Assembly: GCF_002162135.1 (NCBI RefSeq)
Contig: NZ_CP021382.1
Span: 3,718,001 to 3,782,000, forward strand
Reading direction: 5' to 3'
DNA length: 64,000 nt
From: Cellvibrio sp. PSBB006
GTDB taxonomy: Bacteria > Pseudomonadota > Gammaproteobacteria > Pseudomonadales > Cellvibrionaceae
Position numbers and translations under genes: made by a program
Notes under the pieces: generated by a model
The model's database searches: none
The model's input: only the letters and a program-made list of their open reading frames with translations
What the model was told of the DNA's origin: nothing
In this document: in pieces, positions 1 through 64,000 of the stretch
Position numbering within the stretch: position 1 is the first letter of the stretch
Layout of the letters: each line of letters starts with the position of its first letter

Positions 1-3
1 CAT
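1..3 (-). CDS. Start codon of a leftward divergent gene (rest outside window)
   Basis: Read on the minus strand, the first three bases are an ATG. It is preceded, at 9-15 of the plus strand, by the complement of a full AAAGGAG Shine-Dalgarno with a 5-base spacer. This is good evidence that a gene transcribed leftward, divergent from hisB, begins exactly at the window edge. Its product cannot be seen. Confidence 0.5.
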
Positions 4-118
4 AGGGACTCCTTTGGCGCCTGTTATTGAACGGGATACTAGTGCGAGAAACCTGTACCCAAGCTTAACGGATTTTTGCTGATGCACGCAGGCAATCACA
101 CCGATTAAACCGCCAGCG

Positions 119-147
119 GTGAATTCAGCAGCGCTTATCTATATAAT
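119..147 (+). promoter_or_regulatory. Candidate promoter for the his genes
   Basis: A perfect TATAAT lies at 142-147, about 60 bases before the hisB start. A weak -35 (GTGAAT, 119-124) stands 17 bases upstream of it. The -10 is convincing; the -35 matches only partly, so activation or a different start point is possible. Confidence 0.45.
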
Positions 148-207
148 TCGCGCACATCTGTCGCGACACGCCGTCATCAGGTTGGTGTGCGCATGCTGGA
201 GTCATTT

Positions 208-801
208 ATGTCTGACCGTATCGCCCAAGTTACCCGCAACACCCTCGAAACCAAAATCAGCGTCAGCCTCAATCTGGATGGCGCCGGCAAAGGGGTGTTC
301 AACACCGGGGTGCCCTTTCTCGAACACATGATGGACCAGATCGCCCGCCACGGCATGATCGATCTGGATGTCACCTGCGACGGCGATACCCACATTGACG
401 ACCACCACTCGGTAGAAGACATCGGCATCACCATTGGCCAAGCCATTGCCAAAGCGGTGGGCGATAAAAAAGGCATCCGTCGTTATGGCCATGCCTATGT
501 GCCGCTGGATGAAGCCTTATCGCGTGTAGTGATCGATTTCTCCGGGCGCCCCGGTCTGGTGATGCAGATTCCCTTTACCCAAAAGCGTATTGGCCAATTC
601 GATACCGAGTTGTTCTGGGAATTTTTCCAGGGCTTCGTCAACCATGCCGGCGTTACCCTGCATGTCGACAACCTGCGCGGCCACAATGCCCACCACCAGA
701 TCGAAACGGTATTCAAAGCCTTCGGTCGCGCCCTGCGCATGGCGCTGGAACTCGACCCGCGTATGGCCGGCATGATGCCGTCCACCAAAGGCACCTTGTA
801 A
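208..801 (+). CDS. hisB: Imidazoleglycerol-phosphate dehydratase
   Basis: Dehydrates imidazole glycerol phosphate to imidazole acetol phosphate in histidine biosynthesis (cytoplasm). The 197-residue product has the usual length of the monofunctional enzyme and carries its two manganese-binding histidine clusters, [10 protein letters not shown] in the first half and GHNAHHQIE in the second. There is no N-terminal phosphatase domain, so histidinol-phosphatase must be encoded elsewhere. The ATG at 208 is chosen over an in-frame GTG at 187 because GGAG (198-201) lies 6 bases before it. It is the first gene of the his cluster. An 8-base inverted repeat (CTTGTAAG at 795-802, CTTACAAG at 813-820) spans the stop codon. 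Confidence 0.97.
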
Positions 802-895
802 GTAAAAGGAACCTTACAAGTAAAGGAACGCTGTAATTGACAGTAGTAAATCGGCACGTCTGCCGCACTGAACCCGAATTTTTTTGATTAAACCT

Positions 896-1540
896 ATGAC
901 CAGACAAACAGTTGCCGTCATCGACTACGGCATGGGCAACCTCCACTCCGTTGCCAGCGCGCTCAGCCACGTCGCGCCCGACATGCGCGTCATCGTCACT
1001 GACGCCCCCGCACAGGTCGCCGACGCCCACCGCGTCATCTTCCCCGGTGTCGGCGCCATCCGCGACTGCATGGCCGAAATCAACCGCCTCGGCTTCGGCC
1101 AACTCCTGCGCGAACAAATCGCCACCGGCAAACCGGTACTCGGCATCTGCGTCGGCATGCAAGCACTCATGGAATACAGCGAAGAAAACAACGGCGTAGA
1201 CTGCATCGGCATCCTGCCCGGCCAGGTCAAATTCTTCGGCGAACACCTGCAAGACGGCGTGCCCCTCAAAGTCCCCCACATGGGCTGGAACCAGGTCGAA
1301 CAAAACCCCCACCCCCTATGGGCCGACATCCCCCAGTCCAGCCGGTTTTACTTTGTGCACTCATACTACGTGCACGCCCAGGACCGCCAGCTGGTCGCCG
1401 CCAGCTGCGACTACGGCGTACGCTTCGACGCCGCCCTGGCGCGCGACAACCTGTTCGCCGTGCAATTCCACCCGGAAAAAAGCCACACTGCCGGCTTGCA
1501 ACTGTTAAAGAATTTTTTACATTGGGATGGCCGGAATTGA
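896..1540 (+). CDS. hisH: Imidazole glycerol phosphate synthase, glutaminase subunit
   Basis: Class I glutamine amidotransferase subunit that hydrolyses glutamine and channels ammonia to HisF. The catalytic triad is visible: Cys85 in GICVGMQ, and His192 and Glu194 in FHPEKS. The oxyanion-loop region PGVGA is also present. The 214-residue length is normal. The start is placed at ATG 896, which gives the usual N-terminus [11 protein letters not shown]; a TTG at 884 is possible but adds only four residues. No clear Shine-Dalgarno precedes it, so translation may depend on hisB, 94 bases upstream. Its partner hisF lies two genes downstream, the common proteobacterial order. Confidence 0.96.
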
Positions 1541-1554
1541 CTCCGGTTTATGTA

Positions 1555-1660
1555 GCGGTAGTGGAGAGAGATTCCTGAGACCGTATGCGGCAGGGATGCC
1601 GCATCCGAGCCCCCAGGGAAGGGTTCACGGCGCGTCTCAGGAATCTCTCTCCACTGCCGA
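1555..1660. repeat. Nested palindromic intergenic element between hisH and hisA
   Basis: A perfect 20-base inverted repeat pairs 1561-1580 with 1635-1654. Pairing can extend a few bases outward with a mismatch (about 1555 and 1660). Inside lies a second perfect hairpin, ATGCGGCA (1585-1592) and TGCCGCAT (1597-1604) with a GGGA loop. The remaining loop holds a GC-rich segment, 1605-1634. There is no T-run, so this is not an ordinary terminator. The size of about 100 bases and nested symmetry look like a REP- or MITE-type dispersed element. It may also form a structured spacer in the his mRNA. Confidence 0.75.
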
Positions 1661-1687
1661 CGGACCCTTCACTAAAGAGAAAGATTA

Positions 1688-2419
1688 ATGCTGATTATTC
1701 CCGCCATAGACTTAAAAGACGGCCAATGCGTCCGACTCCGCCAAGGCCTCATGGACGACTCCACCGTCTTCTCCGACGACCCCGTCGCCATGGCCAAACA
1801 ATGGGTCGACCAAGGCTGCCGCCGCCTCCACCTCGTTGACCTCAACGGCGCCTTCGAAGGTAAGCCTGTTAACGGTGGCGTCGTCACCGCTATCGCCAAA
1901 GCCTACCCCACACTGCCGATCCAGATCGGTGGCGGCATTCGCAGCGCCGAAACCATCGAGCACTACCTCCAGGCCGGAGTGCAATACGTCATCATCGGCA
2001 CCAAAGCCGTAAAAGAACCGCAATTCGTCACCGACATGTGCAAACAATTCCCCGGCCATATCATCGTCGGCCTCGACGCCAAAGACGGTTGGGTTGCCAC
2101 TGACGGCTGGGCCGAAGTGTCCAATATCCAGGCCAGCGAACTGGCCAAACGTTTCGAACAGGACGGCGTAAGCAGCATTGTCTACACCGACATCGCCCGC
2201 GATGGCATGATGCAAGGCGTTAACGTCCAAGCCACCGTGGCTATGGCCCAGGCATCCAGTATTCCGGTAATCGCTTCCGGTGGTATTACTGACATGAACG
2301 ACATCAAAGCGCTCAAAGCAGAAGCCCACCAAGGTATCTGCGGCGCTATTACCGGTCGCGCTATTTATGAAGGCACACTCAATATGGCCGAAGCACAAGC
2401 CTGGTGTGATGCCAATTAA
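1688..2419 (+). CDS. hisA: Phosphoribosylformimino-5-aminoimidazole carboxamide ribotide isomerase
   Basis: A (beta-alpha)8-barrel enzyme that isomerises ProFAR to PRFAR in histidine biosynthesis. The 243 residues begin with the family signature [11 protein letters not shown], including catalytic Asp8. They continue with QIGGGIRS and GTKAV phosphate-binding motifs, the second-half Asp region YTDIARDGM, and ASGGI near the C-terminus. Length and motif order are standard. A purine-rich stretch AAAGAGAAAG just upstream serves as the ribosome-binding site. hisF follows after 26 bases, so the two are co-transcribed. The palindromic element upstream separates it from hisH. Confidence 0.97.
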
Positions 2420-2445
2420 TCTGAATCATCTTTGACAGGTAAACC

Positions 2446-3219
2446 ATGCCCCTCGCAAAACGCATTATTCCCTGCCTCGACGTCGACAATGGTCGCGTCG
2501 TTAAAGGCGTGCAGTTTCTCGATATCCGCGATGCCGGCGACCCGGTAGAGATTGCCAAGCGCTACAACCAGGAAGGTGCCGACGAGATTACGTTTCTCGA
2601 CATCACCGCCAGCCATCAGGAGCGGGATACCACGGTTCATACGGTAGAAAAAATTGCCAGCGAAGTCTTTATTCCGCTCACCGTCGGCGGTGGTATTCGC
2701 ACCGTGGACGATATTCGCCGCATGCTGAATGCCGGTGCCGATAAAGTCAGTATCAACTCTGCTGCTGTGTTCAATCCGGATTTTGTGAAAGCGGCATCGG
2801 ACCGCTTTGGTGCGCAATGTATCGTGGTCGCCATTGATGCCAAGCGAGTCAGCGCAGAAGGTGAAACACCGCGTTGGGAGATCTTCACCCACGGCGGACG
2901 CAAGCCAACGGGTATTGATGCGGTGGAGTGGGCGGCGCGTATGGCGCGCTACGGTGCGGGGGAAATATTGTTAACCAGTATGGATCGCGATGGAACCAAA
3001 AACGGTTTTGATCTCGGGGTGACGCGCGCGATCAGCGATGCGGTACCCGTGCCGGTCATCGCCTCCGGCGGTGTTGGCAACCTGCAACATCTGGTGGATG
3101 GTGTTACGCAGGGCCGCGCTGACGCTGTGCTTGCCGCGAGTATCTTCCACTTCCGCGAATTCACGGTTCCCCAAGCCAAAGCTTATATGCAGGAAAAAGG
3201 AATCGAAGTACGTCTTTGA
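2446..3219 (+). CDS. hisF: Imidazole glycerol phosphate synthase, cyclase subunit
   Basis: Cyclase half of IGP synthase; uses ammonia from HisH to convert PRFAR to imidazole glycerol phosphate and AICAR. The barrel signature is complete: [16 protein letters not shown] with Asp12, TVGGGIRT, Asp131 in VAIDAKR, and TSMDRDGT. The 257 residues match the family length. It is preceded by AGGTAA and closes the his cluster. A strong intrinsic terminator begins 33 bases after the stop codon. Confidence 0.97.
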
Positions 3220-3251
3220 TAAAGATATTTGACGCAGGTAATAAAGCAGGT

Positions 3252-3288
3252 AATAAAAAAGGACGCTTTTGAAGCGTCCTTTTTTATT
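3252..3288. terminator. Bidirectional intrinsic terminator after hisF
   Basis: A 17-base perfect stem (3252-3268 pairing with 3272-3288) with a 3-base loop, built around GGACGC/GCGTCC and flanked by six A and six T. The symmetry means it can stop both the his transcript and the leftward gene ending at 3323. Confidence 0.93.
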
Positions 3289-3322
3289 AGGATGTTTGTG
3301 TAATGACTGCGGAGTTACCGAA

Positions 3323-3541
3323 TCACGCGGCGCGGTATTGTTTAAGCGCCGCCAAGACCTTTGGCTCGGATGCACAGATGAAATCAATGAATTCACCCAC
3401 ACCCACTTCTGCATCCTCACGGCTGTCGAATGGGCCTATATCCACCCCCTCGCGCGTGCTGTAGTACCAGTAACCTTCTTTCTTCAAGAAGCGGCCACTA
3501 CGAATGGGGACCTTGCCTTGTTCGCCTGCTCGATTGTTCAT
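3323..3541 (-). CDS. Small conserved protein, DUF6316-like
   Basis: A 72-residue soluble protein with no signal peptide or membrane segment. The centre reads RSGRFLKKEGYWYYSTREG followed by IGPFDSREDAE, which I recall as the pattern of the small DUF6316 family of Pseudomonas and relatives. No function is known to me. The start is placed at ATG 3541, giving MNNRAGEQGK with AGGA upstream; longer readings upstream add a composition unlike the family. It sits alone between the his terminator and the envelope operon, transcribed leftward. Confidence 0.7.
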   Translation of the reverse strand: MNNRAGEQGKVPIRSGRFLKKEGYWYYSTREGVDIGPFDSREDAEVGVGEFIDFICASEPKVLAALKQYRAA

Positions 3542-3718
3542 AGTCTGGTTCCTGTAGTTACTGTTGGCTTGATGCGACTGAATACACAGCCAGTTGTGGT
3601 AGCCATCCAAGGCCGTCCTTGATAATTAAGTAAGGTCTTTTAGATAAAAATCACCACTAAAAGATTATAAACCTGCGTCCCTGAAAATGGATATATCGAG
3701 TTGATCTGTCATCTCTTA

Positions 3719-4570
3719 CTACTGATAACCAAATTCCACGACACCTTCGAGCAGGCTGTGGATGGTTACAGGTTCTGATTGGGCGGATGGCCGTTTCCAC
3801 AATTTTGGAGGTGGCGCCAGGCAGGAGGTTCCTGTTTTCGCTATAAGCTGTGATGCTTCTCTCATTAAATCCGACGCAAAAACCAGTTCGACGCCATGGG
3901 CTGCCAATAACCTGGGTGCGTGTTCCAGCACACTCAGTGTTTGCGGGTAAGGGTGGCCGATGGCTACCGCACTGCCCCGCCGTTTGGCCAGTTGTATGGC
4001 TTTCAATAGCTGCTCACTAATATGTTCCCGGGTGCGGATGTTGTCGAGGAATACATCCCGCTTTAACGATGGAACGCCATAAGCTTCTGCGACTGCCAGC
4101 GCCTGACTGGCGGCGCTGGTTCGACTGTCAACAAAATAGAGGTTGCGACGAACCAGTTCATCCATCACCCATCCCATAGGTTCCGGTTCCTGGGTAAGTT
4201 GGCTGCCCATGTGGTTATTCACCCCCGCGAGGTGAGGAACGTCAGCCAGATCGGCGCGAAGGGTGATCATGAATTCATCATAATCCATGCCGCTCTCCAG
4301 CCCCCCCTTGCCCAGCGGCATATGCCGGGTATTGCTCATGGGAGCATGCAGGATAATTTCTTTGCCTTGCTCATGAGCGCGCTGGGCGAGTTCCCGGGTA
4401 TGGGGTGTGAAGGGTAAGACGGCGAGGGTGAACGCGCCATCCAGATCGGCGGCGCGTCTGCCGAGGGGTCCGTTGTAGCCAATATCGTCAATGATGATGG
4501 CGAGCCGGGCAGCAAAAGCGGGCTGGACAAAGCACCACAGCAGGATAGCGATACTTAATCGCCAGCTCAC
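3719..4570 (-). CDS. Divergent polysaccharide deacetylase family protein (YibQ-like)
   Basis: A 283-residue periplasmic protein with a signal peptide (about residues 1-20). It is followed by the divergent polysaccharide-deacetylase fold: AIIIDDIGYN (Asp28, Asp29) near the mature N-terminus, a histidine motif ILHAPMSN, and GVNNHMGS. The family is known from E. coli YibQ, encoded next to envC. The enzymatic target is not established; a role in peptidoglycan or septal wall processing is inferred from its neighbours. It starts only 7 bases after the ctpA stop, so the two form one leftward unit. Confidence 0.88.
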   Translation of the reverse strand: MSWRLSIAILLWCFVQPAFAARLAIIIDDIGYNGPLGRRAADLDGAFTLAVLPFTPHTRELAQRAHEQGKEIILHAPMSNTRHMPLGKGGLESGMDYDEFMITLRADLADVPHLAGVNNHMGSQLTQEPEPMGWVMDELVRRNLYFVDSRTSAASQALAVAEAYGVPSLKRDVFLDNIRTREHISEQLLKAIQLAKRRGSAVAIGHPYPQTLSVLEHAPRLLAAHGVELVFASDLMREASQLIAKTGTSCLAPPPKLWKRPSAQSEPVTIHSLLEGVVEFGYQ

Positions 4571-4577
4571 TCCGGTA

Positions 4578-5972
4578 TCAATCCTGGGGATCGGTAGTCA
4601 ACGTCGGTGTGTCTGCAGTGGGCTCTGCTTCAACTTCAGCGTCCAGCGCGGCGTGGAGCATGATGGACTGCTGTTGGCGGAAGATATGCAAACCCTTAAG
4701 CAGGTTCAGGGCTTCGTGGAGCTGGTTGTCCTTGGTCAGCAGCTCCTGGGTGGCAAGGCGATCTTTCTCACGTTTTTGACTGGTGCTCTCGTCGCCACCG
4801 CGGGTATTGCTCAGGTGGCCGGCAAGATCGGCTTCTGTGGTATTACCGGCAGGTTTGAGCGCGGTGACCTGGGCGCGCTCAACAATGACATCGGGCTCGA
4901 TACCCTGGGCCTGGATAGAGCGGCCGCTGGGGGTGAAATACAGCGCGGTGGTGAGTTTCACCGCACGGTCTTCGTTGATGGTGATGATGGATTGAACGGA
5001 GCCCTTGCCGAAGCTGCGCGTGCCCAACAACACGGCGCGCTTATGATCCTGCAAGGCGCCCGCCACAATTTCTGAAGCAGAGGCAGAGCCATCATTGATG
5101 AGCACCACCATGGGCAAGCCCTTGGCAATATCACCAGGGGTCGCATGGTAATTTACATCACTATTTTCCAGCCGCCCTTCGGTGTATACCACCAGGCCGC
5201 TGTCGAGGAAGGCATCTGCGACTTCGACGGAGGATTGCAGCACACCGCCGGGGTTATTGCGCAAATCCAGCACGATCCCGCGCAATTCCGGATTTTTTTC
5301 CTGATGATCGCGGATCTTGCGCGTCATATCCTTGCCGCTGTTGAGCTGGAATTGAGCGATACGCACATAGAGATAATCGTTTTCCAGCAGGCGGGTACGC
5401 ACGCTCTGGGTGCGGATGATGTCACGCACAATCTCGACATCGAACGGCTGTTCTACACCCTTGCGCACAATGGTCATCTTGAGTTTGCTGCCCTTGGGGC
5501 CGCGCATCATCTGGATGGCATCGTTCTGGTTCATGCCTTTAACCGGTTTGTCATCCAGGCGAATGATCAGATCACCGGCCTCGATGCCGGCTTTTTGTGC
5601 GGGCGTGTCGTCGATGGGCGCGATCACTTTGATAAAACCGTTTTCCATACCCACTTCAACGCCCACGCCACCAAACTCACCCGTGGTGTTTTCCTGCAAG
5701 TCTTCAAACGCTTTTTTGTCGAGATAACTGGAGTGCGGGTCCAGCTCGGCAATCATGCCTTTGATGGCATATTCCAGTAATTTGGCGTCGCTGACTTCTT
5801 CCACATAACCGCTGCGAATATGGTCATAAACGCGGGTGAAGGTGCGTAGGTCTTCCAGGGGCAACAAACCCTCATCCTGCTTGGGTGCTTTTGCCTCCTC
5901 GGCCTGGATCGGTAACGCCAGGCTGACCAAAGCCAGCAACACGAATGAGCATTTGCGGTGAGCGTAGAACAT
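4578..5972 (-). CDS. ctpA: Carboxy-terminal processing protease, S41 family
   Basis: Periplasmic serine protease of the CtpA/Tsp family. Order: signal peptide (1-24), an N-terminal segment containing YAIKGMIAELDPHSSYL, a PDZ domain (about 95-180) with GEFGGVGVEVG, and the S41 catalytic domain. By alignment with E. coli Tsp, the Ser-Lys dyad is Ser298 in GSASASEI and Lys323 in SFGKGSVQ, with Asp309 between at the expected spacing. The C-terminal 80 residues are acidic and low in complexity. The envC-ctpA-yibQ cluster is conserved in gammaproteobacteria, and CtpA proteases in Pseudomonas degrade peptidoglycan hydrolases. That role here is inference. Confidence 0.95.
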   Translation of the reverse strand: MFYAHRKCSFVLLALVSLALPIQAEEAKAPKQDEGLLPLEDLRTFTRVYDHIRSGYVEEVSDAKLLEYAIKGMIAELDPHSSYLDKKAFEDLQENTTGEFGGVGVEVGMENGFIKVIAPIDDTPAQKAGIEAGDLIIRLDDKPVKGMNQNDAIQMMRGPKGSKLKMTIVRKGVEQPFDVEIVRDIIRTQSVRTRLLENDYLYVRIAQFQLNSGKDMTRKIRDHQEKNPELRGIVLDLRNNPGGVLQSSVEVADAFLDSGLVVYTEGRLENSDVNYHATPGDIAKGLPMVVLINDGSASASEIVAGALQDHKRAVLLGTRSFGKGSVQSIITINEDRAVKLTTALYFTPSGRSIQAQGIEPDVIVERAQVTALKPAGNTTEADLAGHLSNTRGGDESTSQKREKDRLATQELLTKDNQLHEALNLLKGLHIFRQQQSIMLHAALDAEVEAEPTADTPTLTTDPQD

Positions 5973-6140
5973 CGGAATCTCCTGCGGTATTCAGCTCCGC
6001 ATTCTTATGTATCGGGTAAAAAGAGGGTCAATCTAAAACAAGTTGCTGCTGCTGGCCAGCAGCAGGCGCACACTTTGCGTTATATAACGTTCAATCAGCA
6101 AAAAAACCGGCCCGATTGGCATAAATGGCTGCAGAATCAG

Positions 6141-7298
6141 TCAAGCCCGCGCCAACCAGGTGGCCGGGTTGGTAGGTTTGCCGTTTTGGCGGATCTCGAA
6201 ATACAGGCCGGTTTCAGCCTGGCCGCCACTATTGCCCACACTGGCGATGGCATCGCCGGCGCGCACCCAATCGCCTGTGGTTTTGAACAGGCTTTGGTTG
6301 TGTGCATAAAGGCTTAAATAACCCTCACCATGATCGACAATCAGTAACAAACCATGTCCGCGAAAGTAATCGGCAAAGACAACGCGGCCGTGATGTACGG
6401 CAACCACGGGTTTGCCTTCGGTTGCGCGAATCATCAATCCGCTCCATTGCATCTGGCCGCTCACTCGCGGGCTGCCGAAACGATGGATTACCTTACCGTC
6501 GGTAGGCCAGGGCAGGCGGCCTTTACGACTGCTGAATTTTTCATTCCCGGTGGGCAAGGGCACGGAGCCAACAGTGTGAGTAACTTGTTGCAACAAGGCT
6601 TGCAGACGCTCGCGGTCTTCTTCCAGTTGGCGCAACTCCTGATCTTTGTTTTTCAGGGTGCTGTTGATTTTCGCCAGGGCTTGCTGGCGATCTTTCTGGC
6701 GCTGTTTCAATTCGGTATGGCGCGCTTGTAATGCTTTTTGGCTGTCACCCAGTGCCAGGGTCTTGGCAGCAATGCGCGGTTCCAGCTCGTCCAGTTGTTC
6801 CAGGGTGGCCATGTAAGCGGCCAGTTTTTCAGCGCGCGCCGCGAGAAAATATTGGTGATACTTGAGCATGCGGCTCACGCGTTCCGGCGATTCCTGGTTG
6901 AGTAGCAATTTGATCTGGCTTTGCTGGCCGAGTTGATACGCAGAAGCAACTTGCTTTGCGACCTCTGCCTGCTGCGAACGTTTGGCGCCCTGCAGGGTTT
7001 CGCGCTCCTGTTGCAATTCCTTGAGCTGATTGTTTTGATCCTTCAGGTTGCGATTGATTTGCTCGATCCTCTTCAATAGCTCGCCGACTTCCGTTTCGGA
7101 CTTTTGCAGGTTTTTTTGCAGTTCGCTGCGTTCACCTTGAATAGATTTCAGTTCCTTCTGCAATTGCTGGATATTTTCCTGCAGTACCTTCATGTCTTCC
7201 TGTTGGTCAGCGACACTGACGGAAGCCAGTAAACACAGGAGCGTGACGGCGTAAACGCGTAAATTGAAGAGGATGGAGATTGATGAATACCTGCTCAT
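6141..7298 (-). CDS. envC: Murein hydrolase activator, EnvC-like
   Basis: A 385-residue secreted protein: signal peptide (1-30), long coiled coils (about 30-125 and 165-250), and a C-terminal LytM/M23 domain (about 265-385). The LytM zinc site is degenerate. The usual HxxxD is replaced by WSGLM, and the last His motif reads LYFEIR instead of an HFEIR-type ending. That is the hallmark of EnvC, which does not cut peptidoglycan but activates amidases at the division site. It is flanked by gpmI and ctpA, as in Pseudomonas and E. coli. A 90-base gap separates it from gpmI. Confidence 0.93.
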   Translation of the reverse strand: MSRYSSISILFNLRVYAVTLLCLLASVSVADQQEDMKVLQENIQQLQKELKSIQGERSELQKNLQKSETEVGELLKRIEQINRNLKDQNNQLKELQQERETLQGAKRSQQAEVAKQVASAYQLGQQSQIKLLLNQESPERVSRMLKYHQYFLAARAEKLAAYMATLEQLDELEPRIAAKTLALGDSQKALQARHTELKQRQKDRQQALAKINSTLKNKDQELRQLEEDRERLQALLQQVTHTVGSVPLPTGNEKFSSRKGRLPWPTDGKVIHRFGSPRVSGQMQWSGLMIRATEGKPVVAVHHGRVVFADYFRGHGLLLIVDHGEGYLSLYAHNQSLFKTTGDWVRAGDAIASVGNSGGQAETGLYFEIRQNGKPTNPATWLARA

Positions 7299-7388
7299 GG
7301 AACCAGTTCCTGCGGAGAGATTCCCGGACCGCAGAGCGGCCCGGATGGCATAGCAGTTGTTTTTATTAACAGTCTTTCACGCAACGCA

Positions 7389-8936
7389 TTATTTTACGGT
7401 GATAAGGTTGCGCCCGGTCATCTCGGCGGGTTGCGGCATTCCCATCAAGTGCAACATGGTCGGTGCCACGTCCGCCAGAGAGCCGCCATCGGCGATATTC
7501 ACCTGACGTTTGCCACAGTACACAAAAGGCACCGGCAAGGTGGAATGCTGTGTGCTGACCTGGCCCGACTCTGCATCGAACATCTCCTCCACGTTGCCGT
7601 GGTCGGCGGTAACCAAGGCCTCTCCGCCCACTTTTTCCAGCGCGCCCAGCACGCGACCCAGGCAAATATCCAGCGCTTCCACCGCTTTCACCGCCGCTTC
7701 AAAGATGCCGGAGTGGCCAACCATATCGCCGTTGGCGTAGTTACAGATGATGGCGTCGTACTTGCCGGACTCAATCGCAGCCACCAGTTTGTCAGTGACT
7801 TCCGGCGCGCTCATCTCCGGTTGCAGATCATAAGTCGCCACTTTGGGCGACGGCACGAGGATACGATCTTCGCCGGGGTAAACGGTTTCTGTGCCGCTGT
7901 TAAAGAAGAAAGTCACGTGTGCGTACTTTTCCGTTTCAGCGATGCGCAACTGGGTTTTGCCTTGGTTGGACAGGTATTCACCGAAGGAATTGGTGAGATC
8001 TTCCGGCGGAAAAGCAATGGGTGCCTTGATGTCAGAGGCATATTCGGTGGTTTGGACAAAGTGCGCGATCTTCGGCGCTAACTCGCGCTCAAAACCATCG
8101 AACTCAGGCTCAATCAGGGCGCGGGTAATCTCGCGGGCACGGTCGGGGCGGAAGTTCATAAAGATCACTGAGTCGCCATCCTGGATAGTGCCGGCTTCTT
8201 CATCTTCACCGCAAATGATGGTGGCTTTCACAAATTCATCGTTCTCATCGCGCGCGTAAGCTGCTTTGAGTCCTTCGACTGCGGTCAGCGCATCAAACTC
8301 GGCAGCGCCAGTTACCATTACGTCATAGGCTGCTTTTACGCGATCCCAGCGATTGTCACGATCGAGGGCGAAGTAGCGGCCGACGATGGAAGCAACCTTG
8401 CCTACGCCCAGTTCACGGAACAGGTCTTCAGCTTGTTGCAGTGATGCTTCGGCGCTGCGTGGCGCTGTGTCGCGGCCATCGAGGAAGGCGTGCAGGTAAA
8501 TATGTTTGGCGCCGCGCTGGGCTGCCAACCTGATCATGGCGTAGATATGGTCCTGGTGGGCGTGCACACCGCCGTCTGACAGAAGGCCGAGGATGTGTAC
8601 GGCTTTGTCACTGGCGACCGCAGCGTCGATGGCTTCGACGTACACCGGATTGGTAAAAAAATCGCCGTCGCTGATGGCTTTGTTGATGCGGGTGAGACTC
8701 TGGTAAACCACGCGCCCGGCACCCAGTGTCATATGGCCCACTTCGCTGTTGCCCATCTGGCCTTCCGGCAGGCCGACTTCAAGGCCCGAGGTGGCGATGA
8801 GGCTCTTGGGGTTGTTGGCCCAGACCTTGTCCCATACCGGCGTATTTGCCGCGTAAATGGCGTTGTGTTCGGTGTTTTCCGAATGGCCAAAGCCGTCGAG
8901 GATAATCAATACGAGAGGTTTTTTGGTCGCGGTCAT
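7389..8936 (-). CDS. gpmI: 2,3-bisphosphoglycerate-independent phosphoglycerate mutase
   Basis: Interconverts 3- and 2-phosphoglycerate in glycolysis. It is a manganese-dependent alkaline-phosphatase superfamily member and cofactor-independent. The 515 residues show the metal site LIILDGFG (Asp14), the phosphoserine nucleophile Ser64 in GNSEVGH, VHAHQDH, the [11 protein letters not shown] motif and the C-terminal TADHGNVE metal site. Length and motifs are standard. It is the first gene of the leftward block toward envC and faces yibN across a 407-base divergent region. The Shine-Dalgarno is weak. Confidence 0.97.
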
Positions 8937-9343
8937 ACTCAGTCGTCGCTTCTACAATCCAGAGGTGGGGGAAATATTCAGGAATTTGCCGACATCAGGA
9001 TGATTTTTCATCCCTGCTGTCCATCGGCGAGTGCGGCATATTCTAACCGGTTAAACCAGTGAACACTATGACAATGACTGAGAAATACCCGGTGCATGGT
9101 GTATACTGCCGCCCTTCTTTGCGCCCCATAACGGATATTCGGGTCATCGTGTTAGCTGCGGTCCATGTTACCGGGATTTGGTGTCCGGGTCCGTTTGAAA
9201 AAATTTATCTGTAACAAATAGCGCGTTTATCGCCTTGATATCCACCTGCCTGCCTCCACATTCAGCGCAGGCTTATCGCTGTCAGCGATGATGACAAGGT
9301 GATGCGACCTGTTGCGGCTCATTGCTAAAGGAATCTGTAACCT
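8937..9343. other. Divergent intergenic region gpmI / yibN
   Basis: 407 bases with no credible gene. It holds a perfect 10-base palindrome TAACCGGTTA (9044-9053), about 110 bases before gpmI, and a TATACT hexamer (9102-9107) that could be a rightward -10, although the -35 position is poor. The stretch 9108-9343 shows nothing else I can name. Promoters for both genes must lie here. Confidence 0.5.
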
Positions 9344-9754
9344 GTGAATTTCTTTGTATTTATCAGTCAAGAATGGCTGTTGGTTAGTACGCTGGTGGTT
9401 TTGATTTATATCTACGCCTGGCGTGAGCGCATCAAGAGTGGTCGTCCCATCTCCGTGCATGAAGTCACCCAATTGCTCAACAAGGATTCTGCTGTTCTGC
9501 TCGATGTTCGCGACAATGCAGAATTCAAAGCGGGCCACATTGTCGGTGCCATCAATATTCCATTCAGCAAGGTTGCCGCTGAGCTGGATAAACTGGAAAG
9601 CCACAAAAGCAAGATCATCATCGTTGCCGACAAGCTGGGTCAGCACGCCGGTAGTGTCGGGCGTACGCTGGAAAAGCAGGGCTTTGTCGTGCGTCGCCTC
9701 TCCGGTGGTATTGCGGAGTGGCAAGCGCAGAATCTGCCGCTGGTAAAAAAGTAG
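9344..9754 (+). CDS. yibN: Membrane-anchored rhodanese-like protein lacking the catalytic cysteine
   Basis: A 136-residue protein with one N-terminal membrane segment (about 8-25) and a cytoplasmic rhodanese fold (about 38-132): VLLDVRDNAEFKAGHI, AINIPFS, and the C-terminal LSGGIAEWQ. The active-site loop, normally Cys-x4-Arg, reads VADKLGQHAG with no cysteine, so sulfur transfer is unlikely. E. coli YibN also lacks it, as I recall. The gene starts with GTG after AAAGGAA and heads yibN-grxC-secB, the conserved order. Recent work linking YibN to protein membrane insertion is recalled, not shown here. Confidence 0.9.
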   Translation: MNFFVFISQEWLLVSTLVVLIYIYAWRERIKSGRPISVHEVTQLLNKDSAVLLDVRDNAEFKAGHIVGAINIPFSKVAAELDKLESHKSKIIIVADKLGQHAGSVGRTLEKQGFVVRRLSGGIAEWQAQNLPLVKK

Positions 9755-9772
9755 TTGGCACGGGAGGTCACC

Positions 9773-10027
9773 ATGGCGCGGGTTTTGATGTACACCACAG
9801 CAGTATGTCCCTATTGCAATAACGCCAAAAAATTATTGGCGCAAAAAGGCGTAGCCGCAGAAGAAATTCGCGTCGATCGTGAGCCTCATTTGTGGCAGGA
9901 AATGATGGAAAAAAGTAAACAGCGCACGGTGCCGCAAATCTGGATTGGTGATGTGCATGTCGGCGGGTTTACCGATTTGTGGGCGCTGGATAAAAACGGC
10001 AAGCTGGATGAGTTATTGGCAAAATAA
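9773..10027 (+). CDS. grxC: Glutaredoxin 3
   Basis: An 84-residue dithiol glutaredoxin that reduces disulfides and glutathione mixed disulfides in the cytoplasm. The redox centre is Cys12-Pro-Tyr-Cys15 after the first beta strand. It is followed by the cis-proline TVPQIWIG and the glutathione-binding GGFTDL. The ATG at 9773 is preceded by GGGAGG with a 5-base spacer, which settles the start over an in-frame TTG at 9755 that abuts the yibN stop. It lies 18 bases after yibN and 62 before secB. Confidence 0.96.
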   Translation: MARVLMYTTAVCPYCNNAKKLLAQKGVAAEEIRVDREPHLWQEMMEKSKQRTVPQIWIGDVHVGGFTDLWALDKNGKLDELLAK

Positions 10028-10089
10028 TCTTTGTCGCTGTAGTCACTTCCGGCTTTATCTTTCAGTAACAGTAATTAATAGAGTGCATT

Positions 10090-10599
10090 ATGTCCGAAGA
10101 AAATAATTCACAAGAACTTAATAATCACGAGCAGGCCGACGGTCCGAATTTTGCCATTCAGCGTATTTTCCTCAAGGATATTTCCTTTGAGACCCCCATG
10201 GGTGTTGAAGCGTTTACCAAACAATTCAAGCCAAACATCCAGCAGGATTTGAACGTACAGGTTAATCAACTGGATGAAGGCACTCACGAAGTTGTGCTGC
10301 TGCTGACCATCACCGCCAAGATCGAAGGTCGCACCGTTTTTCTGGTGGAAGTGAAGCAGGCCGGTATCTTTGCCATCTCCGGTTTTGAAGGTATTCAGTT
10401 GAGCCAGGTGATCAACACTGCTTGTCCGCAAATTCTGTTCCCTTATGCGCGCGAGGCGATCGACAGTATTTTGAATCGCGGCACCTTCCCGCCGTTAATG
10501 CTGGCGCCAATCAATTTTGATGCGGTGTTTGCGCAAGCCGTTGTCCAGGCCAAGCAACAAGCCGAGTCATCGAAAGAAACTGCCGCGACGGCCAATTGA
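10090..10599 (+). CDS. secB: Protein-export chaperone SecB
   Basis: A tetrameric cytoplasmic chaperone that holds preproteins unfolded and delivers them to SecA. The 169 residues contain the family core: FAIQRIFLKDISFETP, the acidic SecA-binding stretch, VFLVEVKQAGIF, CPQILFPYARE and PPLMLAPINFDA. N- and C-terminal tails are polar and variable, as usual. It is the last gene of yibN-grxC-secB, and a GC-rich hairpin follows 11 bases after the stop. Confidence 0.97.
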   Translation: MSEENNSQELNNHEQADGPNFAIQRIFLKDISFETPMGVEAFTKQFKPNIQQDLNVQVNQLDEGTHEVVLLLTITAKIEGRTVFLVEVKQAGIFAISGFEGIQLSQVINTACPQILFPYAREAIDSILNRGTFPPLMLAPINFDAVFAQAVVQAKQQAESSKETAATAN

Positions 10600-10610
10600 T
10601 TTGTTGTTGT

Positions 10611-10635
10611 CGCAGGCAGTGAAATGCTGCCTGCG
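10611..10635 (+). terminator. Likely terminator after secB
   Basis: A perfect 9-base stem, CGCAGGCAG (10611-10619) pairing with CTGCCTGCG (10627-10635), with a 7-base loop. The following T-run is poor (CTTTTC about 8 bases on), so termination may be partial. Confidence 0.5.
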
Positions 10636-10782
10636 TGCTACACTTTTCGACAATGCGCTTCAACGATGAACAAGGTTTTTTGTTGATCGAAAATCTGCCG
10701 CTGTAATTCAATGCCCTGCGTGGAGGCTCTGCGTAGAGGATTGGCGGTACATGATCTACCACTGCAATCCGGTGTCGATGTC

Positions 10783-12294
10783 ATGTTCAATCTCTCCCGT
10801 AAAGAAACCGCTCACGCCAGTCACATCGCTGCCATTGATCTTGGCTCCAACAGTTTTCACATGATTATCGCCCGCTGGGACAACGATCAGTTGATTCTGC
10901 TCGATCGCCTGCGCGAGCCCGTACGGCTCGGTTGGGGGTTGCAGGCCGATGGCAGTTTGAGTGAAGACGCGCGCGAAAAAGCCATGGCATGCCTTGAGCG
11001 CTTCGGTGAATGCCTGCGTGAATATCCCTCGCGCAGTGTCCGTATCGTCGGCACCAAAACCCTGCGCAGCATTACCGATTCGCGTCAATTTCTCCAGGAA
11101 GCACAAGCTCGCCTGGGGCATCCGGTGGAGATTATCTCCGGCGATGAAGAAGCGCGTCTGGTTTACCTGGGTGTAGCGCATTGCATTGCGCCCGGCGAAG
11201 GTAAACGCATGGTGGTTGATATCGGCGGCGGTAGCACCGAAATTATTTTGGGTCAGGGCATGGCGCCCCTGTTGAAAGAAAGTTTGAGTATGGGTTGCGT
11301 TGCCATCGCCAAACAATTTTTCTTTGACGGTAAAGTGACCGACAAAGCCATCAAGAAAGCGCGCATTGCCTGTTTGCAGGAATTGGAGCCGGTGAATGAT
11401 CTGTTTGTCGAGCAAGGCTGGCAGGAAGTGCTCGGTGCGTCCGGTACCATCAAGGCGGTGGCTAAGGTGTGCCAGAGCATGGGCTGGAGCGATGGCACCA
11501 TCAAAAAAACAAGCCTCGATATCATCGTGCAGATGTATCGCCAGCACGGCAACACTGATTTAAAGATCACCGGTTTATCTGATGATCGCCAGGCGGTTTT
11601 CCTCGGCGGCGTGATTGTGTTGAGCGCGCTCTTTGAAAGTCTGCAGCTGGATCAGATGACCGCAGCAGATTGGGCGCTGCGTGAAGGTTTACTCTATGAC
11701 CTGAAAGGCCGTCTGGAAGATCACGATATTCGTCAGGCCAGCGTGGATGCCTTGGCCAAACGTTTTCATGTGAATCTGGAGAAAGCCGAGCGCATCGAAA
11801 AGACTGCGCTGATGTTGCTGGATCAGGTAAGTGATACCTGGGGGCTGAATGTCGATGAAGCCGGTAAACTTCTGCGCTGGTCTGCGCGACTTTATCCTGT
11901 CGGTTTGGATATCGCGCACAGCGATTACCACAAACACAGTGCTTATATTGTTGAGCACGTTGATATGGCCGGCTGCTCGCGCGCGGAGCAAAAGCAATTG
12001 GCAGCGCTGGTGTTGGCGCACCGCAAACGTTTTCCGATCAAACAATTTCCATTGGAAAATACGGCGTTGTTACAGGTGGCGATCCTGTTGCGTTTGGCGA
12101 TTATCTTTCACCGCGGCCGCAAAAAAGAAGGTCGCCTGCCAATTAAACTCCGTGCCAATAATCACAAATTAAAACTTACCCTGCCTTCTGTCTGGCTTGA
12201 AGCCAACACGCTGACGCACGCTGATCTCGAAAGCGAAGCTCAACATCTCGAAGAAATTGGTTATCTTCTGGATGTCATCGCGAATGGCGATTAG
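10783..12294 (+). CDS. ppx: Exopolyphosphatase, Ppx/GppA family
   Basis: Removes terminal phosphate from inorganic polyphosphate. The 503-residue product has the actin-like ATPase fold signatures AIDLGSNSFHMIIARW near the N-terminus and VDIGGGSTEII. A C-terminal HD-like domain (from about residue 300) contains HSAYIVEHVDMAG and LVLAHRKRFP. The ATG at 10783 is preferred because it leaves the short polar N-terminus usual for the family; an ATG at 10711 would add 24 residues and neither has a good ribosome site. It converges on ppk1 with only 26 bases between stops, so the two polyphosphate enzymes lie tail to tail. Confidence 0.95.
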   Translation: MFNLSRKETAHASHIAAIDLGSNSFHMIIARWDNDQLILLDRLREPVRLGWGLQADGSLSEDAREKAMACLERFGECLREYPSRSVRIVGTKTLRSITDSRQFLQEAQARLGHPVEIISGDEEARLVYLGVAHCIAPGEGKRMVVDIGGGSTEIILGQGMAPLLKESLSMGCVAIAKQFFFDGKVTDKAIKKARIACLQELEPVNDLFVEQGWQEVLGASGTIKAVAKVCQSMGWSDGTIKKTSLDIIVQMYRQHGNTDLKITGLSDDRQAVFLGGVIVLSALFESLQLDQMTAADWALREGLLYDLKGRLEDHDIRQASVDALAKRFHVNLEKAERIEKTALMLLDQVSDTWGLNVDEAGKLLRWSARLYPVGLDIAHSDYHKHSAYIVEHVDMAGCSRAEQKQLAALVLAHRKRFPIKQFPLENTALLQVAILLRLAIIFHRGRKKEGRLPIKLRANNHKLKLTLPSVWLEANTLTHADLESEAQHLEEIGYLLDVIANGD

Positions 12295-12320
12295 CCGAGA
12301 CGCTGTTATTTAATGACTGG

Positions 12321-14390
12321 CTATTTGATAACGGGTGTAGTCCAGCGGTCCAGCAGTATGGCCTGCACGTCAACGAGATCCTCGCCTTCCTGTGGTTCGG
12401 TGATAACGTAATTGCCATTTTCCTGTAGTATCCAGGCGTGGGTGTTGTCCGCGAGATACAATGTTAAATCTTCGATAATGCGGTCGCGGATTTTTTTACT
12501 CTTGATGGGAAAACAGGTTTCCACGCGATGAAACATGTTGCGACTCATCCAGTCTGCGCTGGAGCAGAGCAATTCAGGGTTGCCACCGTTTTCGAAATAA
12601 AATACGCGGCTGTGTTCCAGGAAACGTCCGATGATGGAGCGCACCCGAATATTTTCTGACAGGCCTTCGACACCAGGCCGCAATTGACAGATGCCGCGCA
12701 CAATCAAATCAATCTGTACACCGGCCTGCGAGGCGGCATAAAGTTCGTTAACCAATTCTTCGTCGTAAAGTGAATTCATCTTGGCGATGATACGACCCGG
12801 TTTTCCCTGCTCGGCATTTTCCCGTTCGGTGCGAATGCGTCTGACCAATCCCTTGTGTAACGTAAAGGGGGCGTACATCAACGCGTCCATCTTGGACGCT
12901 TTACCCATACTGCTGAGCTGCAAAAAGATGCGATATACATCATCACCGATTTCCTTGTCGCTGGTCATCAAACCATAGTCGGTGTAGATCATGCTGGTTT
13001 TGGGGTGATAGTTTCCGGTGCCCATATGCACGTAGTAACGAACCTTGCTGTTTTGTTCGCGGCGCGCCACCAATAGCATCTTGGCGTGGGTTTTGTAACC
13101 TACTACGCCGTAAATCACGTGAATACCGTAACGCTGCAAGCGTTCCGCCAGTGCAACGTTTTGTTCTTCATCAAAGCGCGCGCGCAATTCGATAATCGCC
13201 GTGACTTCCTTGCCGTTTTTAGCAGCAGCTACCAGGGCATCAACGACGGGAGAATTGGAGCCGGTGCGATACAAGGTTTGTTTGATTGCCAGTACATGTG
13301 GGTCAGCGGCGGCTTCGCGCAAAAAATCCACCACGCCCTGAAACGAATCAAACGGATGGTGCAAGAGAATGTCCTGCTTTTGTAAAGATTCAAAATAGCT
13401 GTTGGAGCGCTTGGGAAATTTCGGCATCGCCTGTACAAACGGTGTAAAGAAAAAGCGGCTGTCTTTCACCAGATCAAATAAATCGCTGAAGCGATTCAGG
13501 TTTACCGGTCCGTTAATACGGTACAGATCGCGCTCTTTGATTTCGCAGCGATGCAATAAAAACTGTTCCAGTTCCGCAGGGCAGGTGTCGGTTAATTCAA
13601 GGCGCACTTCATCGCCGTACTGCCGGTAAGCCAGTTCACCTTGCACCGCGCGCAGCAAGTCTTCAGTTTCTTCTTCATCGAGAAAAATATCCGAGTTGCG
13701 CGTGAGGCGAAATTGGTAGCTATCGATCACCGTCATGCCGACAAAAATCTCGGCCATAAAATAATGGATGATCGATGAGAGAAAAATAAATTCACGGCCT
13801 TCGCCAGCCAGCTCCGGTGGTAACTCGATGATATGTGACAGCGACCGAGGCACCTGTACAATCGCGCGTCCGGAGTTGCGCCCGAACGCATCTTTGCCAT
13901 CGAGCTTGACGATAAAATTCAGGCTTTTATTCAGGATGCGCGGAAAAGGGTGCGCCGGGTCGAGTCCGATGGGGCTGAGCACCGGCAGCACATCGGTTTC
14001 AAAGTAACTTTTCAGGTATTTCACCTGCTGACTGTTCCATTCGTCGCGGCGCAACACGCGAATGCCATTCTCGCGCATGGCGGGAAGGATGGCCTGATTC
14101 AGGATGCGATACTGCTCTTCAACCAGGCGGTGAGCCCGCTCGGAAATTTCACCTAGGGTTTGGGCCTGGCTGAGACCATCCGGCCCGGGCGGCGTTTGTG
14201 CGTTGAGTTCGATCATCTCCACCAGGCCGCCGACACGTACCTCAAAAAACTCATCGAGGTTGGTGGAAAAGATGCACAGAAAACGCAGGCGTTCCAATAA
14301 AGGCAGGGATTGGTTGTAAGCTTGATACAACACGCGTTTGTTGAACTCCAGCAAGCTCAGTTCGCGATTAAAGAAAGCGTTGGACACCAT
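12321..14390 (-). CDS. ppk1: Polyphosphate kinase 1
   Basis: Reversibly polymerises ATP gamma-phosphate into polyphosphate at the membrane. The 689 residues start with the N-domain signature FFNRELSLLEFNKRVL. They include the autophosphorylated histidine motif GTGNYHPKTS (His462 here), preceded by a YGVVGYKTHAKM phospholipase D-like motif, and end in the C-domain with SADWMSRN. Length is normal. A Pho box and -10 about 70-100 bases upstream indicate control by PhoB under phosphate starvation. The gene converges on ppx. The ribosome site (AGGGG) is unusually close to the ATG. Confidence 0.97.
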   Translation of the reverse strand: MVSNAFFNRELSLLEFNKRVLYQAYNQSLPLLERLRFLCIFSTNLDEFFEVRVGGLVEMIELNAQTPPGPDGLSQAQTLGEISERAHRLVEEQYRILNQAILPAMRENGIRVLRRDEWNSQQVKYLKSYFETDVLPVLSPIGLDPAHPFPRILNKSLNFIVKLDGKDAFGRNSGRAIVQVPRSLSHIIELPPELAGEGREFIFLSSIIHYFMAEIFVGMTVIDSYQFRLTRNSDIFLDEEETEDLLRAVQGELAYRQYGDEVRLELTDTCPAELEQFLLHRCEIKERDLYRINGPVNLNRFSDLFDLVKDSRFFFTPFVQAMPKFPKRSNSYFESLQKQDILLHHPFDSFQGVVDFLREAAADPHVLAIKQTLYRTGSNSPVVDALVAAAKNGKEVTAIIELRARFDEEQNVALAERLQRYGIHVIYGVVGYKTHAKMLLVARREQNSKVRYYVHMGTGNYHPKTSMIYTDYGLMTSDKEIGDDVYRIFLQLSSMGKASKMDALMYAPFTLHKGLVRRIRTERENAEQGKPGRIIAKMNSLYDEELVNELYAASQAGVQIDLIVRGICQLRPGVEGLSENIRVRSIIGRFLEHSRVFYFENGGNPELLCSSADWMSRNMFHRVETCFPIKSKKIRDRIIEDLTLYLADNTHAWILQENGNYVITEPQEGEDLVDVQAILLDRWTTPVIK

Positions 14391-14456
14391 GTACCCCTAT
14401 GATAAGTAGCTTTTACGACAAACGGCCTTTATGAGAAGCAGCTTTTTGCGCCTCAG

Positions 14457-14488
14457 ATTATGACGGGAGTGTGACAGTTTTAAGACAG
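14457..14488 (-). promoter_or_regulatory. Pho box and -10 of ppk1
   Basis: On the minus strand, 14488-14471 reads CTGTCTTAAAACTGTCAC, two CTGTCAT-type heptamers separated by AAAA; 12 of the 14 heptamer positions fit the E. coli PhoB consensus. A CATAAT hexamer (14462-14457) follows 8 bases after the second heptamer, the placement expected when PhoB replaces a -35. Together they form a PhoB-activated promoter for ppk1. Confidence 0.82.
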
Positions 14489-14557
14489 CAGGGTATTTTA
14501 AAGATAGCAGAGTTAAGGAAGCGTAACGCAGCGCCAGATCATGGTGTGAACAGGCCC

Positions 14558-14583
14558 TAAAAAAAGAAGCCGTCCCTGGCTTG
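14558..14583 (-). terminator. Terminator after the GH5/ricin gene
   Basis: On the minus strand a short AAGCC/GGCTT stem with a 6-base loop is followed after one base by seven T. It lies just after the stop of the leftward GH5 gene (14591). The stem is only 5 base pairs, but position and T-run are right. Confidence 0.6.
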
Positions 14584-14590
14584 GGATAGG

Positions 14591-16324
14591 TCAGTTAAGC
14601 TGCCAGAGTTGATTGCCGCCGCCGAAATAATCCCACTGCTGGATGTTGGCGCCATCGGCGGTGGAATTGCCTTCCACATCCAGTGATTTCCCGCTCAGTA
14701 CTGACAGAATGCGGTAAACATCACCCACCGACTCAATACGCCAGCGTTGGTTGGCTCCGCCGCCATAGCTCCATAAATGAATATTCGCGCCATTTTCGGC
14801 GGACACATTCGCCACATCCAGCGCCCGCCCGCTGTGAACCGCTTCAATACGATATTCATTATTCCCCAGTGCCGTGATTTGCCAGCGCTGATTGTTGGCC
14901 CCAGTGCGGGTCCAGAGCTGCACATTCGCGCCGTTGCTGGTGGAGACATCCTGCACATCCAGGCTCTTGCCGCTACCCACATTGATGATCTCGTAAATCC
15001 CGTTGGTAATTGCACCGTCTCCAGGACCGCCAGGGTTAGTGGCTCCGTTGTGTTTTACGGCATCGTAAAACCCCTGGTGCCACTGAATGCCAGCGCTGCC
15101 GTTGGCAATATTGTTGCGCGCGAAATCCAGCATGCCCTGATAGGCACCGGCCGGCGGCGTACCGCCGTTGTTGATGAAGTTTTTCACCTGGTTGTAGATG
15201 TTATTGGGCTGCACTGTCCAGAGCGTGCGGTCATGGGACATCTTTTTAAACGACCAGGGGAAATGACCGGCGATGTTGTTGATCGACCAATCCGTTGCCG
15301 TGCGAATGATCTCGTTGGTGTCTTCGCCATACTCGCCGAGGATCAGCGGGATGTTCAGCCGATTGGTGATGTCATCGCGGGTGTACATATCAGCCAGCGC
15401 GCCGGCATTGCCGAAGACATAGTGATGCGTTTCATAGACGAGGTTGTTGTCCCAGCGAGTTGTTACCCCCGTAGCTGCTTGCGTCGCAGGATCAGTCCAG
15501 TCAAGCACCTGCAATTGCGACGCCCACCAGCCACCTTCGGCCACGATGATGTGGTTGTTATCTACCGAGCGAATCGCGTTGCGCAATTGGATCAGCGACG
15601 GCAGCAGCTCATATTCGCGGCCTGGCGGCAGCACCGGTTCGTTGATCAAGTCATAACCCCAGATCATGGGTTCGTTCTTGTAGCGGTTGGCGATATGGCG
15701 CCACACCTGGCTGGCGATCTGGATATTGTTGCCATCCCAGAATTTCACGGAATCCCGCGGTTGGCTGGAGTTGGAGTTCATATTGTCACTGTGGTCGCCG
15801 GGATTCTGGTAACCGGGCGCAGCGTGCATATCCAGCAGGATATAAATACCGTGGGTGCGGCAGTACTCAATCAACCGATCAAAATACTGAAAACCGTGAT
15901 CGCTGAGTTGGCCGTTTTGCCAGAACATGTTGTAGTGAAAGGGCACGCGCACGGAGTTAAAACCCAAGCCAGCCAATTCAGCAATGGCGTGTTCATTGAC
16001 GTAATTCAGGCGCCATTGGTGTTCAAATTCCCGCGCGTTAGCCATGCCGCCCAGCGCGCTGCCGAGGCTATTGAGAAATTGCGTATGGGTTCTATAGTTG
16101 AAATCGCCCATCATCAAATAACCTTCCCACAGCAACCAGTTCCCCAGGTTCATGCCAGTGAAATAAATTTCATTGCCATTGCCGTCGAGGATGCGGGTGC
16201 CTTGGGTATGCACATATTGGCTGTGGGCTGAGACTGAAAAGAGCGTCAGTATTAACAGGATTGCGCTGTAAAAGCGGCGGTGTGATCTTGCAAAAAAACG
16301 GTGTAGTCGGGCCAGGATAGACAT
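14591..16324 (-). CDS. Secreted GH5 glycoside hydrolase with C-terminal ricin-type (CBM13-like) domain
   Basis: A 577-residue exported endo/exo-glucanase-type enzyme. Basic N-terminus with a signal peptide ending near residue 36; GH5 (beta/alpha)8 catalytic domain (about 40-400) beginning FTGMNLGNWLLWEGYL. Acid/base Glu229 lies in YDLINEP and nucleophile Glu331 in LILGEYGE. A Gly/Pro linker near 430 leads to three ricin-type repeats (about 440-577), each with GKSLDV-like and QxW motifs (NQRWQI, NQRWRI, NQLWQL). The NLGNWL start recalls GH5 members acting on beta-1,3- or mixed glucans, but the substrate cannot be fixed by eye. GGAG precedes the start by 8 bases. It is monocistronic. Confidence 0.92.
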   Translation of the reverse strand: MSILARLHRFFARSHRRFYSAILLILTLFSVSAHSQYVHTQGTRILDGNGNEIYFTGMNLGNWLLWEGYLMMGDFNYRTHTQFLNSLGSALGGMANAREFEHQWRLNYVNEHAIAELAGLGFNSVRVPFHYNMFWQNGQLSDHGFQYFDRLIEYCRTHGIYILLDMHAAPGYQNPGDHSDNMNSNSSQPRDSVKFWDGNNIQIASQVWRHIANRYKNEPMIWGYDLINEPVLPPGREYELLPSLIQLRNAIRSVDNNHIIVAEGGWWASQLQVLDWTDPATQAATGVTTRWDNNLVYETHHYVFGNAGALADMYTRDDITNRLNIPLILGEYGEDTNEIIRTATDWSINNIAGHFPWSFKKMSHDRTLWTVQPNNIYNQVKNFINNGGTPPAGAYQGMLDFARNNIANGSAGIQWHQGFYDAVKHNGATNPGGPGDGAITNGIYEIINVGSGKSLDVQDVSTSNGANVQLWTRTGANNQRWQITALGNNEYRIEAVHSGRALDVANVSAENGANIHLWSYGGGANQRWRIESVGDVYRILSVLSGKSLDVEGNSTADGANIQQWDYFGGGNQLWQLN

Positions 16325-16553
16325 AAGTGTTGCTCCAGTTAGACGTTATTGTGGGAGTGAGGTACGCGCCGGGTCGGCGGTGAGGAAAGTCTATGGCGAT
16401 GAAAGCGTGGGCGTCGTTCGGGTGGGGGTTATAGAACGCTAAATATTTTTTGGGAACGTTCGTTGAGCGAAGGCTTAGCCGAACCTTGTCGTGCAAATGT
16501 TTTTAATTGGCGATGAGTGATGGTTAGTACGGGTGCGGGAGTGGGAAAATGCA

Positions 16554-16569
16554 TGCCCATCCATGGGCA
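16554..16569 (-). terminator. Weak hairpin after the DUF4156-like lipoprotein gene
   Basis: TGCCCAT and ATGGGCA pair across two bases; on the minus strand TGCATTTT follows. It is 7 bases after the stop at 16577. Short loop and weak T-run make it uncertain. Confidence 0.3.
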
Positions 16570-16576
16570 GGATAGA

Positions 16577-16888
16577 TTACTTACATTTGTAAACGGCGAA
16601 GGTTTGGCTGCCGTTTTCGATCTCAGACGTCGGGACGACCGTATCGCCACCGAAACTCGCAGCTTCATTGCGCGCCAGGTTGGCTAGCTCGGTTGCTACC
16701 TTGTCGGCGTTGCGGTCAATGGGACCCACGCTGGCTTTTACCTTGACGTTAACGTTGCGCAGTTTCTCGCAGTTGCGCACGTTAGCCATATTCGCCACCG
16801 CTACACCAGTGCCGTCATCGCTTACCTTTACCCAGGTACACGCGCTGCTCAGGGTGGCGATAGCCAATACAAGTAATAATGTTCTCAT
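16577..16888 (-). CDS. Small lipoprotein, DUF4156-like
   Basis: A 103-residue lipoprotein: signal peptide with lipobox LSSAC and Cys at about residue 17, then a compact domain with VRNCEKLRNVNVKVK, NLARNEAASFGGDTVV and a C-terminal AVYKCK. This pattern of two cysteines and a GGDTVV strand fits the DUF4156 lipoproteins. No function is known. The ATG at 16888 is fixed by GAGGAGG six bases upstream; an apparent N-terminal extension is not translated by this logic. It lies 93 bases after the YbaY/MliC lipoprotein gene in the same direction and may be co-transcribed with it. Confidence 0.82.
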   Translation of the reverse strand: MRTLLLVLAIATLSSACTWVKVSDDGTGVAVANMANVRNCEKLRNVNVKVKASVGPIDRNADKVATELANLARNEAASFGGDTVVPTSEIENGSQTFAVYKCK

Positions 16889-16981
16889 GCAAAAACCTCC
16901 TCTTATAGGTTGTGTAATTACCGGTTGGATACCGGTGTCAAAACGCTGCACACGATAGCGCTTGCCAGCGAAAAAGCCAAT

Positions 16982-17968
16982 TTAAAGCGACTTGCCGCAC
17001 CCGTTATAGGCCCTGCCATCCAGCAAAATGCGCACTTCCTGGCTGAATTGCATACCACTCATACTGTCCTGACAGGGCTTGGTTTCGATAGTCAGCAACA
17101 GGTCATGGCTTTCGGTGACAGCGTGGTAACTGCTTCGTTGCGCCGAATCCAGATCCGGTACCGGTACCGGAGTAATCACGCGATAGTTGCCGTAGTCGCC
17201 CACGAACTCAATCTGCAAGTCAGCATCCAGCTCTAACAGCCAGCCCGGCTCGTTGCCGGTCGCACGGAAATCGATACCGCGCGCTTTGGCCTCTGCCCAA
17301 GGTAACTGCTCGGGTTTATTGCGGCAGTTGGTAAAGGTTTCGCCATCCAGTGTGATAGTCGCTTCGTCGCCCTTGCTCCAGAACTCCGCCCGTTCGTTGG
17401 TGTAGCGCGCGCCCGAAGCCGCCGGTGCCTGCTGCAATTGCAGATCTGCCCCATTGACATGAATCATCGCCGTATTGGCATTGACCACCACCAACGCCAA
17501 CAGCTGGTCGCACTCGTAGGCGAGACGCCGGGCATCGTCGCTGGATTGGTTGGTGACGCTGGTTTGGTCAGCGCGCGCAACCTGTAAAGAAACGCGATCT
17601 TTCGGGCTGTCCTGCGTAAGCACGCCATAATGCTCCACCGTCGCCCACAGCAATTGATTGTCCGCCGAGCGAATCTGCGCGCGTAACGCATAACGATGGT
17701 TGTTGTTGATATCGGAGGTTTTGTACGTCAGGGAAAATGGAATAGGCACCTGGGTTTCGGGCGTGAACTCAGTCTTGCTGATGGTGGTGGCTGGCGTATC
17801 AGCGCGACTGACATCCTCAAGCGCCACGCTGACGCGCGCATCCGGCGGCAGGGCGATACGCTCGCGATAATAGATATCGCCGGTGATGGTATTGGTACAA
17901 CCAGCAAGCGCGGCGGTGATCAGCAGAAAGGTGGCGAGCAGCTGCCCCTTGATCCTTGAGTTATTCAT
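16982..17968 (-). CDS. YbaY-MliC-COG3650 composite lipoprotein
   Basis: A 328-residue lipoprotein (signal peptide, lipobox LAGC) with three modules. Residues about 35-130 form a YbaY-type beta domain (YRERIALPPDARVSVALEDV). Residues about 150-215 form an MliC lysozyme-inhibitor-like domain (YECDQLLAL ... ERAEFWSKGDEATITLDG). Residues about 225-328 form a COG3650-type domain (GIDFRATGNEPGWLLEL ... YNGCGKSL). MliC proteins inhibit C-type lysozymes from the periplasmic face of the outer membrane. Inhibition by this protein is inferred, and its MliC part is short. The ATG at 17968 follows AAGG by 7 bases and gives a clean signal peptide. Confidence 0.82.
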   Translation of the reverse strand: MNNSRIKGQLLATFLLITAALAGCTNTITGDIYYRERIALPPDARVSVALEDVSRADTPATTISKTEFTPETQVPIPFSLTYKTSDINNNHRYALRAQIRSADNQLLWATVEHYGVLTQDSPKDRVSLQVARADQTSVTNQSSDDARRLAYECDQLLALVVVNANTAMIHVNGADLQLQQAPAASGARYTNERAEFWSKGDEATITLDGETFTNCRNKPEQLPWAEAKARGIDFRATGNEPGWLLELDADLQIEFVGDYGNYRVITPVPVPDLDSAQRSSYHAVTESHDLLLTIETKPCQDSMSGMQFSQEVRILLDGRAYNGCGKSL

Positions 17969-18182
17969 GAGGTTACCTTTTTGAAACGCCTTGAAGCGAC
18001 TCACAGTCCGGGTTTGGTTTTTGGACTGGAGGTACTTTACTTCGTTTCACTTAAATAGGGGATAGGGATAGCAAATTCGTGTATAAAAGGAGCTGTCTGT
18101 TTAATGCTTACACTTGAGTATTAAGCATGTAGATCTTGGCTCTCTTGGCTACTGCATGGTTTCGGTTCTCAATTTAACGCAA

Positions 18183-18494
18183 TTATTGAATTTCTTGATC
18201 TGATACTCTTTGCCAAACCGAATAGTAACCAACGGTCTTCATGTAAGCGGAAATTTCGTAACTCAGATCTGGAAGCATTTCTGTGTTATCAATACTACCC
18301 AAGACTTCAACGGCATTTTCCTCGTCATTATTAATCAGCTCTGCCACCCGCCATACAAATCGACTGAGAACCTCGGCATCGTCCTCGCCTTTTACACCAT
18401 CCTGTAATAGGCTTTTAACATCATCCCTTTTTTCTTGCTCTGCATAGTGCATTAAAAGTTCATTGATATGAGGATATCGAGAGAATTTAATCAT
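18183..18494 (-). CDS. Small acidic protein, probable partner/immunity of the upstream toxin-like protein
   Basis: A 103-residue acidic, helical-looking cytoplasmic protein (HINELLMHYAEQEKRDDVK, AEVLSRFVWRVAELINNDEE) with no signal peptide. I do not recognise its family. Its ATG overlaps the stop of the upstream gene as ATGA (18494-18491), with a GGGGGAAG site in front, so translation is coupled. Tight coupling, small size, low pI and AT-rich composition compared with neighbours all fit an antitoxin or immunity protein for the gene ahead of it. This role is inference. Confidence 0.6.
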   Translation of the reverse strand: MIKFSRYPHINELLMHYAEQEKRDDVKSLLQDGVKGEDDAEVLSRFVWRVAELINNDEENAVEVLGSIDNTEMLPDLSYEISAYMKTVGYYSVWQRVSDQEIQ

Positions 18495-18976
18495 ATGCAC
18501 TTCCCCCCATTTCTTATGACAGACATACGGTAAGAAACCATCTCCAATTTACGAGTTAGCTCTTCAATACTCATGCCCTCAGTTTTTGTTACTGCCAAAA
18601 AATAATGGCCGCTATTCTTTTCATCCTCTATAAATTCAAGGCCGCTTGGTATATCTGCTTCGGAAAGAATCCAAAATACGTCGATAGGCTTTTTCTTTGC
18701 TCTTTTTGCCTGCATACCAAGTACAAATTTTAGATTCTCCCACGAGGAAGAGAATGACAATCCCATTTGGGAGTCTGGCAAAATCCAGGTTTCATCAGTA
18801 TTAAACTTGTAATCACATATGCGGATACCCATTACTGTACGGTATTTTCCGTCCGCTCTATCTTCATATAATGTTGGATGCTTTCCTCTGATTGCTGGTC
18901 TGGCTCGTAGTTTTTTTATTTCAGAGATGATCTTTTCCAAATCAGTCAGGCATTTATATTGCTTTAACTCCGTCAC
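18491..18976 (-). CDS. Tse2-like ADP-ribosyltransferase-fold toxin (putative)
   Basis: A 161-residue basic protein without signal peptide. The middle and C-terminus follow the Tse2 pattern: a GLS motif (QMGLSFSSSW), then a strand FWILSEADIPSGLEF matching the toxin's W/F-x-I-P-x-G-T-x-I-P-x-x-L element, then HYFLAV and a helix containing MSIEELTRKLE. In Tse2, a Pseudomonas type VI effector, this fold is toxic in the cytoplasm. Similarity is by eye, so moderate. It starts with GTG after AAGGAG (9-base spacer). No type VI or Rhs gene is nearby, so it may be a free toxin-antitoxin module or a stranded effector. AT-rich composition suggests transfer. Confidence 0.5.
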   Translation of the reverse strand: MTELKQYKCLTDLEKIISEIKKLRARPAIRGKHPTLYEDRADGKYRTVMGIRICDYKFNTDETWILPDSQMGLSFSSSWENLKFVLGMQAKRAKKKPIDVFWILSEADIPSGLEFIEDEKNSGHYFLAVTKTEGMSIEELTRKLEMVSYRMSVIRNGGKCI

Positions 18977-19024
18977 TGTTTTTATCTCCTTGTACTGTTG
19001 CCTAAAATCTGACTAGATAAATTA

Positions 19025-20206
19025 TCAATACCAGAACGACCAATACAGTCGGATTACATCTGCATCGAAGTTGTATAAAGGCTCCTGGCCAAACTGCATA
19101 CCCTCCTCACGCGCGAGTACATTGCGGAAATCTTCGTAATCGAACTGGATGCGATCCCAGTACAAATTCACGGTGCTTTTATCAAACCAAGGGACAAATC
19201 CCGCTGGTAATTGGTAGGTAACGCCGAGCCCGAAGGTGGTGGTGGTGAGAGGGCTGAGTTCCTTGTCGCGGCCCATAAAGTTTTGATAATTGGCGTAGGG
19301 AAAGAGGTCACTGTAGAAGTCGGCTTCGGTCTGTTCGTAGGCGCGGTATTTTAATTCGAACAGCCACTCTTTGTAGGGATGGGTGTAACGCACTTCGTAG
19401 TTGCTGGCTTCGATGCCCCAGCTATCGGAGAACTCCCGGTAATCGGCACGAATGGCGGCGCGATAGGGTAAATAATAAATGGCGCGCACGCCGAAAGCAT
19501 CGCTATTGTGGGTATTGGGATATTTTTCTTCTGCTTCGCTGCGTGAACTGCATACGGAATTTACGCCATCACCATCGTTGCAAAAACGCATCACGCGATA
19601 GGGATTTTGAAGGTAGCCTTCATCAACAGCACTTTCCACGCTCAGTGCAGCAATCAGATTTTTAGTAAGAATCTGTGAGACATTAATGCTGTAGCGACGG
19701 CGTTCTGCATCGCGTTCGCCGAATTCCGGTCGATCATTACGGCTGATAATGTCATCACCAAAACTGGTGTTGAGGCTGACGGTGGTCAGGTCGCCAAAGA
19801 ATGTCTGGCTGACACTGAAACTGTAGGTGGTTGAGTCGAAATCATTTTCTTTACTGGTGGAATAGCCCAGGTTAAATGTAGTACGGTCGTGCAGATAGAC
19901 CAGCCCTAAATCTTTTTGCTTGCGTTCTTCGGCGTAGGGGCTCGCGCCGGATTCCACGTCCGCGCCGCGCGCGGCGACCACATCAATGGAGGCGCCGCTG
20001 ATGCTATCTACATAATACTGGCCGGAAATCGACACCGAATTGCCTAGGTTTTTGCGTACCAGAATCGCGGGGCCATCGATCTGCGTGCCGCCGCCTTCGT
20101 AGCTGTGGTACATGATATCGATGCGTTCGTCGGGCAGGACATCGGCACGTGCACTACTGACACATGAAAGCAGTGCAAAGCATAATAAAAGCCGGTAAAT
20201 ACGCAT
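19025..20206 (-). CDS. DUF3570 outer-membrane beta-barrel protein
   Basis: A 393-residue exported protein with a signal peptide ending SARA (about residue 21) and then many amphipathic strands. These alternate with acidic loops, ending in the aromatic RLYWSFWY typical of BAM-inserted barrels. The composition (VSISGQYYVDSISGASIDVV near the start, TTTFGLGVTYQLP near the end) matches DUF3570, a family nearly always encoded beside DUF4266 and a thioredoxin. It begins 4 bases after the DUF4266 stop and is the last gene of the leftward unit. Function unknown; a pore or scaffold for the surface redox proteins encoded upstream is a reasonable guess. Confidence 0.87.
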   Translation of the reverse strand: MRIYRLLLCFALLSCVSSARADVLPDERIDIMYHSYEGGGTQIDGPAILVRKNLGNSVSISGQYYVDSISGASIDVVAARGADVESGASPYAEERKQKDLGLVYLHDRTTFNLGYSTSKENDFDSTTYSFSVSQTFFGDLTTVSLNTSFGDDIISRNDRPEFGERDAERRRYSINVSQILTKNLIAALSVESAVDEGYLQNPYRVMRFCNDGDGVNSVCSSRSEAEEKYPNTHNSDAFGVRAIYYLPYRAAIRADYREFSDSWGIEASNYEVRYTHPYKEWLFELKYRAYEQTEADFYSDLFPYANYQNFMGRDKELSPLTTTTFGLGVTYQLPAGFVPWFDKSTVNLYWDRIQFDYEDFRNVLAREEGMQFGQEPLYNFDADVIRLYWSFWY

Positions 20207-20210
20207 GCTG

Positions 20211-20450
20211 TTAATTACAGCCACAGCCGCCTCCCGCACCACCATCGCCACCCCGTGCTGCTTCCCGTGCATCGTATACGTGATGCAAATAACCGCTGGA
20301 AACCGGATCGCGATCAAAACTCATCAGCGGATCAGCAATGTTTTGCCGCTCATAAGGTTTGACCCAGGGTTCAATGCGCCCGCAGGCGCACAAGCTGAAT
20401 ACGCCGATCAACAAAAGGGCACGAATGGCTTTAGGTGCTGTGGGAGTCAT
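20211..20450 (-). CDS. DUF4266 mini-lipoprotein with Gly-rich CGC tail
   Basis: A 79-residue lipoprotein: signal peptide with lipobox CACG (Cys at about residue 23), conserved WVKPYERQNIADPLM followed by HHVYDAREAARGG, and a C-terminal tail of glycines ending GGGCGCN. The tail, with two cysteines at positions -4 and -2 from the end, is a hallmark of DUF4266. It could bind metal, form a disulfide or carry a modification; none is established. Its ATG overlaps the TlpA stop (ATGA, 20450-20447), so it is translated together with the thioredoxin, which may act on these cysteines. Confidence 0.88.
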   Translation of the reverse strand: MTPTAPKAIRALLLIGVFSLCACGRIEPWVKPYERQNIADPLMSFDRDPVSSGYLHHVYDAREAARGGDGGAGGGCGCN

Positions 20451-20929
20451 TCGCGGATCAGCTCCCGAATCTGGTCGCGGTATTTATTTTCGTCGCCGGC
20501 TTTGTAACCGCGATTCACGAAACGCACTTCGCCTTTTTTATCGATTACCACGGTAGTGGGCATAGCGTCCACTTTGTAGAGCTTGCTCACTTTACTGTCG
20601 GGGTCGTAAAGCACTGGCAGGCTCACACCCAGATCTTCAATCAATTTTTTGGCGGCAGCGGTGTCCTGCTCAACGTTCACGCCATAGAGTTCAAAACCGG
20701 CTTTGTTGTAGCGTTTGTACATGTCATCCAGCAAGGGCATTTCGGTACGGCAGGGACCGCACCAGGACGCCCAGAAATTCAGCATCACCACCTTGCCGCG
20801 CTGTTCGGCCAGGCGCACGTTCTCGCCGCTTTCGCTTTTTAGCGTGAAGTCCGGGGCGGGGGCGGCGTGGGTGAATGTGGCAAAAGCCAGCAGAAAAATA
20901 ACACTTAAACCGGGCAGAGATAACTTCAT
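20447..20929 (-). CDS. TlpA-family periplasmic thioredoxin
   Basis: A 160-residue protein with a cleavable signal peptide (1-22) and a TlpA/ResA-like thioredoxin domain: PDFTLKSESGENV, MLNFWASWCGPCRTEMP (active site WCGPC), and the cis-proline AMPTTVVID. Such proteins reduce disulfides outside the cytoplasm, for example in cytochrome c maturation. Here it is embedded in a run of exported heme- and cysteine-bearing proteins and translationally coupled to DUF4266. That suggests it keeps the CxC tail or the CxxCH cysteines of neighbours reduced before cofactor attachment (inference). No membrane anchor beyond the signal peptide. Confidence 0.93.
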   Translation of the reverse strand: MKLSLPGLSVIFLLAFATFTHAAPAPDFTLKSESGENVRLAEQRGKVVMLNFWASWCGPCRTEMPLLDDMYKRYNKAGFELYGVNVEQDTAAAKKLIEDLGVSLPVLYDPDSKVSKLYKVDAMPTTVVIDKKGEVRFVNRGYKAGDENKYRDQIRELIRE

Positions 20930-20947
20930 AAAACGACTCCTGCGAAT

Positions 20948-21622
20948 TTAGAAAAAGAGTGACAGGCCGATGCGGCCTTCGAGGTTATGGGTTTCCTTGC
21001 TCTCGCCGAACAACTCATGGGTGAACACATGGTCGCGCATGCTCAAATCGAAGGATACCCAGTCGGTGGCGAAGAAACGCAGACCGGCTCCAAAGTTATA
21101 GGTGAAATAATCCTTGGACGCGAACTGCGTATTGCCGGCACCGGCGATTAAGTAAATGCGCGTGTTAAAGGCCCATTTATCACTGATCTGGATCTGGCCG
21201 GGAAACAGGTTGTAACCCAGCGACAGGTTGTAATAGGTGAGATCGCGCTCTTCATCGGTGAGCAGCTCCACACCGCCGCTGAGCAATTCATAACTGGTTT
21301 TTTGCAAACGACTCATGCCGTAAGTTGCCTCGGCAAAAAAATCTTCGGTGATGTGGTAGGCCATGGTGACCCCGACCACGTCATTGGTACCGAAGTCTTC
21401 AATGCCCAGCAAACCGTAGAATGCTCCGAACTCAAAATTCTCACTGTCGATCATTTCTTCCTTGATGGTGCGACGCTCGATATCCGGCGAGATAATCTGG
21501 CCCAGTTCGTCCTCATCATCAGCGCCCTGCGCCAGGCTCAAAGGTGCACCGGCCCACAAGAGGCATCCCACGCACAGTGCTGCTGTACGTATCAGAAAAA
21601 GATGTTGAAACCGACTTTCCAT
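20948..21622 (-). CDS. Outer-membrane beta-barrel protein
   Basis: A 224-residue exported barrel. Signal peptide (about 1-32), a charged linker (DIERRTIKEEMIDSENFEFG), then about eight amphipathic strands with alternating aromatics, ending RIGLSLFF with the terminal Phe used for BAM recognition. It resembles the small OMP domain often annotated as 'outer membrane beta-barrel domain' (TIGR04565-like). The start overlaps the end of the upstream SH3/barrel gene by 31 bases; no later in-frame ATG leaves the signal peptide intact. 18 bases separate it from the TlpA gene. Confidence 0.82.
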   Translation of the reverse strand: MESRFQHLFLIRTAALCVGCLLWAGAPLSLAQGADDEDELGQIISPDIERRTIKEEMIDSENFEFGAFYGLLGIEDFGTNDVVGVTMAYHITEDFFAEATYGMSRLQKTSYELLSGGVELLTDEERDLTYYNLSLGYNLFPGQIQISDKWAFNTRIYLIAGAGNTQFASKDYFTYNFGAGLRFFATDWVSFDLSMRDHVFTHELFGESKETHNLEGRIGLSLFF

Positions 21623-22392
21623 TCATTGACCTCTTCATTGTCGTTGCGGCTGGTCAGGATCATGTGGTTGGTGTATTCAACGCGCATGAAAAAGCGGCCG
21701 GTCAAGTGGATATAACTACCGAGGCTGGCCTGGATCAGCGTGTCTTTGCGATCCTCCGGCTCTACCAGGGTGGCGCTCGGCAGGGTTTTGATTTCGCCGG
21801 TGCCGAGGCTGAAAAAGGGTGAGATTCGCCATTCGGGAAAGGGCTGATGCAAGAGTGCGACGGCGAGAATCTGGCTGTCGGAAAACTGCCCCGTGTTTTG
21901 CGCCACCCGCAGTTCGGCGGTGAGATTCTCGGTAAAGCGATAGCCCAGTGTGCCTGTCAATGAATCCGCCCCGTCAAAATCCCCCAGAGCCACACCCAGC
22001 TCAAAGCGGTCGGTGAGGTAATCTTCTTGTTTTGAATCGGCGAATTCGGGTGGTTGGCCATCGGGGCCGAGTGTGAACTGCAAGTCGCTGCGGCGCACCC
22101 AGCCGGTCTTGCCGCGATAGGTTTTGATCTTGATCCAGTCCGTGCGGCTTTTCAGTAACGTAATGGTTTCACCGCGCTCCACAACATGGAACACCGGATA
22201 ACCCCGACCGGGACCGTTGTGCACATTGATGAAGGCATCGTTAACGGTAACTTGCGGATCATCGTCAGCCCAGGTGCCGGGGCTCAGGCACAATCCGACA
22301 CACAGAAACAACAAACCGCCGATGCCTTTGAGGCGGCGGCGGTGTAACGCGGAGCAGAAGTCCCAAAGGGATAGCGATACAGCGTTTATCAT
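21592..22392 (-). CDS. SH3b-domain outer-membrane beta-barrel protein
   Basis: A 266-residue exported protein: signal peptide ending TWA (about residue 42), a bacterial SH3 domain (INVHNGPGRGYPVFHVVERGETI ... GKTGWVRRSDL, about 50-110), then a small beta-barrel (about 135-266) ending EWKVGFNIFF. The SH3b part probably binds peptidoglycan or a partner in the periplasm while the barrel sits in the outer membrane. ATG 22392 lies 4 bases after the stop of the heme lipoprotein gene; an in-frame TTG at 22425 would overlap it. The barrel resembles that of the next gene, suggesting an ancient duplication. Confidence 0.82.
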   Translation of the reverse strand: MINAVSLSLWDFCSALHRRRLKGIGGLLFLCVGLCLSPGTWADDDPQVTVNDAFINVHNGPGRGYPVFHVVERGETITLLKSRTDWIKIKTYRGKTGWVRRSDLQFTLGPDGQPPEFADSKQEDYLTDRFELGVALGDFDGADSLTGTLGYRFTENLTAELRVAQNTGQFSDSQILAVALLHQPFPEWRISPFFSLGTGEIKTLPSATLVEPEDRKDTLIQASLGSYIHLTGRFFMRVEYTNHMILTSRNDNEEVNEWKVGFNIFF

Positions 22393-22396
22393 CGTT

Positions 22397-25159
22397 TTAT
22401 TCTTGAATTGGGTCTGCCGAGTCAAATGGGTTTTGGTAATAGCGGGCGCCGAGATCGATCCACTCCCGTAGCAGTTTTAACTCACTATTGTTCAAAAAGC
22501 CAGAATGGCTGCCATTCTCTCTGAAGCGATCAAAGAAACGCCCGCTGCCACGCGAGTTGCCGCGCGCGATGCTGGCCGGGGTTTCAAAGTATTCCGGGTC
22601 GGGAATCGGGTTGCCCTCTTCGTCTACCAACGGTAGGCCTTCGGCATCCAGCAAAAATTCCGGCACGGTGACGACGTTACCCACCTCGTCCACTTCCCGG
22701 CCTGGGCGTGCATTCAATAACTCGAAATAGGAGACCATCTCGGTATTCTGGCGTGGTGCGCGCGTCAGGTTGAGTTGAATGGCGCCAGTCAGATTCTCGT
22801 TGGTGACATCGGCAATGGTTGTGCTGCCAGCGTGACAACCGATGCAGTTAAAGGGACGGAGGTTGCCCAGCTCATCAACAACGTTAGCTGATGTGCGCTC
22901 GCGCTCCCACAAATGCTGGATATGGTTTTCGTAATTGATCACGATGCGGCAGGTGCTGTTCCAGTTGTCCATGCAACCTTTGTTCTTGAGCGGTGCCTTG
23001 AGCGTGGATTGCTCCGAGTCGCCGGGCACCAGATCCAGGTAACGGTAGGCAAAAGCATCGTCGCGCGGGCGGCCGGGTGCCAGTGCGGGATCGGTCCACT
23101 CATCGACAAAGAGGAGATCCACGGTGGGCTCACGCAATTCGCCGGCGACATAGACATCCGGGTCGCCGACCTGCGGCCCAGGCGCTGCGAAATAGGTGCG
23201 CGCTGCAAACTCGGCCATGGTTTCGCCGGGCTGCGGTGTTTCCGGTGTACCGAACTGATCAAAGCGCTGTGTGCCCGGAAACGCCACACCGCCAGCGGCG
23301 CCGGGGTTGATGGAGTCCGGCACGATATCCGCGCGGCTCACCGGTTGAGTGGCGCTGGTGTTGAGGCAGCCATTGCATTCGCGGCGCTCGCCGGGGCGCA
23401 ACTGCATCCAGTAGGTGGCGTTGTTGCTGATGCGCCGACCTTCGCCATCAAGCACTTCAATGGTAAAGGCGATATCCGCAGGCACCTGCACCAGCACCGA
23501 GCCGTCCGGCTCTACCGGGGTATAACCGATGATCTCGCGCAGGCCGGTATTCTGATTGAAGCGATTGCCGTACACCGTGTCTTCCTGTTCATCAAGCACG
23601 TCGTCATCGGCTATGGACACGGCCTTGACGATGCGCAGAAAGCGTGCCGGCCTGTCAGCGGCAGCCGTTTGTGCGGGGTTGGCCAGTGTGCCGAGGTTCA
23701 GGGTGTCGGGGTTAACATCAGCGAGATTACCGTCGTACACGCTGGGAATATGCAGGGTGCCCAGATCGGAGTTTGTTGTGGTGGGCGCGATATAGGTTTG
23801 TGCCGCGCGCGGTTCCAGGATAACCGCCTCGGTGAACATCCGCCCTTCTTCGCCGAGCACCACCGGTTGCTGGGTGTCGTCAGCCATGTTGTAAATCCAG
23901 ATGCCGAACAACGGCGGTGCGATTTCAGTTTCTTCATTTTCCCACCACTCGTCGGTGCAGGGCACCAGCCGCCCGGTGTCGATCACTTGCATCCGGCATT
24001 GGCTCCAGCTCACCAGCAGGCGATTGGTGCCGTCGAACAGCGGGTGTAGAGAGCTGAACACGCCATTACGTGAGCGCTCGTCATCGGTAATGATGTCCAG
24101 ATGGTAAATCCGCTCTTGCGCTTCGCCGCCGCTGCCGTTGATGGGCACTTCGTTTTCAACAAAATTCTCCGTATCAATCACCACCATGTCACCGCCGAGG
24201 AATTCGCTGCGACGCTTAAAGATGGCGGCTATACGACGGTCGGACATCTCCTGCGGGCGGAACAAGGTCAGGGATTCATCGCGGGGGGTGGTGTTGAGGC
24301 TGTTAAAGCCATAGTGATATTGCAGATCGGTACCGTCCGGGTTGACGGTATAAAGGCTCAGGTTATTGCGCCCGGCCTGGTCCCAGCGGACAAACAGGAT
24401 GCGCCCGTTATCCAGCACTGTGGGTTGCAGGTCGTGGCTCTGGTTGTAGGTGATCTGCTGAATGTTGGTGCCATCATTATCCATCACATGCAGGACAAAG
24501 GCGGGCCCATCGTTACCTTCTTCCTGGGCGGTGTACTGGGGCTTGTTGTCATCCAGCAACATGCCACGACTGCGGGTCTGGCGGGTGGAACTGAACACGA
24601 TGCGGTCGTCCGGCAGGTAGCGTGGGCTGACGTCATGACCGGCTTCGGCAATGATGTTGGAGGTAATGACCCGGCGCAGCACTTTATCCACGAGATGGTA
24701 TTCCCAGATATCCCACTTGGGCTGTTCGTCATCATCGGCGTTGGGAATCTCCGGCGCGCGCAGAGCGAACAATAAACGGTCGCCGTCGGGGTGGATGCTC
24801 AGGTCTTTTGCATCGTAATTGGGTGCTTCGGGATCGAACTCATCGGTGGCGATAAAGGCCTCGTGGGTGATGTTTTCTGCGGCGGCCAGCGCCGTAGCAC
24901 GAGGTTTTACAAAAATTTCAGCGCCGGGGTTAAAGGCGGCCGGGTCGAGAATATCCAGTGGCAGCAAGGTTTCCGGATCGTCTTCATCGGTCGGCAAGGG
25001 GCGATCAATAAACGCAACCGGCAAATCGAGCGTGACCGGGTCCGGACTTTGGCCGCCGCCCTCACTGCCGCCACCTCCGCCGCCACAGGCGGTGACCAAC
25101 AAGCAGACAAGCCACAGAGGCGAGCTGTGTATGAGCGATGAACGGAGATGGTGGATCAT
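22397..25159 (-). CDS. Heme-binding beta-propeller lipoprotein with HzsA-like middle segment
   Basis: A 920-residue lipoprotein (lipobox LVTAC followed by a glycine run). Residues about 90-440 hold PD40/TolB-like propeller blades (LSIHPDGDRLLFA, RYLPDDRIVFSSTRQT). A middle segment near 560-610 (EPDGSVLVQVPADIAF ... LRPGERRECNGC) matches the segment named after the hydrazine synthase alpha subunit in many non-anammox proteins. There the usual CxxCH is CNGCL (595-599), lacking the heme-ligand His. A true heme motif CIGCH stands at 772-776, and the C-terminus has the cytochrome-like LREWIDLGARYY. It is the first gene of the leftward unit. Substrate unknown; hydrazine chemistry is not implied. 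Confidence 0.85.
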   Translation of the reverse strand: MIHHLRSSLIHSSPLWLVCLLVTACGGGGGGSEGGGQSPDPVTLDLPVAFIDRPLPTDEDDPETLLPLDILDPAAFNPGAEIFVKPRATALAAAENITHEAFIATDEFDPEAPNYDAKDLSIHPDGDRLLFALRAPEIPNADDDEQPKWDIWEYHLVDKVLRRVITSNIIAEAGHDVSPRYLPDDRIVFSSTRQTRSRGMLLDDNKPQYTAQEEGNDGPAFVLHVMDNDGTNIQQITYNQSHDLQPTVLDNGRILFVRWDQAGRNNLSLYTVNPDGTDLQYHYGFNSLNTTPRDESLTLFRPQEMSDRRIAAIFKRRSEFLGGDMVVIDTENFVENEVPINGSGGEAQERIYHLDIITDDERSRNGVFSSLHPLFDGTNRLLVSWSQCRMQVIDTGRLVPCTDEWWENEETEIAPPLFGIWIYNMADDTQQPVVLGEEGRMFTEAVILEPRAAQTYIAPTTTNSDLGTLHIPSVYDGNLADVNPDTLNLGTLANPAQTAAADRPARFLRIVKAVSIADDDVLDEQEDTVYGNRFNQNTGLREIIGYTPVEPDGSVLVQVPADIAFTIEVLDGEGRRISNNATYWMQLRPGERRECNGCLNTSATQPVSRADIVPDSINPGAAGGVAFPGTQRFDQFGTPETPQPGETMAEFAARTYFAAPGPQVGDPDVYVAGELREPTVDLLFVDEWTDPALAPGRPRDDAFAYRYLDLVPGDSEQSTLKAPLKNKGCMDNWNSTCRIVINYENHIQHLWERERTSANVVDELGNLRPFNCIGCHAGSTTIADVTNENLTGAIQLNLTRAPRQNTEMVSYFELLNARPGREVDEVGNVVTVPEFLLDAEGLPLVDEEGNPIPDPEYFETPASIARGNSRGSGRFFDRFRENGSHSGFLNNSELKLLREWIDLGARYYQNPFDSADPIQE

Positions 25160-25601
25160 GGCGTTTTGCCCTGCACAAGAAACGGGTTGGGGATGATAGC
25201 TCAATCATGGCAGTCAATTGCCGCAAGTCGTTATTGCCGGCCGATGTCCGGTGGACGCTGGCGCCTGAATGGGATATCGCCGCACGGGAGCCACATTCTC
25301 AGTTAAGCCTTGGCGCCAATCTCTCGATCTGGTCACGCTTTCGCATCCATTGCCAAATACCTGCGAACAGGCTTCTAACAAGCTGGCTTCTAAAAATAGC
25401 TGAATTCTATGCATCTGGCTGTTTCGTCGATGGCGGAGCAGCGCTGAGGGTGGCGCGTATTAACGAATCTGTGAACCGGTCGACAATGTGGATGCAAGCG
25501 AGCCACAGGTTTATACCGTTCGGCGACATATAATCAGTGGCGAACAATTAGCCTGCTAGACTGATTTTTCAGTCGAGGCAGAACAAAAATCTGGAGCAGC
25601 C
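25160..25601. other. Divergent regulatory region between the two heme-protein units
   Basis: 442 bases without a credible gene; one open frame through it on the plus strand has no signal, no ribosome site and no recognisable composition. Divergent promoters for the units starting at 25159 (left) and 25602 (right) must lie here. I see no clear -35/-10 pair or operator repeat. Confidence 0.45.
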
Positions 25602-26855
25602 GTGACCACACAAGCCTTTTTTTCATCTGGCAGACCTGCCGGATGGCGTCCTTCTGTGCATCGCCGAATGATGTCCGGTGCCCTATTGCTCGTTTCCCTA
25701 CTCGCGTCCATCGCTATGGCCGGTCCTCGGGAACAGGCGTTGCAAATTCACAACCGCATTGCCGGGGTGCCACCCTCAGAGGCCGTACTCTTGCAGATGG
25801 CCAACCTTATCAACACCAATGACGTGGCCGGTGCCGTCGAAGTGGCGATGGATAACGAAGCCTTCTACAGCGTTACCCTCAAGAATATGGCCACGCCCTG
25901 GACCAATCGCGAACAAACCGTCTTCGCCCCATTGAATGATTACACCGCCACCTTTATCGGCCTGGTGCGCGATGAAGATGACTTCCGCAAGATTCTCTAT
26001 GACGACGTCCTCTATACCAGCAACGCAGGTGGCTTGCCCGCCTACGCCAATAACAACAATAACCACTACGAAGCGCTGGAAACGGCGGGCCACAGTTTAA
26101 AGAACACCTTAATTCGCCGTACCCAATCTTCGGTTAACGGTTTGCCAGCCAACGCCACTTCCGGGGTACTGACTACCCGCGCAGCGGCCAAGGCCTTCTT
26201 TATTGCCGGCACCAACCGCGCCATGTTTCGTTTCACCCTGATGAACCATCTCTGTCGCGACCTGGAGCAAGTGCATGACACCTCACTGGTGCCGGACCGT
26301 ATTCGCCAGGATGTCAGCCGCAGTCCCGGCGGTGATAGCCGGGTCTTCCTGAACAGTTGCATCGGCTGCCACAACGGCATGGACCCTATGGCCCAGGCCT
26401 TTGCTTATTACGACTATGAATTCGATATCGATGCCGACCCGGAAGGCCTCAACGGCAGTATTCACTACAACACCGAAGCGGATATCGACCCGGATACCAA
26501 TAGCCGGGTAGAAAAGAAATACCGCATTAACTCCTCGACTTTCCGCTATGGCTTTGTCACGCCGGATGACCAGTGGCAGAACTATTGGCGTAAAGGCCAG
26601 AACGCTGCACTGGGTTGGGATGCCAGCCTGTCCGGTGCCGGTAATGGCGCGAAAACCATGGGCATGGAGCTGGCTCACAGCCGGGCATTTGCCCATTGCC
26701 AGGTAGAAAAAGTATTTCGCAATGTCTGTCTGCGCCGTCCTGCCGATACTGCGGATCGCGCGGAGCTTGACGCTATTACTGATAGCTTTGCCAGCAGCAA
26801 CTACAACCTGAAACAGGTATTTATTGAAACTGCTGATTATTGCAAAGGGCCCTGA
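25602..26855 (+). CDS. Exported mono-heme DUF1588/DUF1592-like protein
   Basis: A 417-residue exported protein starting with GTG after GGAGC; signal peptide about 1-40 ending SIAMA. The body resembles a shortened planctomycete-type DUF1592-DUF1588 protein. An early segment TIGLVRDEDDFRKILYDDVLYT precedes a segment with SGVLTTRAAAKAFFIAGTNRA, a single heme motif CIGCH (253-257) followed by NGMDPMAQAFAYYDYEFD, and a C-terminal VFRNVCLRRP. The CHxGxDP pattern after the heme is typical of that group. It is first gene of the rightward unit and lies 74 bases before the LamG lipoprotein. Function unknown; electron transfer or polymer attack at the surface is possible. Confidence 0.78.
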   Translation: MTTQAFFSSGRPAGWRPSVHRRMMSGALLLVSLLASIAMAGPREQALQIHNRIAGVPPSEAVLLQMANLINTNDVAGAVEVAMDNEAFYSVTLKNMATPWTNREQTVFAPLNDYTATFIGLVRDEDDFRKILYDDVLYTSNAGGLPAYANNNNNHYEALETAGHSLKNTLIRRTQSSVNGLPANATSGVLTTRAAAKAFFIAGTNRAMFRFTLMNHLCRDLEQVHDTSLVPDRIRQDVSRSPGGDSRVFLNSCIGCHNGMDPMAQAFAYYDYEFDIDADPEGLNGSIHYNTEADIDPDTNSRVEKKYRINSSTFRYGFVTPDDQWQNYWRKGQNAALGWDASLSGAGNGAKTMGMELAHSRAFAHCQVEKVFRNVCLRRPADTADRAELDAITDSFASSNYNLKQVFIETADYCKGP

Positions 26856-26929
26856 TCCAGAGCCACCAGACGTGGGAATGCCGGTGCTGTAAGCAACCGG
26901 CCCAAGATTAAAAACATCAGGTAATTACC

Positions 26930-29476
26930 GTGGACACAATGAGCCAACCAAACTTCAACTCTCGCGGTCAATACCGCCCAGGGCTGCTTGTGCTCTCGCT
27001 GCTTTTCACCACCTTGCTGGCATTGGCGGGTTGTGGTGGTTCGGGCAGCGGTGCCGATACTGTGACGGAGCCCCCACCCAATAACGGTGGAACAGACGAT
27101 GACTTCGTTTATAAAGGTACAAACCCGGCTGCCACTGACGATGTGCTCAAGTTCCAGACACGTTTGTGGGTCAATATAGCGCCGCCAGATCGCTGTGGCA
27201 GTTGTCACGGTGATAACGGTCAGCAACCGACGTTTGCTCGCGGGGATGACATCAACCTTGCTTATGCTGCGGTGATTGATAGCGGTTTAGTGGATTTGGG
27301 CAACCCATCCATGTCGCGCCTGGTGACCCGGGTAGTCGGTGGCCACAACTGCTGGGAAGCTGATCCGGTTGTGTGCGGCGATATCATTACCACCTGGATT
27401 GCTGCATGGGCGGAAAACAGCGGGACGGAAGCCAACTCCATCGTGCTGACCCCGCCTGAAGAGCGCGATGTCAGTGACAGCAAGAGTTTCCCTGATTCAC
27501 CTGATGCCTTCGAAGATACTGTTTATCCCTTGTTGACCCAATATTGCGGCAGTTGCCATGCCGAGGGTGCTCTCACCCGTCAACAACCTTACTTCAGCAG
27601 CACCGATGTTGCAGTTGCATATGAAGCCGCCAAGGCGCGGATGCGGCTCGATAACCCCGGTGCCTCGCGCTTCGTGCAGCGCCTGGGGACCGATTTCCAT
27701 AACTGCTGGGATAACGATTGTGCAGCCAGTGCCGCAGCCATGCGCGACGCTATCCAGGCGTTTGCTGACACCATCGAGCCGACGGTGGTGGATGAAAACC
27801 TGATCATGAGTAAAGCGGTTGGTCTGGCTGATGCGTTCGTCGTCAGTAGCGGCGGTCGTATCGATACCGACCTTATCGCCAAATACGAATTTAAAACCGG
27901 CACCGGCACCATCGCATACGACACCAGCGGCGTGGAGCCAGCCACCAACTTGAACCTGTTCGGTAATGTGGGCTGGAGCAGCGCCTGGGGTGTTCGCTTT
28001 AATGATGGCGGCAAAGCCCAGGCATCAGCGGGCAGCAGCCGCAAGATTTACAACCTGATTCGCGGTGCCGGGGAATACAGTATCGAAGCCTGGGTTATTC
28101 CCGATAACGTGGCCCAAGGCGACAACGATAATAATCCTGCACGCATTGTCAGTCTCTCGGGTACGGCGACCGAGCGTAACTTCACCCTCGGGCAATACAA
28201 CTACAACTACAGCTTTATGAATCGCACCAATCTGAGCGATGCCAATGGCTTGGTTGAGTTGGCCACTGCCGATAATGACGAGCGTCTGCAAGCCACATTG
28301 CAGCATGTGGTGGCTACCTTTGATCCCGTGAATGGTCGCCGCATCTATGTCAACGGTGAATATACCGGCGATGAAGATCCGACCCCGGGCGCTGTGTTGG
28401 CTGATTGGAACGATAGTTATGCGTTGGTCGTAGGTAACGAGACCTCGAACAACCGTATGTGGCAAGGCAGCATTCGCTTCCTCGGTATTCACAATCGGGC
28501 CATGGCGGCGGAAGACATCGTGAAAAATTTCGAAGTGGGCGTGGGCGCGCGCTACCTGTTGCTGTTCAACATTTCCGAACTCATCGATGTGCCGCTCAGC
28601 TTTATCGTGTTTGAAGTACAGCAGTTTGATGATTTTGGCTACCTGTTTAACCAGCCGTTCTTCACCATCCTGGCTGACCCGGAAACCGGTACGACCGCTC
28701 AAATGAATGGTGGTGTTGATCTTGAAGGTATCCGCATCGGCATCAATGGTGCCGAGGTGATGGTGGGGCAAGTGTTTGCCAACCTGAATACCGAATTACG
28801 GCAAGATCAAATGGTTGAAGGACGGCAAGTACTGTCGACCTTGGGAACGGTTGTCGAAGCCAAACGCGGCCCGGATCTGGATGAGTTTTTCCTGACCTTT
28901 GATCGCATCGGCACCCACAGTTATGAGCGCCCAGAACCCAGCGTACCTTCGCCGGTAGCGCCGTCTGACGTAGAAGGCCAGGCTGTGATTGGCCTGCGTA
29001 CCTTTGCGGAAATCAATGCCACCTTGTCCACCCTGACAACGGTACCGGCTACTACCGCTGCCGTGGCGACAACGTATACCAATGTGCAGCAACAGTTACC
29101 CACGGTTCCCAATATGGAAGGCTTCCTCGCCGCCCACCAGATGGGGGTGACGCAGCTGACTGTGTCTTATTGCAATGCGCTGGTTAATGACGCCAGTCGC
29201 CGGACCAGCTTCTTCCCCGGCTTTAACTTCGGTGCAGCACCGGGTGCAGCTTTCACTGTTACGGGTCGCGAACAGGTTATTGAACCCTTGCTTGAAAAAT
29301 TATTGGCCCACGAAATTGAGGGCACCAGGTTGGATGTTCAGGCTGACCCGGATGAATTGCGGTTGGAGTTAAATCAGCTGATTGATCGAATGACAGCGGG
29401 CAGTACCGGCACCACGGACGTGGTGATGGCAACCTGCGCGGCGGCATTCGGCGGCGCTGTGATGCTGCTCCAATAA
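26930..29476 (+). CDS. LamG-domain lipoprotein with two CxxCH heme motifs
   Basis: An 848-residue lipoprotein: lipobox LALAGC (Cys near residue 35) and two cytochrome-like segments with CGSCH at 89-93 and 206-210. Each is followed by a similar block (NLAYAAVIDSGLVDLGNPSMSR, VAVAYEAAKARMRLDNPGAS) that looks duplicated and ends with a conserved HNCW. A LamG/concanavalin-like domain (about 320-535) contains YSIEAWVIP and RIYVNGEYTGDEDP. The C-terminal 300 residues are unassigned. GTG 26930 is chosen because AGG lies 7 bases before it; an ATG three codons on is the alternative. LamG implies carbohydrate or protein ligand binding at the cell surface. Confidence 0.83.
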   Translation: MDTMSQPNFNSRGQYRPGLLVLSLLFTTLLALAGCGGSGSGADTVTEPPPNNGGTDDDFVYKGTNPAATDDVLKFQTRLWVNIAPPDRCGSCHGDNGQQPTFARGDDINLAYAAVIDSGLVDLGNPSMSRLVTRVVGGHNCWEADPVVCGDIITTWIAAWAENSGTEANSIVLTPPEERDVSDSKSFPDSPDAFEDTVYPLLTQYCGSCHAEGALTRQQPYFSSTDVAVAYEAAKARMRLDNPGASRFVQRLGTDFHNCWDNDCAASAAAMRDAIQAFADTIEPTVVDENLIMSKAVGLADAFVVSSGGRIDTDLIAKYEFKTGTGTIAYDTSGVEPATNLNLFGNVGWSSAWGVRFNDGGKAQASAGSSRKIYNLIRGAGEYSIEAWVIPDNVAQGDNDNNPARIVSLSGTATERNFTLGQYNYNYSFMNRTNLSDANGLVELATADNDERLQATLQHVVATFDPVNGRRIYVNGEYTGDEDPTPGAVLADWNDSYALVVGNETSNNRMWQGSIRFLGIHNRAMAAEDIVKNFEVGVGARYLLLFNISELIDVPLSFIVFEVQQFDDFGYLFNQPFFTILADPETGTTAQMNGGVDLEGIRIGINGAEVMVGQVFANLNTELRQDQMVEGRQVLSTLGTVVEAKRGPDLDEFFLTFDRIGTHSYERPEPSVPSPVAPSDVEGQAVIGLRTFAEINATLSTLTTVPATTAAVATTYTNVQQQLPTVPNMEGFLAAHQMGVTQLTVSYCNALVNDASRRTSFFPGFNFGAAPGAAFTVTGREQVIEPLLEKLLAHEIEGTRLDVQADPDELRLELNQLIDRMTAGSTGTTDVVMATCAAAFGGAVMLLQ

Positions 29477-29548
29477 CGAGGCTCAGCCTTCAGGCTTATA
29501 AACGATTACGACACAACGACTACGATACCCAGTAGCGAAGGAAATACC

Positions 29549-31141
29549 ATGGCTAAACGCAGACCTCCACTCCACCCCGATGCGCCGTTGCTCCTCAACA
29601 GCCACCGGCGGCCGGTGTCCCGGCGTGAATTGATTGCGCAGGGCTTTAAAGCAGGTTTCGGTACGGTTCTCGGCGGCTCGGTGTTCAGTTTGTTCGCCAA
29701 TCCGCGCAAAGCTGAAGCGGCGCTTTCTGCTGATGTCTCGGCAGCTCGTGATGCTTGCGGTATCGCTGCACAAGGTGCAGGTAAGATCCCCTTTATTTGT
29801 TTTGATCTGGCTGGCGGCGCCAACATCGCCGGCTCCAACGTGCTGGTAGGCAAGCAAAACGGCCAGCTGGATTTTCTCACCGCCAGTGGTTACAGCAAAC
29901 AAGGTTTACCAGCAGAGATGGTGCCCAATGCATCGGTCGGTGACTTCATCAATACTGATCTCGGCCTTGCGTTCCATTCCGATAGCCAAATGCTACGCGG
30001 CATTCTTGAGAAAGCAGTCGCCGCAGCGCCGGCAACCAATGGTGCGGTGATTCCGGCGCGCTCTGAAAACGATACCGGCAACAACCCTCACAACCCTATG
30101 TACGGTATCAATCGCGCCGGCTCAAACGGATCGCTGCTGGCATTGATCGGTTCCCGCGCCGGTGATTCCGGTGGTAATTCCATGGCACCGGCGATGATGA
30201 TCAATCCCGAAGTGCGGCCGACTAAAGTCGATAATCCGCGCGACGTGACCGGCCTGGTGGATGTAGGTGATCTGGTCGGTTTGCTCAGCCAGGAAGATAC
30301 CGTTTCGGTGATGGAATCCATCTATCGATTAAGTAACAGCAAGCTGAACCATGTTGATACAGGGACTGGTGCGAAAGATGCTGTCCTGAAAGAAATGATG
30401 CGCTGCGGCTATGTCAAAAGTGCTGACCTGGCCGATCGCTTTGGTGATCCCTCGGCCATCAACCCCGAAGCTGATCCGGATATCGTCGGCCCTACCGGGG
30501 TCTTCAGTGATGCAGAGTTCGATGGCGACGGTGAATTCCGCAAAACCGCCTCGGTAATGAAGTTGGTGGTAGAAGGCTACGCCGGTGCTGGCACCGTCAC
30601 CATGGGTGGTTACGATTACCATACGGGTGACCGCTCCACGGGCGAACAGCGCGACCTGCGTGCTGGTCGTTGCATTGGCGCGTGTCTGGAATACGCCGCT
30701 CGAAAAGGTGTGCCCCTGATGATTTACGTGTTCAGTGATGGCTCGGTATTCAGTAATGGCATGTTGGATATGTCGGAAGAAGGCCGCGGCAAAGGTGTCT
30801 GGACTGGCGATGATCAACAAACGGCGTCTTCATTCTTTTTGGTATACAACCCAGCGGGTCGTCCGGCATTAATCGGTGGTACTGCCGCTGAACAGGCGCA
30901 GCATCAACAGATCGGCTACATGCGTGCCAGTGGCGATGTTGAAACCGCCTCAAGCCCGGTCGCCAATAATGTGAATTTGCTGGTAGAAATGGTGATATTA
31001 AATTACATGGCACTGCACAACGAGCAAGGCCAGTTTCCGCTGCTATTCCCCACGCATGGTTTAGGCAGCGCAGCTATGATGGATCGTCTCACCGCGTTTC
31101 AGCCGATATGTAATGGCACCATATCGACGCCGGTAACCTAA
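29549..31141 (+). CDS. Tat-exported DUF1501-like protein
   Basis: A 530-residue protein whose N-terminus carries a twin-arginine signal: SRRELIAQGFKAGFG followed by a hydrophobic stretch (about residues 25-60). The body is DUF1501-like, with FDLAGGANIAGSNVLVG early, GGYDYHTGDRSTGE in the middle and LEYAARKGVPLMIYVFSDGS. Databases often label such proteins 'general secretion pathway protein GspF', which is misleading. Tat export means it folds, perhaps with a cofactor, before crossing the membrane. AAGGAAA precedes the ATG. It is the last gene of the rightward unit and a GNRA-loop terminator follows. DUF1501 proteins pair with heme proteins in planctomycetes; role unproven. Confidence 0.8.
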   Translation: MAKRRPPLHPDAPLLLNSHRRPVSRRELIAQGFKAGFGTVLGGSVFSLFANPRKAEAALSADVSAARDACGIAAQGAGKIPFICFDLAGGANIAGSNVLVGKQNGQLDFLTASGYSKQGLPAEMVPNASVGDFINTDLGLAFHSDSQMLRGILEKAVAAAPATNGAVIPARSENDTGNNPHNPMYGINRAGSNGSLLALIGSRAGDSGGNSMAPAMMINPEVRPTKVDNPRDVTGLVDVGDLVGLLSQEDTVSVMESIYRLSNSKLNHVDTGTGAKDAVLKEMMRCGYVKSADLADRFGDPSAINPEADPDIVGPTGVFSDAEFDGDGEFRKTASVMKLVVEGYAGAGTVTMGGYDYHTGDRSTGEQRDLRAGRCIGACLEYAARKGVPLMIYVFSDGSVFSNGMLDMSEEGRGKGVWTGDDQQTASSFFLVYNPAGRPALIGGTAAEQAQHQQIGYMRASGDVETASSPVANNVNLLVEMVILNYMALHNEQGQFPLLFPTHGLGSAAMMDRLTAFQPICNGTISTPVT

Positions 31142-31162
31142 CCGCACCAGATAATGTTTTTT

Positions 31163-31192
31163 ATTTGCCCTGCGTAAGCGGGGCAAATTTTT
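31163..31192 (+). terminator. Intrinsic terminator of the rightward heme-protein unit
   Basis: An 11-base stem (31163-31173 pairing with 31178-31188, one T-G pair) closed by a GTAA tetraloop and followed by T's (31188-31192). It stands 21 bases after the DUF1501-like stop. Confidence 0.88.
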
Positions 31193-31318
31193 CAGTGAGA
31201 AAAAATTCAATAGTATTTGATTGAGAATTGAAATCGCGCGCGTATTCGTTCATCATTCGTGCCACGTAAAAAGGACCGCCGGGATAGCGGAAGGTAGTAT
31301 TTGTTAAAGGATTAATTT

Positions 31319-32533
31319 ATGGATACCAGCCAGGATATACACACCCAATTATTATTAAAGCACGGCGCCGTGCAGACATCGCCCCAGCATGCGGCGATGT
31401 TGAATTCTCAAACAAACAAAAAATTCATAAGCACTATTGATAAAACGCAAAATCCTGCGGGCTACAAAGTGACGCTGACAGGATATGCAGGGTTTATACT
31501 TGCTCGCGAAAGTAAAACATCAGACTATCAAAGCCTTGATGACCTGCTTAGACAATTACGCGCTATTCCCCGCTCCACATCTGCCAGTATTTTGAAAGGC
31601 AGTATTAGCACCTTCAAGTTGGAAAACAATGCTTATCGCGTTGATTATCGAATCGCCAGTGGCGAAGTGCTTGTCTACAACATTCAATTGATAGATAAAC
31701 TACAGAAGCAGCGTGACCGTCTGGAGCAAGCATCTCTTTATCACGTCAAACGGAACGGTCAAGGTGTGTGGCAAATTAAAACGAAGATAGACAAGGTCAG
31801 TACGACATATGCTGCGGTCAACGGGCAATCTAATAACCTGACCAAGGCTACGTGGCTGATGGGTGCACATCTCGAATACGAATTCAAAAATTTGCAGGAA
31901 TACACCTTATTTCATAATCCCAGTGTCGGGGGTATCGGTGACACCTGGGAATCTTTTCGTGACAAGATGGGTATCACCACGGCGGTTACCCGCCACTTCG
32001 CCAAAGTGCTCGCCGATACTCAAGCGCAGGATAACAAAACTCAATGGATCGCCCACAGTCAGGGTGGCGTAATTTTTGCCGAAGCTGTGCGCTATTTGTT
32101 AAATGGCTCCAGCAGTTGGATGTTCAACAAATGGCGATTAAACGGCTTGCGCGCGCAGGACAAAGGCAAGCTGCTCGACAAACACAGCATTGTCTTTCAT
32201 GGCAATGCCAACAATAATCTGCGATCCAAGCCATTATTTTCTCGCGCTGGCGTCAAAGTGCTGGCTATTCGGAGCAACGATTACGACATGGTGCCCAATA
32301 TAATTGGAATGAATACACTCAATCCACGGAAAATTCTTGGCTCAGTGCTATACAGTAACCATGTAATGTCCGGCTCGGTGTCACAAAGCCCACATACTTT
32401 AATGCAAAGTCAGGAGTCCTGGCGCCATAATATGGACAATGGTCCGGGCAAGGGGCGTAATGGTATCCAGAAGGTATTTAACAAAATAGAAACGAGCATC
32501 AATAAAAAATCAACGCCAAACTATTTGCCATGA
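31319..32533 (+). CDS. Lipase-type alpha/beta-hydrolase, putative secreted effector
   Basis: A 404-residue protein without signal peptide. A nucleophile elbow WIAHSQGGV puts the catalytic serine at 247; acidic and histidine candidates follow in SNDYDMVPN and YSNHVMSG. The first 200 residues are a polar region without recognised domain. Lack of a signal peptide, a lipase elbow, an AT-rich composition and an immediately following exported partner (12 bases) resemble type VI Tle phospholipase effectors with periplasmic immunity proteins. No VgrG, PAAR or Hcp gene is present in the window, so delivery is unknown. AAAGGA lies before the ATG. Confidence 0.62.
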   Translation: MDTSQDIHTQLLLKHGAVQTSPQHAAMLNSQTNKKFISTIDKTQNPAGYKVTLTGYAGFILARESKTSDYQSLDDLLRQLRAIPRSTSASILKGSISTFKLENNAYRVDYRIASGEVLVYNIQLIDKLQKQRDRLEQASLYHVKRNGQGVWQIKTKIDKVSTTYAAVNGQSNNLTKATWLMGAHLEYEFKNLQEYTLFHNPSVGGIGDTWESFRDKMGITTAVTRHFAKVLADTQAQDNKTQWIAHSQGGVIFAEAVRYLLNGSSSWMFNKWRLNGLRAQDKGKLLDKHSIVFHGNANNNLRSKPLFSRAGVKVLAIRSNDYDMVPNIIGMNTLNPRKILGSVLYSNHVMSGSVSQSPHTLMQSQESWRHNMDNGPGKGRNGIQKVFNKIETSINKKSTPNYLP

Positions 32534-32545
32534 ATCGGTAGTGAT

Positions 32546-33472
32546 ATGTTGATGTTAAATATCGTCAAAAGAACTCATTCAATAGAAAATAAAATCATTC
32601 TGGTGCTTATTATGTTATCCATGCTAACCAGTATATTTTCCAGCTCTGCCCAGGCAGAAAAAAATAAACTATACCCTCGTCAGATTAATTTATCAGGTAA
32701 TGTCTTTCATTTCTCAATGCCGGAAGACTTCAGTAAAGATATGCCTGCTGATGATATGGTAGAGACTTTGGATATTTCAGATTTCTCTAAATTTGATAAT
32801 CCTGAATATGGAAACCTGGTTCGGCGTTGGTGGGATATTAAAGAGCCGGGTTGGTTTGGTAAGGAGCTGGGGACGGTCATGTTTGATTTGTCTGTTCAGC
32901 GAAGTTTTTCAAATACGCAACATCTTGTGCATCAAAGGCCTTACGAAATTTCTAACAGGCTCGATTTTATGATGATGTTGCATGATAGCTTTATGCAACG
33001 ATACGAACCCTTAAATGAAGCAATTGAAGAAGATGCCGGCCTGGATATTTCGTATCACTCAAGCTTTGCAGTGATGATTGGTGACGAGGTTGCCGCATTG
33101 CAACGGGATGCCATATTTAACCAGCAAAAATGGACGGCTTACTCCATTGCTGCGCCCCGGGGAGAGCTGATAGTTGTTTATGCAATTCCAGTGACCGAAA
33201 ACGTGTATCTGGAAGCGTCTTTGACATACAGTCACAATGATAATGTGCCGCCTTTGGAATTCAGGAGAGGACATGCATTTAGCAAGTTCGAGCCGATGGT
33301 GGAAAGTTTCAAATTGGATTATGTGTCAAACAATCCGCTTGAAAATGTTGTTGGTAAGGTGTGGCTTGAACAATCAGCAACCGACACTATTAAACAGAAT
33401 CCTGATTTGTTGATAAGAATTTTTGACGGCGAACCTGAGGAGAGAATATTGCCGCAAGCGGAGCAACCATAA
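32546..33472 (+). CDS. Exported protein, probable periplasmic immunity partner of the lipase
   Basis: A 308-residue protein with a signal peptide ending SSAQA (about residue 37) and a soluble mixed alpha/beta body (PRQINLSGNVFHFSMPEDF, DISYHSSFAVMIGDEVAAL, KWTAYSIAAPRGELIVVYAIP). I do not recognise a named family; the layout recalls Tli-type immunity proteins that sit in the periplasm and block a Tle lipase. The gene follows the lipase by 12 bases and shares its AT-rich composition. The start is uncertain between ATG 32546 and ATG 32552; neither has a strong ribosome site. Confidence 0.6.
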   Translation: MLMLNIVKRTHSIENKIILVLIMLSMLTSIFSSSAQAEKNKLYPRQINLSGNVFHFSMPEDFSKDMPADDMVETLDISDFSKFDNPEYGNLVRRWWDIKEPGWFGKELGTVMFDLSVQRSFSNTQHLVHQRPYEISNRLDFMMMLHDSFMQRYEPLNEAIEEDAGLDISYHSSFAVMIGDEVAALQRDAIFNQQKWTAYSIAAPRGELIVVYAIPVTENVYLEASLTYSHNDNVPPLEFRRGHAFSKFEPMVESFKLDYVSNNPLENVVGKVWLEQSATDTIKQNPDLLIRIFDGEPEERILPQAEQP

Positions 33473-33508
33473 ACGGTTTTGCTTGGCATGGTGCGCATTT
33501 AAAACATC

Positions 33509-33536
33509 AGCCTGCTGAACTAACCTTCAGCAGGCT
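33509..33536. terminator. Hairpin between convergent genes
   Basis: A perfect 11-base stem AGCCTGCTGAA (33509-33519) pairing with TTCAGCAGGCT (33526-33536), with a 6-base loop. It lies between the convergent stops at 33472 and 33562. On the minus strand GATGTTTT follows, a modest T-run, so it may terminate the leftward GH5 gene. Confidence 0.5.
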
Positions 33537-33561
33537 CGACAGGAACATTTCGTTAAAACGT

Positions 33562-35040
33562 TTAGGGCACAACCTTCACCGACATCACATTAGAAGCCGC
33601 TGACTCCCCACTCTCATTCTTCGCAATAACACGATAATAATAAGTCTTACCTTTTTTCAACTTTCCATCATCTTTAAACAACACATCAGTGCTTGGATTA
33701 AATTCCTGAATGCCGTCAGAAATATTATCGCCAATCACTTTCCATGGGCCTTTGGATGCGGTGGCGCGTTCAATTCGATAAAAACGGCCGACGGGAGAGC
33801 CCATCCAGGTGATAGCTTTGGTGGGGTCTTCAATATCACGCAGTACTGGCGCTTCCGGTATTGGCAACGGCGGCGCTTTGGATTGGCCGTTCATTTGCGC
33901 CTGGGCTTTGCGTACCAGGTCGACAACCGCTTGCTCTTCATTGGGTTCACCTTCCGGGAAACCGGGCAGATGATAGCTGTAGTGGCCGGTGTATTCCTTA
34001 TGCCAATAAAAACCGCCGTTGTGGCGATGGCCGCGAAATCCCCAGATAAATGCACCGGCGGCGCGCGCGCCCTTGTGTTGAGTGTGCACGGCGGCTTGCA
34101 TGATGTCGTTCAGTCCTTTTGCATCGCGCAATCCGAATTCGCCGATCAGATAGACTTTTTTTCCATCGATTGCTTTTAAATCTTTTAAGACCTGATCGGG
34201 GTTGTTGTTGCCGTTGGTGGTATAGAAGTGGTTGGAGATAATGTCGATGTTAGGATCTTCCAGCGCAAATTTATTAACGGTCAGGTAGGTGCCGTCAATC
34301 ACCAGATGATTTTTATCCAGCGACTTAATCAGTTCGGCGGTTTTCTTCAAAAAAGGTTCAGTGGATTCTTTTAGTTCGTTGCCGGTTTCCCACGCCATGA
34401 TGGCTTTTTCGTTGCGGTATTCGCGCCCGGTAATCGTGTTCTTACGTGTAATAACCTGCTCGACAATGTGCAAATAAGCCGCAAAGGTTTTGCTATTGAT
34501 ATCGTGCAAGGCGGTTTCGGGCTCGCCGTAAAACGCGGCCAGTTGCTCTCGCCCACCCCACCATTTCCAATGGTCGACAAACGGTAAGATCAACCGCAGA
34601 CCGTGCTTGTCGGCGAGCGCGATCATACGGTCGTAATGCACCATGGCGGTCTCATTCAAACGCGGCATGCCATTGGGTGTTGTGGGTTTAAGAATGTGGG
34701 TTTCCCGTTCACAGGCGGCATCATGCGCGGTTTCTACCGAGAGCACATAAACCCGCATCGCTTTGTGGCCGGTGTAAACCAGAGATTTGATCCAATTTTC
34801 CTGCTCTTCGGCAGTGGGCCATTGAAAGTACTGGCCCCAGCCGCGCGGGTCAGCTTTGCAGGGGCCCCGGGCGTCATCTTCTATACGGTGTAATTCGGGT
34901 GCGTGAATACCGGCAAAGCGGAATTCTTGCGCGCCATCCAGCAAGCGGTGGCCATCGCGGGTAATAAAATGCTCGAACGCCAATGCGGGTAAGGTGAGGG
35001 CTGTGCCCAACACAAAGGCTAATAAACGCAGGAGGGTCAT
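33562..35040 (-). CDS. Secreted GH5 hydrolase (mannanase-like) with C-terminal fibronectin III domain
   Basis: A 492-residue exported enzyme: signal peptide ending ALA (about residue 21), GH5 barrel (about 22-385) and a C-terminal Fn3-like domain (about 395-492: KTYYYRVIAKNESGESAASNV). Acid/base Glu222 is in WETGNEL and nucleophile Glu301 in LIGEFG. RFAGIHAPELHRIED, the WKWWGG loop and WETGNEL recall the GH5_7 beta-mannanases, a group well represented in Cellvibrio. The exact substrate is inferred. AAGGA stands 6 bases before the ATG. An ACCGGT palindrome upstream may be the operator of a sugar-responsive repressor. Confidence 0.87.
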   Translation of the reverse strand: MTLLRLLAFVLGTALTLPALAFEHFITRDGHRLLDGAQEFRFAGIHAPELHRIEDDARGPCKADPRGWGQYFQWPTAEEQENWIKSLVYTGHKAMRVYVLSVETAHDAACERETHILKPTTPNGMPRLNETAMVHYDRMIALADKHGLRLILPFVDHWKWWGGREQLAAFYGEPETALHDINSKTFAAYLHIVEQVITRKNTITGREYRNEKAIMAWETGNELKESTEPFLKKTAELIKSLDKNHLVIDGTYLTVNKFALEDPNIDIISNHFYTTNGNNNPDQVLKDLKAIDGKKVYLIGEFGLRDAKGLNDIMQAAVHTQHKGARAAGAFIWGFRGHRHNGGFYWHKEYTGHYSYHLPGFPEGEPNEEQAVVDLVRKAQAQMNGQSKAPPLPIPEAPVLRDIEDPTKAITWMGSPVGRFYRIERATASKGPWKVIGDNISDGIQEFNPSTDVLFKDDGKLKKGKTYYYRVIAKNESGESAASNVMSVKVVP

Positions 35041-35091
35041 GAGTGGTCCTTATTATGATGAGGCTTTTCGTGGTAGCGAATGTAAAACGTG

Positions 35092-35105
35092 TGTAACCGG
35101 TTTCA
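35092..35105. promoter_or_regulatory. Candidate LacI-type operator upstream of the GH5 mannanase-like gene
   Basis: TGTAACCGGTTTCA is a 14-base palindrome with one mismatch centred on CCGG, 52 bases before the GH5 start. A second, weaker core AAACCGGT lies at 35164-35171, before the divergent araC-type gene. ACCGGT-centred palindromes are common operators of LacI-family sugar regulators. Confidence 0.45.
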
Positions 35106-35203
35106 TGCGAAAGCTTAGCATTCATCCTCGCAAAGGCCTACCACTGCTGCTGAAAGAAGTGTAAAACCGGTGCACTCGCTAACTGATCTGTGGATTTCAG
35201 GTT

Positions 35204-36031
35204 ATGCATTATTCGCGTCTTCCCTGTTTGGCATTGCGACCTTTCGTAAAGCGCCTGTGGTTATCCTGCCAGGCCGCGACCCGCCCGGCCTGTGAGCACG
35301 TCTTGCCCACGGGCGACATGCATCTGGTTTTTCGGTTGCGCGGAGCGCCCTTGCGCCTGGTTAATGAAGGCCGCCCCGCGAGCGAAGGTTTTTCATCGGC
35401 GGTTATCGGCGGCCCGCGAACCACGTTTTATGGCAAATGGATGGGTGATGCAGTGTATTCCGTGGGCGTGCAGTTTTACCCGGGTGCGGCGGAGCCATTA
35501 TTTGGTGTGCCGGCAGACACTCTGGCTGAGCGTCATACGAACCTGGATGCGGTATGGGGACATCACGCCGAGCAATTATGGGAGCGTTTACTCGCAGCCC
35601 CGACCCCGGAACAGCAACTACGTGTATTGGAGACAGTCATGTTGGCACGATTGCCGGGTTATTCTTTGTCAGTTTCCGGTGTAATGCACCCGGCAATCTC
35701 ATTCGGGCTTGGTCGTTTTGCCCAAGGCGCTACAGTAACCGAAGTGGTTCGGGAGAGCGGTTACAGTCATCGCTATTTCAATGCGCTATTCAAACGTGCC
35801 ACCGGTCTTTCTTCCAAAGCTTATTGCCGTGTTCGGCGGCTCCAACATGTGCTCGCCGCGCCGCGCGATACGGCATTGGCTGAACTGGCGCTGGCAGCCG
35901 GGTTTGCTGATCAGGCCCACCTGCAGCGCGAGTTTCGTGCCCTCACCGGCGTAACACCTCTCGCCTACCGGCACCTGGCACCACAGTTCACCCACCATCT
36001 ACAGGTCAACTTTCTTCAAGATCGTGATTGA
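35204..36031 (+). CDS. AraC-family transcriptional regulator
   Basis: A 275-residue regulator. The N-terminal half (about 1-150) is a DUF6597-like sensing domain (LPTGDMHLVFRLRG, GVQFYPGAAEPLFGVPA). The C-terminal half (about 165-265) carries the double helix-turn-helix, with VVRESGYSHRYFNALFKRATG and LAELALAAGFADQAHLQREFRALTG, ending in the typical TPLAYR. No effector can be deduced. It is divergent from the GH5 gene and 42 bases ahead of the VOC gene, which it probably controls, possibly with the GH5 gene too. Confidence 0.9.
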   Translation: MHYSRLPCLALRPFVKRLWLSCQAATRPACEHVLPTGDMHLVFRLRGAPLRLVNEGRPASEGFSSAVIGGPRTTFYGKWMGDAVYSVGVQFYPGAAEPLFGVPADTLAERHTNLDAVWGHHAEQLWERLLAAPTPEQQLRVLETVMLARLPGYSLSVSGVMHPAISFGLGRFAQGATVTEVVRESGYSHRYFNALFKRATGLSSKAYCRVRRLQHVLAAPRDTALAELALAAGFADQAHLQREFRALTGVTPLAYRHLAPQFTHHLQVNFLQDRD

Positions 36032-36073
36032 AGAACACAGCAAACTGCACTTTTTAGCTGAGGAGAATTTCCG

Positions 36074-36511
36074 ATGATTCATGAACTGTTTCCCTACTTG
36101 CATGTGCACGATGCGTCCGCCGCCGTGGAATTTTATGGCAAGGTATTCGGCGTGAAGGAGCTGTTTCGTCTGACCGAACCCAGTGGCCGTGTGGGGCATG
36201 TAGAGCTGGATTTTAATGGCACCATTTTGATGTTGAGCGAGGAATATCCTGAATGCAGCATCTTGAGTGCGCGGACTATCGGCGCCACACCGGTAACCTT
36301 GCATCTGCATGTGGACGATGCCGATGCTCTGGTTGCGGCGGCGGTTGCCGCTGGTGCGACCCTGGAGCGTGAGCCGCAGGATGAATTTTACGGGGAGCGT
36401 AGCGGCGTGTTTCGCGATCCTTTTGGCCATCGCTGGAATGTTGGCCACAGCATTGAGAAAGTTACGCCGGAAGAAATGCAGCGACGTTACGACGCGATGT
36501 TTGCGTCATGA
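36074..36511 (+). CDS. VOC-family (glyoxalase/bleomycin-resistance fold) protein
   Basis: A 145-residue PhnB-like VOC protein: two beta-alpha-beta-beta-beta modules with VHDASAAVEFYGKVFGVKE, GHVELDFNGTILMLSEE, LHVDDADALVAAAVAAGA and the C-terminal GVFRDPFGHRWNVGH. Candidate metal ligands are His and Glu in these strands. Such proteins range from dioxygenases to antibiotic-binding proteins; no substrate can be named. AGGAG precedes the ATG, and the AraC-type gene is directly upstream, suggesting an induced two-gene unit. Confidence 0.88.
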   Translation: MIHELFPYLHVHDASAAVEFYGKVFGVKELFRLTEPSGRVGHVELDFNGTILMLSEEYPECSILSARTIGATPVTLHLHVDDADALVAAAVAAGATLEREPQDEFYGERSGVFRDPFGHRWNVGHSIEKVTPEEMQRRYDAMFAS

Positions 36512-36593
36512 TTGCTTCTGTCATCCAAAACATCACGAAGTTGTAACATCCCGGTCATAGACTCGCGGCGAATCCCAGATCGGAGAAACCGCG

Positions 36594-38543
36594 ATGAAAA
36601 CACCAATAACGTTTCTGTTGACCCTCTCGCTCGCTGCCATGCTGACCGCTTGTGGCGGCGACGACAATGATGATAACGACTCCAGCTCCAGTTCAAGTCT
36701 CTCGTCCTCCAGCGTCCCGAGCAGCTCAAGTTCTGAACCGAGCAGTTCAAGCTCTGAAACCAGCAGCTCAAGCTCCAGCGTACCCGTGCTGGAAAAAATT
36801 TCCCTGAATTATCTCGGTCGCTACAGCAGCGGCGAGTTCGATGAAGCAGCCGCTGAAATCCCGGCCTACGACCCGGCCAGCCAGCGCGCTTTTATCGTCA
36901 ATGCCCAGCAAGGCGTAGCCGAAGTGTTGGACATGAGCGCACCGGCAATGCCTGTCAGCGTGGGCGCCTTGGATGCGAACAGTATCGCGGCTGGTGCGGT
37001 GGTTAATAGCATCGCCGTGCGCAATGGCATTGTGGCTTTGGCCGTTGAAGCGGCGGTGAAAACCGACCCGGGTTACGTGGCTTTTTACCGTGCAGACGAC
37101 CTGACTGAAATCAGTCATGTCACGGTGGGAGCGCTACCGGATATGCTCACTTTCACGCCCGACGGCAATTACGTGCTGGTGGCCAACGAAGGCGAACCGA
37201 GCGACAATTATCAAGATGACCCCGACGGCTCCATCAGCGTGATTGATGTGACCGATATCGAAAACCCGGTTGCCACCACCGCTGACTTCGCCGACTTCAA
37301 TGACCAGGCCGCTGAGCTGCGCGCCGCCGGTGTGCGCATCTACGGCCCCGAGGCCACTGTGGCGCAAGACCTGGAGCCGGAATACATCGCTATCTCCGCC
37401 GATAGCAGCACCGCCTGGGCTACCTTGCAGGAAAACAACGCCTTGGCGAAGATCGATATCGCAACAGCCACCGTTACCGAAATCCTGCCTCTGGGCTTCA
37501 AGGATCACGGCGTTGATGGCAATGGCATGGACACCAACGATGAAGACGGCGTGATCAATATTGACACTTTTGCCGGTGTGCGCGGCCTCTACCTACCCGA
37601 TGCTATGGCTGCCTACGAGGTGGAGGGTGCCACTTACCTGGTAACCGCCAACGAAGGTGACGCCCGCGCCTGGGGTGAAGACAATGACGCCTACTGGGCC
37701 GGGGATGACAAACAGGGATTTGTTGAAGAATTCCGCGTTAAGCATCTGGTTCACAGCGATGGTTTCGAGCGCCGTGACGGTGACGACCTGCCTCCACAGC
37801 TGTTTGATATGGCAGCCGGCGCCTTATTAAACCCTGAAACCTTTGCATACTGTAACGCGGTTGCCGGTGACCCGGGCGACTGTCGCGAAGACGACATACT
37901 CGGCCGCCTCAACATCACCTGGACCATGGGCTACCGCACCGACGAAACCGGCGCACCGCTCATGTTCAACACCAGCGGTGAACTGGACCCGGCAGGCGAC
38001 CGACTGATGTACGACGCACTTTACTCCTATGGCGGCCGCTCCTTCTCCATCTGGGATGCCGATGGCGAACAAGTATGGGATTCCGGTGATCAAATCGAAC
38101 AATTCCTCGCTGGCGAAGACTGCATGCTCGGCTCAGCACGCGACATCCCCTGCGCTGACTACTTCAACACCGGTCACGACGAAGGCGACGCAATGGACTC
38201 CCGCAGCGACGCCAAAGGCCCGGAGCCGGAAGGCCTGACCATCGGCAAACTGGGCGACAAAACCTTTGTATTTGTCGGCCTGGAGCGTATGGGCGGCATC
38301 CTGGTGTACGACATCTCCAACCCGGAAGCTCCCGTATTTATGGATTACCTGAACAGCCGCGAAGACTGGACTACCGAAGATCCGAGCACAGTATTGGCCG
38401 AAGTGGGTGACCTGGGCCCGGAAGGCTTGGTGTTTGTCAGCGCCGCCGATTCACCCAATGGCACACCTTTGCTGATCGTCGGTAATGAAGTCAGCGGTAC
38501 CACCGCCATTTACGAGATTGAAGAGCATTTTGCGGCTGAATAA
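36594..38543 (+). CDS. Choice-of-anchor I lipoprotein with poly-serine linker
   Basis: A 649-residue lipoprotein: signal peptide with lipobox LTAC, an acidic patch, then a serine-rich linker (about 30-63) made of repeated SSSSS and EPSSSSS units. It is followed by a beta-propeller-like choice-of-anchor I domain: PEMLTF-like TPDGNYVLVANEGEPSD, TANEGDARAW, KGPEPEGLTIG, FVGLERMGGILVYDIS. Poly-serine linkers are typical of secreted carbohydrate-active proteins of Cellvibrio and Saccharophagus. The domain is often annotated with alkaline phosphatase-like proteins, but its activity is not established. GGAG is present before the ATG. Confidence 0.86.
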   Translation: MKTPITFLLTLSLAAMLTACGGDDNDDNDSSSSSSLSSSSVPSSSSSEPSSSSSETSSSSSSVPVLEKISLNYLGRYSSGEFDEAAAEIPAYDPASQRAFIVNAQQGVAEVLDMSAPAMPVSVGALDANSIAAGAVVNSIAVRNGIVALAVEAAVKTDPGYVAFYRADDLTEISHVTVGALPDMLTFTPDGNYVLVANEGEPSDNYQDDPDGSISVIDVTDIENPVATTADFADFNDQAAELRAAGVRIYGPEATVAQDLEPEYIAISADSSTAWATLQENNALAKIDIATATVTEILPLGFKDHGVDGNGMDTNDEDGVINIDTFAGVRGLYLPDAMAAYEVEGATYLVTANEGDARAWGEDNDAYWAGDDKQGFVEEFRVKHLVHSDGFERRDGDDLPPQLFDMAAGALLNPETFAYCNAVAGDPGDCREDDILGRLNITWTMGYRTDETGAPLMFNTSGELDPAGDRLMYDALYSYGGRSFSIWDADGEQVWDSGDQIEQFLAGEDCMLGSARDIPCADYFNTGHDEGDAMDSRSDAKGPEPEGLTIGKLGDKTFVFVGLERMGGILVYDISNPEAPVFMDYLNSREDWTTEDPSTVLAEVGDLGPEGLVFVSAADSPNGTPLLIVGNEVSGTTAIYEIEEHFAAE

Positions 38544-39097
38544 TCGTGGCACCTGAGAGGGGGGTTGCCAACGCAATCCCTCCAAACAGCGAACCCCTAA
38601 AAAGCAGTGCTTCGTAGTCGTTTGTCATTAGGCCTTTTGTTTCGAAAACGCATGAATACATCCCTGTAGCTCCTTCAAGTCATCCCTGACTTGAAGGTTT
38701 CGAAACAAAAGGCCTAACGCCAAACTCGCATTGTGCCAGCGTCAATTTTATTAGTACGCTGAAACGGTGCTAAACAATCCTTTCGAAACAGTTAGTGTAC
38801 TTTCACCACTTCATTTGCCTGTCTCGCCTGAACAAGGCAAAATCAGCCTCCTTGTACACCCGATATAACCGCTCAAGCAGAAAAATAACCAAGGCTTACC
38901 CATGAGATCGTCATCACGATCCCGACAGTCGATGTGTACTTTTTGCTCAAAAGCCCGCGAAGCAAGTGTTATGATCGCGGGCCAAAATAAAAACAGTGGT
39001 ATCCGACGCGCACTTAACCAGCCATTTCATTGATGGCAATGCACCCGCATTGCACCGGAAGGCTGACAAAACTTTAACTGACAACAAGAAACCGCGT
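38544..39097. other. Intergenic region upstream of the PMT-like gene
   Basis: 554 bases with no credible gene. It contains the nested inverted repeat at 38628-38717 described separately. The rest shows no clear promoter; an in-frame GTG at 38996 would extend the downstream protein by 34 residues of non-family sequence. Confidence 0.5.
38628..38717. repeat. Nested inverted-repeat element
   Basis: A perfect 20-base outer repeat, TTAGGCCTTTTGTTTCGAAA (38628-38647), pairs with 38698-38717. Inside, CCTTCAAGTCA (38672-38682) pairs perfectly with TGACTTGAAGG (38687-38697) across TCCC. No T-run follows, and the ends do not have the orientation of an attC. Probably a MITE-like repeat or a structured RNA element. 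Confidence 0.75.
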
Positions 39098-40588
39098 ATG
39101 CAAGACATCCTCAAAAAATACGGCGACTACCTGGTTCCCGCTGGCATCCTCATTATTTCCCTGATTATTTACGGCACCCTCTATGGCAATCCCAAAGCCA
39201 TGTTCTGGGATGAAAATTATCATATCGCCTCGGCGCAAAAGCACATCGACGGCGTGATGTATATGGAGCCGCATCCACCGCTGGGCAAGATGTTGATGGC
39301 GGTGGGCGAAACACTGGTTGGTGCCAATAAAAATATCGACAAGCGTGCACTTAACGAAACGGATTACCTCACCGGCGATGCCGCGCCTGCGGGTATGCGC
39401 TACACCGGTTTTCGTTTGCCCTCCACTTTCCTCATGGCATTTTCCGTGTTGTTTTTTTACGGCATTGTGCACCGGATTACGCGGCGCAAATGGGTGGCGG
39501 CGGCGTTTACAGCGCTGGTGATTTTTGACAACGCCATGGTGATTCATTCGCGCTCGGTCATGCTTGAAGGCATCCAGATGTTTTTTATCCTGGGGGCGAT
39601 CTATTACATGGTGCACGTCATCACCAGCGGTAAACCGATCCGCTTGCCGCATTACGCGATTCTCGGTGTGCTGATCGGGTTGGCCATTGCAGTAAAACTT
39701 AACGGCGCGATTTTGTTGCTGTTGTTTGTCATGTTGTGGGGCGCCGATCAATGGCAAAACATCAAACAGCTTAACTGGCTGGCGTTGGCCAAACGCCTCG
39801 GGCTGACGGTGCCTGCGGGTATTGCGCCGCTACTGCTGGTGTTCTTCGGTATCTTCTACATCCATATCGGGATGGGGACTGAAGTGGTCAACAACCGTAC
39901 CTACAAAGCCTCGCCGGAGTATCTCAATTACATTCGCAAAGGTGAAACCTTCACGCCTTCCGCGTTTGTGGTGGGTATGAAAGATAACTGGCGTTATATT
40001 TCGGAATATGCCGATGGCGTACCGCGCCTCGATGTGTGCAAGCCCGGCGAAAACGGCAGCCACGCATCGGGCTGGCCGATCGGTAAAAAGAGCATCAATT
40101 ACCGTTGGGACAAAGACACCATCGACGGTAAAGTACAAGTGCGTTACATGCAGATTATCTGCAATCCGATCGTATGGTTTTCAGTATTGCTCGGCGTCAT
40201 TCTCTCGGTCGGTTTGCTCACCAGCAAGTTCGTCTATGGCAACAAAGTCAAAGACGAGCCGCTGTTCTACTGGATCTGTGCGTTCACCGCGCTGTATCTG
40301 TGTTACATGATTGCCATCTTGCAAATTGAACGGGTGATGTACCTCTATCACTACCTGGTGCCATTGGTGTTCGGCTCGCTCAATCTGGCGATGGTGTTCA
40401 CCTATATCTTCCGCGATGAAGTGATCGCGAACCATCGCCACACGATGATTAACCTGGGTGTTTTTGTTCTGCTGGTTATTGGGGTATTCGCCTTCTTCTC
40501 GCCGTTTACCTACGGCTTCCAGATGACTGAAGATGAATTTGTGCTGCGCAACTGGTTCAGCTTCTGGCAATTGAATGTGGTGAGATAA
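39098..40588 (+). CDS. PMT-type dolichyl-phosphate-mannose-protein mannosyltransferase-like membrane protein
   Basis: A 496-residue integral membrane protein of the GT39/PMT group. About ten hydrophobic segments; the first periplasmic loop carries the acidic catalytic motif FWDENYHIASAQKHI and PHPPLGKMLMAVG, as in PMT enzymes that move a mannose from a polyprenyl carrier to protein serine or threonine. Periplasmic loop 310-400 is large. The start at ATG 39098 gives the family N-terminus MQDILKKYGDYL. The next gene begins one base after the stop and probably encodes a partner. Serine-rich secreted proteins encoded nearby could be substrates (inference). Confidence 0.87.
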   Translation: MQDILKKYGDYLVPAGILIISLIIYGTLYGNPKAMFWDENYHIASAQKHIDGVMYMEPHPPLGKMLMAVGETLVGANKNIDKRALNETDYLTGDAAPAGMRYTGFRLPSTFLMAFSVLFFYGIVHRITRRKWVAAAFTALVIFDNAMVIHSRSVMLEGIQMFFILGAIYYMVHVITSGKPIRLPHYAILGVLIGLAIAVKLNGAILLLLFVMLWGADQWQNIKQLNWLALAKRLGLTVPAGIAPLLLVFFGIFYIHIGMGTEVVNNRTYKASPEYLNYIRKGETFTPSAFVVGMKDNWRYISEYADGVPRLDVCKPGENGSHASGWPIGKKSINYRWDKDTIDGKVQVRYMQIICNPIVWFSVLLGVILSVGLLTSKFVYGNKVKDEPLFYWICAFTALYLCYMIAILQIERVMYLYHYLVPLVFGSLNLAMVFTYIFRDEVIANHRHTMINLGVFVLLVIGVFAFFSPFTYGFQMTEDEFVLRNWFSFWQLNVVR

Positions 40589-40589
40589 G

Positions 40590-41147
40590 ATGAAACTGAC
40601 AATGAATAAAAATACAGCCCTGTCGATCCTGTTAGCGGTGGTAACGCTGGTTATCCTGTGGCGCATCACCCCGGTTTATGTTGATCCGGTTATTAAATTA
40701 ACCATCATCAAAAACCGTGCGCAAATCACCAGCATCAATCAGCCGCGCGATGTGGAATTTACCAAAGAGGTGATGGTAGATAACCTGAACCTGTACAACA
40801 AAAGTCGCTTCCGCCATGACAAGCTGGGTGATATCGGCTATCACGATCAATTCTTTGTGGATGTTGAGCATGAGTTCACGGTTAAAGTAGCGGGACAATA
40901 TCGCTTTAATATCGCCAGCGATGACGGTTTTACTGCCGCGATTGACGATAAACCACTGTGTGAATTCCAGCGCGATCGCCCCTTCTCCATGCAGAGTTGT
41001 CCGGTGACCTTAAGCGAAGGAAAGCACACATTCCGGTTCTCTTATTTCCAGGGGTATGGGCAGTCGGGTTTGACCGTGCAATATCTGCATAACACCGATA
41101 GCAAGACCTATTATTTTGGGGATGACTCGAAATATATGCGGTTTTGA
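40590..41147 (+). CDS. Membrane-anchored PA14-like protein
   Basis: A 185-residue protein with one N-terminal membrane segment (about 9-26) and a periplasmic domain with the PA14 signature YRFNIASDDGFTAAIDDKPL followed by GKHTFRFSYFQG. PA14 domains bind carbohydrates. It starts one base after the PMT-like gene, so the two are co-translated and likely act together, for example in glycan or acceptor recognition. No catalytic residues were recognised. Confidence 0.8.
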   Translation: MKLTMNKNTALSILLAVVTLVILWRITPVYVDPVIKLTIIKNRAQITSINQPRDVEFTKEVMVDNLNLYNKSRFRHDKLGDIGYHDQFFVDVEHEFTVKVAGQYRFNIASDDGFTAAIDDKPLCEFQRDRPFSMQSCPVTLSEGKHTFRFSYFQGYGQSGLTVQYLHNTDSKTYYFGDDSKYMRF

Positions 41148-41320
41148 TAGCGGCGCAGGAGCAGGAAACGGAAGAATCCATAGATTCCACCATTTAATGA
41201 ATATTTGGGAGGTTTCGCGGTCGGCGCTATGGCTGGGTAATGGCGCCGGTCCAGACTTAATCTATACTCACTGTATCGCCCGCGTGACAGTCGAATAGAT
41301 TCTTCACAGGTATTTATGCA

Positions 41321-42202
41321 ATGTTATCGTTATGGAAATTATTCCATAGAACGCAACAGTTCCGACGGCTCATAGTCGGCATAATGCTGGCTGCCAGTTG
41401 TTCGGCTTTGGGCAGCCAACCGACAGAAGTACAACAGATTGTCCTGCCATTTATTAAAGCCAATGCGCCGAGCCACCAGACGTATTTTCCGAAGCTGCTG
41501 GCCCTGGTTCTCGACAAAACAGCCGCTACCCACGGGCCTTACGAAATCAGTTATTTTCGCAACAACTTTACCTCTGCCCGTATCATCTCTGAATTAAAAT
41601 TCGGTCGCTCGATCAATGTGCTGTGGACCAGTCCCGATGAGGATCGCGAGCGGGAACTGTTACCCATTCGCGTGTCTCTGTTGCAGGGGTTGAACAGCTA
41701 CCGTATTTTTCTGATTCGCCAAAAAGACCGCGAGAAATTCAAGGCTATTCAATCTCTGGATGAATTACGCCGCTTCCGTGCTGGCTCGGTGTCCAACTGG
41801 CCCGATACCAAAGTGATGCAAGACAGCGATCTGCCTGTGGTCACTTCAGCTCATTACGATCTGTTGTTTACCATGCTGGCGGGCAAACGGTTCGATTATT
41901 TTCCGCGCGGGCTTTATGAAATCTGGGATGAGCAGCAGGTCCATGCAGATAAGGATCTGGTGATTGAGGAAAGCCTGATGTTTTATTACCCGGCGCCGAT
42001 CTATTTCTTTGTTAATCCGCGCGATAAAAAACTGGCTGAACGCATAGAACGCGGCTTGCAACTGGCCATTGAAGATGGCAGTTATCACGAATTGTTTTTT
42101 AGTGTTCCGAGTTTCAAACGAGGCTATGAAGAACTGTCCAACAAGGAGCGTCGCATCTTCGACCTGGAACAACCGAATATCGCCACGCCTAAATTACCGT
42201 AA
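41321..42202 (+). CDS. Periplasmic substrate-binding-domain protein (PBP type II-like)
   Basis: A 293-residue exported protein: signal peptide (about 1-31), then a bilobed domain with IKANAPSHQTYFPKLLALVLDK, GLNSYRIFLIRQKDREKF, SLDELRRFRAGSVSNWPDTK and FYYPAPIYFFVNPRDKKLAERIERGL. These steps match small solute-binding proteins of the extracellular solute-binding family 3 kind, which are often sensory and lack transporters. No transporter gene is adjacent. Ligand unknown. CAGG precedes the ATG. Confidence 0.83.
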   Translation: MLSLWKLFHRTQQFRRLIVGIMLAASCSALGSQPTEVQQIVLPFIKANAPSHQTYFPKLLALVLDKTAATHGPYEISYFRNNFTSARIISELKFGRSINVLWTSPDEDRERELLPIRVSLLQGLNSYRIFLIRQKDREKFKAIQSLDELRRFRAGSVSNWPDTKVMQDSDLPVVTSAHYDLLFTMLAGKRFDYFPRGLYEIWDEQQVHADKDLVIEESLMFYYPAPIYFFVNPRDKKLAERIERGLQLAIEDGSYHELFFSVPSFKRGYEELSNKERRIFDLEQPNIATPKLP

Positions 42203-42207
42203 TCCTG

Positions 42208-43524
42208 TTAATCCTGCCGTACATGTCTGGTCTTGGCTTCGATCCACAGCGACATATATTGCGTGCTTTTATGTTGATGATGTTGCAGCATGGCGCCGAT
42301 AAAATTATGACGCCGATGAGTCGCCAGTTTGTCGACAGTTGCTTCCAGTTTATTTATCAGGAAGGGCGTTAAGGTGGTGGCAGAAAATTGTTGTAGCGTA
42401 TCCGCGCAGCGATCCTGGGCGACTTGCCACAACCCGGGCGACTCGTACAAATTTACGGCGGCGGTGACAAACTGTTCACGTTCATCGGCAATAAATCCCG
42501 GCCACTTTTCCGCCGCATCAATTCCTTCGGCACCTATCGTGGTTGTCACACTCGGGGTGCCGCACTGTATGGCATCAATCAGTTTTCCTTTAAGACCCGC
42601 ACCAAACCGCAAAGGCGCAAGGCACACCCGCGCGTTTTGCATTATCTCGTGTGCATCGTCGGCCCAGCCGCGCACCAGGAATCCCTGTTTGGGGTTGTGT
42701 AATGCCGTTGCTTTGGGCGGTGGATAAGCACCGTAGATATGCAGTTGTGCTTGCGGGAGTTGCGCACGAAGACGCGGCCAAACCTGGTGTTTTAAACAGA
42801 GCACAGCATCCCAGTTGGGCTCGTGGCGAAAATTGCCGATAGTAATAAAATCCTGACGCTGCGCGAATGTTGGCTGGATTGATATTGCAGGCGGGAGCAA
42901 GAACGGGCAATAGTGCAGCAGCGCTTCCGGTACGGAGAAAGCCTGTTGCAATAGTTGATATTCAAAACGCGAAATAATCAAGGTTATGTCGCAACGGTAG
43001 ATCGCGGCAATCTCCCGTTGTGCCATATCATCGGAAGCCATTAATCCGTAAAGTGTTTCCGTCGTGTTAACCGGCGGGTACAACTGATATTTTTCGGCTT
43101 CCATAGCAGCGGATTGCTGCCGGGTTTTCAATAATTGCTGGCGTACGTTGCGCAGGCTGTGTAAATCTTCGGTGTTCAAAACCCGCAGGGCGTTCGGGCA
43201 GGTATTTGCCACCCGCCAACCAAATTGTTCCTCAGTAAAGAAACGATCAAACATCACCACATCGGGTTGTAATTCGTTCAGGTATTCATCAAAACTTGAG
43301 CAATTCAGTGCGATGATTTTTTCTTTCACGCCCAGAGCGGGGAGATCAATGCGGTGTTCAGAAAGATTGGCTGCCGAGGCAAAGGTGACACGCCAGGATT
43401 GTTGCAGAAAAGCGTTAATCAATTGCAGCATACGTGAGCCGGCCGCCGATGAGTTGGGCTCGGGCCAGACATAACCGATGATCAGAATATTTTTTATCAC
43501 AACAGTGCACGCAGGTTTAACCAA
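42208..43524 (-). CDS. Glycosyltransferase, GT-B fold (family 4-like)
   Basis: A 438-residue cytoplasmic glycosyltransferase. The N-terminal Rossmann half begins ILIIGYVWPEPNSSAAGSRM. The C-terminal half carries FGAGLKGKLIDAIQCGTPSVTTTIGAEGID, the nucleotide-sugar-binding region of GT4/GT1-type enzymes. The donor and acceptor are unknown. No neighbouring polysaccharide operon is seen. The start is uncertain: the longest frame uses TTG 43524, while GTG 43500 sits closer to the conserved N-terminus; neither has a good ribosome site. Last 60 residues are basic and may contact the membrane. Confidence 0.83.
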   Translation of the reverse strand: MVKPACTVVIKNILIIGYVWPEPNSSAAGSRMLQLINAFLQQSWRVTFASAANLSEHRIDLPALGVKEKIIALNCSSFDEYLNELQPDVVMFDRFFTEEQFGWRVANTCPNALRVLNTEDLHSLRNVRQQLLKTRQQSAAMEAEKYQLYPPVNTTETLYGLMASDDMAQREIAAIYRCDITLIISRFEYQLLQQAFSVPEALLHYCPFLLPPAISIQPTFAQRQDFITIGNFRHEPNWDAVLCLKHQVWPRLRAQLPQAQLHIYGAYPPPKATALHNPKQGFLVRGWADDAHEIMQNARVCLAPLRFGAGLKGKLIDAIQCGTPSVTTTIGAEGIDAAEKWPGFIADEREQFVTAAVNLYESPGLWQVAQDRCADTLQQFSATTLTPFLINKLEATVDKLATHRRHNFIGAMLQHHQHKSTQYMSLWIEAKTRHVRQD

Positions 43525-43589
43525 GGTGCCGGTTATTATAGGGAATTAACGGCTGCTCTGCCCGATTAACCGTGCCTGTTAAATGAATC

Positions 43590-44576
43590 TCACAAGCGCC
43601 AGGCCAGGGTCAACGCGCCGAACTCTTCCCGTGCCGTAGCGTTGGTATCCAGAGCGCTGCCTTCCTGATAAGAAAGGCTCATGCTCACATTGTCCCAGGA
43701 GTAGGAAATGCCGCCGTAAAGGCCATATTGCTCGTGGCGTAAATTTGCTGAGGGGCTGTCGCGAAAGGTGTTGCCGTTGATGAAGATCTGGTTGTGGACA
43801 TAGTCGGCTGTCACGCCGGCATACATGTACCAACCGCCATCAATGGCCATGGGGTTACTGATCCTGCCGGTCAGCAATGCGGCGGTGGAAAAACTTTTTT
43901 GCAGCCCGGTGCCGGCGCGCAGAATCAGTCCGCCACCGGCGGAAGATTCAAGATTGCCCAGGCTGATATTGGCCAGCAAAACCATATCGACCGGGCTGGT
44001 TTCATGGCTGGCGAAACGCCACACGCCGGTGCGGGAAATCTGGCCGATGGGCTCGTTGCCTAATTGGGAATCCCAGCCTTTGGGTTCGGTTGAATCGGTA
44101 ATTTTATGAATTAAACGTTGAGTCTTTTCAGCGCCGGAGGCGGGCCCCAGCACCCCGATCAACAGACTGACCGCATCGGCAAAATTGTCGTCCACAACAA
44201 TATAGGATGAACGAAAAAATAATAAACCGGCATAGGGTGCATCGTTCGGGTCGGGAATTTCTTTGGAGATATCACGCGGTGTCACCATGGCCTGACCCAG
44301 GGTGTGGGCGGCATAAGCCAGGGGTGCTTTATCATCTTGCATCCAGGCCAATGGCAGGGTCAGCAAGGGCGGCTTGAGTTTTTCTTCGCCTTCGTTGGAC
44401 AAGTCATACCAGGAAAGGTACAACCCATTGGTATAACCACCGCCATCTTTATTGGCAAAGATATCGTTGTGCCAGATGATGGAAGCCCAATCAACCTCCG
44501 CACGCGCGGGAGCCACCGCGAGAAAACCACACAGTTGCATAGCAACAAGTTGGATGACAATAAAAATACCGCGCAT
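43590..44576 (-). CDS. LpxR-like outer-membrane lipid A deacylase
   Basis: A 328-residue outer-membrane barrel of the LpxR (DUF2219) family, which removes the 3'-acyloxyacyl group of lipid A. Signal peptide ending ARA (about residue 27), then the calcium/active-site strand IIWHNDIFANKDGGGYTNG, followed by PDPNDAPYAGLLFF, GWDSQLGNEP and a C-terminal FGALTLAWRL. The Asn-Asp of the first strand and the following loop are conserved active-site residues of the family. The ATG at 44576 is preceded by AGGGA; an in-frame TTG at 44600 is less likely. Single gene. Confidence 0.87.
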   Translation of the reverse strand: MRGIFIVIQLVAMQLCGFLAVAPARAEVDWASIIWHNDIFANKDGGGYTNGLYLSWYDLSNEGEEKLKPPLLTLPLAWMQDDKAPLAYAAHTLGQAMVTPRDISKEIPDPNDAPYAGLLFFRSSYIVVDDNFADAVSLLIGVLGPASGAEKTQRLIHKITDSTEPKGWDSQLGNEPIGQISRTGVWRFASHETSPVDMVLLANISLGNLESSAGGGLILRAGTGLQKSFSTAALLTGRISNPMAIDGGWYMYAGVTADYVHNQIFINGNTFRDSPSANLRHEQYGLYGGISYSWDNVSMSLSYQEGSALDTNATAREEFGALTLAWRL

Positions 44577-44670
44577 GAATTCCCTACGCTTAAAAATCAA
44601 TTATGGATTTCCTGATACCAATTCCGGACCTGATATCAATATCTGGAAAAGCTACACCAGGTCGCAACAA

Positions 44671-45063
44671 TTACTGTTCAGGATATTTCACCGCATCAAT
44701 GCGGACACGAATGGTTTTGGTGGTAGAAATAAACCATTCAATTTCCTGTCCGACAGACATGCCGAGTAACGCGCTGCCCATCGGCGCCAGAACGGATATT
44801 TTATCGGCGCAGCCGTCAGTATCCTGCGGGTAAACCAGTGTGTAGGTAAAGGTTTCTCCAGTGGACAGCACAGTAAAGGTAACCCGCGAATGCATGGTGA
44901 CAGTGTTGGGTGCCAGCTTGTCGCAGGCTACGACATCGGCCCGTTGCAATCCGCCCATCAGCCGGCACGCGCCGGAGTGATTGTATTTCGGTAAAGAATT
45001 GAGCAAGGCTTCCAGTTGTTCGAAATCCCGCTCGGTGATGACTATAGGTGATTCGCTTGCCAT
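44671..45063 (-). CDS. rnk: Regulator of nucleoside diphosphate kinase, GreA/GreB-type
   Basis: A 130-residue protein of the Rnk family, whose C-terminal FKBP-like domain matches that of GreA/GreB and which can bind RNA polymerase. Visible motifs: ITERDFEQLEALL in the short N-terminal coiled segment, VTMHSRVTFTVLSTGE, and SVLAPMGSALLGMSVGQEIEW near the C-terminus. The start at 45063 follows GAGG and yields MASESPIVITE. A longer reading at 45078 is less supported. Monocistronic. Confidence 0.92.
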   Translation of the reverse strand: MASESPIVITERDFEQLEALLNSLPKYNHSGACRLMGGLQRADVVACDKLAPNTVTMHSRVTFTVLSTGETFTYTLVYPQDTDGCADKISVLAPMGSALLGMSVGQEIEWFISTTKTIRVRIDAVKYPEQ

Positions 45064-45248
45064 AAAAACCTCGAACATGGTTGATCGCCGGTCCAGGGAC
45101 CGGATGGTTACCGTTAAGTTGTTGTTGGAATTATTAGAAAGAAGGGCAGGATCGATAATAGGTCAGCGGAAATAAAACGGCAATAGCATCGAAATGGCTA
45201 TGTGGCGTAACAAACACTTTCAAAAAGTTCATAAAAAAATGTAAAAAA

Positions 45249-46523
45249 TCATGCGCATTCTGGCGTGTGCGCTAACCACTCGACGACGCCCAAACCAGCC
45301 TGACGGCCCGTGGCAAAACAACCGGTTAACAGGTAGCCACCAGTAGGCGCTTCCCAATCCAGCATCTCTCCGGCGCAGAAAATGCCGGGCATATTTTTAA
45401 GCATTAGCTGATCATTCAACGCGGAAAAGCAAATGCCTCCGGCACTGCTGATGGCTTCGCTTAATGGTCGCGTGCGCACGAGTCTGACGGACAGCTGTTT
45501 GATCGCCTTCGCCAACAACGCGTTATCCTGCCAGACATTTGCTGATGCCAACTCGCGCAGGAGTTGGCTTTTTATCGGCGGCAGTTTTAATTGTTTGCGC
45601 AAAAAATTACTGATCGACTCTTTGCCTCTTGGTTTTTTTAAGAGCGTGGTAATCTTGCTTTCGGTGAGATCAGGCAGCAAATCGATAGCGACATCCGTGT
45701 ATCCAATGCGATGAATATTTTCACGCAATATCGCTGACAGCGCATACACGACGTTGCCTTCTATGCCATGGTGGGTGAGCGTCGCCTCGCCCCGTTGCTG
45801 GTGCAGCTGACCGTTAGTATCACGAATGGATAAGCTGATGGTATTTAAGGGTTGGCCGGCGCACTTCTCGCGAAAAAAATCACTCCAGTCCACTTCAAAA
45901 CCGCAATTGCTCGGTTGCAAGTCCGCGATAGCAATATGCCGCTCACGCAACCAGGGAACCCAGGCGCCATCGGAACCGAGACGCGGCCAGCTGGCGCCAC
46001 CCAATGCCAATACACAGGCATCGGGCGACAGGAGAATGTCTTCGTCAGCATGGGAAGGTGAATGATGTTGAAAATGCAATTCCCCTTTTTCCGTCCAGCC
46101 CAACCAATGATGACGCGGAAAAAATTTAACGCCGCGTTCGCGCAAACGGTGCAACCAGGCGCGCAACAGAGGCGCAGCCTTCATACCGGTGGGGAAGACG
46201 CGCCCCGATGTGCCCACAAAGGTTTCAATACCCAGGTCATGCACCCACTGGCGCAATGCCTGTGCATCAAATTGCTGGATGATAGGTGTGAGCTCTGTGG
46301 TGGCTGTACCGTAGCGAGTCAGAAATATCGCTGGATCTTCAGCGTGGGTGATGTTCATGCCGCCCACGCCGGCCAATAAAAATTTACGCCCTAATGACGG
46401 CATCGCATCGTAAATTGAAACGGCGAAGCCTGCGTCGGCAATGATGTCAGCCGCCATTAAACCGGCGGGACCGCCACCGATAATGGCAACCTGGCGAGGA
46501 GGGTTCTGGGAATTTGTTGTCAA
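45249..46523 (-). CDS. TIGR03862-type FAD flavoprotein (BaiN/HI0933-like)
   Basis: A 424-residue FAD-dependent oxidoreductase. N-terminal dinucleotide fold VAIIGGGPAGLMAADI, second motif GRKFLLAGVGGMNITH, and C-terminal FAD site FCAGEMLDWEAPTGGYLLTGCFATG. The family includes putative NAD(P)/FAD-dependent oxidoreductases of unknown substrate; E. coli HI0933-like proteins are related. The start is TTG 46523; no ATG lies before the FAD motif. The ribosome site is GGTG. It is followed by rnk in the same direction at a distance of 185 bases. Confidence 0.86.
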   Translation of the reverse strand: MTTNSQNPPRQVAIIGGGPAGLMAADIIADAGFAVSIYDAMPSLGRKFLLAGVGGMNITHAEDPAIFLTRYGTATTELTPIIQQFDAQALRQWVHDLGIETFVGTSGRVFPTGMKAAPLLRAWLHRLRERGVKFFPRHHWLGWTEKGELHFQHHSPSHADEDILLSPDACVLALGGASWPRLGSDGAWVPWLRERHIAIADLQPSNCGFEVDWSDFFREKCAGQPLNTISLSIRDTNGQLHQQRGEATLTHHGIEGNVVYALSAILRENIHRIGYTDVAIDLLPDLTESKITTLLKKPRGKESISNFLRKQLKLPPIKSQLLRELASANVWQDNALLAKAIKQLSVRLVRTRPLSEAISSAGGICFSALNDQLMLKNMPGIFCAGEMLDWEAPTGGYLLTGCFATGRQAGLGVVEWLAHTPECA

Positions 46524-46576
46524 TCTGGTTCACCGATATCAAAAGACAACATCGGCGAACCAGAAAATATCAAGCA

Positions 46577-48529
46577 TTACTGTTTGATGCTGACCTGGAA
46601 GGGCGATGCTGGAAGGTCCGCGCTATTATACAGATTTGCATCGGCAGGGTTATCGGCCCAGGCATAACGTACCCACACGGGCTCGGTAATATCGTCATGC
46701 CATACGATCAATTGATTGCCATCAAGTTTGGACTTGGCCCAGACAAATACCTGGTCTTTTCCGGCAATCGCGATTTCCTGTAATGCATCTCCCTGAACCT
46801 TCAAACCTTTACCGACATGGTCAAAGCGAATCACCAGTGTCTTGCCTTTACGTTTGACGGATTTCACCTGTGGGCCGGAGGCCAGCAATTTCTTTTCACC
46901 ATAGGCCAGTTGTCGTGCGGCCAACGCCAGGCGTTCGCCCACGGCTTGTTTATTCAAGGGGTGAATATCATTCCATTCGCCGACATCAATCGCGACGGCC
47001 ATGGCGGTTTTGGGTACTGCCAGCGTTTTGCGTTGTGCTTCACGCAGCTGCGCCCACTCGCTGTCGCCGGGTGATGTGTTGGGTTCCATAAAATTGGCCA
47101 GTTGCACAAACAAGAAGGGGAAATTGCCCTGATCAAAATGCGCGCGCCAATCGCCAATCATGCCGGCAAACAAATTCTCGTATTCGCGCCAACGTGTCAC
47201 ATTGGATTCACCCTGAAACCAGATGGCACCTTTGATATTAAACGGAAAGGCAGGGGCGAGTTTTGCTTTGAATAAACTGGTGGGCTGGTAATGAATGGTG
47301 GTGGAGGGCAGCATCGCATCCGCGTGCATACCGATCTTGTAAAACCAGTCACCGCTCAGATCAATCTGTTCCTTGGCCAGTTTCAACGCGTAATCTTTAT
47401 CTTTCACAAAACCGGGTTTGCCGGAATAGCTGGTCACGCGCACGCGTATTTCGTTATTGCCTGCCTTTAATAAACCTTCGGGCACATCATAAATGCGTGG
47501 AGGGTATTGATAGCCGGTTTGGCCAATCAATTGGCCATTGAGATAAACCTGATCGCCATCCACAATCGCACCTAACCATAAACGTGCGGCTTGTTGTGCT
47601 TGTTGCTCTGTCAGCGTAACGGTTTTTTTGAACCAGATGATGCCGTTGGTAAATTCAATGCCTTGTTCTTTTACAAAGCCCGGCACCTGGAATTTTTTCC
47701 AATCGTTAGTTTTAGCTTCCGTCGCTGACCAAACCGGTTTTGCGTTCAGGCCGGCGTCTTCTGTATTGGTTTTCGCATACCAGGCATCGCTGTTGGCTTT
47801 ATCCTGCGCGATGGTTTTTTGCAACACGGCATCGTCTTTGAATTTATTTGCGGCTTTAAGATATTCCGGATAATCCTGCAATGCCGCTTCACTCATCCAG
47901 GCTTCCACCGGTGAACCACCGACTGCAATGCTGAGGATGCCGATGGGCACGCCGTATTCCTGATGCAGGTCCCGCGCAAAGAAGAAACCTACCGCTGAAA
48001 AACCGGCCAGATTATCAGGTGTGGCGGTTTTCCATTGGCCTTGAGTGTAATCCTCGCGCGGTTTATCAAACGCATAAGCCACCGGCACGGAAAATTCACG
48101 CACCTTGGGCAATCGGGTTTCGGCAATCACGGTGGGATAACGATAATGCACGCGCCGCAGGGGCAACTCCATATTCGATTGTCCGGCGGCGATCCACAAA
48201 TCACCGAGCCAGATATCCTTTACTTGCAGCGTGTTGTTGGCCTGAATGGTTAATTCATAAGGCCCGCCCGCTTTCATAGCGGGAAAGCTGACTTCCCAGC
48301 GGCCGTCTTTGGCCCGGGTGCGGCGTTCCTGTTGCGCAAAGCGCAGCGTGATTTGCTCGCCCTCATCGGCCCAGCCCCAGATCGTCAGGGGTTTATCGCG
48401 TTGCAGGATGGCGCCATCGCTCAACAGGCGGGGCAGTCGCACATCGGCATTGACAGGGGCGATAAACACCAGGCTCAGGAATGCAAAACAGGTTAAACGT
48501 TTTACAGTAGTTATTATTATCTCGGACAT
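46577..48529 (-). CDS. Secreted sialate O-acetylesterase-type (SASA) esterase
   Basis: A 650-residue exported SGNH hydrolase. Signal peptide ending VNA (about residue 28), N-terminal beta-sandwich, then the catalytic domain split around a jelly-roll insert (about 290-400). The nucleophile motif is WIAAGQSNMELP, GAIWFQGESN is the oxyanion block, and DIHPLNK holds the Asp-His pair. In polysaccharide-degrading bacteria this family removes O-acetyl groups from xylan or other glycans as well as sialates, which fits a Cellvibrio-like host. ATG 48529 follows GAGG; an in-frame GTG two codons earlier is unlikely. Monocistronic. Confidence 0.88.
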   Translation of the reverse strand: MSEIIITTVKRLTCFAFLSLVFIAPVNADVRLPRLLSDGAILQRDKPLTIWGWADEGEQITLRFAQQERRTRAKDGRWEVSFPAMKAGGPYELTIQANNTLQVKDIWLGDLWIAAGQSNMELPLRRVHYRYPTVIAETRLPKVREFSVPVAYAFDKPREDYTQGQWKTATPDNLAGFSAVGFFFARDLHQEYGVPIGILSIAVGGSPVEAWMSEAALQDYPEYLKAANKFKDDAVLQKTIAQDKANSDAWYAKTNTEDAGLNAKPVWSATEAKTNDWKKFQVPGFVKEQGIEFTNGIIWFKKTVTLTEQQAQQAARLWLGAIVDGDQVYLNGQLIGQTGYQYPPRIYDVPEGLLKAGNNEIRVRVTSYSGKPGFVKDKDYALKLAKEQIDLSGDWFYKIGMHADAMLPSTTIHYQPTSLFKAKLAPAFPFNIKGAIWFQGESNVTRWREYENLFAGMIGDWRAHFDQGNFPFLFVQLANFMEPNTSPGDSEWAQLREAQRKTLAVPKTAMAVAIDVGEWNDIHPLNKQAVGERLALAARQLAYGEKKLLASGPQVKSVKRKGKTLVIRFDHVGKGLKVQGDALQEIAIAGKDQVFVWAKSKLDGNQLIVWHDDITEPVWVRYAWADNPADANLYNSADLPASPFQVSIKQ

Positions 48530-48638
48530 AGGCACCTCATCTCACGCGGTATGATCAGGGGGTAGATAGTTTCTAGACTATAGCCAGAAAAACAATACTT
48601 GTATACCAGTTGGGTGCCCGCGTGATTCTCGCCGCAAG

Positions 48639-48935
48639 TTATTCCTTTTCGTCCGCACGAATATATTCCTTATAGTGCTCGCGATAATCTTCAAGATTAT
48701 CGCGCAGGATTTCGCGATAACGACCGGTGAGATAATTGAGCGAGCTATCCATTTCTTCAATATATTCCTTGCGGTCCAGCGAGGATGTGGCGACTACAAA
48801 GGCATTGAAACGGGCAGCCGCATTCAGTAATGAGGCACTCACCACACCCGGATCAATCTCCTCGCAGGCGGTGTTGGCTTGTTGAATAAATTGATCTACC
48901 AGATTCCAGAATAATTCTTCATCGCGATTGGTCAT
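48639..48935 (-). CDS. DUF3144 family small protein
   Basis: A 98-residue acidic, helical cytoplasmic protein: LFWNLVDQFIQQANTACE, VSASLLNAAARFNAFVVA, and YLTGRYREILRDNLEDYREHY. This is the DUF3144 pattern of gammaproteobacteria; no function is known. Its start overlaps the end of the RND permease gene by 17 bases, so it is translated with the efflux operon. Confidence 0.88.
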   Translation of the reverse strand: MTNRDEELFWNLVDQFIQQANTACEEIDPGVVSASLLNAAARFNAFVVATSSLDRKEYIEEMDSSLNYLTGRYREILRDNLEDYREHYKEYIRADEKE

Positions 48936-51900
48936 GTTGATCCTCTACAACGTCAGGAGAAAATGTTCGTCGCCAGTTCAGCCAGCGATGGCCTATGGCT
49001 TCGGCAGTAACATATAAACTCGGTACTAAAATCAAGGTGACCAGTGTGGCAAAAAGCACACCAAAGGCGAGCGAGATTACCATGGGAATCAGGAAGCGCG
49101 CCTGTACACTTTGCTCAGCCATGATGGGAACCAGGCCGATAAATGTCGTCACAGATGTCAGTAAGATAGCGCGAAACCGATCGCGCCCGCCCTGCACCAC
49201 CGCGTCCATAACAGCGAGTCCTTGCTGGCGCAATTGATTGATACGATCCAGCAACACCAGATTATCGTTCACGACGACGCCGGCACAGGCCACGAAACCC
49301 AGCATGGATAACATGCTCACTTCACGCCCCATAATCATATGTCCGAAGACGGCGCCCATAAAACCGAACGGAATGGCGGTGAGGATTAATAACGGTTGCC
49401 AGTAGGAACGAAAACTGATCGCCATCAAACCATAAATAAATAATACCGCCAGCATAAAATTTTTCTTCACCGACGCCATAAAGTCGGCTTGATCGCGCAT
49501 GGTGCCGTCCGGGCGCAAGGTAAAGCCGGGAAATTCCCGCTGCCATCGCGGCAGATGGCGTGCAAGCAGATCAGCGACGATTGCATTGGGTTCACCGGTC
49601 TCCTGCACGTTGGCCGTAATAGCGATGCTGCGTTTGCGATCGCGGCGATCAATCACGGTGTAGCCCGGCACAAACACAATCTCTGCCACTTCGGTGAGCG
49701 GAATCTCGGCGCCGTTAGCGGTGCGAATACGCATTTGATCCAATTGTTCCAGGGTTTGTCGATCTGCTTCCGGGTAGCGCACCAATACGCGCACATCTTC
49801 AATGCCGCGTGGAATTCGCTGTGCTTCTTCACCATAAAATGCCTGGCGTACTTGTCGCGCGATCAGATTCAAATCCACGCCGAGCATTTCCGCGTTGGGT
49901 TTTAAGCGCAGATCAATCTCCGGGCGCGAGGCTTCGAGGCTGGTGCGTAAATCAAAGACTTCCACATATTTTTCCAGCTCGGCGCGCACGGCTTCAGTGG
50001 CTCGTTGCTGTTCTTTCAAATCATTACTGCTGATACTCATATTCAAACGAATATCGTCATCCACTGAATTTACCGTGAAGTCGAGACGGAATTCTTTTGC
50101 TTCGGGAATTGCACCGATTAACTCACGCCAGCGTTGATTGACATCAATGATCGAGACCTGCCGTTGCTCTGCATCCTGTAGCGCGATGGCCACATAAATA
50201 TTCACGCCGTAAGCCCAGGTCTGGATGCCCTGGATAAATGGTTGATCCTCGTTGTCGGCGAGCAATTGTTCATCGTCGCGCAGCGTTAAGGCAGCGTCTT
50301 GTACTTTTTGCATGATGCGGCGCGTTTCGTAAAAAGATGTACCTTCCGGCAACACCACGCGCGCTTCCACAGAATCGCCCGGCACATGCGGCATAAAACT
50401 GCTGCGCAACCAGCCGGCGGCAAACAGCGCGAGCGTGATGGCGAAGGCTAGCGCAAATCCAACCAGTACTGCGCCTTTATAAGCCAGCATGCGCCGCAAT
50501 GCCGGTTGATACAGTGTGCCCGCAACATAATCCAGCTTATTGCCCAACCACTGACGCTGCTGCGCCAACCAGCGCAGTGCCGCAAACCGACTGGGGCTTT
50601 CGGATTTCATGTGCGCGAGATGCGCGGGCAGGATCAGCAGTGATTCCACCAGCGAGAAAAATAAACACAGGATCACCACCACCGGTATCGGGTAAGAGAT
50701 GGAACCCATGGTGCCCGGCACAGACAGCATGGGCACAAAGAAAATCATGGTGCTGATAACCGCAAAAAAGACCGGCACGCTCACCAGTTTTGCACCACTG
50801 GCTGCGCTGGCGTTACCGCGAATGCCATGTTGCTGGCGAGTGTAAATACTTTCGCCGACGATGATCGCATCGTCCACCACAATGCCGAGCACCAATAAAA
50901 AGGCAAACAGCGAAATCATATTGATGCTCACACCCAGGTACGGTAACAACCAGATAGCGCCGGCAAACGCCGTGGCGATTCCGACGCACACCCAGATGGC
51001 CAACAACGGGCGCAGAAACAACATCAGGATAATAAATACCAGGATCAAACCGCTGAAGGCATTGCTGAGTAATAAATTCAAACGCCCTTCAAACAGTTTG
51101 GACATATCCCGCCAGACTTCCAGTTGAATGCCAGCGGGTAGTGTATGTTTGGCCTGCGCCAGATAGGCTTCAACTTCGGCGGTGGCGGCGATGATGTCGG
51201 GGTTTTCGGTGATGGATAATTCCAGAAACACGGCGCGTTTGCCGTTGAATTGTGCCACGATATCCTGATCGGAAAATCCATCGCGAATGTCGGCGATATC
51301 GCGCAGCAATAATTTGCTGCCATCGGCGCGGGTCAACACCGGAATGCGACCGAATTCCTCAGCGCTGTCTGCCTGGGCGCGGGTCTGGATTTGAATATCA
51401 CCATCCGGCGTCTTGATCACCCCAGCCGGTAAATTTAATGAAGCACCGCGAATTGCCTGAGCGATGGCATCAAAGGTTAATTGATGCTGGCGCAGGGTAG
51501 CTTCGCTGACTTCAATACTCATTTCGTACGGCCGCGTGCCGTTGAGTTGCACCAGTGATATGCCGGGTAACAAGGCCAGTTCATTGCGTACGCGCCAACC
51601 GGTTTCTTTCAGCGCTGCTTCATCCACATCGCCGTACAAGGCGAGACTCATCAAGGGGCTGCGACGTAACTGCCGACGCGTAATCGGCCGCTCGACATCC
51701 GGTGGAAAGGTATTGATGGCATCGACGCGGGTTTTTATATCGTTAAGGATTTGTTGCGGGTCGTAACCTTCGGTCACTTCAATGGTAACCAGTGCGCGGC
51801 CCTGACGTGAGCGGGACGTCATCTCATAGATGCCGTCAAGATCGGCGATGGCTTCTTCAATCCGAATCGCAATTTGTTCTTCAACTTCGGTGGGGCCCGC

Positions 51901-52062
51901 GCCGGGATAATTCATCTCCACTTCGATGATATTGCGCGCGACCATCGGAAAGACTTCTTTATCCAGATGGCCAAGGCTGGCGAAACCACCGATAAAGATA
52001 AACAGCATCAGCAGGTTGGCCGCGACCCGGTTTTCAACAAACCATTGAATCAAACGATTCAC
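48919..52062 (-). CDS. RND-family efflux permease (AcrB-like)
   Basis: A 1047-residue inner-membrane proton-driven exporter with twelve membrane segments in two halves and two large periplasmic domains. The N-terminus is MNRLIQWFVENRVAANLLML, and the fourth segment has the paired acidic residues needed for proton relay in GIVVDDAIIVGESIY. The second half repeats the plan (GFVACAGVVVNDNLVLLD). It starts with GTG overlapping the adaptor stop (GTGA, 52062-52059). Together with the HlyD-type adaptor it forms a drug or lipid exporter; no outer-membrane channel gene is adjacent. Substrate unknown. Confidence 0.94.
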   Translation of the reverse strand: MNRLIQWFVENRVAANLLMLFIFIGGFASLGHLDKEVFPMVARNIIEVEMNYPGAGPTEVEEQIAIRIEEAIADLDGIYEMTSRSRQGRALVTIEVTEGYDPQQILNDIKTRVDAINTFPPDVERPITRRQLRRSPLMSLALYGDVDEAALKETGWRVRNELALLPGISLVQLNGTRPYEMSIEVSEATLRQHQLTFDAIAQAIRGASLNLPAGVIKTPDGDIQIQTRAQADSAEEFGRIPVLTRADGSKLLLRDIADIRDGFSDQDIVAQFNGKRAVFLELSITENPDIIAATAEVEAYLAQAKHTLPAGIQLEVWRDMSKLFEGRLNLLLSNAFSGLILVFIILMLFLRPLLAIWVCVGIATAFAGAIWLLPYLGVSINMISLFAFLLVLGIVVDDAIIVGESIYTRQQHGIRGNASAASGAKLVSVPVFFAVISTMIFFVPMLSVPGTMGSISYPIPVVVILCLFFSLVESLLILPAHLAHMKSESPSRFAALRWLAQQRQWLGNKLDYVAGTLYQPALRRMLAYKGAVLVGFALAFAITLALFAAGWLRSSFMPHVPGDSVEARVVLPEGTSFYETRRIMQKVQDAALTLRDDEQLLADNEDQPFIQGIQTWAYGVNIYVAIALQDAEQRQVSIIDVNQRWRELIGAIPEAKEFRLDFTVNSVDDDIRLNMSISSNDLKEQQRATEAVRAELEKYVEVFDLRTSLEASRPEIDLRLKPNAEMLGVDLNLIARQVRQAFYGEEAQRIPRGIEDVRVLVRYPEADRQTLEQLDQMRIRTANGAEIPLTEVAEIVFVPGYTVIDRRDRKRSIAITANVQETGEPNAIVADLLARHLPRWQREFPGFTLRPDGTMRDQADFMASVKKNFMLAVLFIYGLMAISFRSYWQPLLILTAIPFGFMGAVFGHMIMGREVSMLSMLGFVACAGVVVNDNLVLLDRINQLRQQGLAVMDAVVQGGRDRFRAILLTSVTTFIGLVPIMAEQSVQARFLIPMVISLAFGVLFATLVTLILVPSLYVTAEAIGHRWLNWRRTFSPDVVEDQHDQSR

Positions 52063-53231
52063 GGTGCGACCTCAGGCGGTTGATCTTTTATGGTAACGCT
52101 GATGCCGGGGCTGAGATAACCCTGGCGTTCGAGTACCACGGCTTCGCCCTCGGCAATATCACCTCTCAGCCACACAAATTGTTCATCGCTGCGCAGCACT
52201 TGCACGGTTTTCAGGTGCACGCGATTTTCGGCATCCAGCGTATAAATCTGATCGCGCCGAAACACCGCCGTTTTGGGCAGGCGAATAATATTGTCGATGG
52301 GTTTGCCGGTAATTTCGGTTTCAACATACATACCCATCAACATCGGTGCCGGATGATGTTCGCGATTAAACGGCTCGCGAATCTCCACGACCACCTGATA
52401 CATACGAGACTGCGGATCAAGGCTCGCATCGGTACGCGTCATCTGCCCTTGCCACTGATATTCTGTGCCGGCAATGGTGCCGGTCAGCGTGACCGGAATT
52501 GCAGCGGGATGATTATTCACGGGCAAGTCGATCAATAAGGCCTGCAAATCCGTGAGCGCAATGCGCACTTCGGCCACGGCGGCATCGTACACCGAGGCGA
52601 TGCGCGTGCCGGCGGTTACAAATTGCCCGAGATCAACAAAGGTTTCACTGATGCGCCCGTTAAACGGCGCGGTGATGCGGGTGCGTTCAAGATTAAGTTT
52701 TGCCTGATCCCGTTGCGCGCGTGCGGCAGCCAGTAATGCTTCGGCAGCAGCGATCTGCGGTTTGCGCAGGAACAAATCATTGGCATCGTCATTGCCGAGG
52801 TCGCGCCATTCCCGTTGCGCCTGGCGAGCCAGGCCGCGCTCGCTGGTCAGTGCGCGTTGCGCATCCGCCACATTGGCTTCCGCTTGTATCAAGGCATATT
52901 GATAATCCCGTTCATCAACCTGTACCAGCCAATCATCGGCGGCAAAAAAACCGCCGTCGACAAAGGCTGGCGCCACCTGGGTAATGCGCCCGCTGACCTG
53001 GCTGATGACATCAATCTGGCGGCGCGGCATGACCGTGCCCTGTGCGTTGACATTCAGCGTGGTGGTGTGCGGTTGAGCCAACACCACGGCCACCTCCGGC
53101 AGCGGCTGCGCGACAAAGGGGCGAGGTTCAGGGCGCGGTTTGAGCAGTACCAGCGCCGCAATAATCGCGACGCCGATAACCAGTAATTTGGCAGCCAGGG
53201 GAATAGATTGCCATCGGTGTCTGGCGCCCAT
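52059..53231 (-). CDS. RND efflux periplasmic adaptor (membrane fusion protein)
   Basis: A 390-residue adaptor with one N-terminal membrane anchor (about 14-30) and the usual lipoyl/hairpin/beta-barrel plan: VISQVSGRITQVAPAFVDGGFF, a coiled-coil hairpin (about 115-185), LERTRITAPFNGRISETFVDLGQFV and a C-terminal membrane-proximal domain (RLPKTAVFRRDQIYTLD). It bridges the RND permease to an outer-membrane channel. ATG 53231 follows AGGA and lies 10 bases after the protease gene; the GTG-start permease overlaps its stop by 4 bases. Confidence 0.93.
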   Translation of the reverse strand: MGARHRWQSIPLAAKLLVIGVAIIAALVLLKPRPEPRPFVAQPLPEVAVVLAQPHTTTLNVNAQGTVMPRRQIDVISQVSGRITQVAPAFVDGGFFAADDWLVQVDERDYQYALIQAEANVADAQRALTSERGLARQAQREWRDLGNDDANDLFLRKPQIAAAEALLAAARAQRDQAKLNLERTRITAPFNGRISETFVDLGQFVTAGTRIASVYDAAVAEVRIALTDLQALLIDLPVNNHPAAIPVTLTGTIAGTEYQWQGQMTRTDASLDPQSRMYQVVVEIREPFNREHHPAPMLMGMYVETEITGKPIDNIIRLPKTAVFRRDQIYTLDAENRVHLKTVQVLRSDEQFVWLRGDIAEGEAVVLERQGYLSPGISVTIKDQPPEVAP

Positions 53232-53241
53232 AGAGAATGTC

Positions 53242-56088
53242 CTAAGGTTTTTTAACGAAGGCACTGTTAATAAAATGCGTGCCTTTTAATTGAATCAGCA
53301 CCGGCATGCCCTGCTGTTGCAGCAACAGCGTTTCATAGGTTTGCAGAATATCGGCCTTGGTGGCTTTGCTTAACGCCGCCACCATTTTTTCCTTGCGTGC
53401 AAAATCCAGGTGACCGAATTTGAAGTCATATAAATGTTCGCGAGCTTCGCTGGTGAAGTCGGTAGGTTTTTGCGTGAGCTGCGCAATCTCCGCCTGTTTC
53501 ATTTGCTCCAGCGTCGCCTCGTCCAGCGCTTGCAGTTGGGTAAAAAATTCCTCGCGAAAGCGATCCATCCGCGCCTTGATGTCTGGCAAATCAGTATTGG
53601 TGCTCTGCACATACAGCGCGAACATCGGGTAGTCATCGACATTAATCGGCGCGCTGCCAACGGTGTAACCCAATTGTTCATTGGTGCGTAGCTGGGTAAA
53701 AAATTCATTGGAAAAAATACCGTTCAACAATACCAGTTGCGCATGTTGCTCAACGGATTTTTCGGTACCGATAATGCCCGACAGGAGCGCGTTATCCGTC
53801 TGGTCAATGGCTTCGCGGAAATTAATCGCCACCTGCGGGTTGGGCGTAATCATCGGCAGGATAAAACGCTCTTGCGGCAGACGTTGGCTGTTAAATTGTT
53901 GCATCGCATATTGCGCGATGGTTTTTACCGTCTCCTCGGTAAAATTACCGAAGGCATAACCGCGCAATAAATTTTCCTGCAATACGCGCTGGTGATAGGC
54001 CACCAGATCCGCACGGGTCAGCTGGTTGGCCGCCGCCAATAATTCTTCGTCGGTCCAGTTGGCGACATACAGCAAGCGCCACATATGATTAAACAATTGT
54101 TGTGTCGGTGCTGCCTTACGCGCGTTGATGCGCTCCAGCCGGTAACGATCCAGTACCTGCGTAAAATCCTGTTCGTTGATCTTCAATTGCGCAAAGTGAT
54201 CAATCAGGTCGGTGAACAGTGTTGGTTGTTGGCTGCTATAACCGGTGATGCGAATCATCTGGCTTTTTTCCGGCGTCAGATCGATGGTGATATCCAGCCC
54301 GGCCCGACCGGCGCGATCGCGCAGGGTAGTGGTTTGCAACGCGAAGACATCATTCAGCAGCGACGCGAGCACAATATTGCGCGTGCTGTCCAGCGCGAAA
54401 GTGACATTCAGGTTGAGGTCCAGCATGGCCTTGTCTTCGCGATAATGTTGCGCATGCATCAGCCAGACTTCCGCGCCGGGCTGCTCCATGATCAAAGTCG
54501 GGTGATCGTAAACGGCGGTAACAATCTCGGCGGTTTCATCGGAAAATAATTGATTCTCCGGCGGCAGTTTAAAATGCATGTTCTCGCCCAAGGTTTGCCA
54601 GCGTTCAAACTCTGCCGCCGTGGTATCGCGCATGGCGTAGCGGCCTTCATAGAACGGAATGGTTTGCTCGGCTTTTTCAGTCTTGCTGACATACCAGATG
54701 CGCGACCGTTGTGGTTGTAATTGTTCCAGCACCTGGCGAACAGCGGCTTCGTCAAAACGTTCATAGACGTAATTGGCATCCAGCAAGTGCTCAACCGGAT
54801 AATCAAATTGCTGACGCGACAGTTCAATGGCTTGCTGAACCGGTTGCGCTTTCGCCTGACTGGCGAAATCTTTTTCGCGCATGGCTTTCAATTCCTGAAA
54901 GTAACGCTCCTCAATCCCTTCCTGTTTAATCAGGTCGATATAGGCAAACACCGAGGCGACAATAGTATCGCGCTGCTTCATGCCTTTATCGGTCATTTCT
55001 ACGATCACGCGCAGGAAGCCGTCGGGACCGTAATTATCCGGCACGACATAACCGTACACTGCATTGGCCAAACCGTCCCGGCGTAGCACTTCGCCGAGCG
55101 TACCTTCTTCTTCTGAGGTAATTAAATTATTGATGAATTCATTAGGCTTGAGGCGCCACTGGGCCGAGTTATCGGCGATGGGAAATTCCACCAGTAATTG
55201 TTTGGTGTCTTTGAGTGATTGGTAATGAATTGTCTTGCCCATTTGCGCCGGAGTAATACCCGGTGTGGTAACAACTGGCGGCTGGATATTTTTATTGGGA
55301 ATGCTCGCGAAATGTTTCTCTGTCAGCGCTTTTAATTCATCCAATGACTGGCGGCCCACAATGGTGAGTTTCATGTTGTTGGCTGAATAGTAGCGGTCAT
55401 AAAACGCAAGCAAGGCATCCTGTAAACGCGAGCCCGGTTTATCGGTCAGGGTTTCCAGGTTGCCGACATTAAAGCGCGCCGCCGGGTGTTCGGGATTGGC
55501 GGTAATGCCGTTGAGACGGTACATGATCCAGTTATCCTGCGAGCGGCCCGACGACCATTCGCTGGCAACAGCGTTACGCTCTTTATCACTGTACTGCGGA
55601 TCAAAGGTCGGCTTTTTGAAGTAATCACTGAAGTAATCCAGCGCCTGATCAATCTTGCCGGCATTTATCTGGAAAAAATAATTGGTGTGGTCTGCCGCCG
55701 TAAACGCATTCCAGATACCCGCATTCTGGTCGACAAATTTTTGAAAGCTGTTGGGTTCCGGATATTTCTCAGTGCCGAGGAACAGCATGTGCTCCAGATA
55801 ATGCGCCAGCCCCGGATGTGCATCCGGGTCCTGATAACTGCCCACACCCACACCCATGGACACCGCCGTCACTTCCACGCTCGGGTCAGACACCAACACC
55901 GCCTGTAACTGATTCGGCAAGGTCATCACTGCGTAGCGACGATCATCGTTGGGGCTTTTGCGGATAACCGTCTCGGCAACCGGCTGCTGAACATCTGCCG
56001 GTGTTGTTGTTCCGACGTGTTCACAGGCCGTCAGGCCGAACCCGGTGAGTAACAAAGTCAACAACAGTGTGAGCGAGAAATGACGCAT
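53242..56088 (-). CDS. Pitrilysin/insulinase-family (M16) zinc metallopeptidase lipoprotein
   Basis: A 948-residue envelope protease: signal peptide with lipobox LTAC (Cys22), then four M16 homology units. The inverted zinc site HYLEH (His96, Glu99, His100) is complete, with the distal Glu region NAVASEWSSG further on. This is the pitrilysin arrangement (one active and three inactive domains). Substrates are probably short peptides in the periplasm; a role in quality control is inferred. It is the first gene of a leftward unit with adaptor, permease and DUF3144. Lipid anchoring differs from E. coli pitrilysin, which is soluble. Confidence 0.92.
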   Translation of the reverse strand: MRHFSLTLLLTLLLTGFGLTACEHVGTTTPADVQQPVAETVIRKSPNDDRRYAVMTLPNQLQAVLVSDPSVEVTAVSMGVGVGSYQDPDAHPGLAHYLEHMLFLGTEKYPEPNSFQKFVDQNAGIWNAFTAADHTNYFFQINAGKIDQALDYFSDYFKKPTFDPQYSDKERNAVASEWSSGRSQDNWIMYRLNGITANPEHPAARFNVGNLETLTDKPGSRLQDALLAFYDRYYSANNMKLTIVGRQSLDELKALTEKHFASIPNKNIQPPVVTTPGITPAQMGKTIHYQSLKDTKQLLVEFPIADNSAQWRLKPNEFINNLITSEEEGTLGEVLRRDGLANAVYGYVVPDNYGPDGFLRVIVEMTDKGMKQRDTIVASVFAYIDLIKQEGIEERYFQELKAMREKDFASQAKAQPVQQAIELSRQQFDYPVEHLLDANYVYERFDEAAVRQVLEQLQPQRSRIWYVSKTEKAEQTIPFYEGRYAMRDTTAAEFERWQTLGENMHFKLPPENQLFSDETAEIVTAVYDHPTLIMEQPGAEVWLMHAQHYREDKAMLDLNLNVTFALDSTRNIVLASLLNDVFALQTTTLRDRAGRAGLDITIDLTPEKSQMIRITGYSSQQPTLFTDLIDHFAQLKINEQDFTQVLDRYRLERINARKAAPTQQLFNHMWRLLYVANWTDEELLAAANQLTRADLVAYHQRVLQENLLRGYAFGNFTEETVKTIAQYAMQQFNSQRLPQERFILPMITPNPQVAINFREAIDQTDNALLSGIIGTEKSVEQHAQLVLLNGIFSNEFFTQLRTNEQLGYTVGSAPINVDDYPMFALYVQSTNTDLPDIKARMDRFREEFFTQLQALDEATLEQMKQAEIAQLTQKPTDFTSEAREHLYDFKFGHLDFARKEKMVAALSKATKADILQTYETLLLQQQGMPVLIQLKGTHFINSAFVKKP

Positions 56089-56257
56089 GCGGAGGTCCTT
56101 TATCTGATAACGGCGGGAGGCTTTACAGACACGCCGGCGGCCACTCCGGTTCCTCGGAGCGGCCGCCAGTTAATCGCGGAGAAGGTTAGCGGCAAATACG
56201 ACGTGCGGTCAAACGGGATACGCGGTGTTTGAGGGATAAATCATCGGCGGGTGCTGT

Positions 56258-57049
56258 TTAGTCGGCATCCGGCGCTTCACCGCGATACTTGGCATTGCTG
56301 ATACCACTGACACTGGTTTTGGCCCGCGTAGTGCCGTAGTAACCGACATTCGACGCACCGGCCGCCTCTATCTCCAGCGTTTCGGTGGCATAGACATCGG
56401 CGTTGGATGCGCCGGCCACGGTCACGCGGGTTGCACGCGTCTTCAGCGGGGCCGCATTGTAATGGCTGGCACCGGCCAGGGTAGCCTGCTGGCTATCGAC
56501 CTCACCGGCTTGTTTAAATGAAAGATGAGAGGCACCGGTCAGCTCCGCACGCAGCTCTTCACCGCGCAGTTGGTCAATATTCACATGGCTCGCGCCGGTC
56601 AGGTTCATGGTGAGCTTATTGATATGTAAGGTGCCGACATTGATATGGCCCGCGCCCGTGACCTCGATATGTAAACGGTCGCCCGTCCAGTCAGTGCTTT
56701 TTACCTGTGCGGCGCCCGTCAGCGTCAAACGCTCCAGTTGCTTGAGGGTTATGGCAAAGGTGACCTCCTCGCTGTTGTCCCAATCGAACCAGTTCCAACC
56801 GTTCGAACGGTTATTCAGGTAAAGGGTGCCGTCCTTTTGGTGAATCTCCACGTTCTTCATCATCTTATCGGTAGCGGTGATGACCAGCGCTTCCTGGTCG
56901 CCCCGGGTCAACAGCATCTGACCGGAACCGCGCAGGTCGATGTGAGTGATATTGTCCAGCGCAAATGCCCGCGTGGACTTGTCGTCGGCGCTGGCCAGCA
57001 GCGGTTGCGACAACAACAGCAATAGCGCGATCAATTTGAAGGTATTCAT
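56258..57049 (-). CDS. GIN-domain (DUF2807) exported protein
   Basis: A 263-residue exported protein: signal peptide (about 1-22), then a right-handed parallel beta-helix built of short repeats such as LTGAAQVKS, VTGAGHINV, LTGASHVNI, LTGASHLSF, LAGASHYNA, VAGASNADV and AAGASNVGY. This GAS-x repeat is the GIN/DUF2807 domain. Family members are envelope adhesins or scaffolds of unknown function. GGAG stands 6 bases before the ATG at 57049. It is separate from the M16 operon, 169 bases away. Confidence 0.9.
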   Translation of the reverse strand: MNTFKLIALLLLLSQPLLASADDKSTRAFALDNITHIDLRGSGQMLLTRGDQEALVITATDKMMKNVEIHQKDGTLYLNNRSNGWNWFDWDNSEEVTFAITLKQLERLTLTGAAQVKSTDWTGDRLHIEVTGAGHINVGTLHINKLTMNLTGASHVNIDQLRGEELRAELTGASHLSFKQAGEVDSQQATLAGASHYNAAPLKTRATRVTVAGASNADVYATETLEIEAAGASNVGYYGTTRAKTSVSGISNAKYRGEAPDAD

Positions 57050-57302
57050 GTCATGCTCCGTCAGTAAAGTAAGAGGGCGTAAAACGATGGCCATACTTCC
57101 TTGGATGCAGATGCGCGCCTTTTGGATTCAGCTTTCGCAGGAATCTCTAGCGCTGCTGTGAAGCCGGCCCAAACGCACACTTGCCCGGCAAATACAAGAC
57201 TGGTCTGGACCGCCGTTTTGCGGATAATGCACCTCACACGCCGGTGTACATCAGGCTCCGTTAATCAGGTTTGCTCCGTTAATAAGTTAAGAGTTACCCG
57301 CT

Positions 57303-59636
57303 ATGAACAGTATCTCCCAACGCATTGCCGAAGAATTAAGCGTCAACGAACAGCAAGTCAGCGCCGCCGTCGCGCTGCTGGATGAAGGCGCCACCGTTCC
57401 TTTTATCTCCCGTTACCGTAAAGAAGTGACTGGCGGGCTGGATGACACCCAGATGCGTACCCTGGAAGAACGGCTGCGCTACCTGCGCGAACTGGAAGAG
57501 CGACGCGCCGCAATCCTCAAGAGCATTACCGAACAGGAAAAACTGACGCCCGAACTGGAGCGCGACATCCTGCAAGCCGATACCAAAAACCGCCTCGAAG
57601 ACTTATACCTGCCCTACAAACCCAAGCGCCGCACCAAAGGCCAGATCGCCAAAGAAGCCGGCCTCGAACCCCTGGCTGAGGCCCTGCTGGCCGACCCGAC
57701 GCTGAATCCCGAAGCCGAAGCGGTCAAGTACCTCAACGCCGAGCACAAGATTGACGACGCCAAAGCCGCGCTCGACGGAGCCAAATATATCCTCATGGAA
57801 AAATTCAGTGAGGACGCCGAACTGCTCGGCAAGCTGCGTAACTTCCTGCAACAGGAAGCCACCATCAGCGCGCGAGTCGCTACTGGCAAAGAAGCTGATA
57901 CTTCGCAGGAAGTGCAAAAATTCCGCGACTATTTTGAACACGATGAACCGCTTAAAAGCACGCCCTCGCATCGCGCCCTCGCCATGTTCCGTGGTCGCAA
58001 CGAAGGCGTATTGACCATCGCCATCAAAGTGGGCGACGAAGAAAATCGCGTGGGTCATCCCTGCGAAACCATGGTGGGTGAACATTGGCAAATCCGCGAC
58101 CAGGGCCGCGCTGCCGACACCTGGTTGGCTGAAGTCGTGCGCTGGACCTGGCGAGTCAAATTATTAACGCACCTGGAAACTGATTTGCTCGGCGAACTGC
58201 GCGAGAAGGCCGAAGAGGATGCGATCAAAGTATTTGCATCGAATTTAAAAGATTTGCTGCTCGCTGCACCGGCAGGGCAAAAAGCCACCATCGGCCTCGA
58301 CCCTGGTATGCGCACCGGCGTAAAAGTGGCAGTCGTCGACGCAACTGGCAAAGTTGTTGATCATTGCGCGATTTTCCCCACACCTCCGTTCAACAAAATT
58401 GCTGAATCAGAAAAAGTGTTAGTGGCGTTATGCAAAAAGCACAACGTCGGTTTGATCGCCATTGGTAACGGCACCGCCTCGCGCGAAACCGAAAAGTTTG
58501 TGAAAGATGTGTTAAAGACGCACAGCGATATTCACGCTACCAGTGTGGTAGTGAATGAAGCGGGAGCATCAATCTATTCCGCCTCGGAATTTGCCGCAAA
58601 AGAATTTCCGGATCTGGACGTAACCATTCGCGGTGCGATTTCTATCGCACGCCGGCTGCAAGATCCGCTGGCCGAATTGGTAAAGATTGATCCCAAATCT
58701 ATCGGCGTGGGTCAATACCAACACGACGTATCCCAATCGCAACTGGCGCGCTCGCTCGACGCGGTAGTAGAAGACTGTGTGAACGCCGTCGGTGTAGAGG
58801 TCAACACCGCCTCCGCCGCCTTGCTCGCGCGCGTATCCGGTTTGAATTCAACGCTTGCTAACAACATTGTGGAATTCCGCAATCAGAACGGCGCCTTCAC
58901 CTCCCGCGCTGCACTGAAAAAAGTCCCGCGCTTTGGCGAAAAAACCTTTGAACAAGCCGCAGGCTTTTTGCGTGTTGCCGGTGGTGAAAATCCGCTGGAC
59001 GCCTCAGCGGTTCACCCCGAGTCCTACACTGTGGTGGAAAAAATTGCCGCAAAACATGGCCGCGATATTCGCGGCGTTATCGGCGACTCCACCTTCCTGC
59101 GCGGTGTAAAACCTGCTGAATACGTGGATGAAAAATTCGGCTTGCCGACCATTACCGACATCCTCAAAGAACTCGACAAACCCGGCCGCGACCCGCGCCC
59201 GGAATTTAAAACCGCGCAATTCCAGGAAGGCGTGGAAGAAATTACCGATTTGATCCCCGGCATGATCCTCGAAGGCACTGTCACCAACGTCACCAACTTC
59301 GGCGCGTTCGTGGACATCGGCGTGCACCAGGATGGTCTGGTACACATCTCCGCGTTATCCAACACCTTCGTTAAAGACCCGCGCGAAGTTGTTAAAGCCG
59401 GTGACATCGTAAAAGCCAAAGTGATGGAGGTTGATGTGCCGCGTAAACGCATTGCGTTGTCATTGCGTTTGGATGATACACCGGGTGAAAAAGTAGAAGG
59501 TAACAGCAAAGGCGGTAAGGGTGGGTATCGCGCATCACAGAACCAGCAGCGCAATGCGCAACGCAACAATCCGGCACCCGCCCCGGCTATGGGCAGTATG
59601 GGCGCGCTTTTGCAGCAGGCGATGAAGAAAAAATAA
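57303..59636 (+). CDS. tex: Tex-family RNA-binding transcription accessory protein
   Basis: A 777-residue conserved nucleic-acid-binding protein related to eukaryotic Spt6. N-terminal helical Tex domain ([17 protein letters not shown]), YqgF-like RNase H fold ([16 protein letters not shown]), helix-hairpin-helix repeats ([23 protein letters not shown]) and a C-terminal S1 RNA-binding domain ([21 protein letters not shown]). A glutamine/asparagine-rich tail follows. Length and order are standard. It is the last vertically inherited gene before the integron. Confidence 0.97.
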
Positions 59637-59663
59637 TTGGATTGTTGCTTGATGGAAATTAAG

Positions 59664-59692
59664 AAGCCGCACAGGAATGTGCGGCTTTTTTA
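59664..59692 (+). terminator. Intrinsic terminator after tex
   Basis: A perfect 10-base stem AAGCCGCACA (59664-59673) with TGTGCGGCTT (59678-59687), a GGAA tetraloop and a T-run. It lies 27 bases after the tex stop and 12 bases before the end of the convergent integrase gene. Confidence 0.93.
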
Positions 59693-59703
59693 TTAGCGTA
59701 AAG

Positions 59704-60465
59704 CTAGCAATAGAGCTGATCAAGCGGGCTACGAGTTCCTGCATAATGTTGGCTAATAACGTGAGTATAAATTTGAGTCGTTTTCACATCGTTGTGGCTG
59801 AGCAGTTCCTGAACACTTCGAATGTCATAGCCGTCCTGTAGCAAGTGCGTGGCAAAGGAATGGCGAAACGTATGACAGTTAACACGTTTATTGTCACTTT
59901 GTTGTAGCTGAGTAGAGTTCTGGATAGCCAGTTGTAATGCAGGTACCAGGGAAGGGCTTAGAAGTGTCTGCCGGTCTTTGTTGGCTTTGCCATCTCGAAC
60001 GGTAAGACTCAATCGATTAAGATCAATATCTTGAATTCTCAGGCGCAAGCATTCGGTAACACGCAGTCCGCTGCCATAAAGGATAGATATAATGAGACGG
60101 TCACGGTCGCTGAGTTCCTTGAGAATAGCGGCAATCTCGACTTTAGCTAGAACGCAAGGCAAATGGCGCTGCTTACGCGCCAAGCTGAAATCCATCTCCC
60201 CAAGTTCTTGCTTGAGTACTTTATGGTACATAAAAACCAGAGCATTCAGAGCAACTTTTTGGGTGTTGACGGCAACATGGCGATGAGTCGCCAGCCAGGT
60301 TAAAAAAGCTTTCACCTCCGAAGCCGCTAATTCAGCGGGATGCCGTTTATTGTTATAGAGGATATATTGCTTGATCCAGAAAAGATAAGTTTTTTCTGTT
60401 CGGATGCTGTAACCACGTAGGCGCATCTCGCCGCGCAGCTGCTCTATAAAAGGGCTTTTGGCCAT
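59704..60465 (-). CDS. intI: Integron-type tyrosine integrase with an in-frame internal deletion
   Basis: A 253-residue tyrosine recombinase of the IntI type. N-terminus matches IntI (LRGYSIRTEKTYLFWIKQYI, FLTWLATHRHVAVNTQ). All catalytic residues are present: Arg135 (YGSGLRVTE), Lys in GKANKDR, His198 and Arg201 (CHTFRHS), His224 (LLSHND) and nucleophile Tyr233 (IYTHV). Normal IntI proteins are about 320-340 residues. Here residues about 183-190 join the start of the C-terminal half directly to the segment before HTFRHS. About 65-80 residues, holding the integron-specific additional domain with its ALERKYP and STDPRSG-RRHH motifs, are absent. attC recombination by this protein is therefore doubtful. 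AAGGAG precedes the start. Confidence 0.88.
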   Translation of the reverse strand: MAKSPFIEQLRGEMRLRGYSIRTEKTYLFWIKQYILYNNKRHPAELAASEVKAFLTWLATHRHVAVNTQKVALNALVFMYHKVLKQELGEMDFSLARKQRHLPCVLAKVEIAAILKELSDRDRLIISILYGSGLRVTECLRLRIQDIDLNRLSLTVRDGKANKDRQTLLSPSLVPALQLAIQNSTQLQQSDNKRVNCHTFRHSFATHLLQDGYDIRSVQELLSHNDVKTTQIYTHVISQHYAGTRSPLDQLYC

Positions 60466-60496
60466 GCCTGACTCTCCTTGTAGAAATTACCAATAA

Positions 60497-60512
60497 CTGT
60501 GTTTTTATACAG
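60497..60512. promoter_or_regulatory. LexA (SOS) box over Pint
   Basis: CTGT-N8-ACAG with an AT-rich spacer (60497-60512), flanked by AA and TA as in strong E. coli sites. It overlaps the -10 of Pint, so LexA would repress the integrase until DNA damage, as known for other integrons. Confidence 0.85.
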
Positions 60513-60532
60513 TATATTCATGTTGGATTCAA
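60504..60532 (-). promoter_or_regulatory. Integrase promoter Pint
   Basis: On the minus strand, TTGAAT (60532-60527) and TATAAA (60509-60504) are separated by exactly 17 bases, about 40-65 bases before the intI start. The -10 lies inside the LexA box. Confidence 0.75.
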
Positions 60533-60780
60533 ATCTATGCGCGTTTAGCCGTTACCGAATGCGCGTTAATCTTCTTGTGTTTCTGGAAAAGACTATTATA
60601 GTCAGACACTTAAGATCCTCTCCCAGAGAGATAACGCGCAATAGATGGTGTTATAACGCGCATGCGCGTTTCCGTCCTTGGCGATTCTCGAAAGATCAAG
60701 ATTTTATATAAGTATATTAGGTGCTTACTGCAATTTCTTGATGAAAAATGTGAGGTGGAAAACGCGCATGCGCGATATAC
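60530..60780. other. Putative attI region with repeated ATGCGCGTT / AACGCGCAT motifs
   Basis: Between intI and the first cassette the 9-mer ATGCGCGTT occurs at 60537-60545, 60559-60567 and 60662-60670, and its complement AACGCGCAT at 60655-60663 and 60761-60769, with AACGCGCA at 60633-60640. The copies at 60655-60670 form a perfect 16-base palindrome. Repeated integrase-binding motifs are expected in attI. The exact crossover could not be placed because no clean GTTRRRY core is seen. The region 60466-60787 holds no gene. Confidence 0.6.
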
Positions 60781-60787
60781 AAATGTT

Positions 60788-61435
60788 ATGCAAATACATA
60801 TGAAATATAGAATCTTAAAAATTATCATCTCTATCGCACTGCTAGCCATAGTTATTGCGCCAATAGCACTATATGTTAAAAAATTTGGCTTTGGGCTGTG
60901 GGAGAGTCATGATGACTGGGCAAAAATGGGGGATTTTTTTGGTGGAGTGCTTGGAACAATTTTAACAACTATATCTATAGTGTTTCTTGCTATTCAAATC
61001 CGTGAGCAATCTAAAGTTAGAGCAAATGAACTTTCTAACACTATTAGCCTTGAGTGCGATCATGATGTTAGGCTCTACACTGAAAAGGTCAGCTCTATAT
61101 TATCTGAAAAAACTGTAACGGCAATACTGTTGCAAACCATCATGCATCATGACGCCCTTATAAAAGAGAATAAGCAAGAAGAGGCCAAAAAATTAATCCA
61201 GAAATATATTTCAAATAATTTGGAGCTTAGCTCGGCGTGGATTCAAGTTGATTCATCCATGAGAAAATTATATGAGTTAGATATACGTAGGTATCTTAGA
61301 TTAAGAAATTACGTAATATCGGTCATGGATATGGGGCATATTTCTTTCATGGATTCACTTGTAAGCGTTTTTTCTGGAAAAGAAAAGAGCTCATCATTAT
61401 TTCTCGTGGAATATAACAAGAAGAACAAAGCATAA
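60788..61435 (+). CDS. Cassette 1: two-helix membrane protein, putative phage abortive infection (AbiC-like)
   Basis: A 215-residue protein with two membrane helices (about 12-30 and 54-71) separated by a short loop. Between them stands the motif WAKMGDFFGGVLGT, and IQIREQ follows the second helix. This WxxFGDFxGGxL plus IRLQ/IQIRE arrangement is typical of the putative phage abortive infection (putAbiC) group. The C-terminal 140 residues are soluble and helical, probably cytoplasmic. ATG 60788 or 60800 are both possible and neither has a clear ribosome site, as is common for first cassettes. The gene is AT-rich, unlike the chromosome. Defence role is inferred. Confidence 0.6.
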   Translation: MQIHMKYRILKIIISIALLAIVIAPIALYVKKFGFGLWESHDDWAKMGDFFGGVLGTILTTISIVFLAIQIREQSKVRANELSNTISLECDHDVRLYTEKVSSILSEKTVTAILLQTIMHHDALIKENKQEEAKKLIQKYISNNLELSSAWIQVDSSMRKLYELDIRRYLRLRNYVISVMDMGHISFMDSLVSVFSGKEKSSSLFLVEYNKKNKA

Positions 61436-61561
61436 CAAAGTGTATCAACTCGCGCACTTCGTGCGCTGGACAGTTTTTAATTCGCGGCTTTGTGGTTTTG
61501 CTGCGCAAAAGTAACCCACAAAACCACGAATTAAAAACTGCCGTTGTACACGGCGTTATGA
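61430..61561. other. attC site 1 (132 bases)
   Basis: Outer boxes GCATAAC (61430-61436) and GTTATGA (61555-61561) are complementary. Inside, CAGTTTTTAATTCG (61471-61484) pairs perfectly with 61527-61540, and GTGGTTTTG with CAAAACCAC. An additional side hairpin GCGCAC-TTC-GTGCGC sits at 61452-61466. Cassette cut expected between G61555 and T61556. The stop codon of cassette 1 overlaps the left box. Confidence 0.85.
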
Positions 61562-61575
61562 TTTTTGAGGACCGC

Positions 61576-62055
61576 ATGTACCGATACGCACGTAAGGTTA
61601 TTTTGATATTTACCTTGGGATCTTTAACAGCTTGCGTGCCATTCCCAACGAAGAATATAGATACACCGAAGATTGAGGGAAATATTCACTCCGGTACAGG
61701 TGGGTTAAGTGGTTACGCTGTCTATCTCGCATACGACGTAAGTGATGCTTGTTCTAGCAACGAGGCTATCGAAGCAGTTACCGATTTAACCGGTAACTTC
61801 GTTTTTGCGCCAACTTATGAGTGGTCTCTTATAAGGTGGGCTGTGCCCCTTGATGGAATTGCTTTTTTCAACTTGTGTGTAGTAAGCCCGTCTGGATTAA
61901 AAAAGTGGGGGTATGTCTCGCACATTAGAACTCCCTCTTGGGCTCCCGATCTGAGGCTGTCGTGTAATTTCGAAGCGCTTTCGAGCAACCCGGCTGAAAT
62001 GGCCAAAGAAAATATATATGAGATCGAACATGGGTGTCGGCGTGTACAATCATAA
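61576..62055 (+). CDS. Cassette 2: lipoprotein with carboxypeptidase-regulatory-like fold
   Basis: A 159-residue lipoprotein: signal peptide with lipobox LTAC (Cys near residue 20), then an Ig-like or carboxypeptidase-regulatory-like strand pattern (IEGNIHSGTGGLSGYAVYLAY ... AVTDLTGNFVFAPTYEW) containing four or so cysteines (DACSSN, NLCVVS, LSCNFEA, HGCRRV). I do not recognise a specific family; small lipoproteins of this sort are frequent in integron cassettes. The start at 61576 follows GAGG by 5 bases and lies just inside the cassette. Function unknown; surface display or phage-receptor masking are possibilities only. Confidence 0.72.
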   Translation: MYRYARKVILIFTLGSLTACVPFPTKNIDTPKIEGNIHSGTGGLSGYAVYLAYDVSDACSSNEAIEAVTDLTGNFVFAPTYEWSLIRWAVPLDGIAFFNLCVVSPSGLKKWGYVSHIRTPSWAPDLRLSCNFEALSSNPAEMAKENIYEIEHGCRRVQS

Positions 62056-62154
62056 CAATCGGCTCATGTGCGACCTCCGTTACGTTGGATTTTTTTGTGG
62101 TAGTTACCACAAAAAAATCCAACTGCACTCCGGCGCCATAGCCGGGCGTTAGAG
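62050..62154. other. attC site 2 (105 bases)
   Basis: Left box TCATAAC (62050-62056) and right core GTTAGAG (62148-62154). The centre is a 19-base perfect stem, 62084-62102 pairing with 62105-62123, closed by only two bases, so the folded single strand is a long hairpin. Cut expected after G62148. The TAA stop of cassette 2 lies inside the left box. Confidence 0.85.
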
Positions 62155-62160
62155 AAAAAA

Positions 62161-63111
62161 ATGAAAAAATCTAGCGAGAAAAAATTAAATTTAGTGTTCG
62201 CCTTATCAGGTTGGATATTCGGGTTCATCGGGATAGTTATCGGGATTTGGGGCTTCAGCAATAGTTTAGTCACTCAATCCAAGTATGATTTTAAAGAAGC
62301 TATTGATTTATACTACGAAACAGCAAATTTGTTGGGTGTTGAAAGTTCAGGTCCAGATAGTTTCTCTTTATGGCATGTTCGAGGTCAGCAAGACTACGAG
62401 GAATTTGATTCGCTTCAAGTATGGAAGAACATAAGAAAGCTCGAAGCTCTAAGCGCAGATCCTGGACCAGCTATGGCTCTTAAGCTTCTCTTTATATCTA
62501 AACTAAAAGATGAAAGGGAGATCGAAAAGTACATTGACGAAATCGGAAACGACATTGGTGAATTTAAGAAACTATTCTATTTAGGGTCAATAATTTCAAA
62601 AGATCGTGACAGAATAGAAACTGCATTAAACTATATGAAGAAAGCAACTCTATTAGAGCCGGAAAATGTTGAAATGCGTTCGATCTACGCACTCAATCTT
62701 CACTCTGCAAACCGAAATGTTGAGGCTGTTGAGCAGTTTCGTATTGCGATGGAAAATGATAGCTCAAACACTATGGTTATTAATAAGTTAGGCCATGTTT
62801 TAGTAGAGTCCAGGAAATTTGATGAAGCTGAAATACTGTTGTCTGATGCTGTTAAAAATGATGTCGCTGACACTGGTACATTTAACGTTTTGGGATATTC
62901 ATACGTTATTCAGCGCGATTTCAAGCGGGCAAAGAGGTATTTTGAGCTATCTATTGAAAAGGACTTTTTAAACCCGCTTCCCCATCGAAATCTGTCGCTA
63001 GTACTCCGAGAGCTGGGTGATCACGAAAATGCTGAAAAAGAAGCTGTATTGGCGAAGAAATATGGCTGGGCCGTTCCTGAAGGAGCGGACTACAGAAGTG
63101 TAATGGACTAA
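62161..63111 (+). CDS. Cassette 3: membrane-anchored TPR protein
   Basis: A 316-residue protein with one N-terminal membrane segment (about 10-34) followed by helical repeats. From about residue 145 tetratricopeptide-like repeats are visible: IETALNYMKKATLLEPENVEM, NRNVEAVEQFRIAMENDSSN, FDEAEILLSDAVKND, FKRAKRYFELSIEKD. It probably acts as a scaffold at the membrane. The ATG is seven bases after the attC core, so it begins at the cassette edge; the ribosome site is only a purine run. Codon use and AT-richness differ from the chromosome. Specific role unknown. Confidence 0.78.
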   Translation: MKKSSEKKLNLVFALSGWIFGFIGIVIGIWGFSNSLVTQSKYDFKEAIDLYYETANLLGVESSGPDSFSLWHVRGQQDYEEFDSLQVWKNIRKLEALSADPGPAMALKLLFISKLKDEREIEKYIDEIGNDIGEFKKLFYLGSIISKDRDRIETALNYMKKATLLEPENVEMRSIYALNLHSANRNVEAVEQFRIAMENDSSNTMVINKLGHVLVESRKFDEAEILLSDAVKNDVADTGTFNVLGYSYVIQRDFKRAKRYFELSIEKDFLNPLPHRNLSLVLRELGDHENAEKEAVLAKKYGWAVPEGADYRSVMD

Positions 63112-63112
63112 T

Positions 63113-63222
63113 CTCTAACAAGTTTGTTAGCCGGAACCAAATTACTGCGTGGCTTTTGTGTTAGCTGCGCTTTTAACACAAAAGCCGCTCCGCAATTCGG
63201 TCCGGTTACAAAAGCGTTAGGG
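63113..63222. other. attC site 3 (110 bases)
   Basis: Left box CTCTAAC (63113-63119) and right core GTTAGGG (63216-63222) are nearly complementary. The inner stem pairs GGCTTTTGTGTTA (63151-63163) with TAACACAAAAGCC (63174-63186). Cut expected after G63216. The boundary follows the cassette 3 stop directly. Confidence 0.85.
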
Positions 63223-63257
63223 CTCCAATCGGACATTGGATTTTCGAGGAATAACTT

Positions 63258-64000
63258 ATGAGTATCCCACAGGGATTAAAAGGAAGATATGCGTATCATT
63301 TTACTTTGATCGATAACCTAGAATCGATCATTGATAGTGGTTTGTTGTGTACAAACTTAAAGAGTGTTCTGGGTGTATCTCACGAGAACATTGCTGAGCA
63401 GGGGATTCAAGGGAGAAGGAGCACAATGCCTGTGCCGTGCTCTGGGGGCAATTTTGTTCACGATTACGTTCCTTTTTATTTTTCAAAAAAAACATCCATG
63501 CAACTCGGCGTAATTAATAAGAAGAATGTAGACCAGCCCCTACTGATATACTTTGCAGTTCCGATAGAGATTCTCGAACAAAAAGTAGGTGTTGTATTTT
63601 CCGACGCATCAGCAAATACCGATACTCCGCCAAATTTCTACAATTTATCGTCAGCAAATATGCTTGATTCTTTAAACTGGGGCGCCATTGATGACAAAAA
63701 GTGGGGATGCCCAACGGATGAGTATCGTCATCAGAAAATGGCAGAGTTGCTTGTGCCTGGCGGCATTCAGATTTCTGAAGTCTCTTACATAGTTGTCTGG
63801 AATGAGTGGGTAAAGGGAGAAGTAGAAAAGATATTCCAAAGCAAAGCGGTACAACCTCCTAGTCTAAAATATGATGAAGATCACTATTATATAAATTTTT
63901 ATGACGGTGGCAGGCAGTCAATTGTAACTGGCCCGAGATACCTAAAGCATGAAGTGGATCAGACGATTTCAGACATATGTAAAAGCACAAATGGCCCGAA
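63258..64000 (+). CDS. darT: Cassette 4: DarT-type DNA ADP-ribosyltransferase toxin (3' end outside window)
   Basis: An open frame from ATG 63258 to the window edge (over 247 codons, no stop). DarT signatures: YAYHFTLIDNLESIIDSGLL at the N-terminus (His14 for NAD), the HDYVPFYFSKKTSM element matching the canonical HDYVPFYF-x-PRSPM, and KMAELLVPGGI with the catalytic glutamate at 163 (AEFLV in relatives). DarT modifies thymidine in single-stranded DNA and, with antitoxin DarG, gives toxin-antitoxin and anti-phage activity. AGGA precedes the ATG. DarG would normally follow; it must be beyond the edge, if present. Many DarT proteins are near 210 residues, so this one is longer. Confidence 0.85.
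   Translation, partial: MSIPQGLKGRYAYHFTLIDNLESIIDSGLLCTNLKSVLGVSHENIAEQGIQGRRSTMPVPCSGGNFVHDYVPFYFSKKTSMQLGVINKKNVDQPLLIYFAVPIEILEQKVGVVFSDASANTDTPPNFYNLSSANMLDSLNWGAIDDKKWGCPTDEYRHQKMAELLVPGGIQISEVSYIVVWNEWVKGEVEKIFQSKAVQPPSLKYDEDHYYINFYDGGRQSIVTGPRYLKHEVDQTISDICKSTNGP

Follow-up and report, generated by a model that had tools for sequence, protein, structure and literature searches.

Luciano et al. (2011) described a Gammaproteobacterial 'core complex' (AglRQS-GltCDEG) to which no function was assigned (PMC3169522). In Myxococcus, the Glt (gliding) and Nfs (spore coat) machines are described as combining a motor, periplasmic TPR proteins, outer-membrane barrels and surface parts (PMC3858216). 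A module of DUF3570, DUF4266, thioredoxin and ApbE was reported by Meheust et al. (2021); flavinylation of DUF3570 was demonstrated for Chlorobium luteolum, and the describers of the module call its role uncertain (PMC8238504). Planctomycetes and Verrucomicrobia have PSCyt-PSD proteins with DUF1501/DUF1552, and in Verrucomicrobia there are PSCyt genes that carry carbohydrate-binding domains (PMC5615132).

The window analyzed here is a stretch of 64,000 nucleotides from Cellvibrio sp. PSBB006 (NZ_CP021382.1). At 19025-31141 it holds nine genes for exported proteins in two divergent units, A-F on the minus strand and G-I on the plus strand (Table 1). ORF and family searches found all nine at the positions given in an earlier note on this DNA, and the tallies of that note (three lipoproteins, three barrels and one each of TlpA, mono-heme and Tat protein) were correct. 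The start of A near 20206 was picked by the signal peptide, the ORF itself opening at 20317; judging by its signal peptide, G may begin nearer to 25668. No convincing shared regulatory motif was observed in the F-G gap when 65 gaps were compared, and terminator-like sites across the whole region were not in excess (14 versus a shuffle mean of 13.0). No described function for the set was found in the open-licence literature; the note, too, knew of none.

Table 1. Features of the nine-gene locus in window coordinates
Feature	Coordinates	Strand	Assignment	Basis
A	19025..20206	-	DUF3570 outer-membrane barrel, predicted ApbE target	PF12094 138.7 bits, cut-off 25
B	20211..20450	-	DUF4266 small lipoprotein, C-terminal CxC	PF14086 80.1 bits, cut-off 27
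C	20447..20929	-	TlpA/ResA-like periplasmic thioredoxin	PF00578 115.9 bits
D	20948..21622	-	Outer-membrane beta-barrel, OMP_myx_plus	TIGR04565 171.4 bits, cut-off 60
E	21592..22425	-	SH3 domain and outer-membrane barrel	PF08239 46.1 bits, cut-off 27
F	22397..25159	-	Lipoprotein with PD40 beta-propeller, HZS_alpha middle domain and C-terminal CxxCH	PF18582 57 bits, cut-off 26.6
F-G gap	25160..25601	.	Divergent promoter region separating the two units	Gap comparison
G	25602..26855	+	Exported mono-heme protein, PSD2/PSCyt3-like	PSD2 family, one CxxCH
H	26930..29476	+	Lipoprotein with two CxxCH helical segments, LamG lectin domain, second beta-sandwich and helical C-terminus	
I	29549..31141	+	Tat-exported protein, predicted alkaline-phosphatase-superfamily fold	
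3' of I	31163..31188	+	Terminator-like stem-loop	11 pairs then TTTT; consensus match only

When 14 window proteins (the nine and five flanking controls) were compared by tblastn with 60 loci of relatives, which span up to 20 kb and in some cases end at contig ends, all nine genes were found together in 43 loci. The layout was the same in 42 of these; in the other (L062) the TlpA gene was placed elsewhere. Partial sets were present in the remaining 17 loci (11 GHI, 3 FGHI, and one each of ABDEFGHI, DEFGHI and ABCDEGHI), and the five flanking control genes in 0 of 60. The earlier note had named a lack of co-conservation as evidence against its surface heme/redox set; because the genes are co-conserved, that objection fails and the set was borne out as a co-conserved unit. 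Export signals were retained as well (counts here and below include the window protein in n and exclude ORFs that are truncated at the edge of a locus or contain a stop): the lipobox Cys was found in 46/47 F, 59/61 H and 46/46 B proteins, and the Tat RR in 56/57 I proteins. Among 299 genomes sampled from the phylum, with unspecified class make-up, seven carried gene I, all of them Gammaproteobacteria. No relative appeared among 34 pattern matches for viral carriage.

The core complex of this genome is clustered in one place, 129 kb from the nine-gene locus; in Microbulbifer the putative inner half adjoins the nine genes. Where it follows them, the order is apbE, an uncharacterized gene, three genes for TPR proteins, one for a TolQ/ExbB-type channel, two for ExbD proteins and one for a TonB-like protein that has an AgmX/PglI tail. 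The nine genes and all nine core markers were present at one locus in 15 of 80 loci, 13 from Microbulbifer and two from MAGs (L160, with apbE at the far end, and L170). ApbE adjoined the core (locus L105, 260 bits) and lay within 10 kb in 29 of the 80 loci, and in eight Rheinheimera/Arsukibacterium loci gltD-gltE-aglRQS-gltG stood directly before GHI. The two collections of loci overlap in part (e.g., L090/L122, L091/L126 and L048/L168) and are therefore not independent sets. When GHI stood alone, A-F were in one operon with the core elsewhere in all six genomes inspected. Among 370 genomes of the class, in raw counts that ignore kinship, the 52 with gene I contained a GltC-like gene in 50, DUF3570 in 50 and an AgmX/PglI tail over cut-off in 49 cases; the respective numbers for the 318 genomes without I were 43, 48 and 40. 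All four markers lay no more than 30 kb apart in at least 17 of the 52 genomes, and at least 38 had I or DUF3570 at a distance of up to 30 kb from the GltC-like gene or the tail. Two genomes carry I and show no core gene or DUF3570, namely G087 (one contig, 100% complete), which retains F, G, H and I, and G057, in which I is a fragment at a contig end. At the level of gene order and co-occurrence, these data show that the nine window genes are linked with the core; for the genome of the window itself, where the loci lie so far apart, the link is drawn solely from homology.

The AglR-like channel of this genome matched PF01618 (MotA_ExbB) with 104.8 bits (cut-off 22.9), the AglQ/AglS-like proteins matched PF02472 (ExbD) with 50.4 and 58.1 bits (cut-off 25.4), and the AgmX/PglI tail of the GltG-like TonB-like protein scored 77.0 bits (NF033768, cut-off 40); the full-length GltG and GltJ models were under cut-off. 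The membrane Asp was kept in 26/26 AglS-like ExbD proteins, and the proton site of the AglQ-like ExbD was Asn in 13/26 and Ser in 13/26. The GltC-, GltD- and GltE-like identities fit the TPR repeats, size and gene order; the NCBIfam GltE model, whose cut-off is 225, gave 49.1 bits and was outscored by a generic TPR family. Like the published Gammaproteobacterial core (PMC3169522), this one is a single cluster of an ExbB/TolQ channel, two ExbD, TPR proteins, a TonB-like GltG and an extra gene. Here, however, ApbE and the nine-gene outer-membrane/heme/flavin set go with it, and the available main text of that paper contains neither the word 'heme' nor 'cytochrome'. The layout of the Myxococcus Glt and Nfs machines is likewise shared by description, whereas a heme, flavin or Tat part goes unmentioned in the available text of PMC3858216. 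The genome holds a second such machine, whose F-like lipoprotein has no CxxCH and carries a fibro-slime domain (102.5 bits, cut-off 45).

Cores without redox parts also exist (23 inspected), and A-F with a core and no GHI were seen too; the redox part is therefore dispensable for some such machines. In A-F clusters without GHI, F had three heme motifs. Redox-linked cores clustered in a quick GltD-like tree of 74 rows, from which proteins with a score of 400 or less or shorter than 700 aa were excluded (7 changes versus 19.7 when shuffled, 0/500). A single origin of these cores was rejected, since the supported branches of that tree force at least three changes. We also dropped a general heme link of Agl-Glt cores. 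MtrCAB-like genes were found near core L223 and a 21-CxxCH protein beside core L225, but 20 further cores had no ORF with three or more CxxCH, leaving multiheme neighbors at 2 of 23 cores without A-F.

DUF3570, DUF4266 and a thioredoxin were all present in the window by Pfam, A being the sole PF12094 match in the genome; together with ApbE, these are the four components of the published flavin module. However, the DUF3570 protein is divergent here (138.7 bits versus up to 454 in other genomes of the class), its motif is degenerate in relatives, and the module is linked with a motor and with heme proteins. The available main text of PMC8238504 contains no instance of 'ExbD', 'TolQ', 'MotA' or 'gliding'. 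The relaxed ApbE site D-x-x-[ST]-x-A-[ST] was found in 45/46 A proteins and the strict form D-x-x-[ST]-G-A-[ST] in 5/46. The window protein has two [ST]GA[ST] motifs; two were seen in 1/46 rows and none in 38/46. In B, the C-terminal CxC and GGGCGC were each kept in 46/46, and both Cys of the CxxC of C in 45/45. The barrels had been called gammaproteobacterial, a description that is incomplete, as D belongs to OMP_myx_plus; E scored 26.0 bits with the same model (TIGR04565), under the cut-off of 60.

Two CxxCH motifs were present in 43/47 F and 54/61 H proteins, and one in 59/59 G proteins. In this genome the first heme motif of F is CNGCL (Leu codon CTC) where His stands in 44/47, so that one of the two standard motifs is retained. 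F matched the alpha subunit of hydrazine synthase (PDB 5c2v) at E 7.5e-8, with the middle heme domain in common and a weaker match over the propeller and C-terminus; it differs in being a lipoprotein and in its gene setting. Hydrazine synthesis was rejected, as the NCBIfam alpha equivalog gave 46.2 bits against a cut-off of 800. The word Gammaproteobacteria is absent from the available part of a 2025 survey of hydrazine synthase homologs (PMC12758564). The lectin jelly-roll of H was nearest to an arabinan-binding domain of AbnA. G had been described as a mono-heme DUF1588-like protein: the single heme motif stood, but PSCyt3 (DUF1588) was detected in 1/26 members at E≤0.01. PSD2 (DUF1585) was found in 24/26 at that threshold (the window protein, with 25.6 bits, is 0.2 under the Pfam cut-off of 25.8), in agreement with the partial likeness to planctomycete PSCyt/PSD proteins that had been proposed. 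Protein I had been called DUF1501-like. No Pfam family, DUF1501 and DUF1552 included, matched the window protein at E≤1; neither domain was found in 18 members at E≤0.1, and DUF1501 had zero matches genome-wide. However, the fold of I is predicted to be alkaline-phosphatase-like, a class that also includes sulfatases and phosphoethanolamine transferases, and the claim holds to the extent that the predicted fold belongs to the same wider class. A PSD2-type mono-heme protein beside an alkaline-phosphatase-fold Tat protein, together with LamG, resembles the PSCyt-PSD pairs (PMC5615132), from which the locus differs in a short G without other PSD domains, in an I undetected by DUF1501/DUF1552, and in its partners. 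Querying the PDB with the sequences of I, G and D returned nothing useful, and no oxidase family was detected across the nine genes.

Judged by gene set, co-conservation, linkage, families, motifs and predicted folds, the nine genes probably belong to a pmf-driven envelope machine of the Agl-Glt class and code for its half in the outer membrane and at the surface, with the core as its inner half. Such machines look widespread in bacteria, and the motor looks related to the myxobacterial gliding motor. AglRQS would drive GltG, and GltC/D/E would relay the work across the periplasm to an outer-membrane platform formed by barrels D and E. We infer that the lipoproteins F, with its propeller and heme, and H, with its lectin domain and two hemes, together with G and the Tat protein I, would be exposed at the surface as working parts or cargo of one complex. 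A thiol-flavin chain may run from TlpA through the DUF4266 CxC to FMN attached to DUF3570 by the linked ApbE, with electrons exchanged with the surface hemes; their order and direction are as proposed here. H would bind a glycan or other surface polymer, the presumed substrate, and redox chemistry or electron exchange would take place at that site, with the motor moving, loading or opening the assembly. It is a tentative further step that the motor mechanically works the heme/flavin lectin complex, so that surface redox and directed movement would be one device with the Gammaproteobacterial Agl-Glt core as its engine.

Surface assembly, electron transfer and polymer attack had all been listed as candidate jobs in the earlier note. 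Because the other half appears to be an AglRQS/Glt-type motor with ApbE, assembly or transport was raised and the other two, as free-standing functions, were lowered, the nine genes being half of a motor-linked system. The nearest rival is an Nfs-like machine in which the task of the motor and the Glt-like parts is to move or wrap a glycan, H holds the polymer, and the redox proteins oxidize or cross-link it or keep surface proteins folded. Agl-Glt/Nfs systems are described as transporting slime and spore-coat polymer at the surface (PMC3858216), and the AbnA-like jelly-roll of H, the fibro-slime domain in the heme-less F-like lipoprotein of the second machine, and the fold class of I all fit. 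However, polysaccharide-synthesis genes were absent among the conserved neighbors and three conserved heme proteins would be left unexplained, and we regard this reading as rather unlikely.

A role in attacking surface polysaccharides by oxidation, an idea put forward earlier for PSCyt proteins, would suit polysaccharide-degrading carriers such as Cellvibrio, Gilvimarinus and Microbulbifer, the GH5 genes nearby, and the carbohydrate-binding domains of the Verrucomicrobial PSCyt genes (PMC5615132). The neighboring GH5 genes were not co-conserved (gene N), however, and no oxidase family was found in the set. The set is also carried by Sedimenticola MAGs and a tubeworm endosymbiont MAG. Sedimenticola and the tubeworm endosymbiont are sulfur-oxidizing autotrophs, and these carriers weaken a polysaccharide-only function; oxidative attack seems very improbable. 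Extracellular electron transfer or metal reduction in its own right, with the motor genes as mere neighbors or energizing the outer membrane in the manner of TonB, is also improbable. The flavin module and heme proteins, the multiheme genes near L223 and L225, and the iron transporter sometimes included in DUF3570 clusters (PMC8238504) are consistent with it. However, with one or two heme motifs apiece, F, G and H fall far short of a multiheme wire, the multiheme neighbors are confined to those two of 23 cores without A-F, and the regularity of the motor linkage exceeds what chance would give.

The motor-linked reading would give the DUF3570/DUF4266 flavin module a concrete partner, and this would be, as far as found in open-licence papers, the first machine of the Agl-Glt class with a link to heme and covalently bound flavin. 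A core that has been without an assigned function since 2011 is now tied to a defined surface gene set in culturable genera, and its job is therefore directly testable.

Matches in Pfam and NCBIfam bore out the view that nine genes with exported products stand at 19025-31141, and their assignments are collected in the table. The host genome is a single contig of 5.26 Mb, of which the window is 3718001-3782000; Gilvimarinus and Cellvibrio were its closest named relatives when compared by gene I. Gene I was present in 33 of 57 near relatives and in 52 of 370 class genomes, corresponding to 44 of 273 genera and 31 families. The co-occurrence search proposed in the earlier note found all nine genes together in 43 of 60 fetched loci, with GHI alone in 11 and other partial sets in 6; the five window genes flanking the nine recurred in none of the 60. 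The A-F unit was opposed to GHI in 42 of the 43 complete loci, the exception (L062) having a displaced TlpA gene. A named genome collection contained at least 568 relatives, and of the 80 best of these, 54 loci held all nine. GH5-type cellulase genes lie on both sides of the region, and the one beyond gene I was not co-conserved with it in the relatives' loci. At the window end, an integron integrase lies beside AT-rich DNA, and together with attC-like imperfect inverted repeats it probably marks where a chromosomal cassette array begins.

Features of the window, the host genome and related loci (window coordinates unless stated)
Feature	Position	Strand	Assignment or remark
Unit A-F	19025-25159	-	
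A			DUF3570 (Pfam/NCBIfam)
B			DUF4266 (Pfam/NCBIfam)
C			TlpA (Pfam/NCBIfam)
D			TIGR04565 barrel (Pfam/NCBIfam)
E			SH3 + barrel (Pfam/NCBIfam)
F	22397-25159	-	PD40 + HZS_alpha lipoprotein (Pfam/NCBIfam)
Unit GHI	25602-31141	+	divergent from A-F
G			PSD2-like, one heme
H			LamG lipoprotein, two hemes
I			Tat protein
GH5-type cellulase gene	14591-16324		
GH5-type cellulase gene	33562-35040		
Integron integrase	59704-60465	-	TIGR02249, 295.3 bits, cut-off 265
AT-rich DNA	60600-64000		
attC-like repeats	61471-61540; 63136-63201		
Core locus	genome 3597294-3608004		
185-aa gene	L105:10650-11207		in this genome's core locus
Second set	genome ~4962500-4978700		L197/L200
Third set	genome ~726300-729000		L198
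Mtr-like genes	L223:13564-18980		
Multiheme gene	L225:2-2176		ORF cut by stretch end

When the remaining ORFs of the fetched loci were clustered, four more families recurred: a TPR protein (20 loci), a protein of about 200 aa (19), ApbE (16) and a large TPR lipoprotein (12). All four are grouped in the core locus of this genome, together with a GltE-like TPR lipoprotein, an ExbB/TolQ-type channel, two ExbD proteins, a TonB-like protein with an AgmX/PglI tail and a small 117-aa gene. This set matches the Gammaproteobacterial core complex in excerpts of Luciano et al. 2011 (PMC3169522), where aglR, Q, S and gltD, E, G, C share one cluster with an extra gene, and the complex is called "of unknown function". 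The AglS-like ExbD kept the membrane Asp in 26 of 26 cases, whereas the AglQ-like ExbD has Asn or Ser in its place, which leaves one of the pair as a possible proton carrier. A 185-aa gene, with no matches in Pfam or NCBIfam, is preserved ahead of the GltC-like gene.

Co-occurrence was scored in the same 370 class genomes, 52 with gene I and 318 without. The GltC-like gene was found in 50 of the former vs 43 of the latter, DUF3570 in 50 vs 48, and the AgmX/PglI tail above cut-off in 49 vs 40 (Fisher p ~1e-32 for each against I, relatedness of genomes ignored). Among I carriers, G057 (with a fragment at the end of a contig) and G087 were exceptions for each of the three markers, while G115 was one for the tail. 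These three markers and I lay together inside 30 kb in at least 17 of the 52 genomes. The nine genes and all nine core markers stood together in 15 loci (13 Microbulbifer, L160 and L170) of the 80 best relatives in the named genome collection, and gltD-gltE-aglRQS-gltG precedes GHI in eight Rheinheimera/Arsukibacterium loci. The linkage of the nine genes to the core is strong. In 6 of 6 inspected GHI-only genomes A-F and the core share one operon elsewhere, and several genomes lacking I carry a single operon of apbE, F, E, D, C, (B), A and the core, with no GHI, which argues that A-F, apbE and the core look like the basic unit and GHI like an add-on.

Excerpts of PMC12052999 state that ApbE attaches FMN at D-x-x-[ST]-G-A-[ST], and that changing the Gly to Ala reduced attachment without full loss. 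In the A family, site 1 read D-x-x-[ST]-x-A-S in 45 of 46, Ser usually replacing Gly; the window's A protein has two strict ApbE sites. In the portions seen of PMC8238504, the DUF3570 protein of Chlorobium luteolum is a demonstrated ApbE target, and DUF3570-DUF4266-thioredoxin-ApbE is a recurring module whose function is called uncertain. The F protein shows similarity to hydrazine synthase alpha (5c2v, E 7.5e-8) but scores far under the NCBIfam equivalog cut-off. In the window's F the first heme motif reads CNGCL, where 44 of 47 have His, reflecting either true loss or a sequencing error. In I-less genomes (loci L208, L210, L214 and L215) F has three CxxCH, and an extra gene of about 170-250 aa, without assigned family, lies between F and E.

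The earlier note knew of no described function for this set, and none was found in a search of the main texts of open-licence papers, where DUF3570 or DUF4266 appears in a single paper. Among the matches listed for AglRQS with the core complex or Gammaproteobacteria, only the 2011 and 2013 Myxococcus papers contain AglRQS; among those listed for AglR alongside ApbE or flavinylation, no paper has AglR. Seven papers contain two of AglRQS, GltD, c-type cytochrome, LamG and fibro-slime, and in the two of these with AglRQS the last three are absent. The products would form a proton-driven envelope machine in which a thiol-flavin chain feeds heme/lectin parts at the surface; its electron direction, movement and substrate are what we infer.

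MtrB/MtrA/MtrC-like genes (products of 695, 306 and 755 aa, the latter two with 10 CxxCH apiece) were seen near an Agl-Glt core, without direct adjacency, in L223, and a multiheme protein with 21 CxxCH immediately downstream of another in L225. In a quick GltD tree the redox-linked cores clustered (7 changes vs 19.7 in shuffles); a single origin was unsupported in this tree, at least 3 changes being needed. The genome of PSBB006 holds a second set with E- and D-type barrels, a core and an F-like lipoprotein (1266 aa, fibro-slime domain, without CxxCH), and a third AglRQS and tail set that lies upstream of an FhaB-like gene and is bordered by genes resembling type VI secretion parts. A further 23 inspected cores were without A-F. 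These sets and cores argue that the redox part is one specialisation among machines of the Agl-Glt class.
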